DNA from: Thiomicrorhabdus marina
Lineage (GTDB): Bacteria; Pseudomonadota; Gammaproteobacteria; Thiomicrospirales; Thiomicrospiraceae
DNA length: 64,000 bases
Reading direction: 5' to 3'
NCBI RefSeq assembly: GCF_017571465.1
Contig: NZ_JAGETV010000001.1
Span: forward strand, 186,001 to 250,000
Shown piece by piece: positions 1 to 64,000 of this stretch. The translations under genes were made by a program, and so were the position numbers. The notes below the pieces were generated by a model, which was not told the DNA's origin, did not search any database, and worked only from the letters and a program-made list of their open reading frames with translations. The stretch's first letter is position 1; each line of letters begins with the position of its first letter.

Positions 1-868
1 GAATGTCATGCCGCAAAATATTTTCGATACTCAGATTGCAGCGGTTTTCTTAGGGCAAGGTGATTTGGCCGGTTTTGCCAGAGTCATCGAAGCACAACTT
101 GGGGTGCAATTACCAAAGAGCCAGACACGTACCAACTGGCATGCCCGTCCACTAAGTGCTGAGCAAATTGAATACGCTTTGGATGATGTCGATTACTTGG
201 TTGACCTTTATCAAACCTGCCAAACTAAACTCAGTCAAGTCCAGCTTAGTGCGCTACAAGAGGACAATGACTCTCTGCTACAGGAGACGCTATACGTCAC
301 TGAACCGCAACAAGCTTGGTTGAAAATTAAGGGCACAAAACGCCTCAAACCCAAACAGCTCGCTATCGTACAGAAATTGGCTGCTTGGCGCGAAACCCAT
401 GCCGTTGAAAATAATCAGCCAAAAAAATGGAGTTTAAGCGACGAGGTTATTATCGGTATTGCAAAACGCCCGCCGCAAACCGCGCAAGCGCTCTATAAGG
501 TTCCGAACATTAAAGCCTCTAGCGTGCGTGAATTTGGCGAAACCCTCATCCAATTTATCGACGAGGTTTTTACCATGCATGCCGACGATTATCCGCAACT
601 ACCCGCTTCGCCTAAAACGCCGTCGGCTGAGGAAGAGTCTTTACTTCTTATCGCTCAAGCACTCAGCCAACAAATAGCCCGCGACTATCTACTACAAGTC
701 AATAATCTCACCTCGAAAGAAGATTTATTACAACTAATCAGAGAACCGCAACAGTCGCCAATGAGCGGTTGGCGGCAGTTGATTCTCGGCACCCCTTTAC
801 AGAAATGGCTGAGCGGTCATGGGAATGTCTGTCTTCGTCATCAAAAGATAACCTTAATGACCGATTAA
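1..868 (+). CDS. rnd: Ribonuclease D, 3' part (5' end outside window)
   Basis: 3'-5' exoribonuclease of the DEDD family that trims tRNA and other stable RNA 3' ends in the cytoplasm. The open frame continues leftwards past the window edge (codons from base 2), so the N-terminal half, with the first two exonuclease motifs, is missing from view. What remains contains the third exonuclease motif, YALDDVDYL, around residue 58, followed by an HRDC-like helical domain (QQAWLKIKG... to about residue 170) and the family's divergent C-terminal region. About 288 codons are visible of the usual 370-390. The apparent ATG at base 8 is internal, not the true start. Confidence 0.9.
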   Translation, partial: NVMPQNIFDTQIAAVFLGQGDLAGFARVIEAQLGVQLPKSQTRTNWHARPLSAEQIEYALDDVDYLVDLYQTCQTKLSQVQLSALQEDNDSLLQETLYVTEPQQAWLKIKGTKRLKPKQLAIVQKLAAWRETHAVENNQPKKWSLSDEVIIGIAKRPPQTAQALYKVPNIKASSVREFGETLIQFIDEVFTMHADDYPQLPASPKTPSAEEESLLLIAQALSQQIARDYLLQVNNLTSKEDLLQLIREPQQSPMSGWRQLILGTPLQKWLSGHGNVCLRHQKITLMTD

Positions 869-938
869 TACGCATAATTTTCAGGCTGAATCCATTAGAA
901 TAAACCCATATTAAATTTTACTTATTTGGAGTTCTGAT

Positions 939-2222
939 ATGTCTCAAGCACCACAGGCCAATAATGTTCTGTATGCTCAAGCCGGCGGCGTCACAGCGGT
1001 AATTAACGCCTCTGCGGCAGCGGTAATCGAAACGGTACAGCAATACCCGCAAATTTTTGGCAAGAGCTACGCCGCAATTAACGGCATTAAAGGTGTGCTT
1101 GAGGAAGAACTGATTGATTTAAGCGATATTGATAATACAGTTCTTGAACAACTTAAATATCAACCCGGCGCCGCTTTTCACGCCTGCCGCTTCGATCTTG
1201 ATCCACTGGAGCATAACCCGGCACAGTATGAGCGGGTGCTAGCAGTTTTCAAACAGTATCAAATCGGTTATTTCTTCTACAATGGCGGCAACGGTTCAAT
1301 GGTCACCGCACAAAAAGTCTCTGACTATTGTCGTGCGCACGGTCATGAAGTGATCTGTATCGGCGTAGCCAAAACCATCGACAACGATTTAGCTTTATCA
1401 CACTGTAGCCCTGGCTTTGGCAGTGCCGCTAAATACTTAGCAACCAGCTTTATCGAAGCAACCTTAGATATTCGCTCAATGCATGAGACCTCGACCAAAT
1501 TCTTTGTGATGGAAGCGATGGGCCGGAACGTCGGTTGGCTAACGATGGCTGCCGGTTTGGTAAAGAAAGTCATTCCAGACGCGCCGCTATTACTTCTTCC
1601 AGCAGAGCGCCCTTTTAGACGCGAAGCCTTCTTACAGCGGGTCAGCGAACTGGTCGAACAACAAGGGTACTGCGTGTGCATGGTCTCCGAGGGACTGCAA
1701 GACGAACACGGCAATTATGTCAATATTACGGCCGTTGAACACACCATCGAACAAGACTATACCCAACTTGGTGGCGTCGGCGAAGTAATCGCGAAAATCG
1801 CCGCCGACCATCTTGATTGCAAAACCCACTGTGCGATTCCAGATTATCTACAACGTTCAGCCAGCCATTGTGTTTCCGAAACCGATTGGCTAATGGCTTA
1901 CGGCGCTGGAAAGGCGGCTGTTCTCGCGGCAATCAACGGCGAGCACGGAACCTTGCCGGTAGTAATTAAAACCTCTGATGAGCCATTTGCATGGGATTAT
2001 CAATCGGTTGATTTGCAGGAAGTTGCAAACTTGGAACTGCGCGTACCAGACCAATTCATTAGTGCCGACGGCATGGATATTACCGATGCCGGACTTGATT
2101 ATTTATTGCCTCTAATTCAAGGTGAGCGCCAACCTCCTTTTGTCAACGGTTTACCGGCAATCACCCCCATCCATTCACAGCGAGTAGATCCTGTTCTGCC
2201 CACTTTCATCGCTGTCAAATAA
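939..2222 (+). CDS. 6-phosphofructokinase, pyrophosphate-dependent type
   Basis: Phosphorylates fructose 6-phosphate in glycolysis; the closest family is the PPi-dependent group found in methylotrophs and autotrophs, where the reaction is reversible. The 427-residue protein has the PFK signatures: AQAGGVTAVIN at the N-terminus, YNGGNGSM near residue 113, AKTIDND near residue 147, and the sugar-binding MEAMGRNVGWL near residue 190. The lysine in AKTIDND is a PPi-type residue. The position that is usually aspartate in PPi enzymes (GGxDS) is glycine here (GGNGS), which is the ATP-type residue, so donor specificity is uncertain. GGAG lies about 8 bases before the ATG. Monocistronic, followed by a hairpin. 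Confidence 0.85.
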   Translation: MSQAPQANNVLYAQAGGVTAVINASAAAVIETVQQYPQIFGKSYAAINGIKGVLEEELIDLSDIDNTVLEQLKYQPGAAFHACRFDLDPLEHNPAQYERVLAVFKQYQIGYFFYNGGNGSMVTAQKVSDYCRAHGHEVICIGVAKTIDNDLALSHCSPGFGSAAKYLATSFIEATLDIRSMHETSTKFFVMEAMGRNVGWLTMAAGLVKKVIPDAPLLLLPAERPFRREAFLQRVSELVEQQGYCVCMVSEGLQDEHGNYVNITAVEHTIEQDYTQLGGVGEVIAKIAADHLDCKTHCAIPDYLQRSASHCVSETDWLMAYGAGKAAVLAAINGEHGTLPVVIKTSDEPFAWDYQSVDLQEVANLELRVPDQFISADGMDITDAGLDYLLPLIQGERQPPFVNGLPAITPIHSQRVDPVLPTFIAVK

Positions 2223-2234
2223 TCTAATCTCAAC

Positions 2235-2262
2235 ATGCCGCATCCAACAATGCGGCATTTAA
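2235..2262 (+). terminator. Hairpin after phosphofructokinase gene
   Basis: Perfect 9-bp inverted repeat ATGCCGCAT (2235-2243) and ATGCGGCAT (2250-2258) with a 6-base loop, starting 12 bases after the stop codon. Only a short T run follows, so termination strength is uncertain. Confidence 0.55.
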
Positions 2263-2407
2263 TATTAAAATTTTCTTATCTTTTATCCTCATACAATTTG
2301 CTGCTTCCCATCCAAAAAAGAATTTCTCTCAGCGTCCATTTAATATATCCTTTATCTGCGTATTTGACCGGCAAGCACTTACCGACAAAGAATATTCTTG
2401 ACATGCC

Positions 2408-2436
2408 TGCATCCAAATTTAGTCAAGTACCGTAAT
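2408..2436 (+). promoter_or_regulatory. Predicted ECF-sigma promoter for KCG-repeat peptide
   Basis: TGCATCCAA at 2408-2416, 14-base spacer, CGTAAT at 2431-2436, about 55 bases before the ATG of the peptide gene. The same two-part element with the identical spacer occurs before the sigma-factor gene (2956) and the P460-like gene (4547). The -35 sequence resembles the CATCC type used by SigK-class ECF factors, which fits the RskA-like anti-sigma factor nearby. Confidence 0.7.
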
Positions 2437-2490
2437 CATTAATAGTAACTTCGGTTACAGGTTAATTTTGAGAAACTCTGGAGAATCCTC

Positions 2491-2790
2491 ATGTTGAAAT
2501 TGAAATCTATTTTTATCGGTCTAGCGATGAGTGCATTGATGCTTTCAGGTACGGCTATGGCACAAACTAACCCATTCCAAATGCTAGATGGCTCACAAAC
2601 TCTTCTTATTGCCGATGGTCATGCGAAATGCGGTAGCGAGAAAAAATGCGGTACTGCCAAATGTGGTGGAGAGAAAAAATGTGGCAGCGAAAAGAAATGC
2701 GGTAGTGAAATGAAATGTGGTGCAGGTAAATGCGGCGCTACCGAAAAACCGTCTAAGTGCGGTTCAGCAAAATGCGGTGCAACAAAATAA
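2491..2790 (+). CDS. Secreted KCG-repeat peptide (HvfA/bufferin-precursor-like)
   Basis: 99-residue precursor with an N-terminal signal peptide (cleavage probably after TAMAQ) and a low-complexity C-terminal half containing nine KCG tripeptides separated by short Glu/Lys/Ala/Ser/Thr spacers. Such Cys-rich repeats are typical of HvfA-type precursors, which are modified by MNIO (DUF692) enzymes into metal-binding peptides. No MNIO or HvfC gene is next to it. The gene carries its own predicted ECF promoter and lies just upstream of the ECF sigma/anti-sigma pair, so it is probably a target of that sigma factor. GGAG precedes the ATG. A paralogue with six KCG repeats is at 18344. Function (copper or other thiophilic metal buffering) is inferred. 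Confidence 0.75.
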   Translation: MLKLKSIFIGLAMSALMLSGTAMAQTNPFQMLDGSQTLLIADGHAKCGSEKKCGTAKCGGEKKCGSEKKCGSEMKCGAGKCGATEKPSKCGSAKCGATK

Positions 2791-2840
2791 CGTTTTAAGA
2801 GCTAGGGAAACGCAGAACAAGTCCAAATGACTTCACCAAG

Positions 2841-2885
2841 CACTACCGTTATTGATAAGCAAACTCAAACAACGGTAGTGTTTTT
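2841..2885 (+). terminator. Rho-independent terminator after KCG-repeat peptide
   Basis: Perfect 10-bp stem CACTACCGTT (2841-2850) / AACGGTAGTG (2871-2880), 20-base loop, followed directly by TTTTT. Confidence 0.8.
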
Positions 2886-2955
2886 AACCTATCTCCACTT
2901 CAACGACAGACACTTGTCTAAAAACCTCGCAAATCGCATATATACATAAAAATTT

Positions 2956-2984
2956 TGCATCCAAATTTTGCCTCGCAACGTATT
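2956..2984 (+). promoter_or_regulatory. Predicted autoregulatory ECF promoter of sigma gene
   Basis: TGCATCCAA at 2956-2964, 14-base spacer, CGTATT at 2979-2984, upstream of the ECF sigma gene. Identical architecture to the elements at 2408 and 4547, suggesting the sigma factor transcribes its own gene. Confidence 0.7.
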
Positions 2985-3090
2985 TATCAATGTTAAGCTT
3001 TAAAGCGCTGAAAAGGTTGTAAACCCAGATAAACCGAATCTTTATCTTGCTAGAAAAAAAGTATCCGGTGCTGTGTAAATGAGAGGCGCA

Positions 3091-3651
3091 ATGCAGAATC
3101 AAGCAGAAATACAAAAACTACTCGTGCTATGCGGCACACACAGCCAAACCGCATTCGAACAACTTTACCAACAGGCATCTCCAAAGCTGTACGGCACAGC
3201 AATGCGATTATTGCAGAATGGTGAATTAGCCGACGAAGCTCTACAAGAAGCTTTTGTACATATTTGGCATAAGGCGTCGGAATATGACCCCGAAAAAGGC
3301 AGTGCTTTTGCTTGGATGGCAACCATTGTCCGGTATCGCGCTTTGGATATTATCCGTCGCGAGAAATCGCAACAAAACCGAAGTGAAGCCATGGCCAACG
3401 AACAGCTCGCCCTGCAACAAGGTGAAGACTTTTTTATTCATGAGCTTCATGTCGATGAAGACCAGCATTTGCAGTTACTGCAAGAGTGCTTGAAAGCGCT
3501 TGATTCGCAACAACGTAAGTCAGTATTACTTTCTTACTACTACGGCTATTCACACAGTGAAATGGTGACACGATTAAAACGTCCTCTGGGTACCATTAAA
3601 TCTTGGATACGACGTGGTATGGAAAGTGTCAGGGAGTGTATGCAGCGATGA
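3091..3651 (+). CDS. ECF RNA polymerase sigma factor (SigK/RskA-partner type)
   Basis: Extracytoplasmic-function sigma factor of about 186 residues. Region 2 starts at FEQLYQQASPKLYGTAMRLL and continues with EEAFVHIW-like and FAWMATIVRYRALDIIRR segments (core RNAP and -10 recognition). Region 4 is at LQQLLQECLKAL to LGTIKSWIRRGMESV (-35 recognition helix). I prefer the ATG at 3091 over the in-frame ATG at 3079 because GAGAGG lies just before it. The stop overlaps the start of the anti-sigma gene by four bases (ATGA), so the two are translationally coupled. An ECF promoter of the presumed own type precedes it. The two flanking genes with the same promoter are candidate targets. Confidence 0.88.
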   Translation: MQNQAEIQKLLVLCGTHSQTAFEQLYQQASPKLYGTAMRLLQNGELADEALQEAFVHIWHKASEYDPEKGSAFAWMATIVRYRALDIIRREKSQQNRSEAMANEQLALQQGEDFFIHELHVDEDQHLQLLQECLKALDSQQRKSVLLSYYYGYSHSEMVTRLKRPLGTIKSWIRRGMESVRECMQR

Positions 3652-4412
3652 AACTAAATAAGAGCAACTTGCAACAACGTTTAGCAGATGATTATGTAAT
3701 AGGGTTGATGTCTCAACAAGCACGCCGCAATTTTGAAAAACGCATGCGTCAAAATTCTCAATTACGAGAACAAGTTCAACGTAGCGAAGCACTATGGAAC
3801 CTATTAAGCCTATCGATTCCGGAAAGAACGCCGCCGCGCCATGTCTGGAACAATATCGCATCTCAGCTGTTTTATGAAAAACCGAAGTCGATAAGTCAAA
3901 TCAGAAGAAACTTACAAAGCACGCCACAAATCCAGCAAACGAATTGGATTAAAACTTGGGCAATTGCCGCCAGTCTTGCAACCGTTGGTTTAACTGCTTA
4001 TATTGGGATAACGCAAATAAGCCTGCCAATAAATGACAATACCCAACAGTTTGTAATGGACGAGGCAACCAACCAACATCTTGCCGTCTTGATTAATGAC
4101 GATAAACAAGCTGGCTGGCTTTTAAAATACCATCAAGGTACGCAGCGCATTCATGTGCAGACGTTGCAAGCGCTAAGGCTTGATCATCAACGAACTTATG
4201 AACTTTGGATTATTGCCGATGGTGTAGAGCAACCAAAATCTCTGGGATTAATGCCGGAAGTTGGCGAATATGAGTTAAAACTTACAGAACAGCAAATGAT
4301 GTTAGTGGCTAAGGTGAAAAAATTCGCGGTCAGTATCGAACCAGCCGGAGGTTCGCCAACCGGTCTGCCAACAAGTGCCCCAGTTTACTTAGGTGATGTC
4401 AATAAAATATAA
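3648..4412 (+). CDS. Anti-sigma factor, RskA-like
   Basis: Membrane-bound inhibitor of the upstream ECF sigma factor. The start at 3648 overlaps the sigma stop codon (ATGA), which I prefer over an upstream in-frame ATG at 3603 lying inside the sigma gene. The 254-residue protein has an N-terminal sigma-binding region (LADDYVIGLMSQQARRNFEKRM), one transmembrane helix near residue 105 (WAIAASLATVGLTAYIGI), and a periplasmic RskA-type C-domain (YELWIIADG...SLGLMP...FAVSIEPAGGSPTGLPTSAPV). This domain family reads envelope signals and is degraded to release the sigma factor. The signal is unknown; the company of a KCG peptide and a haem protein suggests redox or metal stress (inference). Confidence 0.85.
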   Translation: MKLNKSNLQQRLADDYVIGLMSQQARRNFEKRMRQNSQLREQVQRSEALWNLLSLSIPERTPPRHVWNNIASQLFYEKPKSISQIRRNLQSTPQIQQTNWIKTWAIAASLATVGLTAYIGITQISLPINDNTQQFVMDEATNQHLAVLINDDKQAGWLLKYHQGTQRIHVQTLQALRLDHQRTYELWIIADGVEQPKSLGLMPEVGEYELKLTEQQMMLVAKVKKFAVSIEPAGGSPTGLPTSAPVYLGDVNKI

Positions 4413-4546
4413 CCTACAACTTTCTTTTGCGAACCGTATATTAAGGACAACAACCGCGCTTTTACGCGGTGCCTAAAATAATCTGCACTTGTTCACAGTG
4501 CACCTTCTTATGCGGCTTTGACTTTTAAAAAACTTATCAACTATTT

Positions 4547-4575
4547 TGCATCCAATCAGTTTGCCATTTCGTTCC
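4547..4575 (+). promoter_or_regulatory. Predicted ECF promoter of P460-like gene
   Basis: TGCATCCAA at 4547-4555, 14-base spacer, CGTTCC at 4570-4575, 70 bases before the preferred ATG. Third copy of the element described at 2408 and 2956. Confidence 0.65.
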
Positions 4576-4645
4576 TTTCTTTGAGAGCCTTTAAATTTAT
4601 GAAAGTGCTCTCACCATCTCAATGACGATCGAAAGAGGTAATCCG

Positions 4646-5155
4646 ATGAGAACACCAACTATCAACTCTAAAGCTCTGACCCTTTGCGCAGTCTTCGCAA
4701 GTTTAGCATTCACTACTCAGGCACAAGCAGGCGCTGCTAAAGACGGGAGCATGGCAATGCCGGCTGACTATAAACAGTGGGATGCCTTTCTTAGCGGTAT
4801 CGAAAAAAAATCCGGCCACATTCGCGACATTTATATCAATAGCATTGGCGCAAAAGCCCAAAAAGGCCAACCCTTTGCTGACGGCACGGTGAGTGTAATG
4901 GAAATTTATAAAGCGTCCGGCTCTGCTGGTTCAATGACCAAAGGCGAACTGCAAAAAGTGTTCGTGATGTACAAGAATGCCGGAAACGGTAAATACGCAC
5001 CGGCTGGTCTTCAAAACGGAGACTGGGCTTATAGTGCATTTGACGGCAAAGGAAATAAGTTAGATGTAAATTATGATGGTTGTCGTAGCTGCCACTTACC
5101 GCTAACAACAAGCGACTATATCTTTCACTACAATAAATACTTTGCTAATCGATAA
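4646..5155 (+). CDS. Periplasmic cytochrome P460-like haem protein
   Basis: Exported 169-residue protein: signal peptide up to AQAG, then a cytochrome P460-family fold with one c-type haem motif, CRSCH, near residue 150. The preceding body (IRDIYINSIG, MEIYKA, KVFVMYKNAG, DWAYSAFDGKG) matches P460-type proteins, which in related bacteria act on hydroxylamine, NO or other small redox molecules. The substrate here is unknown. I chose ATG 4646 because AAGAGGT lies 9 bases before it; an in-frame ATG at 4622 would add eight residues before the signal peptide. An ECF promoter precedes it and a strong terminator follows, so it is a single-gene member of the local sigma regulon. Confidence 0.75.
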   Translation: MRTPTINSKALTLCAVFASLAFTTQAQAGAAKDGSMAMPADYKQWDAFLSGIEKKSGHIRDIYINSIGAKAQKGQPFADGTVSVMEIYKASGSAGSMTKGELQKVFVMYKNAGNGKYAPAGLQNGDWAYSAFDGKGNKLDVNYDGCRSCHLPLTTSDYIFHYNKYFANR

Positions 5156-5162
5156 TTTTCAG

Positions 5163-5195
5163 AACCGCCAGAGTTAAGCTTTCTGGCGGTTTTTT
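5163..5195 (+). terminator. Rho-independent terminator after P460-like gene
   Basis: Stem ACCGCCAGA (5164-5172) / TCTGGCGGT (5182-5190), 9-base loop, followed by a T run to 5195. Confidence 0.85.
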
Positions 5196-5296
5196 CACCA
5201 AACAATCCCATGTAAAGCTAATCTTTATCATGCTCGGCAACACAAAAGGCGAATATTATTTAAGTTCAAATTAAAGTGAGTTGACTAGGAGTTGCT

Positions 5297-5908
5297 ATGA
5301 AAAAGTGGATCTGGCTTAGCGTCTTTATAGCGTTTTTTATCTGGTCGGCAATCAATCCATACGACCGTTTAACTTGGTGGCTAGAAGTGATTCCGGCAAT
5401 GATTGCTATCGTCATTATCGCCCTGACTTATAAATCTTTTCCTCTCACCCCTCTGCTATACCAGTTAATTCTTATTCACTGCATCATCTTATTGATTGGC
5501 GGCCACTATACCTATGCGGAAGTACCGTTCTTTAACTGGCTTGAAGAACAATTCGAACTAAGCCGAAACCACTATGACAAGGTCGGGCATTTTGCTCAAG
5601 GCTTTGTGCCGGCAATTCTGGCTAGAGAAATTATTATTCGCTTGGGAGTCATTGCCGAAAGCAAAGTGGCTTGGCAAAATTTAATGGTTGTTTCCATCTG
5701 CTTGGCTTTTAGCGCTTTCTACGAACTCATTGAATGGTGGACAGCCCTTTTAAGTGAAGAAGCTGCAGAATCTTTCTTAGGAACCCAAGGTTATATTTGG
5801 GATACACAATCCGATATGCTTTACGCTCTCATTGGTGCCGTTAGCGCACTGATCCTACTTAGCAAAACCCACACAAAACAGATTCAACAATTACCTAAAT
5901 CTTTCTAG
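5297..5908 (+). CDS. YjdF-like (DUF2238) integral membrane protein
   Basis: 203-residue polytopic protein with about five to six hydrophobic helices and the conserved DUF2238 segments HYDKVGHFAQGF, AFYELIEWW and FLGTQGYIWDTQSDMLYA, rich in acidic and His residues near the membrane face. Family function is not established. It follows the P460-like gene after a terminator and has a good Shine-Dalgarno (TAGGAG). A 15-base sequence, AATCTTTATCATGCT, 63 bases upstream is shared with one mismatch with the region before the ECF sigma gene, so it may belong to the same regulon (inference). Confidence 0.75.
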   Translation: MKKWIWLSVFIAFFIWSAINPYDRLTWWLEVIPAMIAIVIIALTYKSFPLTPLLYQLILIHCIILLIGGHYTYAEVPFFNWLEEQFELSRNHYDKVGHFAQGFVPAILAREIIIRLGVIAESKVAWQNLMVVSICLAFSAFYELIEWWTALLSEEAAESFLGTQGYIWDTQSDMLYALIGAVSALILLSKTHTKQIQQLPKSF

Positions 5909-6071
5909 CAAGTTGTCTCAACACCTCACTGTTCAAGACATTTAAAACACTTCAGACACAATCACCATACCAAAATTGAACCGGAATCTGACTTTTTGTC
6001 GCATTCTCGGTTGTTATCTTAGGCATCAAATGATGTGAAATATTCAATTGAATACAAAGAAAGTACTCGTT

Positions 6072-6152
6072 ATGAAAAATAATTTACTCATATTTTTACT
6101 TATCGCCATTTACATACTGAGTAAAAATACGCATACTATAACTAAAGCTTAA
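6072..6152 (+). CDS. Possible 26-residue membrane peptide
   Basis: Short reading frame encoding a single hydrophobic helix (NLLIFLLIAIYIL) with a short polar tail. Ribosome-binding signal is weak (purine-rich AAAGAAAG). It sits directly upstream of another small membrane protein gene. No homology recognised; it may be non-coding. Confidence 0.3.
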   Translation: MKNNLLIFLLIAIYILSKNTHTITKA

Positions 6153-6191
6153 ACAGGTATTTTTCCACACTTAAATTAAGAGGATACTAAT

Positions 6192-6437
6192 ATGCTTTCT
6201 AGATGTAGCTTCCAAGGATGCGTCCTACTGGCATTAACCATTAGCTTACTTGCAATCTGGTTCAATGTATTTTTCCACGCTAACAACAACATCATGCAAA
6301 TGTTCCAATTACAGCAACTTGCAGGATACCAAATCGGACTATTTACTCTATTCGCAGTCACTTTAGTTTTCATCGCAGGACTCGCTGCAAAAGTCGGACT
6401 TGAGACTATCCGTGAAGACCGAACTTATGATGCTTAG
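6192..6437 (+). CDS. Small two-helix membrane protein, unknown
   Basis: 81 residues with two predicted transmembrane helices (CVLLALTISLLAIWFNVFF and YQIGLFTLFAVTLVFIAGLAA) joined by a short polar stretch (NNIMQMFQLQQLAG), and a charged C-terminus. AAGAGGAT lies about 10 bases before the ATG, supporting translation. I do not recognise a family. A hairpin (GGCCAACT 6447-6454 / AGTTGGCC 6461-6468) follows the stop, without a clear T run. Confidence 0.55.
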   Translation: MLSRCSFQGCVLLALTISLLAIWFNVFFHANNNIMQMFQLQQLAGYQIGLFTLFAVTLVFIAGLAAKVGLETIREDRTYDA

Positions 6438-6446
6438 CCCTCTATC

Positions 6447-6468
6447 GGCCAACTAGTTTCAGTTGGCC
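6447..6468. terminator. Weak hairpin between convergent genes
   Basis: Perfect 8-bp stem with 6-base loop between the small membrane gene and mobA. No T tract on either side, so a terminator role is uncertain. Confidence 0.35.
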
Positions 6469-6632
6469 AACCTACAAAAATAACAGTACTCCTAAAACCC
6501 ATTCTTTGCCCATTATACTTGTCTTTTGCAAGTGATATTGTCTTGGCACCGTCGTTACCAAATTACCATCTGAGGTTTTTCTTTTTACAGAACCGGCTTT
6601 ATTGTTACTCTGCATCCCTTTCCAGAATAAGT

Positions 6633-7217
6633 TTAAACCTGTAACGCCTCAATTCCATTGACATTAAAAAGCCAGTTATCACTTTCTATTGAATCCGATG
6701 CGAATTGTTGATTATGGCCTTGTTGATAAAGAAAACCCTTTATCGAATTCTGATCGCTTAAGTAATCCTGCAAAACCGTAAAACTCTTGGTCGTTAACCT
6801 CATATGGCTAAAATGCTGCCGACCGTTTTGCGCCCAGACGACTATCTTCTCCGACAGGTTCCGAGACATTTTTTGCAGATAATCATCCGGCAATTGCAAG
6901 CAATCTATTGGACAGGTTATCCATATTGAGATGTCATTCTTTAAGCCGTAATTTAATGCCGTTTCCACACCGGCTAAGGGACCCTGAAAACCGTCACGTA
7001 AATCAGTAATTACCGGAACCCCAAATTGCCGATATTGTTCAATATTACGATTCGCGCTGATTACAATCTGCACAGGTTGATTAAGTAGACTTACTTGACG
7101 TTCGAGCTTCTCTAAAACAATTTCAATAAAGGCTTTTCCAGCGAGCTGACACCAACCTTTATCTTGTCCGCCCATACGTCGTCCTTGGCCGCCGGCAAGT
7201 ATCACTACACCAATCAT
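6633..7217 (-). CDS. mobA: Molybdenum cofactor guanylyltransferase MobA
   Basis: Transfers GMP from GTP to molybdopterin, giving the bis-MGD cofactor needed by the nitrate reductase encoded in the same operon. The 194-residue protein starts with the nucleotidyltransferase signature VILAGGQGRRMGGQDKG; further motifs are TDLRDGFQGPLAGVETAL and TCPIDCLQLP (metal-binding Asp). Its ATG overlaps the moeA stop by four bases (ATGA), so it is the last gene of the nirD-nasA-cysG-ybiB-moeA-mobA unit. Confidence 0.92.
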   Translation of the reverse strand: MIGVVILAGGQGRRMGGQDKGWCQLAGKAFIEIVLEKLERQVSLLNQPVQIVISANRNIEQYRQFGVPVITDLRDGFQGPLAGVETALNYGLKNDISIWITCPIDCLQLPDDYLQKMSRNLSEKIVVWAQNGRQHFSHMRLTTKSFTVLQDYLSDQNSIKGFLYQQGHNQQFASDSIESDNWLFNVNGIEALQV

Positions 7218-8425
7218 AGCTCTTGCCAGTAATTAACCCGACTACCTAGCGGATAATCTTGGTTTGCCTCAATACGTACAAAGCCATCTGCTTGGCATAG
7301 CAATGCCAGTTGACTAGAACCGATCTGCAAGGGTACACACTCACAATCTTGTTTGATTACCGGCATCCATCTCAGTTTAGAAGTCGATGAAATAGCCTGA
7401 GTTAATCGTAGTGACTCCTTGGCTGGCTGGCTGAAATCTCGGTAAATTCGCCCGGAAAGTTTTTGTAAAAAAGGCACTGCAAATAACTGAAAACTAAAAA
7501 AAGCGGCAATCGGATTACCGGGTAAAGCGAGCACATGAGCTTTGCCGGAATATGCATACAACAAAGGTTTTGCCGGTTTCATATTCAATTTAAATCGCTG
7601 AAAGTCCTGTGCCGTACTTAACGCTTTCGGCATCCAATCCTTATCTCCTTGCGAGCTACCGCCAATACTGAGAATCAAATCGGCTTGCTTGCTCAATTGT
7701 TGGATTTTGCAATCAATCTCCTGCAAATCATCTTGCAATTGCCAGTGCCCCAGATAATCAATATTCTGTTTCTGCAATAAACTTTCCAACAAGTACCAAT
7801 TGGCGTTAAAAACTGCGCCATTCGCCAACGGTTTTCCCGGCGTCCCGAGTTCATCCCCGAGGGTAAGCAAAGCCACTTTTGACCTTTTAGACACTTCAAC
7901 TTCGGCAATCCCTACCGAAGATAAAACGCCGATTAATTTGGCATTCAACTGGGTTCCCTTTCGAGCCAAAACTTGCCCTAGCTTGATATCAGAACCGACG
8001 GTTTTAATATGTTGAGTTTGCAACTCATTTTTAGGATTAAATAGATAATCGCCATCTAAGCGCTGCTGAATTGCCGCCATTTCAACCGGAATAACGGCCG
8101 TGCCGTTATCTGGAATGACCGCCCCTGTCATGATTTTAATGCACTCACCTTTTGCTAAAGGCTCACTGATATTTGGGCCGGCAAACTGACTTGCTGCGAT
8201 TTTCAAGAACGCAGTTCCATCCTTTAAATTCAAAGCATAGCCATCCATTGCGCTAATCGCTTTATCGGGAACATTCATTGGTGAGAAAATATCTTCGGCC
8301 AATACTCGATTTTGCGCAGCCAATAAAGGAACCATTTCTGTTGTTTGCAAAGCGGTTACCCTGCTCATCAAAGACTCAAAAACGTCATCAAATTCGTCAA
8401 ATTGTGGTTTCGCTTGCATTAACAT
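7214..8425 (-). CDS. moeA: Molybdopterin molybdenumtransferase MoeA
   Basis: Inserts molybdate into adenylylated molybdopterin. 403 residues when started at 8425, where TGATG overlaps the stop of the upstream gene and GGAG lies just before; a longer frame to 8470 lies inside the neighbour. Recognisable segments: DKAISAMDGYAL (domain 3), KRSKVALLTLGDELGTPG (MPT-binding region), SIGGSSQGDKDW and ALPGNPIAAFFSFQLF. The usual GGVSVGDYD motif reads GGSSQGDKD here; the aspartate is kept. Supplies cofactor for NasA in the same operon. Confidence 0.9.
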   Translation of the reverse strand: MLMQAKPQFDEFDDVFESLMSRVTALQTTEMVPLLAAQNRVLAEDIFSPMNVPDKAISAMDGYALNLKDGTAFLKIAASQFAGPNISEPLAKGECIKIMTGAVIPDNGTAVIPVEMAAIQQRLDGDYLFNPKNELQTQHIKTVGSDIKLGQVLARKGTQLNAKLIGVLSSVGIAEVEVSKRSKVALLTLGDELGTPGKPLANGAVFNANWYLLESLLQKQNIDYLGHWQLQDDLQEIDCKIQQLSKQADLILSIGGSSQGDKDWMPKALSTAQDFQRFKLNMKPAKPLLYAYSGKAHVLALPGNPIAAFFSFQLFAVPFLQKLSGRIYRDFSQPAKESLRLTQAISSTSKLRWMPVIKQDCECVPLQIGSSQLALLCQADGFVRIEANQDYPLGSRVNYWQEL

Positions 8426-9483
8426 CAGTCGCTCCTTTGCTTCCAAAATTTGGTCGCCAACAAATAACACTCTTCATACCATCCGGCTAATTCTGTAGCC
8501 TTAAAAACAGCCGTGTTTTGCGAACAACGAATCGACAGCAAGCCGGCAGCAGCGGTACAAATCACCGCTTGCTCACCATATAAATCAGCCTTTTCACCTT
8601 TCCAAAGATGTAGCAAATCCTCATTTTTCCAAGTTTCCGGACGGCGTTGTCGTTCGATTTTGGCTTTTATCACCACCTCAAGCAAATCACTGTTCGTCTG
8701 GGACAGATAAAGCTTGTTCAATGCATCAGGACGTATTTCCGGTTCTCCGCCTTCGCCCTTGAAAACCAAGTTGGCTTGGGTTTTGATCGTCTGTGCGCCA
8801 GCATCATGTAGGTTCTCAACTCCTTTGTGGTAAATTCCCTGCATCGAGGCCTTGGCATTTAATGGATTAATCAGCTTCACCAAAGTATTGAAAACGGTTC
8901 TCACCCCCAGCTCTTCTTTAAGGTGCAGAATTTCACGTAACTCCGGCGCAAAAGTTTGTAATGGCAAATAAGTGAGTCCATTGCTGGCAAGCAGCTGTTT
9001 TGCGTCTTGTCTGTTTTTAGCAATGCTAAACCCAAGCGGTTCAAGTAAATCATGCGCATAAACGCGATTGCTAAATTGCCCGCTATCGCCATGCAATAGA
9101 ACTCGAAAACCGTTTTGCACCAATAATTTGATAGCCAGTAAATAGTACGGAGGATAACGCCATTTACCTGCATAGGCCGAGCAATCCAAATCAATTCCCG
9201 AATTAATATCGCTGCCGAGAGCGTAGTAACGACGCAACTCGCCTAAAAAACCTTGAAGCTCATCGTTTGATTCGCCATTAGCACGCATTAACAACAAAAA
9301 AGCACCTAGCTGTCGATCGGTCACCGCTCCTTGCAATACCATTTGCAAAGCTTGTGCAGCTTCATCATCAGTCAACGAACGACGGGTCTTAGGCCCCTTG
9401 CCCAAAATGCGCAAGTACTCGCTAAAAGGTAAATCATCTTTAGGTTTTGCGATAGGATTTGGACTAGGTACCACTGCAATCAT
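8425..9483 (-). CDS. YbiB/TrpD2-like glycosyltransferase-family-3 protein
   Basis: 352-residue paralogue of anthranilate phosphoribosyltransferase: N-terminal helical GT3 domain (SLTDDEAAQALQMVLQGAVTDRQLGAFLLLMRANGES) followed by a Rossmann-like domain (YPPYYLLAIKLLVQNGFRVLLHGD). The TrpD substrate motifs are altered (HGDSGQFSNRVYAHDLLEPLGF), as in YbiB/TrpD2 proteins, which bind nucleic acids rather than make tryptophan (family knowledge). It overlaps moeA by one base and cysG by four bases, so it is co-translated with nitrate-assimilation genes. Its role there is unknown. Confidence 0.82.
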   Translation of the reverse strand: MIAVVPSPNPIAKPKDDLPFSEYLRILGKGPKTRRSLTDDEAAQALQMVLQGAVTDRQLGAFLLLMRANGESNDELQGFLGELRRYYALGSDINSGIDLDCSAYAGKWRYPPYYLLAIKLLVQNGFRVLLHGDSGQFSNRVYAHDLLEPLGFSIAKNRQDAKQLLASNGLTYLPLQTFAPELREILHLKEELGVRTVFNTLVKLINPLNAKASMQGIYHKGVENLHDAGAQTIKTQANLVFKGEGGEPEIRPDALNKLYLSQTNSDLLEVVIKAKIERQRRPETWKNEDLLHLWKGEKADLYGEQAVICTAAAGLLSIRCSQNTAVFKATELAGWYEECYLLATKFWKQRSD

Positions 9484-10931
9484 ATTGCGACCTTCAGCAA
9501 CTCGGTTTCAGCTGAGTTCTGACGTTGCGCCGCCGCTAACTTTAGTTGGTTGAGCTTTTGACGCACCTTGAGCACCTCGCCCACCACCAATAAAGCCGGC
9601 GGCTGAATTTTATTATTGGCAATGGTTTGCGATAGTTCACCAAGAGTCGTTTCGGTGACTTTTTGATTAACCCGAGTGCCGTTTTCAATAATCGCTGCCG
9701 GCATATCTGCATTAACGCCGTGAGCGATTAACCCCTGTTGAATTTTGGCCGCGTTTTTGATGCCCATATAGAACACCATGGTGTCACCGGAACTTGCCAA
9801 ACGCGCATAATCAATTTCATCCGCTCCAGCCTGTTCATGACCAGTCACCAGCGACACCGAATGAGAATAATCACGGTGAGTAAGTGGAAAATCACCATAG
9901 GCAGCACAACCCGCTGCCGCAGTAATCCCCGGAACCACCTGATAAGGGACGCCATGCTCCGCCAGCAATTCCACTTCTTCGGCACCGCGACCAAAAATAT
10001 AAGGGTCGCCGCCTTTTAGACGTGCAACTTTTTTACCTTGCTGTGCCAATTCCAATAACAATTGCGTAATTTTGGTTTGCGGCATTCGGTGCCAACGCTC
10101 ACGTTTACCGACATATACGCGTTCGGCTTCGCGGCGTGCCATATCCACAATTTCATCAGAAACCAAACGGTCATACACCACCACATCAGCCTGTTGCAAA
10201 AGGCGCAATGCTTTAAAGGTCATCAGCTCTGGATCACCCGGCCCTGCACCGATTAAATAAACTTCGCCCTGCGGTTGGTATCCTGTTTGTGAATCTTGTG
10301 CTAGTTTGCTTTGTAGAATCTGTTCGGCTTGGGCTTCCTCGCCCTGCACAGCTTTGTCAAGAAACACACCATTCAATAACTCTTCCCAAAACTGCTTTCG
10401 GCCATCTGGATGCAGAATTTTCTCTTTAACCGCTTGGCGATATTTACCGACCAATTCGGTTGCTTTAGCAAAGCCGTATGGAATTTGCGTATCCAAACGC
10501 GACTTCATTAAACGCGCCAACACCGGCGAGCGCCCTCCGGTAGAAACTGCGACCGTCATCGAACCGCGTTCAACAATGCCCGGCAAGATAAAATCACAAT
10601 ACTCGGTTTGATCAGCGACATTCACCGCAATCCCTTGCTCTTGGCAATAAGCATGTACGGCTAAATTGACTGCTTGGTTATCGGTCGCAGAAATCACCAA
10701 CTGCGGACGTGGCACTTGCTGCATTAACTCAACGCTGAATTCTCCCCATTGCCAAATCACCAAACCACGCGCAAGGTGATAATTCATTTCCTGTTTAAGT
10801 TCCGGTGAGATAACGGTCACAATCGCACCCGCTTTAATAAACAGATCTGCTTTGCGGGCAGCAACAGCCCCGCCGCCGACAATCAAACAATGCTGGTCTT
10901 TAATCTTGCTAAAAATCGGTAAATAATCCAT
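9480..10931 (-). CDS. cysG: Sirohaem synthase CysG (multifunctional)
   Basis: Makes sirohaem, the prosthetic group of the assimilatory nitrite reductase, from uroporphyrinogen III. The 483-residue protein has the N-terminal NAD-dependent dehydrogenase/ferrochelatase module (CLIVGGGAVAARKADLFIKAGA, ADQTEYCDFILPGIVERG, VSTGGRSPVLARLMKSRLD) and the C-terminal SAM-dependent uroporphyrinogen methyltransferase (VYLIGAGPGDPELMTFKALRLLQQADVVVYDRLVS, RLKGGDPYIFGRGAEE, VVPGITAAAGCAAYGDFPLTHRDYSHSV). Full length for the family. Located between nasA and the ybiB-like gene in one operon. Confidence 0.95.
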   Translation of the reverse strand: MDYLPIFSKIKDQHCLIVGGGAVAARKADLFIKAGAIVTVISPELKQEMNYHLARGLVIWQWGEFSVELMQQVPRPQLVISATDNQAVNLAVHAYCQEQGIAVNVADQTEYCDFILPGIVERGSMTVAVSTGGRSPVLARLMKSRLDTQIPYGFAKATELVGKYRQAVKEKILHPDGRKQFWEELLNGVFLDKAVQGEEAQAEQILQSKLAQDSQTGYQPQGEVYLIGAGPGDPELMTFKALRLLQQADVVVYDRLVSDEIVDMARREAERVYVGKRERWHRMPQTKITQLLLELAQQGKKVARLKGGDPYIFGRGAEEVELLAEHGVPYQVVPGITAAAGCAAYGDFPLTHRDYSHSVSLVTGHEQAGADEIDYARLASSGDTMVFYMGIKNAAKIQQGLIAHGVNADMPAAIIENGTRVNQKVTETTLGELSQTIANNKIQPPALLVVGEVLKVRQKLNQLKLAAAQRQNSAETELLKVAI

Positions 10932-10960
10932 TTTGTCTCTCTCCCAAAATGCAGGCTACG

Positions 10961-13702
10961 TTAAGCCACGTCTGTCACAGCTGCCGTTAGGGTCTGCTGC
11001 AAAATCTCTGTTAATTCCGGCACACAACTTCCACAATTAGTGCCCGCTTTAAGCGCTTGACCAATCGCCTCAACACTGGTTAATTTCTGTTCGCTAATCG
11101 CCTCAACAATAGTGTTTAAACCGATGCCAAAACAGCTACAAACAGTTGGACCGACATCTTTCGCACCACTCATCTTCCCCGCAAGTAAATAACGACGTTG
11201 CAGCGGTTCAAGTTCTTTGGCGAAGGTTTCGCCCAGCCATGAGCGTTCGATTTTCGGAATATATTTGCCGATAAAGCCAACCGCCTGAACGCGGTTATCG
11301 GCAATTACCGCAAAACGAAATTGGTCATTTTGCTGATAACGCAGTACTTGGCTGTTGTCGCTTTTTCCTAATTTTTCAAACCATGTCTCAACTTCTGATT
11401 GCTCGTTGAATCGGCTACTTTCGTTCGCTTCAATCGCGAATTCATAACGGTTAAATGTTTTGCCGGTAATCCGGTTCCAATAATGTGCCGCAGATAAATC
11501 CAAGGTTTTAGTGCTCAGAATCACGCCTTGCCATTGCGCATCAAAAGGCTCGACTTTGACCACCGCATGTTTGCTTTCCGGCTGGCCGGATAATGGATCG
11601 GTAATCGCCGGAATCAAAGCATCGACATTACCGGCGCTGGCAAATTGGCGAGTCCAATGCATCGGCACAAACACCGAACCTTTAGCCTGTTGATCAGTGA
11701 CATCTAAGCGAGCAATAACACGATAAGCTTGCTGTGTTTTGCCCAGTAAAACGACTAATTGACCATTTTGTAAATTCTGCTTTTCCGCATCTTGTGGGTG
11801 CATCGCCACAGTAATCTCATCACGATGCGCCATTAATTTAGCGGTCTTACCGGTGCGAGTCATGGTGTGCCACTGGTCTCGCAAACGTCCGGTATTCAAT
11901 ACAAACGGAAATTCGCTGTCGGTTCGATTTCTAGGAAGCTGCGGAGTGATTGGAATAAATTGCGCCTTGCCGGAAGCGGTATAGAATTTGCCATCGGCGA
12001 ATAGGCGCTTGCAGCCCTGAGGGTTGGCTTGATTAATCGGCCACTGCATCGGTTTCAGGTTTTGATAATCCTCATCTGAAATCCTAGCTAAAGCGGAAAT
12101 ATCAAAGTCGCGCTGCCCATTATTTTCAAAGCCGGACAAAGCGGCATGTTCGCGAAAGATTCCCGCAACCGACCGGTAATCAAACCCGGCAAAGCCCATG
12201 CGCTGGGCAACTTGACACAGTTGCCACCAATCGGCACGAGCCTGATTCGGTCCATTGATAAAGCGACGTTGACGAGAAATGGTACGATCGGAATTGGTTA
12301 CCGTGCCGTCAATCTCCCCCCAGGTGAGCGCAGGTAAAAGGACATCGGCCATTTCTGTGGTATCGGTACACTGCATGCAATCGGAAACCACAACCATTTC
12401 GCACTTTTGCAAAGCTTCGCGCACCGCTTGAGCATCCGGCATCGACACGACCGGATTGGTATTAATAATCCAGATGGCTTTGATTTTGCCGTCATTCACT
12501 GCTTGGAACATATCCACCGCTTTTAGGCCGTTTTGTTGCGCCATATTCGGAGCCTGCCAAAAGCGCGATACGGTATCAATGTGCTCCGGGTTGGCAAAAT
12601 CCATGTGTGCCGCCAACTGGTTAGCAAGTCCGCCAACTTCACGCCCGCCCATTGCATTCGGTTGACCTGTAATCGAAAACGGCCCCATGCCTTCTTTACC
12701 GATACGGCCGGTTGCCAGATGTAGATTGATAATCGCATTGGATTTATCGACGCCACTGGATGATTGATTAACGCCTTGCGAATACAGCGAAACCATCTTT
12801 TGATTATCTCGAACCAGTTGATAAAACTGCTCAAGTTCTGCTACGGACAGCGCACAGTCTTTGGCAACACGATTCATATCACCCTGCAAAATCTGCGCAT
12901 GTTGTAGGGCTTTATCAAAGCCTTCGGTGTGTTGTTTGATATAACTGAAATCACACGCTTGCTGCTGAGCAAGATAGCTAAGCACACCATTAAACAGCAT
13001 AGCGTCGGTACCCGGCGCAATTTGCAGATGCAAATCTGCCAAGTCGCAAGTGGCAGTGCGGCGCGGGTCAACCACAACCACTTTCATCTGCGGGCGTTGT
13101 TTTTTCGCCGCTGCAATGCGCTGATAAACAATCGGGTGTGCCCAAGCGGTATTCGAGCCAATAATGACAATCAAATCCGCCAGCTCTAAATCTTCATAGG
13201 AGCAAGGCACCGCATCGGCGCCAAACGCGCGTTTATAACCGACCACAGCCGATGCCATACACAGGCGAGAATTGGTGTCGATATTAGCGCTGCCGATAAA
13301 GCCTTTCATCAACTTATTGGCAACGTAATAATCTTCGGTCAATAATTGCCCGGAGACATAAAACGCCACTGCATCACGGCCATATTGATCAATCACTTGC
13401 TGAAATTTATCCGCGACGGCATCTAAAGCATGGTTCCAAGAAACGGCTTCTCCATTAACCTGTGGTGACAGCATCCGTCCTGCAAAATCGATTGTTTCCC
13501 CAGCCGATGACCCTTTTACGCAGAGCTTGCCGAAGTTTGCCGGATGCGATTTATCACCAAGCACTTTCACTTTTACCGCACTTGGATTGCTGTTGTCTTG
13601 CACGGTAATTTGCATACCGCAGCCGACGCCGCAATATGGGCAGGTGGTTTGAATCGCCTCCTTGGTTTGGCAGCTTAATGAAGTTAGATTGGCGTCTGTC
13701 AT
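10961..13702 (-). CDS. nasA: Assimilatory nitrate reductase catalytic subunit with BFD domain
   Basis: Reduces nitrate to nitrite in the cytoplasm using bis-MGD and iron-sulfur clusters. 913 residues from the preferred start. Order: [4Fe-4S] motif CPYCGVGCGMQI...GKLCVKG near the N-terminus; molybdopterin oxidoreductase domain (SRLCMASAVVGYKRAFG, WINTNPVVSMPDA, VVVSDCMQCTDTTEMADVLLPA); MGD-binding C-domain (LNTGRLRDQWHTMTRTGKT); then a BFD-like [2Fe-2S] domain (VCSCFGIGLNTIVEA...GTNCGSCVPEL). I chose ATG 13702, 12 bases after the nirD stop with GGAG upstream; ATG 13729 would overlap nirD. Operon with nirD and cysG. Confidence 0.93.
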   Translation of the reverse strand: MTDANLTSLSCQTKEAIQTTCPYCGVGCGMQITVQDNSNPSAVKVKVLGDKSHPANFGKLCVKGSSAGETIDFAGRMLSPQVNGEAVSWNHALDAVADKFQQVIDQYGRDAVAFYVSGQLLTEDYYVANKLMKGFIGSANIDTNSRLCMASAVVGYKRAFGADAVPCSYEDLELADLIVIIGSNTAWAHPIVYQRIAAAKKQRPQMKVVVVDPRRTATCDLADLHLQIAPGTDAMLFNGVLSYLAQQQACDFSYIKQHTEGFDKALQHAQILQGDMNRVAKDCALSVAELEQFYQLVRDNQKMVSLYSQGVNQSSSGVDKSNAIINLHLATGRIGKEGMGPFSITGQPNAMGGREVGGLANQLAAHMDFANPEHIDTVSRFWQAPNMAQQNGLKAVDMFQAVNDGKIKAIWIINTNPVVSMPDAQAVREALQKCEMVVVSDCMQCTDTTEMADVLLPALTWGEIDGTVTNSDRTISRQRRFINGPNQARADWWQLCQVAQRMGFAGFDYRSVAGIFREHAALSGFENNGQRDFDISALARISDEDYQNLKPMQWPINQANPQGCKRLFADGKFYTASGKAQFIPITPQLPRNRTDSEFPFVLNTGRLRDQWHTMTRTGKTAKLMAHRDEITVAMHPQDAEKQNLQNGQLVVLLGKTQQAYRVIARLDVTDQQAKGSVFVPMHWTRQFASAGNVDALIPAITDPLSGQPESKHAVVKVEPFDAQWQGVILSTKTLDLSAAHYWNRITGKTFNRYEFAIEANESSRFNEQSEVETWFEKLGKSDNSQVLRYQQNDQFRFAVIADNRVQAVGFIGKYIPKIERSWLGETFAKELEPLQRRYLLAGKMSGAKDVGPTVCSCFGIGLNTIVEAISEQKLTSVEAIGQALKAGTNCGSCVPELTEILQQTLTAAVTDVA

Positions 13703-13713
13703 CTCCAACTCCG

Positions 13714-14034
13714 TTACAGTTGTAACCAAACGATGTCTGCTTCGATTTTGCTTGGATAAACCGGAATCGAAATCCCTTCTTTATCCAAACATTCGCCAGT
13801 GGTTAAGCTATAACGCTCTTTATGCAACGGCGAAGCAACATAGAGCTCACCTTGTACATCGCCGGTCATACCACGTGACATCACATTTGAATCTCGTATC
13901 GGATCGAGATTCCCGGTGGCATAAACTAACCCGTCCATATAGAACAATGCGATTTGCTGTTCATTAACTAAGGCTGCAACCCCTGCATTTGCAACCAATT
14001 CCTCGACCGGACAAATTTCAATCCATTCTGTCAT
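13714..14034 (-). CDS. nirD: Nitrite reductase small subunit NirD
   Basis: 106-residue Rieske-like small subunit of NADH-dependent nitrite reductase: EWIEICPVEEL start, VNEQQIALFYMDGLVYATGNLDPI and SPLHKERYSLTTGECLD. As in other NirD proteins the Rieske His/Cys cluster ligands are largely absent (family knowledge). Start at 14034 is supported by TTGGAG 8 bases before it; the longer frame runs into the terminator hairpin. First gene of the unit and immediately downstream of the NasR-type leader. Its partner nirB is 11 kb away in a different unit. Confidence 0.9.
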   Translation of the reverse strand: MTEWIEICPVEELVANAGVAALVNEQQIALFYMDGLVYATGNLDPIRDSNVMSRGMTGDVQGELYVASPLHKERYSLTTGECLDKEGISIPVYPSKIEADIVWLQL

Positions 14035-14070
14035 CTTGTACTCCAAATTCATTTTGCTGAAGCAGAAAAT

Positions 14071-14116
14071 AAAAAAGGCCCACCCCGCCAAACAACGGAG
14101 TGAGCCTCTTTGCTCT
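14071..14116 (-). promoter_or_regulatory. NasR-type attenuator leader of nirD-nasA operon
   Basis: Read on the minus strand: hairpin GAGC-AAAGAG-GCTC (14115-14102) with a six-base loop having A at position 1 and G at 4, as bound by ANTAR antiterminators. Its 3' arm is part of the 5' arm of a terminator: GGCTCACTCCG (14106-14096) pairs with CGGGGTGGGCC (14087-14077), followed by TTTTTT. The two structures are mutually exclusive. Same design upstream of narK and nrtA. Confidence 0.85.
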
Positions 14117-14309
14117 GATATTTCTAATTTTGATTAATTAATGCAGCTTACATGCCATTAAAATTAAAATACCTTTAATTTCAACGAGTTAAGAATTTTT
14201 AGCAAATTTTTAACGACTCATAACCATACCGCCACCCTCTAAGTTGCACTAAAACAAGCAAATATCACGCGCAAAAAAGGTGCAAAAAGCCAATTAAAGA
14301 AAGCCATTT

Positions 14310-16034
14310 TCAAGCAAACCACCACCATTGCAAAAGGATCACTAAGAGAAGAAATGCGCTGATACCTTGCCATACCAACAACGGATTTTTTTCTATCAAC
14401 GGCACATAATCTTGTGGAATCAAAATATCCACATTCGGCTTACGTAAATTACTCAATAACTCGGATAATAAGGCGAATCTTTGCATTGGATTAGGCGCAC
14501 AGGCTTTCTTGAGAACCGCGTCTACCCAATCCGGCAAATCCGGTCGCAAGCTGCGTAAAGACAGATATTGCAAATGACTGTAGCTGCGTAAAACAAAAGG
14601 CTGTAGTTGCTTTTCTTTAAAAGGCAGCTGGCCAGTCAACATTTCATAAGCGATAACCGCAAGGGAAAACAGGTCGGAACGTTTGGAGGCCGGCTCACCT
14701 AGCAGATATTCCGGTGCGGTATAGTGCAATGTCCCTTCGGGATGCTGGCGTTGCAGAACGGTTGCCATCTCTTGCACCCCGGCAACTTTAGCGGCGCCAA
14801 AATCGATGATTTTAATTCGACCATTGCCCTCAATCAAAATATTATCCGGCTTCAAATCTTGGTGCAGAATGTCTTGCCTGTGCAACGCTCGCAAGGCCGA
14901 TGCAATCTGTTCGACGAAACCAATAACCGTTAGGTAATCCGGCTGCGGATTCGCCCGCAGCCACTCAGTTAGAGTCTGGCCTTGGATATACTCACAAATA
15001 AAATACAAAAACTGTTTTGGGCGATTCGCTCGGTAAGTTTTCAATAATCCTGGATGTTTAAGACGTTGTCCAAGCCACTCCTCTCGAATAAATCCATCCA
15101 GATACCAAGGGTCATCGCAATAATTAGCAGATGGGGTTTTTAAAACCCGTTTTTCACGCGTTTCAATATCTTGCGCTAGATAAATCTGGCTGCGCGGGGA
15201 AAGGCTAATTTCTTGAAGAATTTGATAGCCGTCTAAAATCATTCCCGGCTCTAAATCCGGCGGAAACGGCAAAGCCGTTAACTGTTGATACACCTCTTCT
15301 TCACTAACTTGCGGCAGTTGCACAACCTCAATAAGCTGTGCACTGAGGTTATCGGTGGACTGATTATGCAATGCCATGGCGAGCAGTTTTTTGGCTTTTT
15401 CTTCAACCGCCAAGTCACTCTGCAAAGTCTGACGAAATTCCTGTTTGCCAAGGTGCTCATAAACACCGTCACTGCACATTAAAAACTGATCACCTTGCTG
15501 CAAGGTGTGACTGGAAAAATCAACTTGCAGATTCGAATCCATGCCCAAAGCACGACTGAGATAGCGGTTGTCACGATTCAACCATGTTAGGTGGTCATTG
15601 GTTAATTGCTGTAACTCGCCATCGCGAAGCCGATAGATACGCGCGTCGCCAACGTGCAACACATAGACTGTATTGGATTTAAAAATCAGTGCATCAAATG
15701 TAGTGACCCAACCACGTTGAGGGTTAGCATCGGAAATCCCTTGCTGATACAGCCAACTATTTAAAGCACCAATTACCTGTTGGCAAGCATGTTCGGTACT
15801 CCACATATCGGACGTAGAATAATAGTCCTCGATAAAAGACTGTACCGCGGTTTGGCTGGCTTGGCGTGCCGCCTCACTACTGGAAATCCCATCCGCCAAC
15901 ACCGCTACCGCCCCTTTTGACCGCAATAGAGGCGGTTCCGGCACACTAAAATTCACGGCATCTTGATTTTCCTCTTTCACTCCGGCTGAGGATTCAAAAC
16001 CGATACTAAGTTTTAAGGGCTGAGACACAAACAC
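14310..16034 (-). CDS. PP2C phosphatase - Ser/Thr kinase fusion, membrane-anchored
   Basis: 574 residues. N-terminal PP2C phosphatase (VLADGISSSEAARQAS, VLHVGDARIYRLRDGELQQLT, LMCSDGVYEHL, STDNLSAQLIEV) spans about 1-240. A eukaryotic-type kinase follows: VLKTPS lysine, catalytic loop LHQDLKPDN, IIDFGAAK, APEYLLGEPASKRSDLFSLAVIAYEMLTG. A C-terminal helix (LLVWQGISAFLLLVILLQWWWF) anchors it. The glycine-rich loop is poor (EISLSPRSQIYLA). Such fusions are found beside nitrate transporters in Pseudomonas and relatives; substrate unknown. Here it follows the transporter gene in the same direction, separated by a 343-base gap holding tandem repeats. Confidence 0.88.
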   Translation of the reverse strand: MFVSQPLKLSIGFESSAGVKEENQDAVNFSVPEPPLLRSKGAVAVLADGISSSEAARQASQTAVQSFIEDYYSTSDMWSTEHACQQVIGALNSWLYQQGISDANPQRGWVTTFDALIFKSNTVYVLHVGDARIYRLRDGELQQLTNDHLTWLNRDNRYLSRALGMDSNLQVDFSSHTLQQGDQFLMCSDGVYEHLGKQEFRQTLQSDLAVEEKAKKLLAMALHNQSTDNLSAQLIEVVQLPQVSEEEVYQQLTALPFPPDLEPGMILDGYQILQEISLSPRSQIYLAQDIETREKRVLKTPSANYCDDPWYLDGFIREEWLGQRLKHPGLLKTYRANRPKQFLYFICEYIQGQTLTEWLRANPQPDYLTVIGFVEQIASALRALHRQDILHQDLKPDNILIEGNGRIKIIDFGAAKVAGVQEMATVLQRQHPEGTLHYTAPEYLLGEPASKRSDLFSLAVIAYEMLTGQLPFKEKQLQPFVLRSYSHLQYLSLRSLRPDLPDWVDAVLKKACAPNPMQRFALLSELLSNLRKPNVDILIPQDYVPLIEKNPLLVWQGISAFLLLVILLQWWWFA

Positions 16035-16077
16035 TTCACCTTTAGAAACCGTTACATAAATCAGAGTAAATTAGCTG

Positions 16078-16355
16078 GCTTTCAACAAAGAGTTTAAACT
16101 TCCTCTAAAACGCTACGAGAAGCGGGAAGCCCTATTCATTTAAAGCGTCTTGAGAGCCGCAAAATCGCAGCGAAAGTCGACGACGTTTACAGCAAGTAAA
16201 TGAGTCGACTTTCAACAAAGAGTTTAAACTTCCTCTAAAGCGCTACGAGAAGCGAGAAGCCCTGTTCATTTAAAGCGTCATGAGAGCCGCAAAATCGAGG
16301 CGAAAGTCGACGACGTTTACAGCAAGTAAATGAGTCGACTTTCAACAAAGAGTTT
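16078..16355. repeat. 130-bp tandem repeat, two copies plus a partial third
   Basis: CTTTCAACAAAGAGTTT recurs with exact 130-base period (starts near 16079, 16209, 16339); two full units differ at only a few positions and the third breaks off after about 17 bases. Each unit contains inverted repeats: GAAAGTCGAC / GTCGACTTTC (16172-16181 with 16204-16213; 16302-16311 with 16334-16343) and a CTTCC...AGCGGGAAG-type hairpin. It fills the 343-base gap between the transporter and the kinase gene. No coding potential seen. Confidence 0.85.
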
Positions 16356-16378
16356 GAGGTTCGCAATAGCTTTAAAGC

Positions 16379-17836
16379 TTAGCGAACGTCGATTAACTGC
16401 ACAGTCCCATCCGACATCACTTCAGCCATCTGTCCTTGCGGCTCTTCCAAGAAGAAGAAAATCAACATAAACACGGCAAGCGCCACGACTCCGATAATCA
16501 TAAAGAATTGATCGTAAGTGACCAGCGAGTTCGCGGTTAAAAACAGAACCGCCCCGACATTACCAAATGCGCCAGCCATACCGGCGATCTGTCCGGTTAA
16601 GCGGCGTTGCACTAAAGGAACCATGGCATAGACTGCCCCGGAACCAGCTTTGGAAAATATTCCCGCGATAATGGTAATTGTGACTACAAACCAGACAGAC
16701 CAATCTTTCTCGACAAAACCAAGTGCAATAAAACTCATACTGATACCGGCAAAAATCCAAATCAATGTACGTTTACGGCCAAAAAAGTCCGAAAACCAAC
16801 CACCCGCGGGGCGTGCGACTAAATTAATAAACGGATAAATCCCTGCCAAAAGCGCAGCGGTCACTTTTGGTAACTCAAACCATGATACATAAAACATCGC
16901 TAGCATCGAGACCACGGCCAGCTCGGTTCCGAAAGTAACCATATAAGCCCAGTTAAGAATCGCAACCTGCTTGAATTTATAGCGATGCATCTGTGGTACG
17001 GGCTTCACTAGAATCGATTTATTGACCTGCCAAACTTGCCATGTCTGCACCGCGAAAACTGTCAACAAACCAAGATAAGTCACATAGGTAGCCAGTTCAT
17101 TAAACAAGCCCATATTGCTTGGTGACAATTTCCACGTCAGTACCGCCAGCGCAATATACAGAGGAATATTCATCAACATATACAGCAGCAAGTCGCCCTT
17201 AGAAGTGACTTCTAAAGCACCATTTTTTTTCGGTTTAAAATAGGTCGAACCCTTTGGCGTGTTGGAGACGCTAAAGTAATAAACAATTCCGTAAGCCATT
17301 GCCGCTAAGCTAGCGATGCTAATTGCGTAACGCCAACCATCTGTATCACCAATGGCAACCGCAATAAACGGCAAAGTCATGGCAGCACCGGCAGAACCAA
17401 AGTTGCCCCAGCCGCCATAAATTCCTTGCGCAATGCCAGTCTGTTTTGCAGGGAACCATTCCGAAATCATACGAATCCCGACAACAAACCCGGCGCCGAT
17501 AAAGCCTGATAAAAAACGCAACAATGCCAATTGATCGTAGGTTTGAGCCCAAGCAAAAGCGATACTGACCAAACCACCGACAATTAGAATCGCACTATAA
17601 AGTATCCGCGGTCCGAATTTGTCGACCAACATGCCAACGACAACACGTGCCGGAATGGTTAAGGCAACATTTAAAATCAGTAACACCTTCGCCTGTTGAT
17701 CGGTTAATTGCAGTGCTTCTTGGATAAATGGCATCATTGGCCCAAGACCGAGCCAAACCACGAAGCTCATAAAAAAAGCAAACCATGTTAGATGCAAAAT
17801 GCGTACATTGCCGGAAAACGAAAACAGATTAAACAT
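16379..17836 (-). CDS. NarK/NasA-type nitrate/nitrite MFS transporter
   Basis: 485-residue major facilitator of the nitrate/nitrite porter family with twelve predicted helices. The family's glycine-rich nitrate signatures are present: GIYGGWGNFGSAGAAM in the N-half and GMAGAFGNVGAVLF in the C-half, with conserved arginines in GMLVDKFGPRI and LVARPAGGWFSDFFGRKR. Preceded by a NasR-type attenuator, so it is expected to be induced by nitrate or nitrite. A second uptake system, the NrtABC-type ABC transporter, is in the same window. Confidence 0.92.
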   Translation of the reverse strand: MFNLFSFSGNVRILHLTWFAFFMSFVVWLGLGPMMPFIQEALQLTDQQAKVLLILNVALTIPARVVVGMLVDKFGPRILYSAILIVGGLVSIAFAWAQTYDQLALLRFLSGFIGAGFVVGIRMISEWFPAKQTGIAQGIYGGWGNFGSAGAAMTLPFIAVAIGDTDGWRYAISIASLAAMAYGIVYYFSVSNTPKGSTYFKPKKNGALEVTSKGDLLLYMLMNIPLYIALAVLTWKLSPSNMGLFNELATYVTYLGLLTVFAVQTWQVWQVNKSILVKPVPQMHRYKFKQVAILNWAYMVTFGTELAVVSMLAMFYVSWFELPKVTAALLAGIYPFINLVARPAGGWFSDFFGRKRTLIWIFAGISMSFIALGFVEKDWSVWFVVTITIIAGIFSKAGSGAVYAMVPLVQRRLTGQIAGMAGAFGNVGAVLFLTANSLVTYDQFFMIIGVVALAVFMLIFFFLEEPQGQMAEVMSDGTVQLIDVR

Positions 17837-17899
17837 CGTAAAACTTCTCTCTCTACGACCAAACGCGATAACTGATCGCGCTTAGTCTATTTTAGACAT

Positions 17900-17945
17900 A
17901 AAAAAAGCCCTCTCCACAGAAAAGCGGAGAGAGCTTCATTGCTCA
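17900..17945 (-). promoter_or_regulatory. NasR-type attenuator leader of narK
   Basis: On the minus strand: GAGC-AATGAA-GCTC (17944-17931), six-base loop with A1 and G4, overlapping the 5' arm of a terminator whose arms are 17936-17924 and 17917-17905, followed by TTTTTT. Same layout as at 14071 and 32615. Confidence 0.85.
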
Positions 17946-18221
17946 GAATTCTATAAATTTCGTTTAAATTAACAAGAGTTATACCACTAAAAACCAAACG
18001 CCTTTAAAAACAATGAGTTGAACTGACTAAAAAGCATTTCACTTCATCAAAAGAGCCGTTAAAACCCACTAATTGCACCTTTAAAGACTGTACGTTTCAC
18101 CAATGTAAAACAAAAATACGTAAGCGGCAGACACCCAACTTATGTTCAAGCTCGGCTATACATACAGAATTTACTGCTGAAAATTCAATCTAAAAAAATT
18201 TTAAGTTTTTTTTCAAAAAAC

Positions 18222-18250
18222 TGTAAGGAATTCAAATTAGCTTCGTCTAA
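18222..18250 (+). promoter_or_regulatory. Predicted ECF promoter, second type
   Basis: TGTAAGGAAT at 18222-18231 and CGTCTAA at 18244-18250, separated by 12 bases, 94 bases before the second KCG-repeat gene. The GGAA...CGTC pattern fits RpoE-like ECF factors and differs from the TGCATCC type near 2.4-4.6 kb, so each module probably uses its own sigma factor. The rest of the 17951-18343 gap shows nothing I can assign. Confidence 0.5.
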
Positions 18251-18343
18251 GCAGTGAACGCAGAAGAAATTCGTGAAAGCCTCAACGCAATACGAACTTC
18301 CTCCTTCTTCTAGATTCCCCTTTTCAAAACAGAGGTAGCTACC

Positions 18344-18631
18344 ATGAAAACCAAAATGACTTTTTATTCAATTATTGCAGCAATGCTGTTATCAGTATCG
18401 ATGAACGCGAGTGCCGCAACAGGCAATCCATTCGCAACAATTCAAAACGGCTTTACCGTGCTGGCTCAGTCTGATACGCCTGAAGGCAAGTGCGGAACAG
18501 CAAAATGTGGTTCCGAAAAGCCAACTTCCGATGCTAAATGCGGTGCAGCAAAACCAGCAGACTCAAAATGCGGCAGTGCAAAACCGGCTGATTCAAAATG
18601 CGGTGCCGCTAAGTGCGGAGCAAGCAAATAA
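18344..18631 (+). CDS. Secreted KCG-repeat peptide, second copy (HvfA/bufferin-precursor-like)
   Basis: 95-residue precursor: signal peptide ending near ASAATG, a NPFATIQNGFTVLAQS segment similar to NPFQMLDGSQTLLIA in the first copy, then six KCG tripeptides, including one EGKCG, with Pro/Ala/Asp/Ser spacers. EGKCG is the motif usually quoted for bufferin precursors modified by MNIO enzymes. The downstream gene is a DoxX protein, which also occurs in hvf operons, but the hvfB and hvfC genes are absent. AGAGGTAGCTACC precedes the ATG. Confidence 0.78.
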   Translation: MKTKMTFYSIIAAMLLSVSMNASAATGNPFATIQNGFTVLAQSDTPEGKCGTAKCGSEKPTSDAKCGAAKPADSKCGSAKPADSKCGAAKCGASK

Positions 18632-18711
18632 TTCCATCAATCTATCGTAAGCAAGGTATACCGCACCTGATTATGCCTTGCTCTCCTTTCCCTAATTTGA
18701 AGGAGAAAATC

Positions 18712-19332
18712 ATGAACACCTTATTCAGAAAACCCACTAGCCTCTATCAATCAACACTTACCAAACTCGCCTATTTTGAAGGCCTAGCACCACTTCTGCT
18801 CAGACTCTATCTGGCACCGATTTTTATGCAAGCAGGATGGAATAAACTCGCCAACTTCTCGGAAACCGCAGAATGGTTCGGCAACCCGGAATGGGGACTT
18901 GGACTGCCCTTTCCGGAACTGATGACAGCCCTTGCCGGAGGGGCTGAGTTTTTTGGCGGTATCGCGCTGATAATCGGTTTGGCAGTACGTTGGTTCTCGA
19001 TTCCGTTAATGATTACCATGATTGTTGCAGCCATCACCGTGCATTGGTCAAACGGCTGGCTGGCAATTTCCGATGCATCTAGCTGGCTCGCCAATCAACA
19101 AATATTAGACTCTCAGCAACAGTTAATAGTGAGTAAAGAACTACTGCAAACACACGGTAATTACGAGTGGCTGACCATGAACGGACAAATTGTTATACTC
19201 AATAACGGAATTGAGTTTGCCGCCACCTATTTCATCATGCTTCTAAGCCTGCTATTTACCGGCGGCGGACGTTATTTCAGTCTCGATTACTGGATCACTA
19301 TCTGGATTAAAAAGACTGCCGACAAGAATTAA
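18712..19332 (+). CDS. DoxX-family membrane protein
   Basis: 206-residue membrane protein with about four helices and the DoxX pattern: LLRLYLAPIFMQAGWNKLANF, FPELMTALAGGAEFFGGIALIIGLAVRWFSIPLMITMIVAAITVHW, and a C-terminal segment FAATYFIMLLSLLFTGGGRYFSLDYW. DoxX proteins accompany HvfA-type peptides (the HvfX position) and thiosulfate/redox systems. Start at 18712 has AAGGAG 8 bases upstream; a longer frame overlaps the peptide gene and lacks such a site. Probably co-transcribed with the peptide, the sigma factor (22 bases downstream) and the anti-sigma gene. Confidence 0.85.
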   Translation: MNTLFRKPTSLYQSTLTKLAYFEGLAPLLLRLYLAPIFMQAGWNKLANFSETAEWFGNPEWGLGLPFPELMTALAGGAEFFGGIALIIGLAVRWFSIPLMITMIVAAITVHWSNGWLAISDASSWLANQQILDSQQQLIVSKELLQTHGNYEWLTMNGQIVILNNGIEFAATYFIMLLSLLFTGGGRYFSLDYWITIWIKKTADKN

Positions 19333-19354
19333 AAAATCAAGGAACTGACAAGGA

Positions 19355-19945
19355 ATGTCATCACCCAGCATAGCCCCTGCGGATTTTGAACAGCGTGTAG
19401 AGCAATTACGCCCGCGGCTAATTTCGTTTGCCCAGCTACACCTGAACTGCACAACGGATGCTGATGATGTCGTCCAAGAAACGTTGATTTCGGCATGGAA
19501 CGGTCTAGAACAATTCCAAGCAAAATCAAGCTTAGAAACATGGATATTTAGCATACTGCGCCACAAAATAATCGACCTCTATCGCAATCACTCAAAGATA
19601 CAACTTTTCGAGTACGACGAAAACCAATTACCGGATACCGCCCCCTTATTTCAAGAAGATCAACATTGGCAAAAAGAGCACGCACCAAGCACGTGGCCAA
19701 CGCCATATAAAGAACTTGAAAACGAACATTTTTGGCACGTTTTTGATTTATGCGTCTTCCACCTGCCGCCACAAACATCACAGGTTTTTTCAATGCGCGA
19801 ATTGCTTGGCTTTGACACCAAACAGATTTGCCAAGCGCTACAAATCTCGGAAGAAAACTGCTGGACTATTCTGCACCGCGCCCGGCTAAAACTGCGCGCC
19901 TGTTTAGAACAAAACTGGTTTATTGCAGAGGAGAACAAATTATGA
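19355..19945 (+). CDS. ECF RNA polymerase sigma factor (zinc-finger anti-sigma partner)
   Basis: 196-residue ECF factor. Region 2: RPRLISFAQLHLNCTTDADDVVQETLISAWNGLEQF and LETWIFSILRHKIIDLYR. Region 4: FHLPPQTSQVFSMRELLGFDTKQICQALQISEENCWTILHRARLKLRACLE. Unlike the first ECF gene, it pairs with a small soluble zinc-finger partner whose ATG overlaps its stop (TTATGA). AAGGAACTGACAAGGA lies before the ATG. Its likely targets are its own operon, including the KCG peptide, through the promoter at 18222 (inference). Confidence 0.88.
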   Translation: MSSPSIAPADFEQRVEQLRPRLISFAQLHLNCTTDADDVVQETLISAWNGLEQFQAKSSLETWIFSILRHKIIDLYRNHSKIQLFEYDENQLPDTAPLFQEDQHWQKEHAPSTWPTPYKELENEHFWHVFDLCVFHLPPQTSQVFSMRELLGFDTKQICQALQISEENCWTILHRARLKLRACLEQNWFIAEENKL

Positions 19946-20145
19946 AAAAAATGAGCTCATGCAAACACGCCACCGAACTGATGTCACAAAAACAAGATCG
20001 CGAACTCAGCTTTAAAGAGCAGACTTGGCTAATCACGCATTTATCACTTTGCGCAAATTGTCGTCGTTTTAACAAACAACTCGATATTATCGGAAAAGCC
20101 TGTGAAGAAAGAAGGGAAGAATTAGAAAATCCGGAAACTAAATAG
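19942..20145 (+). CDS. Small zinc-finger (zf-HC2-like) anti-sigma factor
   Basis: 67-residue protein with CKHATELMSQKQDRELS followed by the HLSLCANC motif, the H-x3-C-x2-C pattern of zinc-binding anti-sigma domains. There is no transmembrane segment, so it would act in the cytoplasm, with zinc or thiol chemistry as the likely signal. Start at 19942 overlaps the sigma stop by four bases and has GAGGAG upstream. Last gene of the operon. Confidence 0.8.
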   Translation: MKKMSSCKHATELMSQKQDRELSFKEQTWLITHLSLCANCRRFNKQLDIIGKACEERREELENPETK

Positions 20146-20278
20146 CACATTCGATTCATTCAGCTTAAACAATTTTCGCACATCTATAATCTATGCTAGG
20201 CAGACTTAAGAATCTGTCATAATACTTAATTGAATACAAAAATCGTAAAACCAAAACTATCCGTGACAAATAACCTCA

Positions 20279-21448
20279 TCAAGAAATCAATTCAACTAAA
20301 CGTTCCCGTACCATTTCATTGCCGGACGTTTTAGCGCAAAGTTGCTGCATTAAAAGCTCAGGTTCATTGCAGGAGTTAAGTAATTTCCCCATTACAGCTT
20401 CAATACAGTGTCGCCATTCTTCTAGTTCCGGTGATTCCGATTGAGCCATCAAAGGACCTTGATACAGCCTGAAAGCTTCATTAACATTCTGTTCATGCAA
20501 TGCTTGCCAGACTTGAATAAAATCGCACCATACGGGCATCATCAATCGATAAGGACGAGAACCGACTTGACCATCCAAAAGGTGACGCAAATGGGACAGT
20601 TCCGCTTTTAAAGTACTAGAAGAGATTGGAGCATCGCCGTATAAAGCAGCATGAAAAGCCTCAAGTTTTAAACCTTGCGGATTCAGCGCCAATAGGCAAA
20701 GAATTTCTAACTGCCGTTTGCTGAGCTGCAGATTTTGTCCCCGAAAAACCACCTGTGCCTGACCTAAAGCGCGGATTTCCAACTCGGCTCTCGGTGAGAC
20801 TTCCGGTAAATTACGGGCAATATTACAAGCCAGCTGAGTCACTGCCGCCTGACCCAAAGCAGTATGTTTTTTCCAGGTGGTCGACATATCCAGGATACCT
20901 ACACATTCGCCAGATTGCGGATGAATTATCGGCGCGGCATAACAGACCCAATCATGCAAAAACGATTGATAATGCTCCGATGAAAAAACCGTTACCGGAC
21001 TACGTAATTTTTTTGCCAAACCAATCGCATTGGTGCCAATTGACTGCTCATCCCAGCGTCCGCCCTCCTGAAAATTAACTGATTCTGCTCGGCTGCGCAT
21101 ATGCCGGCTGGCATGACTCCATAACATACATCCGCTCGGATCAGCAATTGCCGCCACCAACTCTCCTTCACGAGCGAGTTGCATCATATTATCCTGCTCT
21201 TGTCGTGCAGCGATAGATAGAGGAGACATCTGCCACTCTTCACGAATACGCGTTTTAGCAATAGAAGGTGCATGAGTTACTTTTTTATTGAGACTTAATG
21301 CACTTCTTTGCCAAGACTGAGAGATCGCTTGTGAAATCTGGTCTTGAGCAGGTCGTATTGCGCTTTCGGTAAAATCACACCAGTGGTTCTCGATAATATT
21401 GCGACGCTCTTTAAGGTTATACCCCGCAAGTAAGTTGTCACTCATCAT
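20279..21448 (-). CDS. GAF-domain transcriptional regulator of aldehyde dehydrogenase
   Basis: 389 residues. N-terminal half resembles the sensor part of AcoR-type regulators (SQSWQRSA near residue 45) with a GAF domain (VAAIADPSGCMLWSHASRHM, WDEQSIGTNAIGLAKKLRSPVTVFSSEHY, YAAPIIHPQSGECVGILDMSTTW). There is no sigma-54 AAA+ domain. The C-terminal part has a winged-helix-like region (LSKRQLEILCLLALNPQGLKLEAFHAALYGDAPISSSTLKAELSHLRHLL). Divergent from the aldehyde dehydrogenase gene across 318 bases, a common arrangement for this regulator type. The effector is unknown. Confidence 0.8.
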   Translation of the reverse strand: MMSDNLLAGYNLKERRNIIENHWCDFTESAIRPAQDQISQAISQSWQRSALSLNKKVTHAPSIAKTRIREEWQMSPLSIAARQEQDNMMQLAREGELVAAIADPSGCMLWSHASRHMRSRAESVNFQEGGRWDEQSIGTNAIGLAKKLRSPVTVFSSEHYQSFLHDWVCYAAPIIHPQSGECVGILDMSTTWKKHTALGQAAVTQLACNIARNLPEVSPRAELEIRALGQAQVVFRGQNLQLSKRQLEILCLLALNPQGLKLEAFHAALYGDAPISSSTLKAELSHLRHLLDGQVGSRPYRLMMPVWCDFIQVWQALHEQNVNEAFRLYQGPLMAQSESPELEEWRHCIEAVMGKLLNSCNEPELLMQQLCAKTSGNEMVRERLVELIS

Positions 21449-21766
21449 TGCGTTCCTTTCCCTTTTTGATCATAAGTAGCAAAATTATAGTCGTGCTTAA
21501 TTTCGTCTATTTACTGTTCTTTTTATAACGCTAACGTTTTCATTTATAACCCTCATTGCTTAAACCGACAATAGAAAGAAAAATTTTCACTTATAAAACA
21601 ACTGCATACCTTCTCCACTCATAAATATTTCGATTATTCGCTAGGAAACCAACCTTTTTCCAACCTTTGGATCAGTAAAGTTCTTAGTCGAACCAAAACC
21701 TCTGCTTGGTGCAAAGGCTTTGAATAGAGAAATAAATAACAAGAATTCAGAGACGAGGAGTCTTTC
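21449..21766. other. Divergent intergenic region, no assigned site
   Basis: AT-rich 318-base spacer between the GAF regulator and aldehyde dehydrogenase genes. It must hold both promoters. I could not identify a convincing sigma-54 or palindromic operator. GACGAGGAG lies 8 bases before the dehydrogenase ATG. Confidence 0.5.
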
Positions 21767-23287
21767 ATGCAATACGCAATTCCAAATAGCGAAGGCGCAG
21801 TCATTAACTTTAAAGATCGTTACGAAAACTTTATTGGCGGGAAATGGGTCGCCCCTGTCGATGGCAAGTACTTTGATAATATCTCTCCGGTTAATGGTAA
21901 AGCTTTCTGTCAGGTACCTAGATCCAATGAAAAAGATATTGAGCTAGCGCTTGATGCCGCTCACGCTGCTGCAGATGCATGGGGCACGGCTTCGGTGACT
22001 GAACGTTCAAATATTCTTCTAAAAATTGCAGACCGTATTGAAGAAAATCTGGAAGCTCTTGCTGTAGCAGAAACTTGGGATAACGGAAAAGCGGTGCGTG
22101 AAACACTAAACGCTGACATTCCTTTAACGGTTGACCATTTCCGTTACTTTGCCGGTTGTATTCGTGCTCAAGAAGGCTCTTTGGGCGAAATCGACAGCAA
22201 CACCGTTGCCTATCACTTTCACGAACCGCTTGGTGTGGTCGGGCAAATTATCCCTTGGAACTTCCCTTTATTAATGGCTGCTTGGAAATTGGCTCCGGCA
22301 CTGGCCGCTGGGAACTGTGTGGTATTGAAACCGGCAGAACAGACACCTGTCTCTATTTTAGTCATGGTTGAAATGATTCAAGACCTGCTGCCGGAAGGTG
22401 TTTTAAACGTGGTTAACGGTTACGGTATCGAAGCGGGTAAAGCACTGGCAACCAGCACTCGTATCGCCAAAATCGCCTTTACCGGTTCTACACCGGTTGG
22501 TGCGCAGATTATGAAATATGCTGCTGACAATATTATTCCTTCCACCGTTGAATTGGGTGGTAAATCACCTAATGTTTATTTCTCGGATATTATGGATCAC
22601 GAAGATGCATTCCTTAGCAAGTGTGTTGAAGGTGCAGTACTGGCTTTCTTTAACCAAGGAGAAGTCTGTACCTGTCCGTCTCGTCTACTGATTCAAGAAG
22701 ATATCTACGATAAATTTATCAGCATGGTTATTGATCGCGCAGCACAAATTAAACGCGGCAACCCGTTAGATACAGAAGTGATGGTAGGTGCACAAGCTTC
22801 ACAGGAGCAGTACGACAAGATTCTTAGTTATCTGCAAATTGGGCGTGACGAAGGGGCAGAAGTTATTACCGGTGGTTCGTCAGAATCACTGGACGGCGAC
22901 TACGCAGGCGGTTTCTATATCCAGCCGACATTATTGAAAGGCACAAATGAAATGCGCGTATTCCAAGAAGAAATTTTTGGACCTGTTGTCTCGGTAACAA
23001 CCTTTAAAGATGAAGCAGAGGCTTTGGCGATTGCCAACGATACGGAATTCGGTCTGGGTGCCGGTGTCTGGTCAAGAGACATGAACACCTCGTACCGAAT
23101 GGGTCGCGGTATCCAAGCAGGTCGCGTCTGGACAAACTGCTATCACCTATACCCAGCGCACGCGGCATTCGGTGGCTATAAAAAATCCGGTGTCGGTCGT
23201 GAAACACATAAGATGATGTTAGAACACTACCAGCAAACCAAAAACTTGCTTGTTAGTTACGACGTTAATCCACTAGGTTTTTTCTAG
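21767..23287 (+). CDS. NAD(P)-dependent aldehyde dehydrogenase (AldB/ExaC-like)
   Basis: 506-residue cytoplasmic enzyme oxidising aldehydes to acids. Motifs: [36 protein letters not shown] (cofactor site), [13 protein letters not shown], general-base glutamate in VELGGKSPN, and catalytic cysteine in [16 protein letters not shown]-terminal [31 protein letters not shown] and final GFF are typical of acetaldehyde/ethanol-linked AldB/ExaC enzymes. Divergent from a GAF regulator that probably induces it. Confidence 0.93.
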
Positions 23288-23306
23288 GTAATCGTTTGAA
23301 CCTATG

Positions 23307-23402
23307 AGGAGACACTGAACAAGTCCCATTGACTTAATCGAGATATTGCAAGGCGCAAATTCTTCTATACATTGAAGTCATTTGAACTTATTCTGTGCCT
23401 CC
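23307..23402. repeat. Imperfect palindromic REP-like element
   Basis: The sequence from GGAGACACTGAACAAGTCCC (23307) to the AACTTATTCTGTGCCTCC end (23402) folds back on itself with arms of about 28 bases and several mismatches. A related half-element lies at 2807-2835 (GAACAAGTCCAAATGACTTC), beside the terminator of the first KCG gene. The two sites suggest a dispersed repeat family. Confidence 0.5.
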
Positions 23403-23450
23403 CTAATTTCCGGCGGATAACATTCTGTCGGAACTTATATAATTCTCACT

Positions 23451-24494
23451 ATGAATGCTTTTCCTGATTGGCTATTCCAAAATAGTTTCCATACTCTAGG
23501 CGAAGATTTCTATAAGCCTTTTGCACCTCGAGTCCTTGAAGAACCTAAATTAATCGCCTCTAATGCTGATGCCCTCTCCTTACTCGGTTTAAAGCCAACT
23601 GATCTAAACAATCCAAATCTGTTCAACCTTCTATGCGGCAGACAGACTTTGCCAACTATGCGGCCGCTGGCACAGGATTATGCAGGGCATCAATTTGGTA
23701 AATTTAATCCGCTACTCGGTGATGGTAGAGTGCTAATGCTCGGCGAAATTACCACCCAGCAAGGTAATTGGGAACTGAGTTTAAAAGGGATTGGCAGAAC
23801 ACCTCTTGCCCAAAACTCAGTAGATGCGGATGGTTTTTCAGGTATCAGTGAAAGCCTGCATGAATTCGACATCAGTCAGCAGCTGGCTAAACTTGGCTTA
23901 CCAACCATGCACTGTCTGGCAGTTATCGCCGATAAACAACCAGCCTATCGAAATCATCAATTTGAAGATTCTGCGATACTAAGTCGAATTGCACCAACCC
24001 ATATCCGCTTTGGTACTTTTGAACTGCACTATTTCCGGCGAGATTTTGATGCGCTGCAACAGCTATGTGACTACGTCATTAAACATTACTATCCAGAGTG
24101 CCAAAACACCGAATTATCGAAACCACAGCAATATGCAGCATTTCTCAGTACAGTCATCAAACGCACGGCAAGATTAATCGCGCATTGGCAAGCGACAGGG
24201 TTTACTCATGGCACCATGAACACCGATAATCAATCTATTATCGGTATTACCCTCGACTTGAGCCATGCTCAGTTCAATACAAGTTTTGATCCCAGCTTCA
24301 CAACCAACCCTGCTGATAAAAAACACCGTTACGCTTTTGGTAATCAACCGATAATCGGACTGTGGAACTGCAATGTATTGGCTCGAGCGCTCTCACCGTT
24401 GATAGAACCACACGCCATTCGACAAGCGCTACTCGAATACGAACCAACCTATTTAACCTACTATCAAAAAATCAAACTCACCTGTCCCCATTGA
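23451..24494 (+). pseudogene. SelO/YdiU-like protein adenylyltransferase, truncated and divergent
   Basis: 347 residues against about 480-500 for SelO pseudokinases, which transfer AMP to proteins. Recognisable: RPLAQDYAGHQFGKFNPLLGDGRVLMLGE, WELSLKGIGRTP, SRIAPTHIRFGTFE and HGTMNTDNQSI with the following aspartate (ITLDLS). The stretch after GRTP, normally rich in arginines, is strongly altered, and everything after ALLEYEPTYLTYYQKIK is missing. No good ribosome-binding site before the ATG. A 25-base sequence downstream of the stop is shared with the end of the truncated dacB-like gene. Probably a decaying copy, though a short functional form is not excluded. Confidence 0.6.
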
Positions 24495-24617
24495 ACTTCC
24501 AATGATGTCAAACTCGATTGCTTTCTATCTTTTTAAGTGAGTAGTGCGTTTTATAGTGAAATTAACCTATAATAATTTCATTCTAATCTGATACAGACCT
24601 AAAACTAAGAGTAGAGA

Positions 24618-25313
24618 ATGCGATCTATAGCTCAAAGCCTTTCGAAATTTTTTCAAATCCATAAGTCTAAATTTGTGGACGGAGTACGGAAAAAGGCTGT
24701 GCGAGAAGGAAAGATTACATCACTGGTTTTAAGTAGTGTCATGGCTGGTACGCTATTACTAAGCTTTAATGCTTCTGCGGCAATGGATTCCGACGTCAGC
24801 ATGAAAGCTTCGCAAAACTGGACCTTGGATTCAAAGTCCTTGCCACGAGAGTATCGCATGTTGGACAAGTTTGATCAGGCGAGTTTTGTTCTGCTTGATC
24901 CAACCAAAAAAGCGATTTACGCCAAAAATCCCGAAAAGCCGTTGATTCCAGCCTCAACCCTAAAAGTGGTTACCGCACTTTTAGCTCTTGAGCATTGGGG
25001 CAGAGATCACCATTTTCATACTGATGTCTATACGCATATCACTAAAACCAATAAAGGTCGCTATGTAAACCTGGTTTTTAAAGGCTATGGCGATCCATTT
25101 TTGATTTCTGAAGAGCTAAAACTGATGGCAAAGAAACTTGCCAAACATCTGAAAAGCCAAAAGATTACGCGCATCAACAAGATTACATTAGACAGCAGTT
25201 TTTATGATAAAAATCTAAAAATTCCAGGCCTAAGTAAAAGTGAAAGTCCGTTCGATGCCATGCCGACTGCTTTAGCACCAAAGCAATGGTCAGACTCGAT
25301 TGCTTTAATATAA
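24618..25313 (+). pseudogene. D-Ala-D-Ala carboxypeptidase (DacB/PBP4-like), 3'-truncated
   Basis: N-terminal half of a PBP4-type peptidase: signal/anchor region ending near NASAAM, then FVLLDPTKKAIYAKNPEKPLIPASTLKVVTALLALEHWG, which contains the SxxK catalytic motif (STLK), and LVFKGYGDPFLISEEL. The frame stops after 231 residues, whereas DacB needs about 450-480 with the SxN and KTG motifs, which are missing. The last codons (WSDSIALI) coincide with an 18-base sequence also found after the SelO-like gene. It is unlikely to be active. Confidence 0.65.
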
Positions 25314-25383
25314 AACCAACCAACATTCTCACAAACTTTAGTCAGCTTTTCTCCATATTACAAAAAACACACGCTATGTAAAG

Positions 25384-25415
25384 CAAAAAAGCCACTTACC
25401 TATAAGAGTAAGTGG
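25384..25415 (-). terminator. Rho-independent terminator of nrtABC-nirB operon
   Basis: On the minus strand, stem CCACTTAC (25415-25408) / GTAAGTGG (25399-25392), 8-base loop, then a C and a T run (25390-25385), 34 bases after the nirB stop codon. Confidence 0.8.
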
Positions 25416-25448
25416 TTGATAATATTAATAATTTTATATCTAATAAAA

Positions 25449-28016
25449 CTATGCTACTTTTATCTGGTTTGCCTGAGCTTTTATTTCAACCGCGATGCCG
25501 TCGAGTTTTTCTTGGATGGTGGATGGGCGGACTTGTCCACGCTCGATAGTAAAGACTTGTTTTGCCGGTTGTTCGGTATTTACAAACGATTTAAAGCGTT
25601 TGGTGAATTCCGGATTTTCAATGGCACGTTTCCAGTCGCATTCGTAGGTATCAATCAGCCCTGCCATTTGCGCTTCAAGTTGTTCGCCAAGGCCAAGCGA
25701 GTCGTTAATCACCACGTCTTGCAGATATTCCAAGCCGCCTTCCAGATTGTCCATCCACGTTGCGGTACGTTGTAGGCGGTCGGCGGTTTTGATATAGAAC
25801 ATCAGCAAACGATCAACGTATTTAAACACCTCTTCTTTGGTCAATTTGGTGGCGAACAAATCGGCATGGCGCGGTTTCATTCCGCCGTTACCGCACACAA
25901 ACAGATTCCATCCCTCTTCGGTTGAAATCAGACCGATGTCTTTTGCCTGCGCTTCGGCACATTCACGCGTACAACCGGAGACCCCCATTTTCAGTTTATG
26001 CGGTGAACGCAGACCTTTGTAGCGGTTTTCCATCTCGATTGCCATGGTCACGGAATCGTCCAGACCGTAGCGACACCAAGTTGAACCGACGCAAGATTTC
26101 ACGGTACGCAGTGATTTAGCATAGGCTTGCCCCGATTCAAATCCGGCAGCAAGTAAATCCGTCCAAATTGACGGTAAGTCATTCATTTGCGCACCAAACA
26201 GCACTATACGTTGCCCGCCATTAACCTTAGTGTATAGGCTATATTTTTTTGCCACCTCTCCGAGAACAATTAATTTTTCCGGCGTAATTTCACCGCCCGG
26301 CACACGCGGAATCACCGAGTAGGTACCGTCTTTCTGCATATTGCCAAGGTAGTTGTCGTTGGTGTCTTGCAGTGGGATTTTGTCTTTTTCCAATGCGAAG
26401 CTGTTCCACAATGAACCGAAAATGCTGCCTGCTGCTTGTTTACAGACCGGACAACCATGGCCTTTACCGTGTTTGTGTAGCAATGTTTCAAAAGTGTTAA
26501 TCTCTTCTACTTGGCACAGGTGATATAGCTCCTGACGCGAATAAGGGAAGTGTTCGCAGATGTCTTTGCTGACTTCCACACCGCGTTTTTCCAGTTCGTT
26601 ATTTAAGACATTGGTGACCAGCTGAGTACAACCACCGCAACCGGTACAGGCTTGGGTGCAGGATTTAATATCCGACAGGCACATGGCACCGCCTTCAACC
26701 GCAGAAATCACATCACCTTTTGAGACGTCATAGCAAGAACAAAGTTGCGCGGTATCCGGCAGAGCATTCGGCCCGAACAGCGCACCGGCAGAGCCGTCAC
26801 GATTTGGCAGAATCAGCATATCCGGATGTTCCGGTAGCTCCATATCGTTGAGTTTTAACTGCAATAGATTGCCGTAGTCTTCGGTTTCGCCGACCAGCAC
26901 CGCACCAAGCAGTTTTTTGCCGTCTTTACTGACCACGATTTTTTTATAAATCTCTTCCGGCCCGTTTTCGTAAACATAGCTCAACGCATCTTCGTCATTA
27001 CCGTGCGGGTCACCGATAGACGCCACATCCACGCCCATCAGTTTCAGCTTGGTGCTCATATCGGCACCTTCAAAACGGTTTTCGTCCAGGTTCAGTTGGT
27101 CAACCACCACCTGCGCCATCGCATAACCCGGCGCAACCAGCCCGTAAATCATGCCTTCGTACAAGGCACATTCACCAATCGCGTAGATGCTTGGGTCAGA
27201 AGTCAGACAGTGCGAATTGATAACAATACCGCCACGTGCGCCCATTTCCAATTCGGCCTGTTTAGCGAGTTCGTCACGCGGACGAATCCCCGCCGAGAAG
27301 AGCACAATATCGGTTTCCAGCGTTTGGCCGTCGGCAAATTCCATTTTATTAATGCACGTTTCGCCGTCGCTAATCAGTTGCGTCGCCTTATTGGTGTGCA
27401 CCATTACGCCAAGATTTTCGATTTTGCGCTTTAGCAATGCTGCCCCGCCTTCATCCAACTGTACCGGCATTAGGCGCGGTGCGAATTCAACCACGTGGGT
27501 TTCCAAACCTAAATCACGCAAGGCTTTGGCCGCTTCCAAACCGAGCAGACCACCTCCGACCACGGTACCAATTTTGCCTTTGTCCGCCGCCGCTTGAATC
27601 GCATCCAAATCTTCAATAGTGCGATACACCAAACAGCCGTCGCGGTCATTGCCGTTAATTGGCGGCACAAACGGATAAGAACCGGTCGCCAGTACCAGAC
27701 GGTCGTAAGCCTGTACCGAAGCGTCGTCAGCAGTCACCGTTTTCGCTGCGCGGTCAATTGAGACAACCTTTTGATTCAGGCGAATATCAATCTGGTTCTC
27801 TTCGTAAAAGCCCGGTGTGACCAGACTCAAGTCATCGGCCGTTTTGCCGGAAAAATAGGATGACAGATACACGCGGTCATAAGCCTTACGCGGCTCTTCA
27901 CCGAAAACAATAATTTCATAATTTTGACGCGCTTCGCTTTTAACCAGCTTCTCAATAAAGCTGTGACCGACCATACCGTTACCCACGACGACGATTTTTT
28001 GTTTTGTGTATTGCAT
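25449..28016 (-). CDS. nirB: NAD(P)H nitrite reductase large subunit NirB
   Basis: 855-residue cytoplasmic enzyme reducing nitrite to ammonium. Order: N-terminal FAD/NAD domain (IVVVGNGMVGHSFIEKL, VGGGLLGLEAAKALRDLGL); BFD-like [2Fe-2S] domain (LCSCYDVSKGDVISAV, SCTQACTGCGGC); a second Cys-rich module (HGKGHGCPVCKQAAGS); sulfite/nitrite reductase ferredoxin-like half-domain; and the sirohaem/[4Fe-4S] site (SCVGSTWCRYG ... GVSGCTRECAEAQ). Last gene of the nrt operon. Its small subunit NirD is in another unit; both are under the same leader type. Confidence 0.95.
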   Translation of the reverse strand: MQYTKQKIVVVGNGMVGHSFIEKLVKSEARQNYEIIVFGEEPRKAYDRVYLSSYFSGKTADDLSLVTPGFYEENQIDIRLNQKVVSIDRAAKTVTADDASVQAYDRLVLATGSYPFVPPINGNDRDGCLVYRTIEDLDAIQAAADKGKIGTVVGGGLLGLEAAKALRDLGLETHVVEFAPRLMPVQLDEGGAALLKRKIENLGVMVHTNKATQLISDGETCINKMEFADGQTLETDIVLFSAGIRPRDELAKQAELEMGARGGIVINSHCLTSDPSIYAIGECALYEGMIYGLVAPGYAMAQVVVDQLNLDENRFEGADMSTKLKLMGVDVASIGDPHGNDEDALSYVYENGPEEIYKKIVVSKDGKKLLGAVLVGETEDYGNLLQLKLNDMELPEHPDMLILPNRDGSAGALFGPNALPDTAQLCSCYDVSKGDVISAVEGGAMCLSDIKSCTQACTGCGGCTQLVTNVLNNELEKRGVEVSKDICEHFPYSRQELYHLCQVEEINTFETLLHKHGKGHGCPVCKQAAGSIFGSLWNSFALEKDKIPLQDTNDNYLGNMQKDGTYSVIPRVPGGEITPEKLIVLGEVAKKYSLYTKVNGGQRIVLFGAQMNDLPSIWTDLLAAGFESGQAYAKSLRTVKSCVGSTWCRYGLDDSVTMAIEMENRYKGLRSPHKLKMGVSGCTRECAEAQAKDIGLISTEEGWNLFVCGNGGMKPRHADLFATKLTKEEVFKYVDRLLMFYIKTADRLQRTATWMDNLEGGLEYLQDVVINDSLGLGEQLEAQMAGLIDTYECDWKRAIENPEFTKRFKSFVNTEQPAKQVFTIERGQVRPSTIQEKLDGIAVEIKAQANQIKVA

Positions 28017-28068
28017 CTCTCACTCCTTGCCGCACAGTGCGCGACACTTAAAACTCTTTGTCATTTTA

Positions 28069-29331
28069 TTAATTGCTAAAGCCTTCGCCGAACAGCAAGG
28101 TATCTTTACATTGCGAAATATCCGTTCGCTGTTTCAGTAACTCAAAGAACCAATTAGCAGCATAGGTATCGCCGTATAAGACCGCGCCGATAATGCGCTG
28201 GTTGGCGATGACTAACTTGCGGTAGATGTTTTGCGCAGCATCCGTAAACACTAAGGTTTCTGCATCTTCCATGCCGTTAAACTCGCCTGCCGAAAACAGA
28301 TTGATACCGGTTACCTTGAGCATGGTCGAAGTCAAACTGCCTTGATAAGCGGGTAAGACTTCGGCCTGATAATCGCCAACCTTACTTGCTAGTATTTGCG
28401 CCAACACCTTGGCCTGTTGATACAGCGGGGCAACAAGTCCATAGGTATGACCGTTATGTTCGACACATTCACCCAAAGCATAGATATTTGCGATATTCGT
28501 TTCGAGTTGATCGTTGACCAAAATACCGCGATTACTGGCAAGCCCGGCACTCTCTGCCAAGACAATATTCGGGCGAATTCCAATCGCCATCACCAATAAA
28601 TCGCAGGCAATTTCTCGACCGTCTTTAAGGCGTACTGCTTGAATATGCGTTCCGGTTAGGTTGGCGATAATCTCGGCAACCTCGGATTGCATATAAAACT
28701 GCATTCCAGCTCGTTGCGGCGTTGCATTCGATAATTCACTTTGTAGAATCTCCCCTGCTCGCGCATCCAACTGCGCATTCATCAAGATGCTACTGCGATG
28801 CACTACCGCTACCTGCATACCTTGCTTCTGCAAACCATAAGCGGCTTCCAAACCTAGCAAACCACCACCAATCACCACAGCTTGCTTACCACCTGCTGCC
28901 GCTTTTTGCATAAGTTCAACATCGGCGATTTCCCGAAAACTGACTACGCCTGCTAAATCGGTATTGGCTATTGGCAACACAAAAGGATTAGAGCCGGTAG
29001 CAATAATTAACCGGTCGTAGTTAAAGTCTTCTCCCTGTTCTGTGATGATGATTTGAGACTTGGCATCAATTCTCGAAATGCTGCAATGAGTATGCAAAGT
29101 AATGTCATTTGCCGCAAACCAATCACTATCATGAGTGATAATCTCTTCAAGCGTTTTTTCTCCTGCCAATACAGGCGAGAGCATAATGCGGTTATAGCCG
29201 CCATGCGGTTCTCGGTTAAAGACGGTGATTTGATAGGCTTGGCTTAAGGCTAACAACTCATCCAAAAAACGCATACCGGCCATGCCCGCACCGACCATAA
29301 TCAATTTAGGTTTTTCGTTCAGGCTACTCAT
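28069..29331 (-). CDS. FAD/NAD(P)-dependent reductase, NasB-like electron-transfer subunit
   Basis: 420 residues matching the flavin half of NirB/NasB and rubredoxin-reductase-like proteins: MVGAGMAGMRFLDELL (FAD), DRLIIATGSNPFV, VVIGGGLLGLEAAYGLQKQGMQVAVVH (NAD(P)), NIYALGECVEHNGHTYGLV. It lacks a C-terminal BFD or sirohaem domain. The likely job is to pass electrons from NAD(P)H to the nitrate reductase NasA, as NasB does in Bacillus and Klebsiella-type systems (inference from context). It lies between the transporter ATPase and nirB. Confidence 0.82.
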   Translation of the reverse strand: MSSLNEKPKLIMVGAGMAGMRFLDELLALSQAYQITVFNREPHGGYNRIMLSPVLAGEKTLEEIITHDSDWFAANDITLHTHCSISRIDAKSQIIITEQGEDFNYDRLIIATGSNPFVLPIANTDLAGVVSFREIADVELMQKAAAGGKQAVVIGGGLLGLEAAYGLQKQGMQVAVVHRSSILMNAQLDARAGEILQSELSNATPQRAGMQFYMQSEVAEIIANLTGTHIQAVRLKDGREIACDLLVMAIGIRPNIVLAESAGLASNRGILVNDQLETNIANIYALGECVEHNGHTYGLVAPLYQQAKVLAQILASKVGDYQAEVLPAYQGSLTSTMLKVTGINLFSAGEFNGMEDAETLVFTDAAQNIYRKLVIANQRIIGAVLYGDTYAANWFFELLKQRTDISQCKDTLLFGEGFSN

Positions 29332-29343
29332 TATCGAACTCGT

Positions 29344-30138
29344 TTAATGTTCTACTTTGCGCTGTTTTTCATATAAAAAACGCAGCACTTCAGAACGGTA
29401 ATGGTTATAGGTTGGATCATCCGCCAATGCTAAACGATCTCGTGGATGCGGCAAATCAACCTTAAGAATTTCGCCAATGGTTGCCGCTGGCCCATTCGTC
29501 ATCATCACAATTCGATCCGACAACAAAACTGCTTCGTCCACATCATGAGTAATCATGATTACGGTATTATTCAGGTCTTTTTGAATTTCCATTAACGAGT
29601 CTTGCAGGTGCGCACGAGTCAAGGCATCCAAAGCACCGAAAGGTTCATCCATTAACATGATTTTCGGTTGCATTGCCAAAGCTCGCGCAATACCGACACG
29701 TTGTTTCATACCGCCGGAAATTTCATCCGGACGTTTATGCATAGCATGATCCATATGCACCAACTTTAAATTGTGCTCAATCCACTGTTTTTTCTCGGCT
29801 GGTGACTTGGTTTTTTTGAAAACTTGATCCACTGCCAACTCGACGTTTTCATAAGCAGTGAGCCAAGGCAATAACGAATGATTTTGGAAAACCACCGCCC
29901 GTTCCGGCCCTGGAGCATCGACTTCACGACTATCAAGCAATACCCCGCCTTCGGTAGCACCGTATAGGCCGGCAACAATATTCAAAACCGTTGATTTACC
30001 ACAACCGGAGTGGCCGATGAGCGAGATAAATTCGCCTTCTTCGATTTTCAAATTAACGTCTTGCAAGGCACGAAATGGCCCCTTTGGGGTTGGAAACTCG
30101 ATGCCGACTTTAGTGAGTTCTAGATGTGTTTCTGACAT
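29344..30138 (-). CDS. Nitrate ABC transporter ATP-binding protein (NrtD/NasD-like)
   Basis: 264-residue ATPase: Walker A GHSGCGKST, Q-loop FQNHSLLPWLTAYENV, signature SGGMKQRVGIARALA, Walker B IMLMDEPFGALD, H-loop ITHDVDEA. This belongs to the nitrate/sulfonate/taurine subfamily. It lacks the extra NrtA-like C-terminal domain of cyanobacterial NrtC. Start at 30138 has AAGGAAAG upstream; the longer frame overlaps the permease gene. Powers uptake together with the permease and binding protein upstream. Confidence 0.9.
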   Translation of the reverse strand: MSETHLELTKVGIEFPTPKGPFRALQDVNLKIEEGEFISLIGHSGCGKSTVLNIVAGLYGATEGGVLLDSREVDAPGPERAVVFQNHSLLPWLTAYENVELAVDQVFKKTKSPAEKKQWIEHNLKLVHMDHAMHKRPDEISGGMKQRVGIARALAMQPKIMLMDEPFGALDALTRAHLQDSLMEIQKDLNNTVIMITHDVDEAVLLSDRIVMMTNGPAATIGEILKVDLPHPRDRLALADDPTYNHYRSEVLRFLYEKQRKVEH

Positions 30139-30148
30139 GTTTCTTTCC

Positions 30149-31147
30149 TTATCGTAAAGCCACTGATTTATCCCAAGACACTGCGCGTTGCAGTAGCAAC
30201 ATACCGCGATCCAGTACAAAACCGACCACACCAATTACCAATACCGCAACCATAATTCGTCCTAACGAGTTTGAGCTACCGTTCTGGAACTCATCCCAGA
30301 CAAACTTACCTAGCCCCGGATTTTGCGCCAGCATTTCCGCAGCAATCAGTACCATCCAAGCAATACCTAGTGAGATACGCAGGCCCGTGAACATCATCGG
30401 AATAGAGCAAGGCAGTACAATTTTACGAACGTGTGTCCACCAGCTTAGATTCAATACTTGGCTGACGTTTTTCAGGTCTTGCGTGACCGTTGCTACACCT
30501 GCCGCGGTATTGATAATGGTCGGCCAAAGACAACACAGTAATACCGTAAACATCGAATTCAAAAACGCCTTGTCGAACATCGGGTCATCGGTGACATACA
30601 CAGCCGATACCACCATGGTTACCAACGGTAACCAAGCAAGCGGCGAAACCGGTTTAAAGATTTGAATCAACGGGTTAACGGCAGCATAAGCGTTGGCAGA
30701 AAGCCCGATAACGATGCCGATTGGCACCGCAATAATCGACGCTAAGATAAAGCCGCTCATCACCGTAACTAAACTGCGATAGATTTGGTCGAAGAAGGTT
30801 GGAGGCCCGACATATTCACGGACACGCGGTTCATAATTTGGATCTTGCTCCATACGCGCGGCATTGCGGTCTTCTTGACGTTGATAAAATGCCGCTTCTT
30901 TAAGCGCCGCCTCATCGGCCTCTTGATTTAAAGAAATAAATTGTTCATAGGTTTGCACCGGCCCAGGAAATTGACCCAGCGATGTATTAATGTGCGTTGA
31001 TGCGCCTTGCCAAATCAAAAGAAACAGCAATAAGCCAACCAGCGGAAGCCCAAGCATTTTAGTCAGCAAATTCAGCTGGCCTTTGCGGTCTTCACCGATA
31101 ATTAATTTATAAAATGGCTCGACTAAAGCCCATTTAAGTGGATTCAT
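30149..31147 (-). CDS. nrtB: Nitrate ABC transporter permease NrtB
   Basis: 332-residue inner-membrane permease with an N-terminal helix, a periplasmic insert rich in charged residues (around residues 65-115), and a BPD_transp_1 core including the EAA-type loop around VLNLSWWTHVRKIVLPCSIPMMFTGLRISLGIAWMVLIAAEML. The periplasmic insert is common in proteobacterial NrtB. Located between nrtA and the ATPase gene. Confidence 0.92.
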   Translation of the reverse strand: MNPLKWALVEPFYKLIIGEDRKGQLNLLTKMLGLPLVGLLLFLLIWQGASTHINTSLGQFPGPVQTYEQFISLNQEADEAALKEAAFYQRQEDRNAARMEQDPNYEPRVREYVGPPTFFDQIYRSLVTVMSGFILASIIAVPIGIVIGLSANAYAAVNPLIQIFKPVSPLAWLPLVTMVVSAVYVTDDPMFDKAFLNSMFTVLLCCLWPTIINTAAGVATVTQDLKNVSQVLNLSWWTHVRKIVLPCSIPMMFTGLRISLGIAWMVLIAAEMLAQNPGLGKFVWDEFQNGSSNSLGRIMVAVLVIGVVGFVLDRGMLLLQRAVSWDKSVALR

Positions 31148-31207
31148 TATTTATTCCTCACCCAACTGTTCGCCCCGCAAAACACGGGACGTTTATTGCA
31201 TTTATGG

Positions 31208-32578
31208 TTACGGCTGTTGATTGCCTTTTAGACCGATTTTCATGCTTTCGATATAGGCATTTGGTTTTGAACCGTCATAAGAGATACCATCCATAAAATC
31301 ATCTTGCACACCACGGAAACCGTCGGTTTTATAGACTTCGGCAAAATCCGTTTTGCTGAATTTGCCTTCTTTGATTAGCTCTTCAACCGCGATTTTATAG
31401 ATATCAGGACGATAGACTTTTTTCGCCATATCTTTGTACCAATCGTCAGTCTTCTGCTCGGCAATTTGTCCCCAGCGACGCATTTGCGTCATATACCAGA
31501 TAGCATCCGAGTAATAAGGGTAGGTCGCGTTGTAGCGGAAGAAGACATTAAAATCCGGCTCGGAACGTTTATCGCCTTTTTCATATTCAAAGGTGCCGGT
31601 CATGGAATTGGCGATAACCTTGTAATCTGCGCCGACATAATTTGGCTTAGCCAGAATCTTGACCGCATCTGGGCGATTCTTATTGTTTTGTTCATCAAGC
31701 CAATGCGCGGCACGAATCATCGCTTTGACTACGCGAATAGTCGTGTTCGGGTATTTTTGATAGAAGTCTTCACGCAGGCCAAAGACTTTTTCCGGGTTGT
31801 TTTTCTGAATGGAGTTGTCGGAAATGACCGGTACGCCAATGCCTTTGAAAACCGCTTGCTGATTCCACGGTTCACCAACGCAATAACCTTCAATCGTGCC
31901 TGCCTCCATGGTCGCCGGCATTTGCGGCGGAGGGGTTACTGACAGCAATACATCAGCTTTTAAAGTCCCTGAGGTATCTCCACTTTTCGGTGCATAGAAA
32001 CCGGGATTTAAACCTCCGGCGGCAAGCCAATAACGTAGCTCATAGTTGTGGGTCGAAACCGGGAACACCATCCCCATTTTGAAAGGCTTGCCGGCATCTT
32101 TATACGATTTAACTACCGGCTTGAGTGCTTCGGCAGAAATTGGGTGAACCGGTTTACCACCTTCACTCGGCACATGCTCCTTCATCGCCTGCCAAGTTTT
32201 ATTTGAGACCGTAATCGCGTTACCGTTCAAGTCCATCGAGATTGGTGTAATGACATCCGCTTTCGTTCCGTAACCGATAGTCGCGGCTATCGGCTGCCCT
32301 GCCAACATGTGCGCCCCATCGAGTTGACCGTCTATGACACGATCTAGCAAAACCTTCCAGTTGGCTTGCGCTTCAAGTTGAACGTAAAGCCCTTCGTCCT
32401 CAAAAAAACCTTTTTCATAAGCGACTGCCAAAGGCGCCATATCAGTGAGTTTGATAAAGCCAAACTTCAGGTCTTCTTTTTCAGGATAACCTACTGCATA
32501 GGCGCTACTGGTTCCTAGTGCACTGATAGCAAGTGCTGCCAGCGAATGTTTTAAAAGAGTACGGCGTTTTAGTTTCAT
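31208..32578 (-). CDS. nrtA: Nitrate ABC transporter substrate-binding protein NrtA
   Basis: 456-residue periplasmic binding protein of the CmpA/NrtA family. Starts with a twin-arginine-like signal (LKRRTLLKHS then a hydrophobic stretch to SAYAVG); mature part LKFGFIKLTDMAPLAVAYEKGFFEDEGL, MLAGQPIAATIGYG, EGYCVGEPWNQQAVFKGIGVPV are family hallmarks for nitrate or bicarbonate ligands; nitrate is chosen from context. Start 32578 has GGGAG upstream; the longer frame to 32674 would run through the attenuator. First gene of the nrt-nirB operon. Confidence 0.93.
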   Translation of the reverse strand: MKLKRRTLLKHSLAALAISALGTSSAYAVGYPEKEDLKFGFIKLTDMAPLAVAYEKGFFEDEGLYVQLEAQANWKVLLDRVIDGQLDGAHMLAGQPIAATIGYGTKADVITPISMDLNGNAITVSNKTWQAMKEHVPSEGGKPVHPISAEALKPVVKSYKDAGKPFKMGMVFPVSTHNYELRYWLAAGGLNPGFYAPKSGDTSGTLKADVLLSVTPPPQMPATMEAGTIEGYCVGEPWNQQAVFKGIGVPVISDNSIQKNNPEKVFGLREDFYQKYPNTTIRVVKAMIRAAHWLDEQNNKNRPDAVKILAKPNYVGADYKVIANSMTGTFEYEKGDKRSEPDFNVFFRYNATYPYYSDAIWYMTQMRRWGQIAEQKTDDWYKDMAKKVYRPDIYKIAVEELIKEGKFSKTDFAEVYKTDGFRGVQDDFMDGISYDGSKPNAYIESMKIGLKGNQQP

Positions 32579-32614
32579 TGGTGTTTCTCCCAGCGGTCTT
32601 AAGAAATTGGAAGC

Positions 32615-32671
32615 AAAAAAAAACGCCCACCCAAATCCCCCAAAAGGAATTTGAGTGAGCGTCTTTGCTCG
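32615..32671 (-). promoter_or_regulatory. NasR-type attenuator leader of nrtA operon
   Basis: On the minus strand: GAGC-AAAGAC-GCTC (32670-32657), hexaloop with A1 and G4, overlapping a terminator whose arms are 32662-32648 and 32636-32623, followed by a run of nine T. It lies between nasR and nrtA, both transcribed leftwards, like the nasR-nasF leader of Klebsiella. Confidence 0.88.
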
Positions 32672-32844
32672 CATTAAATTTTCTAAGAATTAAACCAAAT
32701 AGAGACCAATAAAAATTTAAGTTTTAAATTTCAACAGCTTAAGTAGAAAACCACTTTTTTCGGCCTTATAAGAAGCCGGCTTATTTTAAAAATTTCGCAC
32801 CATAAAAAAACAAAACACGCACTATTGAAAAACAATCTTATGTT

Positions 32845-34038
32845 TTACTTAGCGATAATCTGGTTAGCCAATTCCGCTAATTTTATGCCTTTTTCCATCG
32901 CTGCCTGTTGCATCTTACGATGCGCAGATTCTTCAGAAAGCTTAAAGCTTTTCATTAATTTTGACTTCGCCAACTGAATCACTCGCTGGTCAAGTAAGGC
33001 CTGTTTAGTCTTCGCTAACTCTTGCTGGGTTACCTTTAATGCTTGCCCCTGCTCGGTTAATTTTTCCATAAACATTGATGTCGAACCGGCCGTATTTACA
33101 TCGCCAGACTGATGCAATTCACGACCAATCACATCATCAATCCACTGCTGATCTTGATTCAATAGTTCATCAGATTGATTAAGTTGCTTGGCACAAAGCA
33201 GCTGTAGACTCTGTACCAAATTATCTTCAATCAGTTGCATCATCTCGATTCTCTGGGTAGAGACCGCAAACCAATCTTGCGCAGCTTGCATACCGAGCAA
33301 TTGCTGCGTCGGAAATTTTTCTCGGTACTGTTCAATTTCAGTAAATCCATTAATTTTTTTATACTGATCTGCCGTTGACCTAGGTGCAGTGTCGGCAAAA
33401 TTGGTTAAGTAATATTGCTGCATCTCCACTAAACTTTGGCGCTGATTTGCTAAATCGCTATCTTTAATTGCCCCAGAAGCAACAATGTACACGCCCAAAG
33501 CTCGTTCTTGACCTGCTATTTCCTTAGCCTTCATTATGTAAATCAAAGAAATCATCAACTTCGCAATTTTCGATTCTTGTGACAACTCGGTCATATCAAC
33601 GACAACATTAATCAATACCTTAACAACGGCACTAATCGCTTCTGCTGCCTGAATCGACGAAATGGCTCGGGCATCAATATCACGCCGAGCTTGATAAAGT
33701 TCGTTTTGTAAAACACTCAACGCCTTAGCAAGATTGATATAAACACTACCGCCAAGATTCTTGCCTTGAGTCGACTCTAACCAGGTTTCTAAACTCTTAT
33801 TAAAGCTCTCTCTTTGCTGACAAAACTCATTCCGAAAAGCACGGTAATTGATTTGCTCAGGAATTTCACCATCGCTTGCCAAATACAATACGCTGGAACC
33901 CCGCTCCAATTGCAGATAGTGAATCATCTTGTGCAACTGCCCAACTAACTGCGATAACTCAAACAGCATTTGTAGAGATTGATGCTCAGCCTTTTTTGAT
34001 GCCAACCATAATTTTGCAATACTATTTTGTGAGCCCAT
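32845..34038 (-). CDS. nasR: Nitrate/nitrite-responsive antiterminator NasR (NIT-ANTAR)
   Basis: 397-residue cytoplasmic regulator. The N-terminal NIT domain (about 20-300) shows the helical sensor pattern including LVGQLHKMIHYLQLERGSSVLYLAS and MISLIYIMKAKEIAGQERALG; it binds nitrate or nitrite in family members. The C-terminal 60 residues are an ANTAR RNA-binding domain (LLDQRVIQLAKSKLMKSFKLSEESAHRKMQQAAMEKG). On ligand binding NasR stabilises a hexaloop hairpin that prevents terminator formation. Its three probable targets, the leaders at 14071, 17900 and 32615, are all in this window. Confidence 0.92.
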   Translation of the reverse strand: MGSQNSIAKLWLASKKAEHQSLQMLFELSQLVGQLHKMIHYLQLERGSSVLYLASDGEIPEQINYRAFRNEFCQQRESFNKSLETWLESTQGKNLGGSVYINLAKALSVLQNELYQARRDIDARAISSIQAAEAISAVVKVLINVVVDMTELSQESKIAKLMISLIYIMKAKEIAGQERALGVYIVASGAIKDSDLANQRQSLVEMQQYYLTNFADTAPRSTADQYKKINGFTEIEQYREKFPTQQLLGMQAAQDWFAVSTQRIEMMQLIEDNLVQSLQLLCAKQLNQSDELLNQDQQWIDDVIGRELHQSGDVNTAGSTSMFMEKLTEQGQALKVTQQELAKTKQALLDQRVIQLAKSKLMKSFKLSEESAHRKMQQAAMEKGIKLAELANQIIAK

Positions 34039-34338
34039 TAGTCAACCTTATGCTTTTTAAAACGATTCTACAGTCCTTTAGATTAGAAAACATCTCCGCA
34101 TAACCTCTTAAACACAACTTTTCAAAATAGATCGCACACGCGAAAGAATTCAAGGCCTTGGCATTTCACTCAAGTTCTATAGAAAAAATGAATATTCATA
34201 CAAAAAGCTATAGTCGGATTTTAGAGTCTCAGCCCTTCCAAAGGCGTTGCGTGCCCCGTAAATAATGCTTTTGAGACTAGAGTCCAAAAAAATTTCATTA
34301 AATTCCTCAAACCCTTATAATACCGTACTCCAATATCC

Positions 34339-34376
34339 GTGCCCGTAGTTAAATGGATATAACGCGGCCCTCCGGA
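34339..34376 (+). tRNA. tRNA-Arg(CCG), 5' half only (left attachment junction)
   Basis: Bases 34339-34345 form a 5' acceptor strand (GTGCCCG), followed by a D arm GTTA-loop-TAAC (34348-34363), anticodon stem start and loop CTCCGGA (34370-34376) with anticodon CCG at 34372-34374. After the anticodon loop the sequence no longer pairs and no T arm follows, so the gene is interrupted exactly at the site where many tyrosine integrases cross over. The 34377-34494 stretch beyond it is AT-rich element DNA. A decayed tRNA-Arg 3' half lies at 46169. Confidence 0.75.
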
Positions 34377-34494
34377 AGCTAAGTCACCCCTTAATTAAAA
34401 ATTAAGTCACAAATAAAAAAATTAAAAAGCTGTATTAATAAGTCTTTAAACCCTTTCAAATCAATAGCTTAAGACATTACTTCCTTAAATATTA

Positions 34495-34716
34495 TTTTGT
34501 GACACAATTTGTGTTCATAAGACTTAATTTGACCTTGTTGTCACAAAATACTATATTAACTCGAGCGTAGCTTTTGATGCAAAGCTTGTGACAAAACAAC
34601 AAATAAGGTCTATTTCATTACGCGCTAGTTGGGTGTCTTAAAAGCAACTTGGTCGAAAGAACTAAGTACCTCAATAGCACTAAAACTTGAAGCTAGTTAT
34701 TCCTTGTTTTGTGACA
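34495..34716. repeat. Cluster of TTTTGTGACA sites before giant recombinase gene
   Basis: TTTTGTGACA occurs at 34495-34504 (+), 34539-34548 (inverted) and 34707-34716 (+), with partial copies at 34404-34411 (inverted) and 34586-34593. They lie between the tRNA junction and the recombinase start. Repeated short sites in both orientations at an element end are typical of recombinase or accessory-protein binding arms, or an operator (inference). The 34377-34776 gap contains no other feature I can support. Confidence 0.6.
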
Positions 34717-34776
34717 TTTCAATATCCACATTCAAAATCTGTCGCTATGTTATTACGTTGTTTGTAAGGATTTTTA

Positions 34777-37700
34777 GTGGAACACAGTCATGGCACTTTT
34801 TTAAAACTGAAGCTTCCTAAGAGCATTGGTGACTTTTCGCAAGAAGACATTGATACCTTCACAGAATTTTTCGAGATTCCACCCGCCAATCATGGCCTCT
34901 TTCCCTTAACCCAAGCGCTTGAAAATATCTCTGCGATTCTGTTTCTCTTCAATTCAGACGAATTTTCTGAATTACAAAAAATTGCTCGTGTTTTAAATAC
35001 GCATAGAAAAACACCAGAAATACTGACACAAATTTTACAGTCTACAAAAAGTTCTAGGACGGGATTTGCTGCAACTAATCCTGTGTATGAGTGTTTGATA
35101 AAAATACCTCATTCCAGTTCAGGGTCAAATATTTTCGAACTTCTAACTGCTTTACTTTTCTTAGCTCGAAAACATTCCAGGACCATTAAAGATCTATCCT
35201 TATCTAATAATGAATTTGTAGGTGTCGCTAGAGAAATTCGTACTTTAGCCGACAGAGGTAAACCATACTTTGAAACTTTGAGTGGTATTCCTGTAGAACT
35301 GAACTCATACGAATTGCTAAAAAAAGCATTAGATGAATTTGAAAAATTATTTCCTGCTATTTCGAATTCATTAAAAAAAATTATTCGTTATTTCTCGAAT
35401 GAACAACTTGTTCGTCCTGCCAAGAGTAATGGCTCTAAACCTAAACCAAGACCTGGTTCATCGAAAAACAAAAGAAAAACGCCATATAATCCTTTTGATC
35501 GTCCGATCTCACAGCCCGTCACTAGAAGACAATTACTTCCGAAAATCTCTCCCAATTCTGCTCGAAAAAACGATGATGAAGAGCTACTGATTCTGCCGGA
35601 GAATGACCAAGAAATCGTTCAACAATTAGGTGAGCTACTAGATGATACAACCCCACAAGATAAAGCTAAGGTCGATCCAAATATAGATGGCGAACCACTT
35701 TCAGTTGAAGGAATAAAAACTGCCGCCCAAGCAACGCAGCAAAAAGGCGTTATGCAGGCTCAATTTTGCAAGTATCGTTGGGAACAGCTTAGTCAAGCAG
35801 AAAACCATATCATTCAAGAACACATTCGGAGCCAAGAGTGTATTGAAGCGACTGCGGCGTTGTTAACGCTTGCTTTAGGTGCAGAACCAATTGTTTGGGG
35901 AGAATATGAATTAACCCATTCAGCTGTAGATAAAGCATATTTTGATATACCTAAAATGACGTGGGGGCATTCTATCTATGAGCATAAAAATGCTTGGCAA
36001 CCTGATGACAACTTAAAAAGTTATTTATCTGAAGTTGGTAACCAAGTGGAGCTGTTCATCCCTAAATTGATACTTCAAAGATTTCAGGAAGTTCAGATCA
36101 GTAGTGCTAATAACTTAGCTGAGTTACTAGGTTCTAGTCCTGAAAAACTTCAAGAAGTAACTGCGCAGTGGTTACTGAGTCTTTCTCCAAGAAACAGAGG
36201 ACTAACGCTCGCAAAATTGCGAAATCAACTTTACTTTACCGTTATGCAATTGACTATGGATGAAGTCGCGGCGCACTTCATTTGTGGGCAACCGACTTTT
36301 TTATTACCAATACAAGCTTTTTATACTGCATTCGATACAAAAAGTCTTAACGAGATTTATCAAAAGACATTGGCAGAGATATTTGATTCTAAAATATCGT
36401 CTCAGACCAGCGACTCCAATCAAAAGGTTGGCTCTAAACTACAAGTTGATAAGTGCTTTCATCGTGAGTTCGTTTTATCTCTAAAAGAAGTTCTCAATAA
36501 TATAGATGTAAAAGACTTTGTTGCTTATCATAATCACTTCACCATTTATACACACCAATTGTTGAGCTACGCAACTGGGCATCGTGATGTGGTTGATCCG
36601 TTTGCAAGACCACAAGACTTTATCGAAAGTATTCGATCCGTACTGGTTTTTGATAAGGAATCGGACGTAAGCCATATGGGCAGAATAAGTCCTATGGGTC
36701 GAATCGCATGGAGCCAGTTTGAAACTTATCAGAAACATCTACACCTACTTGCTATTCAACTTAGAGCGAACGGAGAGTCTTTTGCTTCTAAAATTGAACA
36801 GCTGTTGCAAGGCAAACAAACATTGCCGTTTTTATTTTTACTGGAATCAACGGACACTGGTTTGCAATCAGTCAGTATTCGAAGTTCGGTACTCAAAAGT
36901 GAAATTTCACAATGGCCTTTACCATTTAACTCTAACCGCCACTTTTTGGCGACGAATCTGCGTCCTCTGCTGAGTAATGTTGAACCCATTGATTACTTAG
37001 TCGGACATTTCCAGAATGGCACTCAGGCATTTGGCGCTGAATCGGCTTTAGCGCCATCTGACATTTCAGCCATTTTGGGTGAGAAACTGGATCATCTACT
37101 TGAGCAACTTGGGTTTGAAGTAATTGAATCTAAAATTCCTTCAAGACGAAAGAGCAATAGACATAAACTAGACGAAAAAAATCATGACGTACTGCTTGGC
37201 TATCAACAACGAGCTCAGACCAGAGCTAAAAAACTAGCAACGGCAAAAAAAATACTTACCGATGAGATCACTTCTCTTAAAAACAATATTAAGGGTGCTT
37301 ATACAAATCCCGCCCAGTTGGACAAACAAGAGTTTAATGAAGAAATTATCTGCTTGATTGATTCATCTTTGAAAGCTCTTATCGAAAACAAGAAAGTAAT
37401 CAATGTAGCAGATACAACAAGATCCTTTTACCGCCTGATAAAAAGGTTTCTTAAAACTGAATCAATCGAACTAAACTTGAATGTAAATCTAAGCAGCCTT
37501 TCTTCTGATCCTTCACCAGTAAACCCAGATACGGGCATGGATTATCATTCATTTATAAATCTTCGTGATGCATTTTTAGAGAGTACTTCAGATATATTGA
37601 ATGGACAAGATTCTATAGAATTTGTTGTTGCTTACAGTCTTTTAAATGAAATCTTTGTGGGTCATATCCATTCACCGAATTGGGTAGCAAATTACCCAAC

Positions 37701-40200
37701 AAGCTTTCGTGAAAGTCTTAGATTTGAAGATAACTTGGTATCTATTGAATTAACTGACAGTCTTAATCATACTAATAAATTTCGCTATCAATACTCTGTT
37801 GATACAAGTTTATTCTTGGTAGCCAGAAAAACGTTGATTTCTTCAGGTCGAGAATTTGAGTCTAAACAGTACAAGCACCATCTTAATGAAATCATAAAAA
37901 AACTTAAGAAAATTTACTCAGGCTTGACCATCAAGAAGCTTCTAAAAATGGCGTCGGCTGCTGATGTTATAGAGCTTCCTGGCGTAATTCGAGGAATCTA
38001 TACTGGAGTAAGTAAAAACTACTCAATTCCATTTCAGCGAAAACAGGCATTAAAGAATGCTAAAGCCATGAAAAGTATTCCTTCCACTGAACAAATGCGC
38101 CCATATGAACTCAATAAAGACTCACGATATTTTAATCCCAAAAAACCAAATTACAAAACCACAAAAGCTGTACAGAAAAGGATTAGACAGCTACTAAGAA
38201 AGCCAAATATTTCAGGACAGGAAGCCAGACAAAAAAAATTATTGATAGATGAAATAGAAGAAAAGATTGGTAATCACTGCGACATGCTTTATCCGATTTA
38301 TGGCTTTTTGCTGGAATGGGGTCTACATCAACTTAGAACGTCGAAAAAACGAAAAGCCAAATACATTAATAAGAAAGTTCATTCTAACTCTAATGCGTTG
38401 ATCGAAATTTTTAAAGATGCTGATCCTGCCATGATGACAGAAAGTGACTTTATTGATTCTTACAATAAAGTTCTGTCTTATTACCCGTCCTTTTCCGATA
38501 AATCGCAAGAGATAAAAGAGCATCTATTAGGATTGATGGAATTTCATGAATTTTTAATGACTTCTTTTGGCGTAATGGATATCGATTTTTCAGACTTAGA
38601 TATCCCAGATATTTTGGCTAGCCAAATGGTAAATGCAAATCTTATTAACTTTACTGAATATTATGAGATATTCAAATTACTCCGGAACGATAGCTATTCT
38701 TCATCGGCCAGTCAGATCAGGCAAAGCGTTGTTTTTTGCTTAGGCTTTAATTTTGGATTACGAGCCGGTGAAGTATTTTCGATTGCAATGAGAGATATCT
38801 ACATCTGCACTGAAAATCCTGAAAAGAGTACTTTAACGATACAACCTAATAAGATTGATAGACTTAAAACCGACGCATCAAAACGTAATCTTCCGTTAAC
38901 TTTATGGCTTAATGACGAAGAAATTTTGCTACTGAATGAGCTTGTTGAGTTGAGGAAAGCAGAAGGTGCGATCGATGAGGACCCGCTTGTTGGAACAAGC
39001 ACGAAATCAACCGTAGAAGATCAGGACGTTATCAAAAATAGAATCGTTCAAATAATGAGAGTGTTTACTGGTGATTCGAGCTTGAAATTTCATCATCTGA
39101 GACATTCTTTTGCTTCTTGGATGACTACTGCGCTTTTGAAGTACCCAAGCGACATTATTGATATTCTTGATAAAAAAGTACAAATGGTGCAGAGCCATTT
39201 TGATTTTTTAGGTTCACGCAAAGCACTTTTTCAACTTGCCGAACTGATGGGGCATGCACATCCATCGACGACTATTTTAAATTACATTCACATATTCGAT
39301 GGCTATCAATTCGAGGAAACCGCTTCGGTTGTAAATATTAGAAAGAACTATGAATATATATCACTGATCTCAAATGTTTCTAAACCGACTTTACGTCAAT
39401 GGGTTAAACGACATAAACCCGACAATTTGATTCATTACTGTCTAGAAAAAATATTAGAGCCGAGTTGCTTTGATTATCAGTATGAAGATTATGTATATGA
39501 GATTCCTTCCTGTAAACCACTTCAAAGCAGCCTGAAATTTGAGCAAGTTGACTGGTTCATCTCAAGGTTTGAAAACATTAAAAATCATCAAAATATTGCA
39601 ACGGTATTTTCTTGCACTTTGAGTGATGTTGAGGTTTTTATACAAATCTTAAAGTCCATTATCGAAGGGTCAGGATATGTTCCACGGCCATTAATATCTT
39701 TATTTGCTGATACGGAAGAACAACGTCAAACCATAGAAAAGTCATTCAATTTACAAAACTTACCAAGGCAAAATATTGATCGGGCATGGATTCATAATTT
39801 TGAGAGTTTATTGAGCAGTGAGACGGTAGAGTTATCTGAATACCTCAAGATTTGGTCTCGATATGTTTATCCAGATGAAACGTGGTGGAAATTTGAAAAA
39901 CCGGAACAGTTTTCGGCTTTTGTTAAGTTTTTACAATCTTCCGGCATTCAGCAAAAAGAAATCGTTCTGAAGAGTCAAAGTGGAAATATCGACTTAGATA
40001 TTTCCAGCAACATTCATCAAGAAGCATATCCTAAAAGCCATAAATCTAAAGCATCAAAGCGATACTTTAATCTGAACTTATCACCTGTCGACGCAGAACT
40101 ATCCGTGGTTAAACGAAATGGTAAGTCAGTGGTCCGAACAATTAACTATTATTTCTTCTTGGCCGCTTTGATAGCTAATTTTATGCAGAAAAGATTTTAA
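34777..40200 (+). CDS. Giant tyrosine-recombinase-like protein (1807 aa)
   Basis: Starts at GTG 34777 with AAGGA 6 bases upstream. About 1300 residues of unrecognised, mostly helical sequence precede a tyrosine-recombinase catalytic domain. A basic low-complexity linker is near 208-240. The catalytic set is complete: R1329 (GLRAGEV), a basic turn (KRNLPL), H1439-x-x-R1442 (HHLRHSF), H1493 (MGHAH) and Y1503 (NYIHIF). Some 300 further residues of unknown fold follow. Normal integrases are 350-450 residues. The gene is AT-rich relative to the flanks and sits beside a split tRNA, so it is probably the recombinase of a mobile island. It may be akin to large recombinase-like proteins such as GmtY of Gamma-Mobile-Trio elements; that comparison is from memory and unverified. 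Confidence 0.8.
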   Translation: MEHSHGTFLKLKLPKSIGDFSQEDIDTFTEFFEIPPANHGLFPLTQALENISAILFLFNSDEFSELQKIARVLNTHRKTPEILTQILQSTKSSRTGFAATNPVYECLIKIPHSSSGSNIFELLTALLFLARKHSRTIKDLSLSNNEFVGVAREIRTLADRGKPYFETLSGIPVELNSYELLKKALDEFEKLFPAISNSLKKIIRYFSNEQLVRPAKSNGSKPKPRPGSSKNKRKTPYNPFDRPISQPVTRRQLLPKISPNSARKNDDEELLILPENDQEIVQQLGELLDDTTPQDKAKVDPNIDGEPLSVEGIKTAAQATQQKGVMQAQFCKYRWEQLSQAENHIIQEHIRSQECIEATAALLTLALGAEPIVWGEYELTHSAVDKAYFDIPKMTWGHSIYEHKNAWQPDDNLKSYLSEVGNQVELFIPKLILQRFQEVQISSANNLAELLGSSPEKLQEVTAQWLLSLSPRNRGLTLAKLRNQLYFTVMQLTMDEVAAHFICGQPTFLLPIQAFYTAFDTKSLNEIYQKTLAEIFDSKISSQTSDSNQKVGSKLQVDKCFHREFVLSLKEVLNNIDVKDFVAYHNHFTIYTHQLLSYATGHRDVVDPFARPQDFIESIRSVLVFDKESDVSHMGRISPMGRIAWSQFETYQKHLHLLAIQLRANGESFASKIEQLLQGKQTLPFLFLLESTDTGLQSVSIRSSVLKSEISQWPLPFNSNRHFLATNLRPLLSNVEPIDYLVGHFQNGTQAFGAESALAPSDISAILGEKLDHLLEQLGFEVIESKIPSRRKSNRHKLDEKNHDVLLGYQQRAQTRAKKLATAKKILTDEITSLKNNIKGAYTNPAQLDKQEFNEEIICLIDSSLKALIENKKVINVADTTRSFYRLIKRFLKTESIELNLNVNLSSLSSDPSPVNPDTGMDYHSFINLRDAFLESTSDILNGQDSIEFVVAYSLLNEIFVGHIHSPNWVANYPTSFRESLRFEDNLVSIELTDSLNHTNKFRYQYSVDTSLFLVARKTLISSGREFESKQYKHHLNEIIKKLKKIYSGLTIKKLLKMASAADVIELPGVIRGIYTGVSKNYSIPFQRKQALKNAKAMKSIPSTEQMRPYELNKDSRYFNPKKPNYKTTKAVQKRIRQLLRKPNISGQEARQKKLLIDEIEEKIGNHCDMLYPIYGFLLEWGLHQLRTSKKRKAKYINKKVHSNSNALIEIFKDADPAMMTESDFIDSYNKVLSYYPSFSDKSQEIKEHLLGLMEFHEFLMTSFGVMDIDFSDLDIPDILASQMVNANLINFTEYYEIFKLLRNDSYSSSASQIRQSVVFCLGFNFGLRAGEVFSIAMRDIYICTENPEKSTLTIQPNKIDRLKTDASKRNLPLTLWLNDEEILLLNELVELRKAEGAIDEDPLVGTSTKSTVEDQDVIKNRIVQIMRVFTGDSSLKFHHLRHSFASWMTTALLKYPSDIIDILDKKVQMVQSHFDFLGSRKALFQLAELMGHAHPSTTILNYIHIFDGYQFEETASVVNIRKNYEYISLISNVSKPTLRQWVKRHKPDNLIHYCLEKILEPSCFDYQYEDYVYEIPSCKPLQSSLKFEQVDWFISRFENIKNHQNIATVFSCTLSDVEVFIQILKSIIEGSGYVPRPLISLFADTEEQRQTIEKSFNLQNLPRQNIDRAWIHNFESLLSSETVELSEYLKIWSRYVYPDETWWKFEKPEQFSAFVKFLQSSGIQQKEIVLKSQSGNIDLDISSNIHQEAYPKSHKSKASKRYFNLNLSPVDAELSVVKRNGKSVVRTINYYFFLAALIANFMQKRF

Positions 40201-41185
40201 TTCTCGACGTAATATATTTTGAAATTTCATCTAAGAGCTCTAATTTGTGATCCTTGTTGGGCATTTTTGCTATTTTCGACATGTTTAGTGAAAGCATTTC
40301 TATTTCTTCTTCAAATTCAATGTCGAGATAGTCTTTGAAAGTTTTACTTTTATCTGCCGTCGGATTATAGGTCACCTTCACAGGTATATTCCAAACCGCA
40401 GAAACTTTTATTAAGTTGAGTTGATCATCATTTTGTACGTAAAATTTGAATTGCCTCCCATCAGACGTCACTCCACCAAACCTCTTGAATTTTGCTTCAT
40501 CGGAAAACTCTTTTACCCATAATTTTAAATCACAATTATTGAATTCCGATTTGAGCGAATTACCTTGTGAATCATCAGTATCTGCAAGATCAATTTGAGG
40601 GTTTGTAGGCTTGCTCGGTTGATCTTCTGTTTCAAAGTCATCCTCAACACTTTCATTTTCAGAAGGCGTCTCAGTATCTGGTAAATTTTGGTTGAGTGGG
40701 TTTTGAACTTTCTCACCTTCAACTTTGTCATCAGACAAAATTACACTATCATCAGGGGCTGGATTAATTAGCTCGTCTTCTTCTGAGAGTTTAGCACCAT
40801 TGTTATTCGATTCAGCATTCGAAGGCGGCTTTGGAATTAAATCTTCGTTTTTGCTTTTTTTTGTCGGTTCTTCCAACTCTTGCAATTCATTAATTTTTTC
40901 AAAATGCTTAATTAATTCGGCTCTCGATAGAACGCCCAATCCTTCAATCCAGTCATTTTTACTTTGGGCATAAATCTGAATTTTTGGATTTGGGCTATCA
41001 GATTCGGCCACCGTGAAATGAAAATTGCTAAAATTTACGTTTTTAAAAACTCGTTCAAAAGAATTTTTTAAGCTCGTAATTTCTTCATCGAGTTTATGTA
41101 CTTGTGTTATGTCGAAAAGATTTTTTCCCCTTATTTCAAGAGAAAAACCCTCAAGCCGATCTTCAAAAATTAATCTCAAAAACAT
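40181..41185 (-). CDS. Acidic two-domain protein, unknown, convergent with giant recombinase
   Basis: 334 residues. An N-terminal globular part (about 1-105, ending ...RAELIKHFEKINEL) is followed by a long acidic, Pro/Asn/Ser-rich linker (about 110-215) and a C-terminal domain (LKLWVKEFSDEAKFKRFGGVTSDGRQFKFYVQNDDQLNLIKVSAVWNIPVKVTYNP). It overlaps the recombinase gene tail-to-tail by 20 bases, so the two are probably a conserved pair. No homology recognised. Acidic disordered linkers can mimic DNA, but no function is claimed. Confidence 0.65.
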   Translation of the reverse strand: MFLRLIFEDRLEGFSLEIRGKNLFDITQVHKLDEEITSLKNSFERVFKNVNFSNFHFTVAESDSPNPKIQIYAQSKNDWIEGLGVLSRAELIKHFEKINELQELEEPTKKSKNEDLIPKPPSNAESNNNGAKLSEEDELINPAPDDSVILSDDKVEGEKVQNPLNQNLPDTETPSENESVEDDFETEDQPSKPTNPQIDLADTDDSQGNSLKSEFNNCDLKLWVKEFSDEAKFKRFGGVTSDGRQFKFYVQNDDQLNLIKVSAVWNIPVKVTYNPTADKSKTFKDYLDIEFEEEIEMLSLNMSKIAKMPNKDHKLELLDEISKYITSRIKIFSA

Positions 41186-41566
41186 TTTAGGACTCCTTTA
41201 AAAACTCAAAACCGTATGTGTTTTTCTAACTACCCAACTAAGAGCTGCTTGTGCTGAAATGCGCATTTTTTTGCAATTCATCAATAAATAGGTGTTTTGC
41301 ATGCGTTTTAAACTCAGAATTTGATTTTCTGATAAAAAAATTTTGCGAAGATTTTTATTAATGCAGGTAGATGCTAAATCGAAAAAAGTAAAACCCACTG
41401 CTAAAGTCGTTCAAAAATTGAGTAATTAGTTTTTTATTTGATTTTTAGCTGTTAGGAACTTAAATTTTTGGAGTAATAAAACGTTTAAGAAGAATGGTGT
41501 AAGCTGTAATTCCGAGATCGATTGGCAGGCTAGGCTGACGAAATTATTATCAGCTTTGCCTTTTGG
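41186..41566. other. Intergenic region, no feature assigned
   Basis: AT-rich 380 bases between the acidic protein gene and the HD-domain gene. It has short open frames without ribosome-binding sites. I looked for a tRNA 3' half marking an element end and did not find one. Confidence 0.5.
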
Positions 41567-42493
41567 TTAGTTTAAGCGACAGATCTTTTGCTGATTTGCC
41601 CCCGCTTGGTAGAAGGCAAATTGATAGCTTTCTGGTTTGTCCTTAAATGAAACTTTTCGAAGATTGCAGTTAGTGCTCATCTGGTCAGCAAGTTTGATGA
41701 TGTAGCCACCCATGTATAAACAAAACCCTTGTTTCTCTGTCCATGAAAGCAAATACACCAAAGCATCATGACCATCTTTCCATTGAGTCGCAAACTCTGC
41801 CAAGGGTATTGCCAACGCCATTAAGTTCAAAGAGTCATGCGCCACAGAATAACCAAGATTGGTGTAACTCGACTCATCTAAGGTAAAGACTTTTCCTGCA
41901 TCATGAAACAAGGCTGCGAGTAAGGTCAGTTCTCTCTCATTCAAGCTCATACCGGCCGGTAAGTTTTTGTAGGCGGTTTGCAAGCATTCTAAAGAATGTT
42001 CAAGCAAACCACTTGGCACTGAATGATGGTGCGATTTACTGGCCGGTACGGCGACAAACTTTTTCATAAATTCGGTTTGACGAAAACAATTCCAAAAAAA
42101 CGTTTTGGCAGCTTCTCCAGTAAGAAAGTTGCCAAAACGGATTAATCGCTCTAGCAATTCAAACTGGTAACAACTTTGATACACGGGCCATAGTTCTTTA
42201 AAGCTCAAAGGTGCTTGAAGAATCCGCCAGTCGATCACTTGAGATTGCCAGTCAAATTTTAACCATGCAAAAATTGTATGATCTTCTTGAAGTGTCAACT
42301 GTTGGAACTGAATAAAAAACGCTTCAGTTACCTGAAACACAACCTGTTCGCTTGATTCTAAAAGAATCAAACAGCTGTATTGCGTGGGTTGATTTGGCTG
42401 TGCATTAACAGACACTTTCATTAAGCTGCCAAGAATTGTTTTATGCTGACCATTTTGCATACTGGCTGGCGCCATCATGGGTAAATTAATCAT
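41567..42493 (-). CDS. HD-domain protein related to TraI_2/MobH relaxase N-domain
   Basis: 308 residues. N-terminal OB-like part (LMKVSVNAQPNQPTQYSCLILLES) and a metal-dependent HD hydrolase core: HHHSVPSGLLEHSLECL near residue 155 and LLAALFHDAGKVFTL near residue 190, with AHDSL after it. The HHH plus HD pattern is that of the TraI_2 (MobH) relaxase domain, which in short form is often found beside integrases. It overlaps the upstream integrase stop by four bases and is the last gene of the xis-int-int-HD operon. A role in element transfer or nucleotide hydrolysis is inferred. Confidence 0.7.
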   Translation of the reverse strand: MINLPMMAPASMQNGQHKTILGSLMKVSVNAQPNQPTQYSCLILLESSEQVVFQVTEAFFIQFQQLTLQEDHTIFAWLKFDWQSQVIDWRILQAPLSFKELWPVYQSCYQFELLERLIRFGNFLTGEAAKTFFWNCFRQTEFMKKFVAVPASKSHHHSVPSGLLEHSLECLQTAYKNLPAGMSLNERELTLLAALFHDAGKVFTLDESSYTNLGYSVAHDSLNLMALAIPLAEFATQWKDGHDALVYLLSWTEKQGFCLYMGGYIIKLADQMSTNCNLRKVSFKDKPESYQFAFYQAGANQQKICRLN

Positions 42494-43722
42494 TCTGACA
42501 CCTCCTGATGGTCAATCGATTGCAATGAGTCGATGGGATTGTTGTCAGGCGATTGATACGCTCGTTGCAACAAACTATCAACCGATAGGTTCTTCTGGAA
42601 TGTTAGGCTTGGAACAAACTCTCCATAAGTTCGGATTACCTCACCACGGTATGTCGCCCCCAGTTCTTTGGCGACAACCGTCGGATTTATTCCTTGATTT
42701 AACCAAATCACTGCCGAGGTATGCCGAATATGCACTGGACTTCGGTAAGCAATCCCTGTCTTTTTGCATACGGTTTTCCATGCTCGGTTACAGAAGTTAG
42801 AGTTGTTTACGGGAGTGTCTTTACCTTGTGTTTTAAAAACAGTGGAATCCAAATGATCAAACGTCTGCTCATAATGCTCTACGAGCGCTTCATGCACTCT
42901 TAAGCTCATATGAACCACACGATTCGAATCTTCTCCTTTAATGGGACGAAACCCGACTCGCTCACAATAAACTTCGACCACATGAATGACACCAGCTTGC
43001 AAATTAACCGATTTCCAACGTAGGCCGTTGATCTCTCGAGTACGCAACCCGGTATAAAACCAAACGAGAATATAGGTTCGGTAGTTTGGGTTAATCGCAT
43101 TAATAATCTGCTCGACTTCGTCTTCTGTGAAAGGCCAAATCTTTTGCGGCACTTTCAAAAAAGGAATATCGATGAATGGCGAGTCAAACTGTAACTGCTT
43201 TGACGCATCATCAATAATTAAACGCAAAATCTGCAAGCTACGATTCACGGTGGCAGGTTTAATCAGCTCGCCATTTTCAGGGTTTACCATCTTCAATAAA
43301 GCTGCACGGTACTCCAAAATATCCTCACGCTTGATTGATGCCAGTTCCGTCTTTTCCCAATACGGACGAATTCGCTTTTGGTAATAATTCAGATAGCCTG
43401 AAAGTGAATGTGGTCGGAGCTTATTAGCCTGTTGTTGAAACCAAATCTCTGCAAAGGCGTCCAAAGTAGGACTTGCTTGATTTTCCTGCATGGAATACTC
43501 AAGCTGAATCTTTTGAATTTTGCCAAGCAGTCTACTCTCTGGAAAACATGTTCTGTAATCCAAGCAGTCATTTTCAATATCAGCAAGAATCTGTTTCAAC
43601 ACCTTATCCACTTTTTTACGGTTGGTTTTAGTGTCTTTGAGAGATGTCTGTTCCCGCAAGCGAACACCGTGCAGAGTAAAGTCGAGGATCAGCTTGCCAT
43701 TTCGAGTGGTTACCTTAGCCAT
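42490..43722 (-). CDS. Tyrosine integrase paralogue with altered active site
   Basis: 410 residues with the DUF3596-type arm-binding N-domain (AKVTTRNGKLILDFTLHGVRLREQTSLKDTKTNR), core-binding domain (LRPHSLSGYLNYYQKRIRPYWEK) and catalytic domain: GLRTREINGL (Arg I), SPVHIRHTSA (Arg II) and Tyr in RTYGEF. The usual LGH/MGH box reads ELGATYRGE, so the conserved His is replaced by Ala. AAGGAGGTG lies 6 bases before the ATG. It overlaps the sister integrase by eight bases. It may be an inactive partner or a directionality subunit (inference). Confidence 0.82.
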   Translation of the reverse strand: MAKVTTRNGKLILDFTLHGVRLREQTSLKDTKTNRKKVDKVLKQILADIENDCLDYRTCFPESRLLGKIQKIQLEYSMQENQASPTLDAFAEIWFQQQANKLRPHSLSGYLNYYQKRIRPYWEKTELASIKREDILEYRAALLKMVNPENGELIKPATVNRSLQILRLIIDDASKQLQFDSPFIDIPFLKVPQKIWPFTEDEVEQIINAINPNYRTYILVWFYTGLRTREINGLRWKSVNLQAGVIHVVEVYCERVGFRPIKGEDSNRVVHMSLRVHEALVEHYEQTFDHLDSTVFKTQGKDTPVNNSNFCNRAWKTVCKKTGIAYRSPVHIRHTSAVIWLNQGINPTVVAKELGATYRGEVIRTYGEFVPSLTFQKNLSVDSLLQRAYQSPDNNPIDSLQSIDHQEVSE

Positions 43723-45010
43723 GGTTCACCTCCTTGTCATTCAAGACAAAATCAGTTTCTAACATTGCCTCGTTAAAAGTTGCTTCACTCTCACCAATCA
43801 TTGCCGGTAACTGTGGCGTGATTGAATTCGCGACTGATGTTTTCTCTTTCATCAATGATTCAAAAGCCGAACCATCTTGGCGCGTCAAGTTCGGTACAAA
43901 ACGCCCATAGGTGGTAAAAATCATTTCTGTTGAGGTGTGTCCCATCTGACGTGCCACCCAGGTAGCATTTTCACCGGCCGCTAACAGCAGGCAGCAATAA
44001 GTATGTCTGGACTGATAAGGGCTTCGATACTCAATACCCAATTGTTTCAACACGGTCTTCCAAGCCCGGCAACGGAAATTATTACTGTGCACAGGGCCGC
44101 TAGTTTCAGGTTTGGTAAATACCGTCTGTTCATCATTGCCAAAATAGTGCAAATCAAAATGGGTTTTCAATGCCTCATAAACCAATGCCGACATCTGCAC
44201 ATCACGTTGTGATGAGTCATTTTTGGTGTACTGAAAACCACTTTGCTCAGAATAGGTTTCTCGAACTTTGATCACTCTGTTATCAAAGTCCACATTTTTC
44301 CAACGCAGACCATTAACCTCACCTGTACGCAAGCCTGTGAAAAAACGCACCAAGACATAAATGCGAAACTCTGGTTGGATATGGTCAATAATCTGATGAA
44401 CTTCTTCCAAATTAAAAGGATGAATTTCCTTTTTGGGCTCCTTGAGCATTTGGATATTTCGATAAGGTGAAGTAAACTCATACTCGTCAGCGGCTTCATT
44501 AATAATCATTCTGAAAATTTTCAGAGTCTTGTTAACCGTGGCAGGGTCTAAACGATTTCCAGTGTTTTCGTTCGTATGTTTGGCGATGTCTGAACGAAAC
44601 TCTAAAATGTCTTGCCGTGTTATCCCGCTGACCTCTTTTCCTTCCCAGAAAGGCAGAATCCGCTTCTCGTAGTAATTTCGATACCCTGATGCAGTGCTTG
44701 AGCGCCAAGTTGGCTCCATGTTTTTGAACCACTTCTCAGCGACTTCTTCAAAAGACGGTGTAGCACTTCCCTGAATACGACGACGCTTCAAATCCATCTG
44801 CTCGATTTTGTCAGCCGTTTTGCTGTTTGGAAAATACTCACGATACTCAAAAATCCCCAACTCAATTTTGGCTAGAATTTTCTTCAACACCATATTGAGC
44901 TTATTGCGATTTTCCTTCGTGTCTTCAAGTATGGTTTGCTCGCGACAACGAATCCCCATGTAAGTAAAGTCGAATAACAATTTCCCATTTCGTTCTGCCA
45001 CTCTAGCCAT
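43715..45010 (-). CDS. Tyrosine integrase (DUF3596 arm domain)
   Basis: 431 residues, paralogous over its whole length to the next gene. Arm-binding domain ARVAERNGKLLFDFTYMGIRCREQTILEDTKENR; core-binding WRSSTASGYRNYYEKRILPFWEG; catalytic Arg I GLRTGEVNGL, SPYQSRHTYC box (this subfamily has YQxRH), MGHTSTEMI His and Tyr in TTYGRF. All catalytic positions are kept. Start 45010 is preceded by AAGGAGGTG at 7 bases, identical to the signal of the sister gene; the ATG at 45019 overlaps that signal. Likely catalyses integration and excision at the tRNA-Arg site. Confidence 0.88.
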   Translation of the reverse strand: MARVAERNGKLLFDFTYMGIRCREQTILEDTKENRNKLNMVLKKILAKIELGIFEYREYFPNSKTADKIEQMDLKRRRIQGSATPSFEEVAEKWFKNMEPTWRSSTASGYRNYYEKRILPFWEGKEVSGITRQDILEFRSDIAKHTNENTGNRLDPATVNKTLKIFRMIINEAADEYEFTSPYRNIQMLKEPKKEIHPFNLEEVHQIIDHIQPEFRIYVLVRFFTGLRTGEVNGLRWKNVDFDNRVIKVRETYSEQSGFQYTKNDSSQRDVQMSALVYEALKTHFDLHYFGNDEQTVFTKPETSGPVHSNNFRCRAWKTVLKQLGIEYRSPYQSRHTYCCLLLAAGENATWVARQMGHTSTEMIFTTYGRFVPNLTRQDGSAFESLMKEKTSVANSITPQLPAMIGESEATFNEAMLETDFVLNDKEVNHG

Positions 45011-45236
45011 AGCAAACACCTCCTTGCGCTAACGGAATCGCAAAACCAGTTTCAACGGTTTGATACATATCCTCTTCAATATGCTCCCAAATAAACAAAA
45101 TACGACGCTGCCCGAATGGACGAATGTAATGACGACCCTCAATCAGCACCTTATCCATTAAGGTCTGACGAATAGTTCTTGGATTGTACTTTAGGCGTTC
45201 ACCTAACTCTTCAGTGCTTAAATATGTTAGACTCAT
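45003..45236 (-). CDS. Excisionase-like DNA-binding protein (Xis)
   Basis: 77 residues with a winged-helix excisionase-type start (LTYLSTEELGERLKYNPRTIRQTLMDKVLIEGRHYIRPFGQRRILFIWEHI). Helix-turn-helix followed by a wing with RPFGQRR is typical of small Xis/AlpA-like factors. AAGGAG upstream; overlaps the integrase by eight bases. First gene of the operon, divergent from an XRE regulator. Confidence 0.78.
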   Translation of the reverse strand: MSLTYLSTEELGERLKYNPRTIRQTLMDKVLIEGRHYIRPFGQRRILFIWEHIEEDMYQTVETGFAIPLAQGGVCYG

Positions 45237-45273
45237 GTTTCAGCTCCTTTATGTAGCTTGAGAATTAATTAAT

Positions 45274-45289
45274 GTTAAATATATTTAAC
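45274..45289. promoter_or_regulatory. Palindromic operator between xis and XRE regulator
   Basis: Perfect 16-base palindrome GTTAAATATATTTAAC in the 128-base divergent spacer, surrounded by related AATTAAT and CATTAAC half sites. Probable binding site of the adjacent XRE repressor. Confidence 0.55.
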
Positions 45290-45364
45290 TTTCATTAACT
45301 ATATTACACATAAATTCATTTCTCGCAACCTCTTTTGTCGTAAATTTTTTAAAAAAGGTGAAAA

Positions 45365-45592
45365 ATGATTCGCTTCAAGCTAAAAGAACTGATTGCTGAG
45401 AAGGAGTTTCAGGAAAAACGTAGGGTTACAGTCAAGGAAATATCGGATGCAACCGACATTAATCGTGTGACGATTTCAAAGTTGCTTAATAACAAGGACT
45501 ACAACACCACCTTGGAAAAGGTCGAGAAGTTATGTGATTTCTTTGATTGTGAAATTTGTGATTTGATTGAACGAGTCCAAGATCAAAAATAA
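45365..45592 (+). CDS. XRE-family (Cro/C1) helix-turn-helix regulator
   Basis: 75 residues: VTVKEISDATDINRVTISKLLNNKDYNTTLEKVEKLCDFFDCEICDLIE matches the Cro/C1 HTH_26 type found in small phage and element repressors. Divergent from the xis-int operon with a palindrome between them, so it is the likely switch controlling excision. The next 190 bases to the antitoxin remnant carry no supported feature. Confidence 0.82.
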   Translation: MIRFKLKELIAEKEFQEKRRVTVKEISDATDINRVTISKLLNNKDYNTTLEKVEKLCDFFDCEICDLIERVQDQK

Positions 45593-45783
45593 CGTCAGAA
45601 AGCAATTCGCTGAACTAGGTTTGCCCGGTGGAATGCTAGATAGGTTTCATGTTTGCTATCAATCCATCGTAATCTGAGTTCAGGATGGATGCCTAAAATG
45701 AGTAAATCAGAAAGATTGAGTTCGGTTGAAAATAGGATTTTTCCAGTTGTATCAAAGCTGAGCTATTACAGATTAGGAATTTA

Positions 45784-46164
45784 TCAAAAAGAGCATCGAG
45801 GTTTGCGGAGAGCAAAAGTCCGCCGGAATATGCTCTGAATATTAGAAGTCTGTAAAACTTTTAAAGTCGGTTTTGATTTGAACTGTGTTGTCACTGTTTT
45901 TTGATAGGCGTGATTGTCAATTGCTTGTTCAATACCCGCTTTCTCTTTCAACCACTCAAAAACATCAGGAGCATACCAAGCAGCACGCAACAGTTTATCC
46001 ATGCCTTCTGACTGCATCACATCATTATTTTCATATTTAGAAAACGCCACAGGGCCACCGCCAAAAATGGCAGCAGCTTGTTTCTGATCAATGCCCCAAG
46101 CTTCTCGCATACGACGAATTTCTTCAGCGGACAGTAGACTATCGACATGTTTTTTAAATATCAC
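45784..46164 (-). pseudogene. MqsA/YgiT-type antitoxin, 5'-truncated at element boundary
   Basis: C-terminal HTH part of an MqsA-family antitoxin: KKHVDSLLSAEEIRRMREAWGIDQKQAAAIFGGGPVAFSKYENNDVMQSEGMDKLLR, followed by about 50 variable residues. The N-terminal zinc-binding domain (two CxxC motifs) and any toxin gene are missing. The frame can be read back to an ATG at 46221, but those first 19 codons are the antisense of a tRNA remnant. The gene was evidently cut there by integration or recombination. Confidence 0.7.
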
Positions 46165-46168
46165 AAGG

Positions 46169-46220
46169 CCTCCGGAGGGGAAGGCCGGGGGGGCGACTCC
46201 TCTCCCTCTCGGGTGCGCCA
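46169..46220 (+). tRNA. Decayed tRNA-Arg 3' half (right attachment junction)
   Basis: Starts with CCTCCGGA, identical to the anticodon-loop segment at 34369-34376, and ends CCTCT-CGGGTGC-G-CCA (46205-46220), a T-stem 3' strand, acceptor 3' strand, discriminator and CCA. Between them CGACTCCTCT resembles a T loop and stem, followed by a 6-base tandem duplication (CCTCTC twice, 46199-46210), so it cannot fold as a tRNA. Its acceptor strand would pair best with GCACCCG, not the GTGCCCG on the left, suggesting the remnant came with the element. Confidence 0.6.
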
Positions 46221-46414
46221 TCTATTTTTAATAGCACAGCCCTAAACCCTCATTTTCCCATCGGTGACGGGATTTGTGCCAACTTTAGTGCCATCAAAAT
46301 CCCTAAAACCCGAGCGTATCTTTTTTATCGTGATGAAAAACAATAACGTTTGTTACGTTAGCTGTAGAGCTTTTACAATTTATAAAAACTTGCTAAGATT
46401 AAAAAAATAATTTA

Positions 46415-46807
46415 ATGACTTGTTTAATGCAGCAAATGAATCTGAGTATAAAAAGAATAATTGCGTTGGTGGTTGTAACTCAACTGCTGATAATAATGTT
46501 TTTTTCAGATTTTCATCTGGGAATGGGGGAACATGAATTAGGTGAAAAACCACATATTCACCTTTCATTAAACGAACATGATCACCATCACGATACCAAT
46601 CATCGTGATTCCTTAGTGGTCTATGCTGAATCTCTCTTACATGAACATGATCACGCAAGTGAAATTCATATACATCTAAATCTTATTGAAGCAAAGCCTA
46701 CGGATCAGGCTTTATTAAACCTTCCTGCTTCAGAGGCTTTTCTCTCCTTTAACTCGGCCATCAGCTCGTTTGGCCAAAAACCACTCTTACCTCCTCCAAC
46801 AGCCTAG
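46415..46807 (+). CDS. His-rich CzcI-like small exported/membrane protein
   Basis: Up to 130 residues: one N-terminal hydrophobic helix (IIALVVVTQLLIIMFF), then His-rich segments HIHLSLNEHDHHHDTNHRD and HEHDHASEIHIHLNL, ending PLLPPPTA. Proteins of this size and composition precede czcCBA operons and are called CzcI; they are thought to modulate metal efflux. The exact start (46415, 46427 or 46436) is unclear because no strong ribosome-binding site is visible. Next to czcC, supporting a divalent-metal role. Confidence 0.65.
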   Translation: MTCLMQQMNLSIKRIIALVVVTQLLIIMFFSDFHLGMGEHELGEKPHIHLSLNEHDHHHDTNHRDSLVVYAESLLHEHDHASEIHIHLNLIEAKPTDQALLNLPASEAFLSFNSAISSFGQKPLLPPPTA

Positions 46808-46893
46808 TTCTCTATAACTTCTCCACGCCAGAATAAAATGAGACATTAAGTCATATCTTCTATAACTCATTCTTTAGCTTTTTATTCTTATGG

Positions 46894-46946
46894 CTTGTAC
46901 CTAGACTGTTTTTAATCATCTACAAACAATTTGAGATAGGTACAAG
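46894..46946. promoter_or_regulatory. Inverted repeat upstream of czcC
   Basis: CTTGTACCTA (46894-46903) and TAGGTACAAG (46937-46946) are perfect 10-base inverted repeats 33 bases apart, ending 40 bases before the czcC ATG. They could be paired regulator half-sites or a leader hairpin. No regulator gene is adjacent. Confidence 0.45.
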
Positions 46947-46985
46947 TTCCGGCAAATCATACTGATTGATAAACTTGAGGTCGTT

Positions 46986-48254
46986 ATGAAAACGAATCCA
47001 CTTAACACCACATTAAATAAGATGACTGTGGTTGTCGCTTTTTGCTTGTACGCACAATCTGCTCTCTCTATTGAGCCGATGAGCGATATGACACTTAAAC
47101 AAGCAATACAGAACACATTGGAAAAGAATCCAGAATTAAAAAAATATCCATTTGATATTCAATATCAACAAGCGCTTTCTCAGCAAGCTGAAATAAAACC
47201 TTTACCAGAGCTTTCCATCCAGGCAGAAGAACTTGTAGGTACTGGTGACTATTCATTAGCAGATCAAACTCAGCTAACACTGACTTTGAGTCAAAACTAT
47301 GAGATGGGAGACAAACTTCAACACCGTTTAGCTCTTTCTCAATCAAAAGAAGACAGTAAACGTCTAGAATTTGAACTTGCCAAGATAGATACGGTTGCAG
47401 AAACCAGTCGACGTTTCTATGAAGTTATCTATCTTCAGAATTTATCTGGTCTCGTGAGTGAAAATTTAGTTAAACAGAAAAGTCTTCTGCAAAAGATAGA
47501 TCGATTGGCTCAAGCGGGGATTGCAAACCCGGTTGATCAAAATAGGATTCATTTTCTAATTAAACAATCCAATCATCAACTGCTTGCAATTTCAAAACAG
47601 CAAAACTTGGCAAAAGTTCGTTTGAGCGCCATGTGGCAAAGTGATACTGAGATTAATCGGGTAATTGGCTCATTCAAGAACAGTTCAGTTATTCCTTCAA
47701 AAAAAGAATTGCTGGATCAGATTGAAAACTCTCCCGCTCAACTTCACTATTTAGCCCTTCAAAGAGAGGCTGATTACAACCTTAAACTGGAAAAAGCATA
47801 TGGTGTCCAAGACATTACCTATAGCTTTGGTATAGGCCACAAGGCTGCAGAAGATGCACAGACTCTCAATTTTGGCATATCCATGCCATTGGCTTTTGGC
47901 AATCCAAACCAAGGACGTATAGAGGCAGCAAAAATCAAGCTTCAGCAAAGCCAATCTCTTCAAACTGAGAGTACTCAAAAACTTAAATTAGAAGTGATTG
48001 AATATTGGCATTCATTGCAGAGCATGCAGAGCTTATTGGAAGACATTAAAAGTCAATTACTCCCCGAATCTAAAAAATTAATTTCCACCAGCTTAGCGGC
48101 TTATCAACGTGGCTCCACTTCTTTATTACAAGTGATGGAAGCTCAACAAATCTGGTTTGAACTCAAAACCCAGCAGCTAGAGCTTTATAAGCAAAGACAG
48201 CTGACATTACTAGAACTTGAAAGACTGATTGGCATAAAGCCCGCTGCCGAATAA
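46986..48254 (+). CDS. czcC: Outer-membrane efflux channel CzcC/TolC-like
   Basis: 422-residue outer-membrane factor with signal peptide (to ALSIEP) and two OEP repeats rich in long coiled-coil helices (MTLKQAIQNTLEKNPELKKY; AAKIKLQQSQSLQTESTQKLKLEVIEYWHSLQSM; SLAAYQRGSTSLLQVMEAQQIWFELKTQQLELYKQRQLTLLELERLIG). Forms the exit duct for the downstream RND pump. No lipobox cysteine, unlike the second TolC-like protein at 54573. Eleven bases separate it from czcB. Confidence 0.88.
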   Translation: MKTNPLNTTLNKMTVVVAFCLYAQSALSIEPMSDMTLKQAIQNTLEKNPELKKYPFDIQYQQALSQQAEIKPLPELSIQAEELVGTGDYSLADQTQLTLTLSQNYEMGDKLQHRLALSQSKEDSKRLEFELAKIDTVAETSRRFYEVIYLQNLSGLVSENLVKQKSLLQKIDRLAQAGIANPVDQNRIHFLIKQSNHQLLAISKQQNLAKVRLSAMWQSDTEINRVIGSFKNSSVIPSKKELLDQIENSPAQLHYLALQREADYNLKLEKAYGVQDITYSFGIGHKAAEDAQTLNFGISMPLAFGNPNQGRIEAAKIKLQQSQSLQTESTQKLKLEVIEYWHSLQSMQSLLEDIKSQLLPESKKLISTSLAAYQRGSTSLLQVMEAQQIWFELKTQQLELYKQRQLTLLELERLIGIKPAAE

Positions 48255-48265
48255 AAGGAATTAAC

Positions 48266-49558
48266 ATGAATTTGAAATCAATATTATTAGCAGTCTCTTT
48301 TGCGACCGCTGGCGCAACAGGTTATGCACTATATGAGCAGCTTCACCATCACGATGAAGGCGCAGGACACCAAAGTGAAGCCCATGATGATCATGGTGAT
48401 ACGCTCGGTCATGACCATGGGCCTGAAACACAAGAACAAAAAGGCTTGCATGGAGGCAAGCTATTATCTGCTGACTCTTTTTCACTAGAGTTGACTATTT
48501 ATGAAACCGGCATTCCTCCTGAAATGCGTGTGTATGCCTATGAAAATGGTCAACCTGTCGATTTAACCAAGGTTGATGTTTACATCACATTAGATCGTCT
48601 CGGTGGTAAGCAAGACGTTTTAACTTTCAAACCTGAAGATGATTATCTTTTGGGAAGCCAGAGTATTGCTGAACCTCACTCATACAGCGTAACGGTTTCT
48701 GCGCAATACGCCGGCAACTTCCACCAATGGCAATATGAAAGCCATGAAGGTCGTGCTTATATATCAGACCGTTTATTTGCTGAATCAGGTATGCAAACAG
48801 AGGTTGTTGGACCACAAACCATTAAACAACACAGAGAACTTTTTGGAATGATTGTGGTGCCTCAAGATCAGAAAACAAAAGTGTTTGCACCTTACCCTAG
48901 TAAAATTCAAAAAGTACATGTAAAGCTTGGGGATGACGTTCAAAAAGGGCAAGTATTAGCCACTTTGCAAAACATCAAAACATTGCAGACATACACGGTA
49001 AAAAGCAGCGCCAATGGCCAGATCAGCAACCTATGGTCAAATACTGGCGAGATTGTTCAAAACGATCCATTGATGCAAGTGTCCAATCTAGACAAGGTAT
49101 GGGTTGAACTATCCGCTTTCCCGAAAGACATCGCGCAGTTGCGCGAAGGACAAAATGTCATGGTTGAATCTTTGGATAATTCTCATCAAGTTTCAAGCAC
49201 TTTGGACTATCTATCACCGACGATGACTGATGGTCATATCGCACGCGCTAGAACGGTGATTGATAACGCTTCAGGTTACTGGAAACCTGGGATGCATATC
49301 AAAGCGCAAGTAACTGTTGGTGAAAAACAGGTTCCTCTTGCGATTAATCAAAAAGGGCTGCAGAGCTTTAGAGGCATGCCCGTTGTATTTGCAAAATACC
49401 GTAATGACTATGAAGTGCGAATGCTTGAACTTGGTGAAGAAGATGAGAACTACATCGAAGTACTGGGTGGAATAGAACCCGGCACTGAATATGCCACTGA
49501 AAATAGCTTTTTAGTCAAAGCGGACGCGTTGAAAGACGGCGCGTCTCATGACCACTAA
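48266..49558 (+). CDS. czcB: RND efflux periplasmic adaptor CzcB, His-rich
   Basis: 430-residue membrane-fusion protein. N-terminal membrane anchor (ILLAVSFATAGATGYALYEQ) followed by a His/Asp-rich stretch (HHHDEGAGHQ, HDDHGDTLGHDHG) likely to bind metal, a CzcB-like N-domain, then the barrel-sandwich (VFAPYPSKIQKVHVKLGDDVQKGQVLATL; VKSSANGQISNLW) and beta-barrel domains (LDKVWVELSAFPKDIAQLREGQNVMVES). Connects CzcA to CzcC. AAGGAATTAAC precedes the ATG. Confidence 0.9.
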   Translation: MNLKSILLAVSFATAGATGYALYEQLHHHDEGAGHQSEAHDDHGDTLGHDHGPETQEQKGLHGGKLLSADSFSLELTIYETGIPPEMRVYAYENGQPVDLTKVDVYITLDRLGGKQDVLTFKPEDDYLLGSQSIAEPHSYSVTVSAQYAGNFHQWQYESHEGRAYISDRLFAESGMQTEVVGPQTIKQHRELFGMIVVPQDQKTKVFAPYPSKIQKVHVKLGDDVQKGQVLATLQNIKTLQTYTVKSSANGQISNLWSNTGEIVQNDPLMQVSNLDKVWVELSAFPKDIAQLREGQNVMVESLDNSHQVSSTLDYLSPTMTDGHIARARTVIDNASGYWKPGMHIKAQVTVGEKQVPLAINQKGLQSFRGMPVVFAKYRNDYEVRMLELGEEDENYIEVLGGIEPGTEYATENSFLVKADALKDGASHDH

Positions 49559-49570
49559 GGAGCGTTTGAA

Positions 49571-52500
49571 ATGATACATTTTTTAACAAAGTTCTCTGTA
49601 GAGAAGCGTTGGTTGATCATGATATTCACCCTATTATTGGTTGGATTGGGAATCTATAACGCTAAAAAACTGCCTATGGACGCCGTGCCTGATATTACTA
49701 ATGCCCAGGTAATGATCAATACGGAAGCGGATGGGTTTACCCCATTGGAAGTCGAACAACGCATCACGTTTTTAATTGAAACTGCTATGGCCGGTATTCC
49801 TAATTTGAACTATACCCGTTCACTTTCCCGATATGGTTTGTCACAGGTAACGGTCATTTTTAAAGAAGGCACGGACATTTACTGGGCTAGACAGCAAATT
49901 AGTGAACGGTTGCAACAAATCAACCTTCCTCAAGATTTGAAACCAACACTGGGCCCATTATCAAGCGGCTTAGGGGAAATATTCACTTATGCAATCTTCG
50001 CTCAAGAGCAGGCCAAGAAACCCGATGGCTCAAGTTACACGGCTGAAGATCTAAAAATTATCCAAGATTGGATCATTCGACCTCAGATGGTTAAGGTACC
50101 AGGGATAACTGAAATCAATACTATAGGTGGTCATGAACGTCAGTACCAAGTTTCACCAAAACCCGAGAAATTACTCGCTTTCAAAGTAACGCTTGAACAA
50201 ATAATGGATGCCCTTTACAAGAACAACCAAAACGTTGGTTCAGGTTATATCGAAAAGAATGGCGAACAATGGTTGGTTCGGTCTACTGGACAATTAAAAA
50301 CGCTGGAAGATATCGAGAATTTAACGGTGGCAAAACTTGATGACGCTCCTGTAAATTTAAAAGATGTCGCTACCGTGAGTATCGCCAATCCGCTTCGCAC
50401 GGGAGCTGCGACCTTAAACGGCCAAGAGACGGTGTTGGGTACCGCTGTCATGCTGCTAGGTGAAAACAGCCGAACAGTTGCCAAAGCCGTTGCAAGCAAA
50501 CTGGAAGAGGTTAACTTGAGCTTGCCACCTGGTGTGGTTGCAGAGCCACTTTATAACCGAACTACACTGGTTGATAAAACTATTGCAACCGTAGAAAAGA
50601 ACCTTTTCGAAGGTGCGGTTTTAGTCATTGTTATCCTTTTCTTGTTTTTAGGAAACGTTCGTGCCGCCATTATCACGGCTTTAATCATTCCGTTGAGTAT
50701 GCTGTTTGCCATATCAGGCATGGCAGCTAACCGAGTATCTGGTAACTTGATGAGCCTTGGTGCGATTGACTTTGGGTTGATTGTTGATGGTGCAGTCATC
50801 GTGACAGAGAACGCGTTATTACGCTTGGGGCAACAACAGAAAAAACTAGGGCGACTACTCAGTTTGCAAGAGCGGTTTGACGTTATTATCAACAGTACTC
50901 GAGAAGTATTTCAACCAGCGGTATTTGGTGTTTTCATCATCATGTTGGTTTACATCCCAATCTTCGCTCTGAGCGGTGTTGAAGGCAAAATGTTTGAACC
51001 GATGGCCTTTACCGTCGTTGCGGCCTTGTTGGGTGCTTTAATACTTACGGTTACCTTTGTTCCGGCAGCAATCGCGATTTTTGTAAAAGGGCAAGTAAAG
51101 CATAAAGAAAACCTCATTATGCGCAGCGTACGAAGAGGTTACTCTCCGCTACTTCGCATGGCAATAGAGGCGCCAGTAGCCGTTGTTATGTTAGCCACTT
51201 CAATTGTGGTTTTGGCCAGTATGCAGGTGAACAAGATGGGCATTGAGTTTATGCCACAACTCGATGAGTATGACATCGCGTTACACGCCTTAAGAGTCAC
51301 TGGAACAGGATTAGATCAGTCTGTTGAAATGCAGCATGTACTGGAAAAAAACATTAAGAAACTGCCAGAAGTGAAATATGTTTTTTCCAAGATTGGTACC
51401 CCAGAAGTCGCCACGGATCCTATGCCGCCAAATATCGCTGATACTTATTTGATTCTCAAGCCTAAATCCGAATGGCCTGACCCAAATAAAACAAAAGCGG
51501 AGTTTATTCGTGAATTGCGAGAAAACATTACTCAGGTTCCTGGAAACAATTATGAAATCACGCAACCAATTGAGATGCGTTTCAATGAATTGATTTCCGG
51601 AGTTCGTTCTGATGTTGCTGTTCGCATCTATGGGGATGACTTGGATACTTTGGCACAAGTTGGTGAACAAGCAAGTCAAATGCTTCAAGGGATCGCTGGA
51701 GGAGAAGATGTTCGTGTGGAATCAACCGAAGGGTTACCGCTCATTAACATTGAACCAGATCGGGAACACTTGTCTCTAATTGGTCTTAGTATTGCCGATT
51801 TACAGAACTCGGTACAACTTGCTATTAATGGCCAGCAAGCGGGATGGATCTATGAAGGGGATCGACGCTTTAAATTAGTTGTCCGTCTGGATGAAAATTA
51901 TCGCACAGACCCGCGAGCTATTGAGCGTTTGCCGATACCTATTCCAAACTCAGACAATCAAGAGTTGAAATATGTGCCTTTAGGTGAGGTCGCAGAGGTT
52001 CAAATCACGGAAGGCCCTAGCAAAATCAACCGTCAAAACGGCAAACGCAATATTGTGATTACAGCCAATGTCAGAGGTCGTGATTTGGGTGGTTATGTTG
52101 AAGAGGTTAAGTCCAGCCTTCAAGCAAACCTTACTCTGCCTTCAGGATACTGGGTTGAATACGATGGTACTTACAAACAACTCCAGTCTGCTCAGGATAG
52201 ACTGGCATGGATCATTCCGTTGGTATTATTGATGATTTTAGGTTTGCTTTATAACGCCTTTAACTCAATGAGAGATGCGTTAATTATCTTTACAGCAATT
52301 CCACTGGCTTTGAGCGGAGGTATCTTTGCTCTGGAATTGAGACATATGCCTTTGTCACTTTCGGCCATGGTTGGTTTTATTGCGCTATCGGGAATAGCGG
52401 TTTTGAATGGCGTGGTTTTACTCTCCTTCATTCGACAGTTACGAGATAAAGGTCTTGACCTATTAACCGCTATCCAAGATGGCGTTTCACAACGTTTAAG

Positions 52501-52705
52501 ACCTGTTTTAATGACGGCTCTGGTAGCTAGTCTTGGATTTATACCAATGGCTATTAATACCGGAGCTGGCTCCGAGGTACAAAAGCCGTTGGCAACCGTG
52601 GTTATTGGAGGAATCTTGACTTCAACACTACTCACGCTGGTTGTATTACCCGCTTTATACCAAATTGTTTATTCAGTTAAGACAATAAAGCTTTCAATTA
52701 AATAG
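49571..52705 (+). CDS. czcA: Heavy-metal RND efflux pump CzcA
   Basis: 1044-residue proton-driven inner-membrane pump with twelve helices and two large periplasmic loops. The helix-4 signature DFGLIVDGAVIVTENALLRL keeps the Asp/Asp/Glu proton-relay residues in the pattern of divalent-cation (Zn/Co/Cd/Ni) exporters; the copper/silver pumps have a different DAxxxMxxxA-type pattern. So the substrate is more likely divalent ions than Cu(I). Other marks: MDAVPDITNAQVMINT and FTYAIFAQE at the start, and LSGGIFALELRHMPLSLSAMVGFIALSGIAVLNGVVL near the end. Closes the czc operon. Confidence 0.93.
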   Translation: MIHFLTKFSVEKRWLIMIFTLLLVGLGIYNAKKLPMDAVPDITNAQVMINTEADGFTPLEVEQRITFLIETAMAGIPNLNYTRSLSRYGLSQVTVIFKEGTDIYWARQQISERLQQINLPQDLKPTLGPLSSGLGEIFTYAIFAQEQAKKPDGSSYTAEDLKIIQDWIIRPQMVKVPGITEINTIGGHERQYQVSPKPEKLLAFKVTLEQIMDALYKNNQNVGSGYIEKNGEQWLVRSTGQLKTLEDIENLTVAKLDDAPVNLKDVATVSIANPLRTGAATLNGQETVLGTAVMLLGENSRTVAKAVASKLEEVNLSLPPGVVAEPLYNRTTLVDKTIATVEKNLFEGAVLVIVILFLFLGNVRAAIITALIIPLSMLFAISGMAANRVSGNLMSLGAIDFGLIVDGAVIVTENALLRLGQQQKKLGRLLSLQERFDVIINSTREVFQPAVFGVFIIMLVYIPIFALSGVEGKMFEPMAFTVVAALLGALILTVTFVPAAIAIFVKGQVKHKENLIMRSVRRGYSPLLRMAIEAPVAVVMLATSIVVLASMQVNKMGIEFMPQLDEYDIALHALRVTGTGLDQSVEMQHVLEKNIKKLPEVKYVFSKIGTPEVATDPMPPNIADTYLILKPKSEWPDPNKTKAEFIRELRENITQVPGNNYEITQPIEMRFNELISGVRSDVAVRIYGDDLDTLAQVGEQASQMLQGIAGGEDVRVESTEGLPLINIEPDREHLSLIGLSIADLQNSVQLAINGQQAGWIYEGDRRFKLVVRLDENYRTDPRAIERLPIPIPNSDNQELKYVPLGEVAEVQITEGPSKINRQNGKRNIVITANVRGRDLGGYVEEVKSSLQANLTLPSGYWVEYDGTYKQLQSAQDRLAWIIPLVLLMILGLLYNAFNSMRDALIIFTAIPLALSGGIFALELRHMPLSLSAMVGFIALSGIAVLNGVVLLSFIRQLRDKGLDLLTAIQDGVSQRLRPVLMTALVASLGFIPMAINTGAGSEVQKPLATVVIGGILTSTLLTLVVLPALYQIVYSVKTIKLSIK

Positions 52706-52726
52706 GAAGAATGCTTTGCATGACTG

Positions 52727-52764
52727 ATGCTCATCTTGACTCACACGGTTGAATGAGCATTTTT
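52727..52764 (+). terminator. Rho-independent terminator after czcA
   Basis: Stem ATGCTCAT (52727-52734) / ATGAGCAT (52753-52760), 18-base loop, then TTTTT. Confidence 0.65.
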
Positions 52765-52869
52765 GGACATCATTTGTGCAGTGAACACTGTTTTTTGCCA
52801 ATTTTCGTGGCAAAGATTGATTATTTTGTTGGTGTTTCCAATTTTTGGACACACCAACTCCTTGGTTTA

Positions 52870-53635
52870 TCAGCAAGCGCGTTGAATATTGGCACCGCGT
52901 TTCAGGTTATGCGCCATCACAATCAGGGAAACTCGTGCTCGATTTCTGGCTAACCCTAAATAACGAGCTTTACCTAATCCATACAGCCGTTTCAAAACTC
53001 CAAAGGTTCGCTCAACGGTACAGCGGACTTGACTGACATAACGATTAAATTGTTTTTGCGCATCGCTTAACGGTGTATTTCCATAGGCACGATACAAGAT
53101 TTTGTTTTGAATGCCTTTGTAATAGTCAACTAAATCTGTAGGCAGTTTAAGCCGCTTTTTCGTGTCCAGTGAATAAGTCTTCAAATACTTGGCTGTCATG
53201 GACATTGCCTGGAGTGAGTTGTTCACTGAGAATAAGCCTGTCCTCATCGACATTCATGTGCATTTTGAAACCATAGGTGGTTTTTTGCTTACCGTCAGAG
53301 GCCGTTTTGACATTGTAGGCCCCCTCAATATCTTGAGTGTTTTCGCCTTTGGTATTTTTGTTCGGCCGGTTGTTCTTAGCTTCAATGAAGCTAGCATCAA
53401 TAATACTGGCTTGCCCGTTTTGAATCAGCACGCCTTTTTGATTGAGCTGATCATTGATGACATTGAGTAACGGTTGAAGATGTCCGTCTTCATTGAGTAT
53501 GTTGCGAAAACGCCAGATGGTGCTGTGGTCTGGCACAGCATCTTGCAGGCTAAGCCCTACAAAACGACGGAATAATAAATCTCGTACCAGTGGTTTTTCG
53601 CAGGCAGGATCACTCAAACGATACCAAGCTTGCAC
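52870..53635 (-). pseudogene. IS5-family transposase remnant, frameshifted and 5'-truncated
   Basis: Two overlapping frames encode one DDE transposase. The upstream part (53635-53147) has FRRFVGLSLQDAVPDHSTIWRFRN, IIDASFIEAKN (first Asp) and the second Asp in LTPGNVHDSQVFEDL, then stops. The downstream frame (to 52870) has IQNKILYRAYGNTPLSDAQKQFNRYVSQVRCTVERTFGVLKRLYG, with the catalytic Glu (CTVERTFG). Around 20 residues between them are missing, so there is a deletion plus frameshift. The N-terminus is also absent. It separates the czc operon from the copper cluster. Confidence 0.82.
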
Positions 53636-53743
53636 CTAAAACTTACCGGCCGGTCAAAACTTTATTTAAGACTCAATCCTTGAATAACCTTGCAAATTAC
53701 ATAGAATGATAATGTAAAGTATTATTCGTTAACGGTATTTCAA

Positions 53744-54238
53744 ATGAGAAAAGCAATTTTCGACAATTTGCGTTTTTTCAAAGCCACATTGGTTTTGTGG
53801 CTGATGACTGCCGTGTTCACTCAGGGATTCGCCGCTGGTTTAAGTTGTTTGCATCACTTCAAGCCAAACACCGCTACTCAAAGCTCATTTGAGACGTTAG
53901 ATGCAAAAACGATGCATTTTAATACCCACTCAAGCAACCACCAAATTTCCACCGATCAACTTTCCAATCATTACCACCACTCACTATTGCTGTCCAAGCA
54001 ACTAGATGCCCAAAACAACAGCCATTCAATGATTACGGACACTCACTGCGATACTCAAACCGACTCCAAATTCCAGCATAACGATTGCAAATGTACCTAT
54101 TTCATTAGTGTCGAACTTTTGGAAACTCCCATATTAGTTTGGCAACAAACGCCCTCTTTTTCTGCCATCCCTACTTTGGTAGAAACTTTCCGTTCAACTG
54201 ATTTTACTTCCATTTATCGACCTCCGCTCAACGCATAA
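53744..54238 (+). CDS. His/Cys-containing exported protein, unknown (copper cluster)
   Basis: 164 residues: one N-terminal hydrophobic segment (TLVLWLMTAVFTQGFAAGL), then a polar region with many histidines (HHFKPN, HFNTHSSNHQ, HYHHSLL, HNDCKC) and a few cysteines, ending in SIYRPPLNA. The overall build resembles small DUF2946-like proteins in copper clusters, but I cannot assign it firmly. First gene of a likely five-gene unit with the TolC-like protein, multicopper oxidase and CusF-like protein. Confidence 0.55.
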   Translation: MRKAIFDNLRFFKATLVLWLMTAVFTQGFAAGLSCLHHFKPNTATQSSFETLDAKTMHFNTHSSNHQISTDQLSNHYHHSLLLSKQLDAQNNSHSMITDTHCDTQTDSKFQHNDCKCTYFISVELLETPILVWQQTPSFSAIPTLVETFRSTDFTSIYRPPLNA

Positions 54239-54285
54239 ATTTTGATCCCATCTCAAAATTTTTAATCCAATTTTTTGGAGGCACT

Positions 54286-54576
54286 ATGCGTTTTTTAAAT
54301 TTAAGCGGTGTCCTGCTTATTGGTGTGTGCACCAATTTACAGGCACAAGAACAGGTCGATTATCAGTCGGCATTCGCAAACTACAAACCCTTTATGGATG
54401 CGCCTTTAGGCGACTGGTATCAAGCAAATCAAACCGTTGAAAAAATTGGTGGTTGGCGTGTCTATATGCAAGAAGGCATGCAAAGTTCAACACCATCTTC
54501 TTCGCAAGAGAGTCCATCCAATGGGCATTCGCACCATCATCATGAACACTCAATGATGCAAGGAGGTTCCCAATGA
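54286..54576 (+). CDS. Small periplasmic His-tailed protein
   Basis: 96 residues with a signal peptide (to LQAQE), a central globular stretch (FMDAPLGDWYQANQTVEKIGGWRVYMQEG), and a Ser/His-rich tail (HSHHHHEHSMMQ) with methionines suited to copper binding. Overlaps the next gene by four bases (ATGA), and TTGGAGG lies before its ATG. Similar short proteins precede TolC-like genes in copper-resistance loci; the function is unknown. Confidence 0.6.
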   Translation: MRFLNLSGVLLIGVCTNLQAQEQVDYQSAFANYKPFMDAPLGDWYQANQTVEKIGGWRVYMQEGMQSSTPSSSQESPSNGHSHHHHEHSMMQGGSQ

Positions 54577-56000
54577 AAACCTCACCACTCTATTGGCGTT
54601 TGTCTGTCATCACCCTTGGGATTTTGAGCCTATCAGGCTGTGCAACCGTTGATATGTCGAAATCGGTGCAACAAACCAATCAGCAACTCGCTCCGTTCAC
54701 ACAAGGAGAATTAGTACTCCATCAAGATTTAGAGTCTCCCAATTTTCAACAAAACTTTGCGGATGAGCTGTTGAAATCGCCACTAAATCAATCAAAAGCT
54801 GTCAGCTTACTCTTGAATTACAGTCCAGAATTCCAGAGTTTGCTCGCTCAAAACTGGTCTCAACAATCAATGGCCGCGCAGATTGGACGCATTCATAACC
54901 CTGCTTTCAGTTTTGAACGAGTCAGTAACGCTCATGAAATTGAAATCGGACAAGTGCTGTCATTTGGACTACTAGATTTACTGACATTACCAGCAAGGCA
55001 GGAGGCCGCTAAATGGCAACTCAAACAACGCCAAGCTGAATTAGCAGTGAAAGTCGTGACACAGATTAGCCAATTGCGAAACGCTTGGATTGATGCAGTG
55101 GTTGCACAGGAAAAATGGCAATATGCAAAAAAAGTTATGACGGCTGCGGAGGCGACCGCTACCCTTGCTAAACGCATGCAAGCGGCTGGTAATTTCACGC
55201 GAAGTCAAAGCCTGCGTCAGCAACTTTTCTACTCGGATGCAGCCGTAACTTTGGCTAAAAGACAACACGAATGGCTGAGTAAAAAAGAGCAATTAGTCCG
55301 TTTGCTCGGGTTAACAGCCAAGCAAGCCAAACAGCTCAAACTCCCTTCACAGCTCAGTGATTTACCCGATTCGCCCTTATCAGTGGAAAGTGTTAAAAAT
55401 CTAGGCGCAAACCGCCTTGATATCCAAATGGCTCAAATCCAATTAGACTCTTTGCTATCAACTTATGGCATTGAAAAAGTCACCAGCTTTACTGATATTG
55501 AAGTTGGCTTAATCAAAGAATCCAAAGAGGATCGGGAATCCGGCGATAAAGAAAACTCTGATGGCTTTGAAATTGAAATTCAGCTCCCTATTTTTGATTG
55601 GGGTGAACTCAAACGGCAGTCCGCTAAAGCAAAACTATTACAAGCCCAAACCCAACTTTTGACTACTCAACGCCAAGCCTCATCCTATTTGCGAGAAAGC
55701 TATTCTGCTTACCGCACGGCTTACGATATTGCCAACCACTATCAAAATGAAGTGGTTCCCATGCAAGAAATTTTAGCTGAGGAAAACACTTATCAATACA
55801 ACGGTATGTTTATTAGCGTATTCCAGCTAATAGCCGACAGTAAACAGCAAATCTCAGCCATTGAAAGTGCAATCGATGCAAAAGCCGACTTTTGGAAGGC
55901 GAAAACTAATCTGGATGCCAATCTCATTGGTCAACCGATTACCTCGATTTTGACTCAAATCAATTCAAATTCAGCCAATAACGCAAGCGATGCGCACTAA
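54573..56000 (+). CDS. TolC-family outer-membrane lipoprotein (copper cluster)
   Basis: 475 residues with a lipoprotein signal (LSLSGC, lipidated Cys near residue 23) and OEP repeats (QSKAVSLLLNYSPEFQSLLAQ; EIQLPIFDWGELKRQSAKAKLLQAQTQLLTTQRQASSYLRESYSAYRTAYDIANHYQNEVVPM). Unlike czcC it has no adjacent RND pump or adaptor; its partner in this cluster is the multicopper oxidase. Such CopB/CusC-like duplicates are common in copper-resistance loci with CopA-type oxidases. AAGGAGG before the ATG. Confidence 0.82.
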   Translation: MKTSPLYWRLSVITLGILSLSGCATVDMSKSVQQTNQQLAPFTQGELVLHQDLESPNFQQNFADELLKSPLNQSKAVSLLLNYSPEFQSLLAQNWSQQSMAAQIGRIHNPAFSFERVSNAHEIEIGQVLSFGLLDLLTLPARQEAAKWQLKQRQAELAVKVVTQISQLRNAWIDAVVAQEKWQYAKKVMTAAEATATLAKRMQAAGNFTRSQSLRQQLFYSDAAVTLAKRQHEWLSKKEQLVRLLGLTAKQAKQLKLPSQLSDLPDSPLSVESVKNLGANRLDIQMAQIQLDSLLSTYGIEKVTSFTDIEVGLIKESKEDRESGDKENSDGFEIEIQLPIFDWGELKRQSAKAKLLQAQTQLLTTQRQASSYLRESYSAYRTAYDIANHYQNEVVPMQEILAEENTYQYNGMFISVFQLIADSKQQISAIESAIDAKADFWKAKTNLDANLIGQPITSILTQINSNSANNASDAH

Positions 56001-56018
56001 CCAAATTAGGAGAAATTT

Positions 56019-57431
56019 ATGAATAGTCGACGAGATTTTTTAAAAATGGCTGGGCTTGCAGGCGGTGCTGTTGCCAGTAGTTTGGTTCACAAAAGTGCAC
56101 TGGCAAGTTTACCAGAACCGGTAATCCAAACTTCCGCGGATACCATGGATCCTCTGTATCCTGATACCGGCCGACCCTACAACCCTGTGGTTACTCTAAA
56201 CGGTTGGACTCTGCCTTGGCGCATGAATAAAGGCGTGAAAGAATTCCATTTAGTCGCGGAACCTGTGCAACGTGAAATGGCTCCCGGAATGATTGCCAAT
56301 CTATGGGGTTATAACGGCCAATCACCTGGACCAACGATTGAAGTGGTTGAAGGCGATCGAGTACGAATTTTTGTTACCAACCATTTGCCTGAGCACACCA
56401 GTATTCACTGGCACGGGCAGCGGTTGCCAAATGGCATGGACGGCGTTTCTGGACTTAATCAACCAGCAATACCGGCCGGTAAAACCTTTGTCTATGAATT
56501 TGAGGCGCGCCGGCCGGGAACTTTTATGTACCATCCTCACGCGGATGAAATGACACAAATGGCAATGGGAATGATGGGATTTTGGGTCACTCACCCTAAG
56601 AAAAAACATCCTTTGATTAACGAGGTTGACCGTGACTTCTGTTTTTTACTGAATGCTTATGACATTGAACCTGGTGCTTATACACCGAATATTATGACCA
56701 TGACTGACTTTAACCTATGGACTTGGAACTCGCGTGTTTTCCCCGGCATTTCACCGCTGTGTGTTCGCAAAGACGATCGAGTGCGTATTCGCATCGGAAA
56801 TCTAACCATGACCAACCATCCAATTCATATTCACGGACATGAATTTGAAGTCACAGGTACAGATGGCGGTCCAACACCTAAAGGCAGTCGCTGGCCAGAA
56901 GTCACAACCGATATCGCTGTTGGACAAATGCGACAAATTGAATTTATTGCCGATGAAGTCGGTGATTGGGCATTTCACTGTCATAAAAGCCATCACGCTA
57001 TGAATGCAATGGGACACGATGTGCCAACAATGATTGGTGTCGACCATCGCGGTGTGACGCAAAAACTTCATTCTCTGGTGCCAGATTACATGGCGATGGG
57101 CGAACGTGGCATGGCAGACATGTCTGAAATGCAAATGGCATTGCCAGAAAACACCTTACCGATGATGACGGGTGATGGACCTTACGGCTCAGTAGAAATG
57201 GGCGGTATGTTCAGCGTTTTCAAAGTACGAGAAGATCAAAAACCTGGTGACTATTCTGACCCTGGCTGGTTCCAACAACCCGCTGGAACACAAGCCTATG
57301 AATACCAAGGCGAACCTCTCAAACCACGACGTTCAAACGATCCCGGGCAAAGTGCTATGCCGACAACACAACCTATCGATTCACCAGTTGAGGTTAACGT
57401 CAAAAAATCCTCAAATCACAACCATCATTAA
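56019..57431 (+). CDS. Tat-exported multicopper oxidase
   Basis: 470 residues. Twin-arginine signal (SRRDFLKMAGLAGG). Cupredoxin domains with copper ligands HWHG near residue 131 and YHPHADEM near residue 172; then HPIHIHGHEF near residue 268 and HCHKSHH near residue 320. A methionine-rich tail (MAMGERGMADMSEMQMALPENTLPMM) can bind Cu(I). Probably oxidises Cu(I) to Cu(II) in the periplasm. Shorter than classical CopA (about 600). Ends with a His-rich terminus and is followed by the CusF-like gene after 10 bases. Confidence 0.88.
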   Translation: MNSRRDFLKMAGLAGGAVASSLVHKSALASLPEPVIQTSADTMDPLYPDTGRPYNPVVTLNGWTLPWRMNKGVKEFHLVAEPVQREMAPGMIANLWGYNGQSPGPTIEVVEGDRVRIFVTNHLPEHTSIHWHGQRLPNGMDGVSGLNQPAIPAGKTFVYEFEARRPGTFMYHPHADEMTQMAMGMMGFWVTHPKKKHPLINEVDRDFCFLLNAYDIEPGAYTPNIMTMTDFNLWTWNSRVFPGISPLCVRKDDRVRIRIGNLTMTNHPIHIHGHEFEVTGTDGGPTPKGSRWPEVTTDIAVGQMRQIEFIADEVGDWAFHCHKSHHAMNAMGHDVPTMIGVDHRGVTQKLHSLVPDYMAMGERGMADMSEMQMALPENTLPMMTGDGPYGSVEMGGMFSVFKVREDQKPGDYSDPGWFQQPAGTQAYEYQGEPLKPRRSNDPGQSAMPTTQPIDSPVEVNVKKSSNHNHH

Positions 57432-57441
57432 GGAGTAAGCT

Positions 57442-57813
57442 ATGAAAACTCAAGCAGAAAAAATCTTCCATACCATTCGCGCTATTTTAGTGATTGCGTT
57501 AACGTTTGGTGTCAGTTCATCGATTTGGGCAATGAATCATAATGATCACCCTAACGGTCATAACATGCATATGGCTAGTGAACACAAAACGATGCAAAAA
57601 ACCGTAATCGCCGAAGTCAAACGCGTTCAACTTCATAATGGCAAAATTACTTTAAAACATGGCGAACTTGATGAGCTGGATATGCCACCCATGACTATGT
57701 CTTTTAGCGCTGATGACCCAACCATGCTTGAAGGTTTAAAACGTGGTGATCAAGTCCAATTCCGCTCAGATTCCAAAATGAAATTACTGGAAATTCAAAA
57801 AACAATTGATTAG
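57442..57813 (+). CDS. CusF-like periplasmic copper-binding protein
   Basis: 123 residues: signal peptide to IWAM, a His/Met-rich spacer (HNDHPNGHNMHMASEH), and a CusF-type barrel (GKITLKHGELDELDMPPMTMSFSADDP...LKRGDQVQFRSD). The His and two Met ligands of CusF are present (KHG, PMTM); the tryptophan that caps Cu(I) in CusF (GWPAMTM) is methionine here. Likely a copper chaperone or buffer for the same cluster. AAGGAG before the ATG and a terminator follows. Confidence 0.82.
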   Translation: MKTQAEKIFHTIRAILVIALTFGVSSSIWAMNHNDHPNGHNMHMASEHKTMQKTVIAEVKRVQLHNGKITLKHGELDELDMPPMTMSFSADDPTMLEGLKRGDQVQFRSDSKMKLLEIQKTID

Positions 57814-57816
57814 ATG

Positions 57817-57855
57817 ACTTCCATAATTAATTTTATACTGGAAGTTCTCTTTTTT
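57817..57855 (+). terminator. Rho-independent terminator of copper cluster
   Basis: Stem ACTTCCA (57817-57823) / TGGAAGT (57839-57845), then a T-rich run around 57849-57854. Confidence 0.6.
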
Positions 57856-58016
57856 ATCTTTCGCAGTTTCAGATAATAAGTCCAATCTAAGGGGAAACTT
57901 CAGTTATATGAAAAATGACAATAATTCTACAATGGCTAGTTATAAAACTGAGTTACTAATCGCCTTAATGCCTGGTAGCAGAATCATGATTTCACATCTA
58001 ACTACCAAAATACATT

Positions 58017-58058
58017 AAAAAACTTCCTTTGATTGCTCTAAAACGGCAATCAAAGGAA
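58017..58058 (-). terminator. Strong hairpin terminator, minus strand
   Basis: Perfect 13-bp stem TTCCTTTGATTGC / GCAATCAAAGGAA (58024-58036 with 58046-58058), 9-base loop, followed on the minus strand by G and TTTTTT. It sits at the end of the transposase remnant and may have belonged to a gene now lost. Confidence 0.7.
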
Positions 58059-58099
58059 CACACTTCTTTGCCCGATGCCAATTCTTGGGTATTAGCCTC

Positions 58100-58790
58100 A
58101 ATGGTTCATGAATCAATATAGAAAGAATATATACATAGTCAACATCATTAATTGCCAAGTAAAGCTGATAATCATGATGCTCAACCTTGCCACGATATTG
58201 GGTTTCAGGATTTGTCAGTATGCGTAGCATCGGCAACTTTGCTGTAAGTATCAATAAAAGTCTGTTGATAGATTCGCTCAACGCCTTTGAGATTAACGAC
58301 ATAGAACGTATCCTGTGAGCTCAAATAACCAGGATGTCGCGTCTCAATCTCCACTGATTCTTTGTCATCTTGCTTTTTCTTTTCCAAAGCAGCAATATGC
58401 ACATCCGTGAGAATGATGCCTTCTTCAGCCACTTTTGCATCCAGCGCTTTTAAACGCTTTTTGAAGTTCTCCAGATCATGACGTAGCCAGATAGAACGAA
58501 CACCGCTTGCAGAACCTTGTTTTCGAAGTTCATTGCATGTTCTGACTTGTCCATGAGCGGGATACTCAATGACATATTCGGTGACGGCTTTTTTAGTAAC
58601 TTCATCGACACGATTCTTTAGGTTCGGTGTCCGACGAGACTTATCTATCAGAGCGTCGATTCCACCGTCTTCGACAAGTTCTTGATAGCGATAAAACGTA
58701 TCTCGTTATACGCCCATGACTTTCTAGGCTTTGGATACATTGCCGCGTTCTTCCGCTAGATTCAGCAGCGCTGCTTTATGTTTAAAGATT
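58100..58790 (-). pseudogene. IS481-family transposase remnant
   Basis: Minus-strand fragments match the N-terminal HTH and start of the catalytic domain of this transposase type: RYQELVEDGGIDALIDKSRR (stops interrupt the frame just before it), KGVERIYQQTFIDTYSKVA, LRILTNPETQ...KVEHHDYQLYLAIND. The frame is broken by at least two stop codons and by frameshift/deletion, and the C-terminal third is missing. It separates the copper cluster from the hydrolase/MFS block. Confidence 0.75.
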
Positions 58791-58990
58791 GGTAAGTATG
58801 AAGCATTAGAGTTACCTCTTTTTGTTTTGATTCAAAGATTCGACACTTCTATCAAAATGGGTAACTTTCTATTTTTTAAGAAGATGTGTCAGATCTTGTC
58901 TGAACTAATTCATATCAATGAAACCTTAGTTCTGCCAGGATACTGCATAAAGAAACCTCGTGTACTTTAGATATACAGAGGGCAATATTT

Positions 58991-59013
58991 AACCCTTGAA
59001 ATAATCAAGGGTT
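58991..59013 (-). terminator. Hairpin after hydrolase gene
   Basis: Stem AACCCTTGA (58991-58999) / TCAAGGGTT (59005-59013), 5-base loop, 37 bases past the stop of the minus-strand hydrolase gene. T run is short. Confidence 0.45.
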
Positions 59014-59049
59014 TTGAAATTAAGATACTACATATCTTCTAAGCTCAAG

Positions 59050-59961
59050 CTATTGATTGAACTCCACTACCGCCGAGGCCATATCTTCATTCGCAAAATC
59101 TAAGAAGAAGTGGTCAGCGTCTTCCAGCATCAGGGTTTCGACTTTTCCGGCATCCGCCAAAGGTTTAATTTTTTCAGGTAAATCTGCCACGACCGTATCG
59201 GCACTACCCATAATTACCAAGGTCGGCTTGTTCACCTTTTGCAAAATAGTTGGGGTGTCAAACTGTGGCTTTGGTGCATAGTAATCCGCAAATGCAGCCG
59301 CGGTCACCTTTGCTTTTTTACAGTAGATAAAATCGGTATTTTCAAGCAGTGTATCACCTTTACCCTGAGCAACCAGTGCTTGGGCTTTTTCCAAAATAGG
59401 TGCCAGAGGTTTGCCATATTTGCTCTCATAATCTTGAGCCGATTGCTGTTCTCCAGTTGCCGGAGCAATCAATACCACATTTTTAATAGCTGGACTGTCG
59501 TGTTCTGCCGCATACCAAGCAGCTTGGTTACCACCGCGAGAATGCCCCATAAGCGTCACTTGCTCAGTACCTTGCGTTTTCAACCAATTCAACCAAAAGT
59601 CGATTTCTTTCAGGGCATCCGTATGTTTGTGCGTGTGAGGTACTGCACAATCGTATTCCCCTTGTCGGTCATTCACACCTAACGATAAATTCATTGTCAG
59701 AGAGCTTACCCCTTGTGCAGCCAGATTTTTTTGCAGCTGTGCATAGGTTGAACGATCCTTATGCGTAAGCGTCCCGTGAGTTAGTAATACCATTTCATCG
59801 CTATAACTTTTGCCATCTGCCAGCACTAAGTTAGCGTTGACGCTCAGACCCTGATAGGTTTGTTTGATTTCTTTGGTTTCGGCTGCTAACAATGCAGTGG
59901 AAGCCGCCATTAAATTTGCCCCAAGAACCCAAGGGGTTAAAATAGACATAAGTTTTTTCAT
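59050..59961 (-). CDS. Exported alpha/beta hydrolase
   Basis: 303 residues. Signal peptide (to ALLAAE), then an alpha/beta-hydrolase fold: VLLTHGTLTHKDRSTY (oxyanion region), nucleophile elbow GHSRGGNQAA (Ser), acidic residue in VIMGSADTVVADLPEKI, and the catalytic His in DADHFFLDF. Acts in the periplasm on an unknown ester or amide. It is a single gene with AAGGAG before the ATG, next to the MFS gene in the same direction. Confidence 0.78.
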   Translation of the reverse strand: MKKLMSILTPWVLGANLMAASTALLAAETKEIKQTYQGLSVNANLVLADGKSYSDEMVLLTHGTLTHKDRSTYAQLQKNLAAQGVSSLTMNLSLGVNDRQGEYDCAVPHTHKHTDALKEIDFWLNWLKTQGTEQVTLMGHSRGGNQAAWYAAEHDSPAIKNVVLIAPATGEQQSAQDYESKYGKPLAPILEKAQALVAQGKGDTLLENTDFIYCKKAKVTAAAFADYYAPKPQFDTPTILQKVNKPTLVIMGSADTVVADLPEKIKPLADAGKVETLMLEDADHFFLDFANEDMASAVVEFNQ

Positions 59962-60089
59962 TTAAATACTCCTTAAAGTAGGTTTGTTAAAATATAAGTG
60001 GAGCCAGTCCAGTTGTCTTCAGAATAAGTAACATCCAAAGGAATCATAAGTAGCGTCACCCAAGTGAACTTAACAATTTGTCGCAACAT

Positions 60090-61367
60090 TTAATCCTTCT
60101 CTGAATTAATGGTTTTAGGCATTAAGGCCAGCCAGACCCACAGGCCAGAAAGTAGCATCATGACACCCACAAAATAAAATGGCCAAACAAGCGAGGCGGT
60201 ATAAAAGGCCAACACGCCCATGAGCAGTGCTCCGGCGGCATAACCAAAGTCACGCCAAAAGCGGTAAATACCTAAAATACTGGCTCGCCACTTGGGTTCG
60301 GCCACATCCGCCACAGCCGCGCCTAAGGTTGGATAAAGCATCGCCATGCCAAAGCCCATTAAGGCGGCTAGAGCGGACCAAGCCCACACCGTCTCAACCC
60401 ACACAAAACCAAAACTGCTTAGACCACATAACCAGAAGCCACCCACAATCAAACCACGGCGACCATATTTATCTGACAACGGCCCTGTTATTAATTGCGA
60501 AGCCCCCCAAACTACGCCATAAATGGCAATAATGGCGCTGGCACTAACCAATGATTGAGCCTGGCTGATAAGGTAGACCGGCATAAAAACCCACACTAAA
60601 GCATCAATAAACTTCTCAACCAAACCTGCCTGATTCAATGCCATTAATTGCGGCTGTTTAAAAGTGGCGTAAATCATCATTTGCTTCAAACTCACGACTT
60701 GATGATTTGAGTTTTCACCTTTTTCAGTTTCGTGTTTATGCTGATGCAGTTGCGACCAAGGATGGGTATCAATGACTTTCCAAATGGCCAAAAGCAGTCC
60801 CAATCCAATCACCACCAAGCCAAAACCCAACAAGGCTTCTCGGGCACCATAAATATCTGCAAAATAGGCGGTAATCCAGCCGGCAATACCTACGGCCGCA
60901 TAACCTGAAAATTCATTAAAACCATTGATTAGTCCTTTTTGATCAGCTCTCGCTAAATCCAGTTTACTATTAAGTGACATCGACCAACATAACCCTTGGT
61001 TGAGCCCCAAAAACACCATGGCCCAGATAATCCACCACCATGATTGGGCATAGAAAATCAAAAGCGGCACCGGTATGGCCAACAACCAACCGACGACCAG
61101 TAAGCGACGACGACCAAACTGGTCGCTCAAATGCCCGGCCAAAAGGTTCATTATGGCCTTGACCAAACCAAACACCACAACAAACATGGCCAAACTCATA
61201 AAGGCTTGCGAGGCCAAACCAAACTCAGTCTCGGCTAAGCCTGGTACCACTGTGCGCGTCATCCCGATGGTTAAACCCACTAAAAATACCTGGATGAGCT
61301 GGTGCACAATTTGCGATAAATTCGCTTTAATGCCGTGCTGAATTTCACTCTTCATTGACATACTCAA
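60090..61367 (-). CDS. Major facilitator superfamily transporter
   Basis: 425 residues, about twelve helices in two halves, each with an MFS motif A: GHLSDQFGRRRL and GPLSDKYGRRGL. A His-rich central loop (LHQHKHETEKGENSNHQ) lies between the halves. The substrate is unknown. It is divergent from the MBL-fold/YeeE genes and shares their operator region, so it is probably co-regulated with sulfur-related functions. AGGGG before the ATG at 61367. Confidence 0.82.
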   Translation of the reverse strand: MSMSMKSEIQHGIKANLSQIVHQLIQVFLVGLTIGMTRTVVPGLAETEFGLASQAFMSLAMFVVVFGLVKAIMNLLAGHLSDQFGRRRLLVVGWLLAIPVPLLIFYAQSWWWIIWAMVFLGLNQGLCWSMSLNSKLDLARADQKGLINGFNEFSGYAAVGIAGWITAYFADIYGAREALLGFGLVVIGLGLLLAIWKVIDTHPWSQLHQHKHETEKGENSNHQVVSLKQMMIYATFKQPQLMALNQAGLVEKFIDALVWVFMPVYLISQAQSLVSASAIIAIYGVVWGASQLITGPLSDKYGRRGLIVGGFWLCGLSSFGFVWVETVWAWSALAALMGFGMAMLYPTLGAAVADVAEPKWRASILGIYRFWRDFGYAAGALLMGVLAFYTASLVWPFYFVGVMMLLSGLWVWLALMPKTINSEKD

Positions 61368-61379
61368 CCCCTAAAACAA

Positions 61380-61533
61380 TCAACTAAGTGGTTGAATGAT
61401 AGTTTTTGTCCGTCCGCTTTGCAATCAAATTACTGATTAAAAATTTATGGCCGCCACAAAAAATATTAATCAACTAACCAGTTGATTAATGACTCAATAA
61501 TCCATAAAGTACAACACTCAACTAAACAGTTGA
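61380..61533. promoter_or_regulatory. Three palindromic operators in MFS/MBL divergent promoter
   Basis: TCAAC-N6-GTTGA occurs at 61380-61395, 61470-61485 and 61518-61533. The middle site extends to a perfect 26-base palindrome (61465-61490). The size and form fit a TetR- or ArsR-type dimeric repressor controlling both directions. No such regulator is encoded in the window. Confidence 0.8.
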
Positions 61534-61562
61534 TTGTTTTTAAATCATTAGAGGTCATGCAA

Positions 61563-62306
61563 ATGTTTTTATTCCAACACACTCCAAACTCTGAACCCGG
61601 TTCACTCTCTTATCTACTTGGCTGTGTCGGCCAAGGATTAGGCATTGCGGTTGATGTTCACCAGGATGAAGTCGAAACCTATCTGGAAATCGCTACTAAA
61701 AAAGGGATTAAGATTGCCTATGTGATTGATACTCATGTTCATGCCGATCATTTAACCGGCGGCTATGAGTTGGCACAACGCAGTGGCGGCGAATATGCGC
61801 TATTTGAAAGTTCACCGGCCGGTTGTGATTTTTTGCCTTTAGCCGACGGGCGAATTGTGAAAGCCGGTAATGTTGAAGTGGAAATCCTACACACTCCGGG
61901 TCACACCGAAGACAGCATTACTCTAAAAGTTACCGATCGTTCACGTGCCGATGAGCCGTGGTTTTTGGTCACCGGTCACACCTTATTTGTCGGCAGTGTG
62001 GGTCGTCCTGATTTGCATGGTCGTGAAAAAGAGATGGCCGCTAAACTCTATGATTCGATTCACGAAAAAATTCTGACTTTACCCGATACCATGGAAATTT
62101 TACCAGGTGCACAAGCTGGCAGTGTTTGTGGGGCCGGCATCAGTGGCAAACCCATGTCAACACTGGGGTTTGAGAAACGTTACAACCCGACTTTGCGTTT
62201 AAGCCGTGATGCCTTTATTGAGCAGGTTGGGGGAACAGAACTGCCAGATATTGCTGAAATCAAAGAAATTGTGGCGTTTAACTTAAATCCTGCTCAAGTC
62301 GCTTAA
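61563..62306 (+). CDS. MBL-fold hydrolase, persulfide-dioxygenase-like
   Basis: 247-residue metallo-beta-lactamase-fold protein of the glyoxalase II/ETHE1/Blh group: THVHADHLTGG (metal ligands), HTPGHTEDSI, and LVTGHTLFVGSVGRPDLHG (Asp in GRPD). The persulfide dioxygenases of this group oxidise glutathione persulfide to sulfite. I chose ATG 61563, 8 bases after GAGG; upstream ATGs at 61482 and 61557 overlap operators or lie too close to that signal. Followed by a YeeE/YedE transporter, supporting a sulfur role. Confidence 0.82.
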   Translation: MFLFQHTPNSEPGSLSYLLGCVGQGLGIAVDVHQDEVETYLEIATKKGIKIAYVIDTHVHADHLTGGYELAQRSGGEYALFESSPAGCDFLPLADGRIVKAGNVEVEILHTPGHTEDSITLKVTDRSRADEPWFLVTGHTLFVGSVGRPDLHGREKEMAAKLYDSIHEKILTLPDTMEILPGAQAGSVCGAGISGKPMSTLGFEKRYNPTLRLSRDAFIEQVGGTELPDIAEIKEIVAFNLNPAQVA

Positions 62307-62397
62307 GCCATCAAAAATTTTAGCGACACGGCACTCTCGCAACGAGCACCGTTCTCAGCGAGTACAGTCGATTATGGATTTTTTTACAGGAGTTAAC

Positions 62398-63498
62398 ATG
62401 AATGAATTGATAACGGCTTTCTGGCCTTATTATTTAATCATTTTTGCACTGGCGGTTATCTTTGGTTTTACCGCGCAACGCAGTGCTTTTTGTCCCGTCG
62501 GGGGGTTACGTGAGTGGGTCAATGAAAGGCGTGCTGGACGATTGGCGACTTACTTTGGTGCCATCGCTGTTGCCATACTGTTTGCGGCTTTAGTCGAAGG
62601 ATTTGGTTGGTTTAATTTATCACAAACCATCCCCCCTTATCGCACCACCGAGTTTGCTTGGGGGCGCTATATTTTAGGCGGTTTTATTTTTGGCTTTGGT
62701 ATGGTGCTAGCCGCCGGTTGCGGAATGCGGAATCTAGTTCGCGTCGGTCAAGGCAGTATCAAGGCGGTTTGGCTGGTGATGATTATGGCCTTAGTCGCAT
62801 ATCTGATGACCCGCACCAGTTTCTATGCCGAATGGGTAATGCCGTGGATTAGTCCACTTAGCCTACAATTCACAGATAGCGGTGCTCAAGATTTCGCCAG
62901 TCTAGTGATGGGACAAACAGAATCACTCAGCACTTGGCGAATGGTTCTAGGCGTCATCATTGGGGGCGCTTTATTCATCTTATTGTTGCGTTTAAAAGAA
63001 TTCAGACAACTCTATCCACTCATGACCGCTTTTGTGATTGGTGGCGTTATTGTGGGTGCTTATGCGTTGACAGGCGGCTCCTATGCACAATTTGTTCAAG
63101 AAGAAGGCTATTTTATGGATATTCCACCGGCCGGTCTGGGCACTCAGTCTTTTACTTTTGCCGCACCAATGGGAGACGTGGTGCACTGGCTGTCTGAACC
63201 TCAATGGGCACTTGTCAGTTTTGGCGTCATCGCCGTGTTTGGTTTGGTCGTTGGATCGTTAATTGCGGCGGTTAGTTTCAAACAGTTTAAGTTGGAAGGA
63301 TTTGCATCCTCCCAGGATTTTTGGCGTTCATCGCTCGGTGCCGTCATGGTCGGTTTTGGTGCTGTCTTAGCTATGGGTTGCTCCATCGGCCACGGCTTAT
63401 CGGGTATGGCTACCTTAGCACTGGGGTCAATGGTAGCGCTCGCCGCCATTCTTACTGGTGCCTATGTAGGCATTCGGTTCGATTCACGAACTCGATAA
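62398..63498 (+). CDS. YeeE/YedE (TsuA-like) sulfur transporter
   Basis: 366-residue membrane protein with about nine to ten helices and the conserved cysteine motifs of this family: SAFCPVGGLREW, AAGCGMRNLVRVGQG and AMGCSIGHGLSGMATLALGS. TsuA-type members import thiosulfate; the related type moves sulfur equivalents. It is a full-length fused form. CAGGAG lies 7 bases before ATG 62398. Operon with the MBL-fold gene and the methyltransferase remnant. Confidence 0.88.
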   Translation: MNELITAFWPYYLIIFALAVIFGFTAQRSAFCPVGGLREWVNERRAGRLATYFGAIAVAILFAALVEGFGWFNLSQTIPPYRTTEFAWGRYILGGFIFGFGMVLAAGCGMRNLVRVGQGSIKAVWLVMIMALVAYLMTRTSFYAEWVMPWISPLSLQFTDSGAQDFASLVMGQTESLSTWRMVLGVIIGGALFILLLRLKEFRQLYPLMTAFVIGGVIVGAYALTGGSYAQFVQEEGYFMDIPPAGLGTQSFTFAAPMGDVVHWLSEPQWALVSFGVIAVFGLVVGSLIAAVSFKQFKLEGFASSQDFWRSSLGAVMVGFGAVLAMGCSIGHGLSGMATLALGSMVALAAILTGAYVGIRFDSRTR

Positions 63499-63525
63499 AA
63501 TTGTATTAGCCCAAAGGAGAACAAG

Positions 63526-64000
63526 GTGAAAATCCCGCAAAGCGGTATGCCTGAACAATCACTGTGGCAACAGTTTTTTGATGCTGAAAAGCTGATGCAA
63601 ACATTGCTACCACTGTGACCTTTGGCAGGTGATGCCGCTGAGATGGGGGCCGGCTATGGCACCTTTACTCTTGATATTGAACCTGAACTTTGCGCTCAAT
63701 TACCCATGAGTGTGGCCAAAAAGGATCAATGTCGTCTAAAGACGCACTGCCAAGATATCCTCGATCTTTCTGAGCAAAAATGGTTACCTTTAAAACCAGA
63801 GAGTCTAAGCTTTATTACCGTATTTAATCTTTTACACTTCTCAGACCCAATTCCTTGGTTAAGTCATTTACACAATTTGTTAGTTGAAGACGGAAAGTTG
63901 CTTATTATTCACTGGCGTAGTGACATCCAAACACCCAGAGGTCCTGATATGGCTTTACGCCCTAGCTCTGAAAGTATACAGGCCTGGTGTAAAACCGCTG
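63526..64000 (+). pseudogene. Class I SAM methyltransferase with in-frame TGA, runs off window
   Basis: From GTG 63526 (GGAG 11 bases upstream) the frame reads ...EQSLWQQFFDAEKLMQTLLPL, then TGA at 63616-63618, then GDAAEMGAGYGTFTLDIEPELC (SAM motif I), VFNLLHFSDPIPWLSHL and LLIIHWRSDIQTPRGPDMALRP without further stops. Compared with what I know of this family, a short segment between TFTL and DIEPE also seems missing. Nonsense plus deletion indicates a pseudogene; selenocysteine at the TGA is unlikely. The 3' end is outside the window. Confidence 0.7.

Follow-up and report, generated by a model that had tools for sequence, protein, structure and literature searches.

Several described mobile elements encode more than one protein with a tyrosine-recombinase (TR) fold. 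For the strand-biased circularizing integrative elements (SE), the available portion of the description gives a single operon in which IntA is an ordinary TR, Tfp has the TR fold but lacks the catalytic residues, and IntB is a large TR (PMC10214605). GInts, genomic islands with three integrases, carry ginABCD and, as far as the available text goes, have three TR-fold proteins at one island end, with GinC being incomplete (PMC5385486). TnpA, TnpB and TnpC of Tn554 comprise, in the available account, an ordinary TR, a large TR and a small protein, without a counterpart of the TR-like protein (PMC10214605). The word tRNA does not occur in the main text of either the SE or the GInt paper (PMC10214605, PMC5385486). 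Little is understood of how SE, GInt, RIT and Tn554 elements move, or of what their dead recombinase-like member does. The target of Tn554 is not known to be a tRNA. Judging from the available descriptions, Gamma-Mobile-Trio (GMT) is a mobile element of Gammaproteobacteria named for its trio. This trio includes a TR. tRNA genes are general hotspots for islands, and arm-type integrases are known tRNA integrases. In islands of the Islander type a displaced tRNA fragment marks an end; in the available part of the survey anticodon-centred sites are common (2083 of 3919), and 5' fragments are rarer (159 of 3919) (PMC4383910).

The 64-kb stretch of Thiomicrorhabdus marina DNA analysed here (the window) contains an open reading frame with a GTG start that encodes 1807 amino acids (34777-40200, + strand). 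We consider it rather probable that this protein joins in one chain a TR-like protein (A), which probably does not cut, and an active large TR (B), and that it belongs to the machinery by which a genomic island integrates. The separate A proteins of other loci match residues ~1-790, and the separate B proteins residues ~790-1807. The first-pass annotation had proposed a complete R-HxxR-H-Y set in this frame, situated after about 1300 residues of unknown sequence. The set is indeed complete (R1329, K1364, H1439xxR1442, H1493 and Y1503, read off the sequence and aligned with eight relatives), and Pfam Phage_integrase matches residues 1298-1450 (E = 3.6e-8), so that the B half shows the R-K-HxxR-H-Y site in a TR fold that characterizes the superfamily. 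The residues that precede it do not deserve to be called unknown, because part of them forms a second TR-like domain and the protein is a fusion of two. Beyond the TR domain, scanning the proteins against Pfam, NCBIfam and PHROGs gave no convincing family match. The same layout is present in an 1800-aa homologue from another genome, and therefore the giant fused layout is more than chance. A scan of genome contigs with the whole 1807-aa protein confirmed no relative, and blastn of E. coli genomes with the gene's first 4000 bases gave no match.

The core-binding and catalytic domains of the B type occupy residues 1169-1511 (38281-39309, + strand), including Y1503. A structure search with the B model returned 24 rows at E <= 0.001, headed by XerH (3.3e-5); the model aligned with Cre (1pvp) over 177 residues (Z 15.8, rmsd 2.8) and with XerA over 246 residues (Z 17.6, rmsd 15.1). 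The N-terminal part of B (residues ~790-1110) contains conserved motifs. We suspect that this part, which the structural search barely covered, is a further degenerate TR-like fold.

The TR-like domain of A lies at residues ~560-780 (36454-37116, + strand). Its site reads R603, K627, N718xxR721, H744 and F752; there is no tyrosine, F752 standing where the catalytic one is expected, and an Asn replaces the first His. Both by sequence match and by predicted structure, the A half is a TR fold. The A profile matches XerA (4a8e; E = 9.2e-5), and when residues 1-800 were modelled with AlphaFold (mean pLDDT 64.9), Foldseek placed the integron integrase 2a3v at the top (probability 1.00, E = 2.7e-3), with rows 1-18 all being TRs, no row reaching E 0.001 and low TM-scores. 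The comparison of the A profile with the B profiles by hhalign was not significant, and thus A and B are linked only via known TR structures. Judged by its residues, the A of the 1807-aa protein is probably non-cutting; "dead" is not universal among A proteins. A tyrosine is found at the aligned position in loci L009, L011 and L087, which include the two nearest relatives of the 1807-aa protein, and there it follows the His by 8 residues, not 10.

Outside the 1807-aa protein, A and B are mostly separate adjacent genes, B being directly 3' of A, or fused to it, in almost all loci where the contig goes on. In a first set of loci A is followed by B on one strand, or fused to it, the exceptions (L089, L092, L094 and L095) being cut by contig ends; one copy of the duplicated pair L085/L086 has a gap of 411 bp, and the B match of L142 is weak (E = 3e-5). 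In a second set of 26 loci, at least seven of which are apparently the same records as in the first, A precedes B in 23 and the remaining three stop at contig ends. Further fused ORFs of 1758-1941 codons are present in seven loci, in addition to one of 1278. In a tree of 55 rows, all 9 fused rows fall inside a set of 17 rows (98/94), together with unfused proteins; long branches were flagged. That A is fused to B in several loci suggests that both act at one place in one complex. A was present in other phyla as well as in 14 of the 369 sampled genomes of the class and, assuming that all 58 relatives were among the genomes sampled, in 10 of these 58; its matches in 7 of the 12 positive genomes of the order arise by construction, since those genomes supplied rows of the A profile. 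On plasmids, tblastn with the B protein of genome G009 gave no match at E 1e-5. A viral origin is unsupported: tblastn at E 0.01 found no phage record, and two IMG/VR scans by pattern, able to detect only close relatives, gave no confirmed match.

The recombinase gene starts 400 bp inside an insertion that splits a native tRNA-Arg(CCG) at the anticodon loop. The 5' half constitutes the left junction (34339-34376, + strand) and ends in the anticodon-loop core CTCCGGA (34370-34376), 7 bp that are common to both junctions. The 3' half is found 32.2 kb away, at ~66580 in window coordinates and outside the window (L022, 2580-2623). Once joined, the two halves fold in ARAGORN as a 75-nt tRNA-Arg(ccg), and the program sees no tRNA at either junction. 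ARAGORN and Rfam report no intact tRNA in the window, and the idea that the junction lacks a tRNA could be ruled out, because the tRNA is split. At the left end (34377-34776), GCTAAGTCA adjoins the core, and four of the six copies of TTGTGACA present on both strands of the window are concentrated there (34497, 34586 and 34709 on the + strand; 34539 on the - strand); the right end has GCTACGTCA in inverted orientation. The location at a tRNA junction and the clustering of candidate binding-like sites, both of which had been proposed from the letters alone, are therefore borne out. The further suggestion, a distinct mobile-element machinery, stands as far as mobile machinery at a tRNA junction is concerned, with family databases silent beyond the TR domain; it has to give way where the giant protein is concerned, which is a fusion of what are usually two genes.

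Classical tRNA islands restore the tRNA that they split, as Islander islands do in the available part of their description (PMC4383910), whereas the insertion in the window does not. A different, intact tRNA-Arg(CCG) lies on the insert, 173 bp inside the right junction. No other tRNA-Arg(CCG)-like match in the genome was better than E 0.18; the anticodon was read for part of the genome's 42 tRNA hits. A host tRNA that is not reconstructed, together with an intact tRNA on the inserted element, is also what is seen in phage tRNA-dependent lysogeny; there, the elements are phages with a phage-encoded tyrosine integrase, whereas here it is an island with a giant fused TR. The degenerate 3' half of another tRNA-Arg(CCG) (46170-46220, + strand) may mark an internal island boundary. 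This third remnant and the inverted intact tRNA suggest that the window is composite and reflects more than one event. Transposase-like ORFs are also present in the element.

In 16 of 51 A loci, the 1.5 kb upstream of A contain one half of a tRNA that is broken at the anticodon loop; in the other 35 no half was found there, with a library of only 73 tRNA sequences. The 51 loci are those that remained after setting aside 15 duplicate or fragment entries (L086, L093, L139, L191-L194, L196, L198, L201, L202, L208, L212, L213 and L216) and, from the resulting 61, 10 loci with less than 1 kb upstream of A, including L124 (His 3' half). No half was found within this distance in, among others, the Acinetobacter plasmids, L014 (G033), L127, L129, L131-L133 and L136. 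In the same loci, the density of halves was 22-fold higher upstream of A (16 in 76,169 b) than elsewhere (8 in 853,866 b; p = 1.6e-12). Ten of the 16 positive loci come from the window's own family, seven of them at tRNA-Phe, so that the positives are not independent. The 5' halves lie on the operon strand in 8 of 8 cases and the 3' halves on the opposite strand in 7 of 8, which fits insertion at one core. An intact tRNA-Phe is present at the far island end in G003, G009, G030, G033 and G070; in G033 the displaced 5' half was not found upstream of A. The likeliest role of A-B is thus a part in integration at the anticodon loops of tRNAs.

The first-pass annotation regarded the convergent 334-aa protein (40181-41185, - strand) as a partner of the recombinase. 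The gene does overlap the giant frame, by 20 nt, and the protein does have an acidic linker (residues 96-215, with 33 D/E versus 10 K/R); it has no family match. A convergent gene of 268-334 aa is located 3' of 5 of the 9 fused genes and of one split one. Only the proteins of G003 and G008 among these are detectably related, and the 334-aa protein is not. It matches the profile of a three-sequence alignment (A1) by construction, since it was forced into it; BLAST and hhalign lend no support, and tblastn on plasmids gave no match. A conserved obligate partner is thus weakly supported and, stated in that form, ruled out: what is kept is the position alone.

Further downstream lie two integrases with an Arm-DNA-bind_2 domain, of 410 aa (42490-43722) and 434 aa (43715-45019), both on the - strand; the latter is 49% identical to int436, located at the island end in G009. 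They are flanked by a gene for a 308-aa HD-domain protein (TraI_2/HD; 41567-42493, - strand), by eye similar to a 315-aa gene at the far end of the tRNA-Phe islands, and by a 75-aa ORF (45365-45592, + strand), read from the sequence as helix-turn-helix-like and by eye similar to the small ORF adjoining int436 in G009. An arm-type integrase is located at the opposite end from A-B in several islands.

A further reading, which we hold less likely than not, makes these loci a distinct class of tRNA-targeting island. In it the A-B pair, sometimes fused into a built-in heterodimer, and an arm-type integrase on opposite sides of attP would act jointly on many different tRNA genes, whichever way these are oriented, at their quasi-symmetric anticodon loop, with some hosts becoming dependent on the island tRNA. 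Under the more probable reading, that of a fused A-B in the integration machinery of an island, B would cut and join at the core in the anticodon loop, the two arms of which are by nature close to symmetric, and A might fill B's partner position or a second site, setting architecture or direction without cutting. The conventional arm-type integrase of the same island may help or compete. In the tRNA-Phe islands, the far end would provide the promoter and the 5' half, and the tRNA would thereby be rebuilt; in the window, the foreign tRNA-Arg(CCG) presumably replaces the unrebuilt native one, as in phage tRNA-dependent lysogeny. If so, tRNA-dependent integration would no longer be confined to phages but extend to genomic islands. 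A good share of the loci have one structural target in common, the anticodon loop, although the tRNAs differ, and this common target offers a defined substrate for testing the role of the dead partner.

It is also conceivable, though rather unlikely, that integration at the tRNA is really the work of the arm-type integrase (int436 family; in the window, 410 and 434 aa), with A-B either a passenger or active at some other stage, for example in copy-out replication or maintenance. Arm-type integrases are, after all, the familiar tRNA integrases; in the Phe islands int436 stands next to the far-end intact tRNA-Phe, and it lies 0.5-0.8 kb from an intact tRNA in seven further loci (L236, L237, L240, L243, L244, L245 and L246), L247 having merely a partial tRNA match, at 2.6 kb. 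The conventional integrase at the far end of the tRNA-Phe islands could recombine alone, which counts against a role for A-B. However, A-B is found at the opposite att end, beside the displaced half, and its large size and conservation would argue against a passenger. Moreover, 8 of 58 genomes have int436 (E <= 1e-60), and each of these also has A-B; A accompanies the int436-type integrase in 10 of 13 genomes, and other PF12167 integrases in 0 of 10 (Fisher p = 0.0004), a contrast that is partly by construction, because integrases near A-B served to build the int436-type profile and the score cut was set after viewing the scores; the G218 match in this survey is a 29-position fragment. We hold it improbable that the fusion and the split tRNA are relics of a decayed, rearranged island, the fused gene having no present mobility function. 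The composite structure with its transposase-like ORFs, the degenerate remnant at 46170 and the lack of a rebuilt tRNA would fit such decay, yet a frame of 1807 codons with intact catalytic residues, and long intact fused frames in several other loci, would not be expected from it.

That A-B belongs to a multi-recombinase class already described (SE, GInt or Gamma-Mobile-Trio) seems possible but doubtful. SE and GInt, and possibly GMT, are the closest kinds, likened through their published descriptions. The A/B/int436 set has the same three roles as in SE, where, in the available text, an ordinary TR is likewise accompanied by a TR-fold protein without catalytic residues directly before the large TR gene, and inverted motifs occur at the ends (PMC10214605). 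In the window, the protein just before the large TR has both the Tyr and the first His replaced, the tyrosine of L009, L011 and L087 being the exception to this likeness. Nevertheless, instead of an intA-tfp-intB-srap operon at one end, the window has the fused A-B, the convergent gene and the arm-type integrases on the other strand; the ordinary TR is outside the operon, at the far end or downstream. SE termini are imperfect inverted repeats of 13-19 bp with a 6-bp footprint; here the inverted GCTAAGTCA/GCTACGTCA motifs around the core CTCCGGA are of 9 bp. The target here is a tRNA anticodon loop, the word tRNA being absent from the SE and GInt main texts. The host range is also wider: A extends to Nitrospirota, Geobacteraceae, Mariprofundus and Sulfuricurvum, whereas tfp-srap blocks were confined to Gammaproteobacteria in the available part of the SE survey. 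GInts resemble the A-B set in the available text in having three TR-fold proteins, one of them incomplete, and differ in inserting, for instance, at ssb genes and in their four-gene operon, every gene of which recombination requires (PMC5385486); no ginA-ginB-ginC-ginD operon is present in the window. Tn554 shares with the A-B set one ordinary and one large TR along with a small protein, and has no counterpart of A in the available account (PMC10214605). Trios of a small ORF, A and B, which also speak for membership in a described class, are found on Vibrio, Acinetobacter and Sulfuricurvum plasmids. In unfused operons, the product of the small gene 5' of A is weakly ParB_N-like in two of nine cases scanned, with E = 0.0085 and 0.02, neither of which reaches the curated cut-off.

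The two convergent open reading frames (ORFs) proposed in the first-pass annotation were confirmed: one of 1807 residues with a GTG start at 34777-40200 on the plus strand, and one of 334 residues at 40181-41185 on the minus strand, overlapping by 20 nt. The complete tyrosine recombinase (TR) catalytic set claimed for the large protein is also present (R1329, K1364, H1439xxR1442, H1493 and Y1503), and Pfam detected Phage_integrase at residues 1298-1450 (E 3.6e-8) and nothing else above cut-off. The integrase part of the original description thus stands, but the preceding ~1300 residues are not simply unknown: a BLASTP comparison of 14 large ORFs, two of which had no match, showed that window residues ~1-790 correspond elsewhere to a separate TR-like gene, A, and residues ~790-1807 to the next gene, B.

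The A half of the window protein has a box I arginine (R603), K627, an NxxRH motif (N718, R721, H722) and GH744. In all nine aligned A proteins Asn replaces the first His of HxxR, and the residue aligned with the expected nucleophilic Tyr is F, Y, Y, W, W, W, H, F and F. Tyr occupies this position in genomes G003 and G008, the nearest relatives of the window, and also in locus L087; it lies 8 residues past the His, versus 10 in B. Judged from these residues, there is good support for a catalytically dead A in the window protein and most relatives, and less for G003, G008 and L087. The B proteins of G003 and G008 carry R or K in place of the first His. An A profile matched XerA in the PDB (E 9.2e-5), and Foldseek with an AlphaFold model of residues 1-800 (17 relatives; mean pLDDT 64.9, best at ~560-780) returned an integron integrase as top match (probability 1.00, E 2.7e-3); the first 18 rows were all TRs, with low TM-scores and none below E 0.001. 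B residues 1169-1511 gave structural matches to XerA, XerH, IntI and Cre. Conserved motifs also occur in the N-terminal part of B (residues ~790-1110), which hints at a possible further degenerate recombinase-like fold. In G008 the A-B gene (L011 9007-14414) is divided into 1110 and 712 residues at window residue ~1160, which is not where A and B meet in other genomes; this is either a frameshift or an alternative split.

Homologues of the 1807-residue protein were found in 7 of the 58 genomes searched, its own included, as an 1800-residue ORF (G003), as two ORFs of 1110 and 712 residues (G008), or as adjacent gene pairs. With the A profile (E<=1e-5), 12/62 genomes of the order, 14/369 of the class and 22/398 of the phylum were positive, own genome included in each set; 7 of the 12 order positives had supplied profile rows. 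In the 49 loci read, B follows A on the same strand or is fused to it, apart from contig ends (L089, L092, L094, L095) and a 411-bp gap in a duplicated copy (L085, L086); in L142, B was detected at E 3e-5 only. A scan of named genomes gave 26 A loci, at least 7 of which appear to repeat loci already read, with B behind A in 23 and a contig end in the remaining three; they include Hydrogenovibrio, Thiomicrospira, Mariprofundus, Citrifermentans, Geobacter, Nitrospirae, Marinomonas, Halomonas, Sideroxydans, Propionivibrio, Desulfobulbaceae and Sandarakinorhabdus. Fused ORFs number nine (the window, L009, L087, L099, L102, L103, L135, L141 and L142), and G282 has an open frame of 1495 codons that may add a tenth. 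Many unfused operons have an extra small gene directly ahead of A, mostly of 146-226 codons, and two of nine such proteins scanned gave a weak ParB_N-like match. The gene-A-B trio also occurs on plasmids of Acinetobacter, Vibrio (L249) and Sulfuricurvum (L250), the first gene of the last encoding ~340 residues. The L249 and L250 trios are annotated as hypothetical protein or integrase plus recombinase.

The tRNA junction noted beside the A-B gene was borne out: positions 34339-34376 are the 5' half of a tRNA-Arg(CCG), with the anticodon-loop sequence CTCCGGA at its end. Its 3' counterpart is found 32,210 bp farther along, beyond the window (L022 2580-2623), and when joined the two form a tRNA-Arg(ccg) fold; this tRNA is intact in 27 of 29 loci read from other genomes. 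Neither junction of the window insertion reconstitutes the tRNA. A second and distinct tRNA-Arg(CCG), complete and encoded on the opposite strand, lies inside the right end and has a TATAAT-type promoter of its own. It shares 73% identity with the native tRNA and as much as 97% with that of a relative. The ends next to the core bear inverted GCTAAGTCA/GCTACGTCA. The region is composite: a third tRNA-Arg(CCG) is represented by a degenerate 3' half at 46170, so the A-B island proper may run from 34370 to 46170 and be followed by a second segment that reaches 66580.

Such tRNA halves recur at other A loci. The 5' half of tRNA-Phe(GAA) precedes A in seven genomes (G003, G008, G009, G030, G034, G067 and G070), other loci have, upstream of A and on the opposite strand, the 3' half of an Arg, Val, Gly or His tRNA, and in one case an Asn 3' half is upstream on the same strand. 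Of 51 loci that are non-redundant and have 1 kb or more of upstream sequence, 16 have a tRNA half within 1.5 kb upstream of A, 10 of them from the window's family, and 35 have none by the same test. This corresponds to 16 halves in 76,169 b upstream versus 8 in the other 853,866 b of these loci (hypergeometric p 1.6e-12). A pattern for the tRNA-Phe 3' end matched once in each of 12 genomes; the match in G003, G009, G030, G033 and G070 belongs to an intact tRNA-Phe that has tRNA-Leu after it and is located downstream of A-B, on the same strand. The tRNA-Phe islands provide both the promoter and the 5' half of the rebuilt gene, displacing the original half; no displaced half was found in G033, and those of G009 and G030 have lost bases. 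The latter two (L012 8853-8890; L016 14833-14878) share the same anticodon-stem base loss, as if inherited from one insertion. In G067, two near-identical A-B copies (L085, L086) are separated by ~19 kb. One copy faces a further A-B operon head to head, with a tRNA-Phe 5' half between them; we read this arrangement as tandem or nested islands.

The best supported reading is that A-B belongs to the machinery by which islands integrate at tRNA anticodon loops. B would supply catalysis, and A would act as a TR-like subunit, non-cutting in the window; as the two are fused, they may be arranged 1:1 within one complex. A serious alternative is that integration is carried out by int436, a 436-residue arm-type integrase (PF12167) of the far island end. 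The far ends of G003, G009 and G030 contain, ahead of the intact tRNA-Phe, repeated sites and a promoter as well as what look by eye like an HD-like gene of 315 codons, this integrase and a small HTH-like ORF. The far end of G033 also has this integrase, and that of G070 has an integrase of 467 residues, with no such HD gene in its ORF list. In the window, two int436-type integrases and an HD protein directly follow the 334-residue gene. At E<=1e-60, int436 was found in 8 of 58 genomes, all eight carrying A-B; the A-positive genomes among the 58 are these plus G034 and G045 (at least 10 from the matches listed; p 2.3e-8 taking 10/58). Across the class, PF12167 occurs in 24/369 genomes, 10 of which are among the 14 that carry A (one of them, G218, by a fragment). 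A is present in 10/13 genomes with an int436-type integrase versus 0/10 with other PF12167 integrases, G218 omitted, a contrast that is partly by construction because integrases close to A-B served to build the profile and the scores were already known when the cut was chosen.

Known multi-recombinase elements offer points of comparison. SE elements are described with IntA, Tfp (a TR fold without the catalytic set), the large IntB and Srap (PMC10214605), and GInts with GinA, GinB, the incomplete GinC and GinD (PMC5385486); the word tRNA is absent from the main texts of both. The Islander account lists 5' fragments in 159 of 3919 islands and 2083 anticodon-centred sites (PMC4383910), and the 2021 TR classification names RIT and Tn554 subgroups (PMC8138268). 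The presumed replacement tRNA of the window follows the same logic as phage tRNA-dependent lysogeny, as outlined in PMC10865867. No description of the A-B pair was found in a literature search that reached few subscription papers.

The 334-residue protein had been proposed as a convergent acidic partner. Of its features, only two are established: where it lies, and an acidic linker with 33 D/E and 10 K/R over residues 96-215. It has no Pfam match above cut-off and no family from NCBIfam or PHROGs, and by BLAST it matches none of the other convergent proteins. Convergent genes of 268-334 codons lie behind five of the nine fused genes and behind the split gene of G008, and among these proteins only those of G003 and G008 are related to each other by BLAST (E 6e-6). 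The cargo at 46986-57431 encodes an outer membrane efflux protein, an AcrB-family pump and a multicopper oxidase (Pfam), and includes a DDE transposase fragment at 52870-53253 (Pfam). By eye, the G030 and G070 tRNA-Phe islands also seem to carry copper-type genes, and a transposase-like ORF lies close to the right end (L022 1064-2011).
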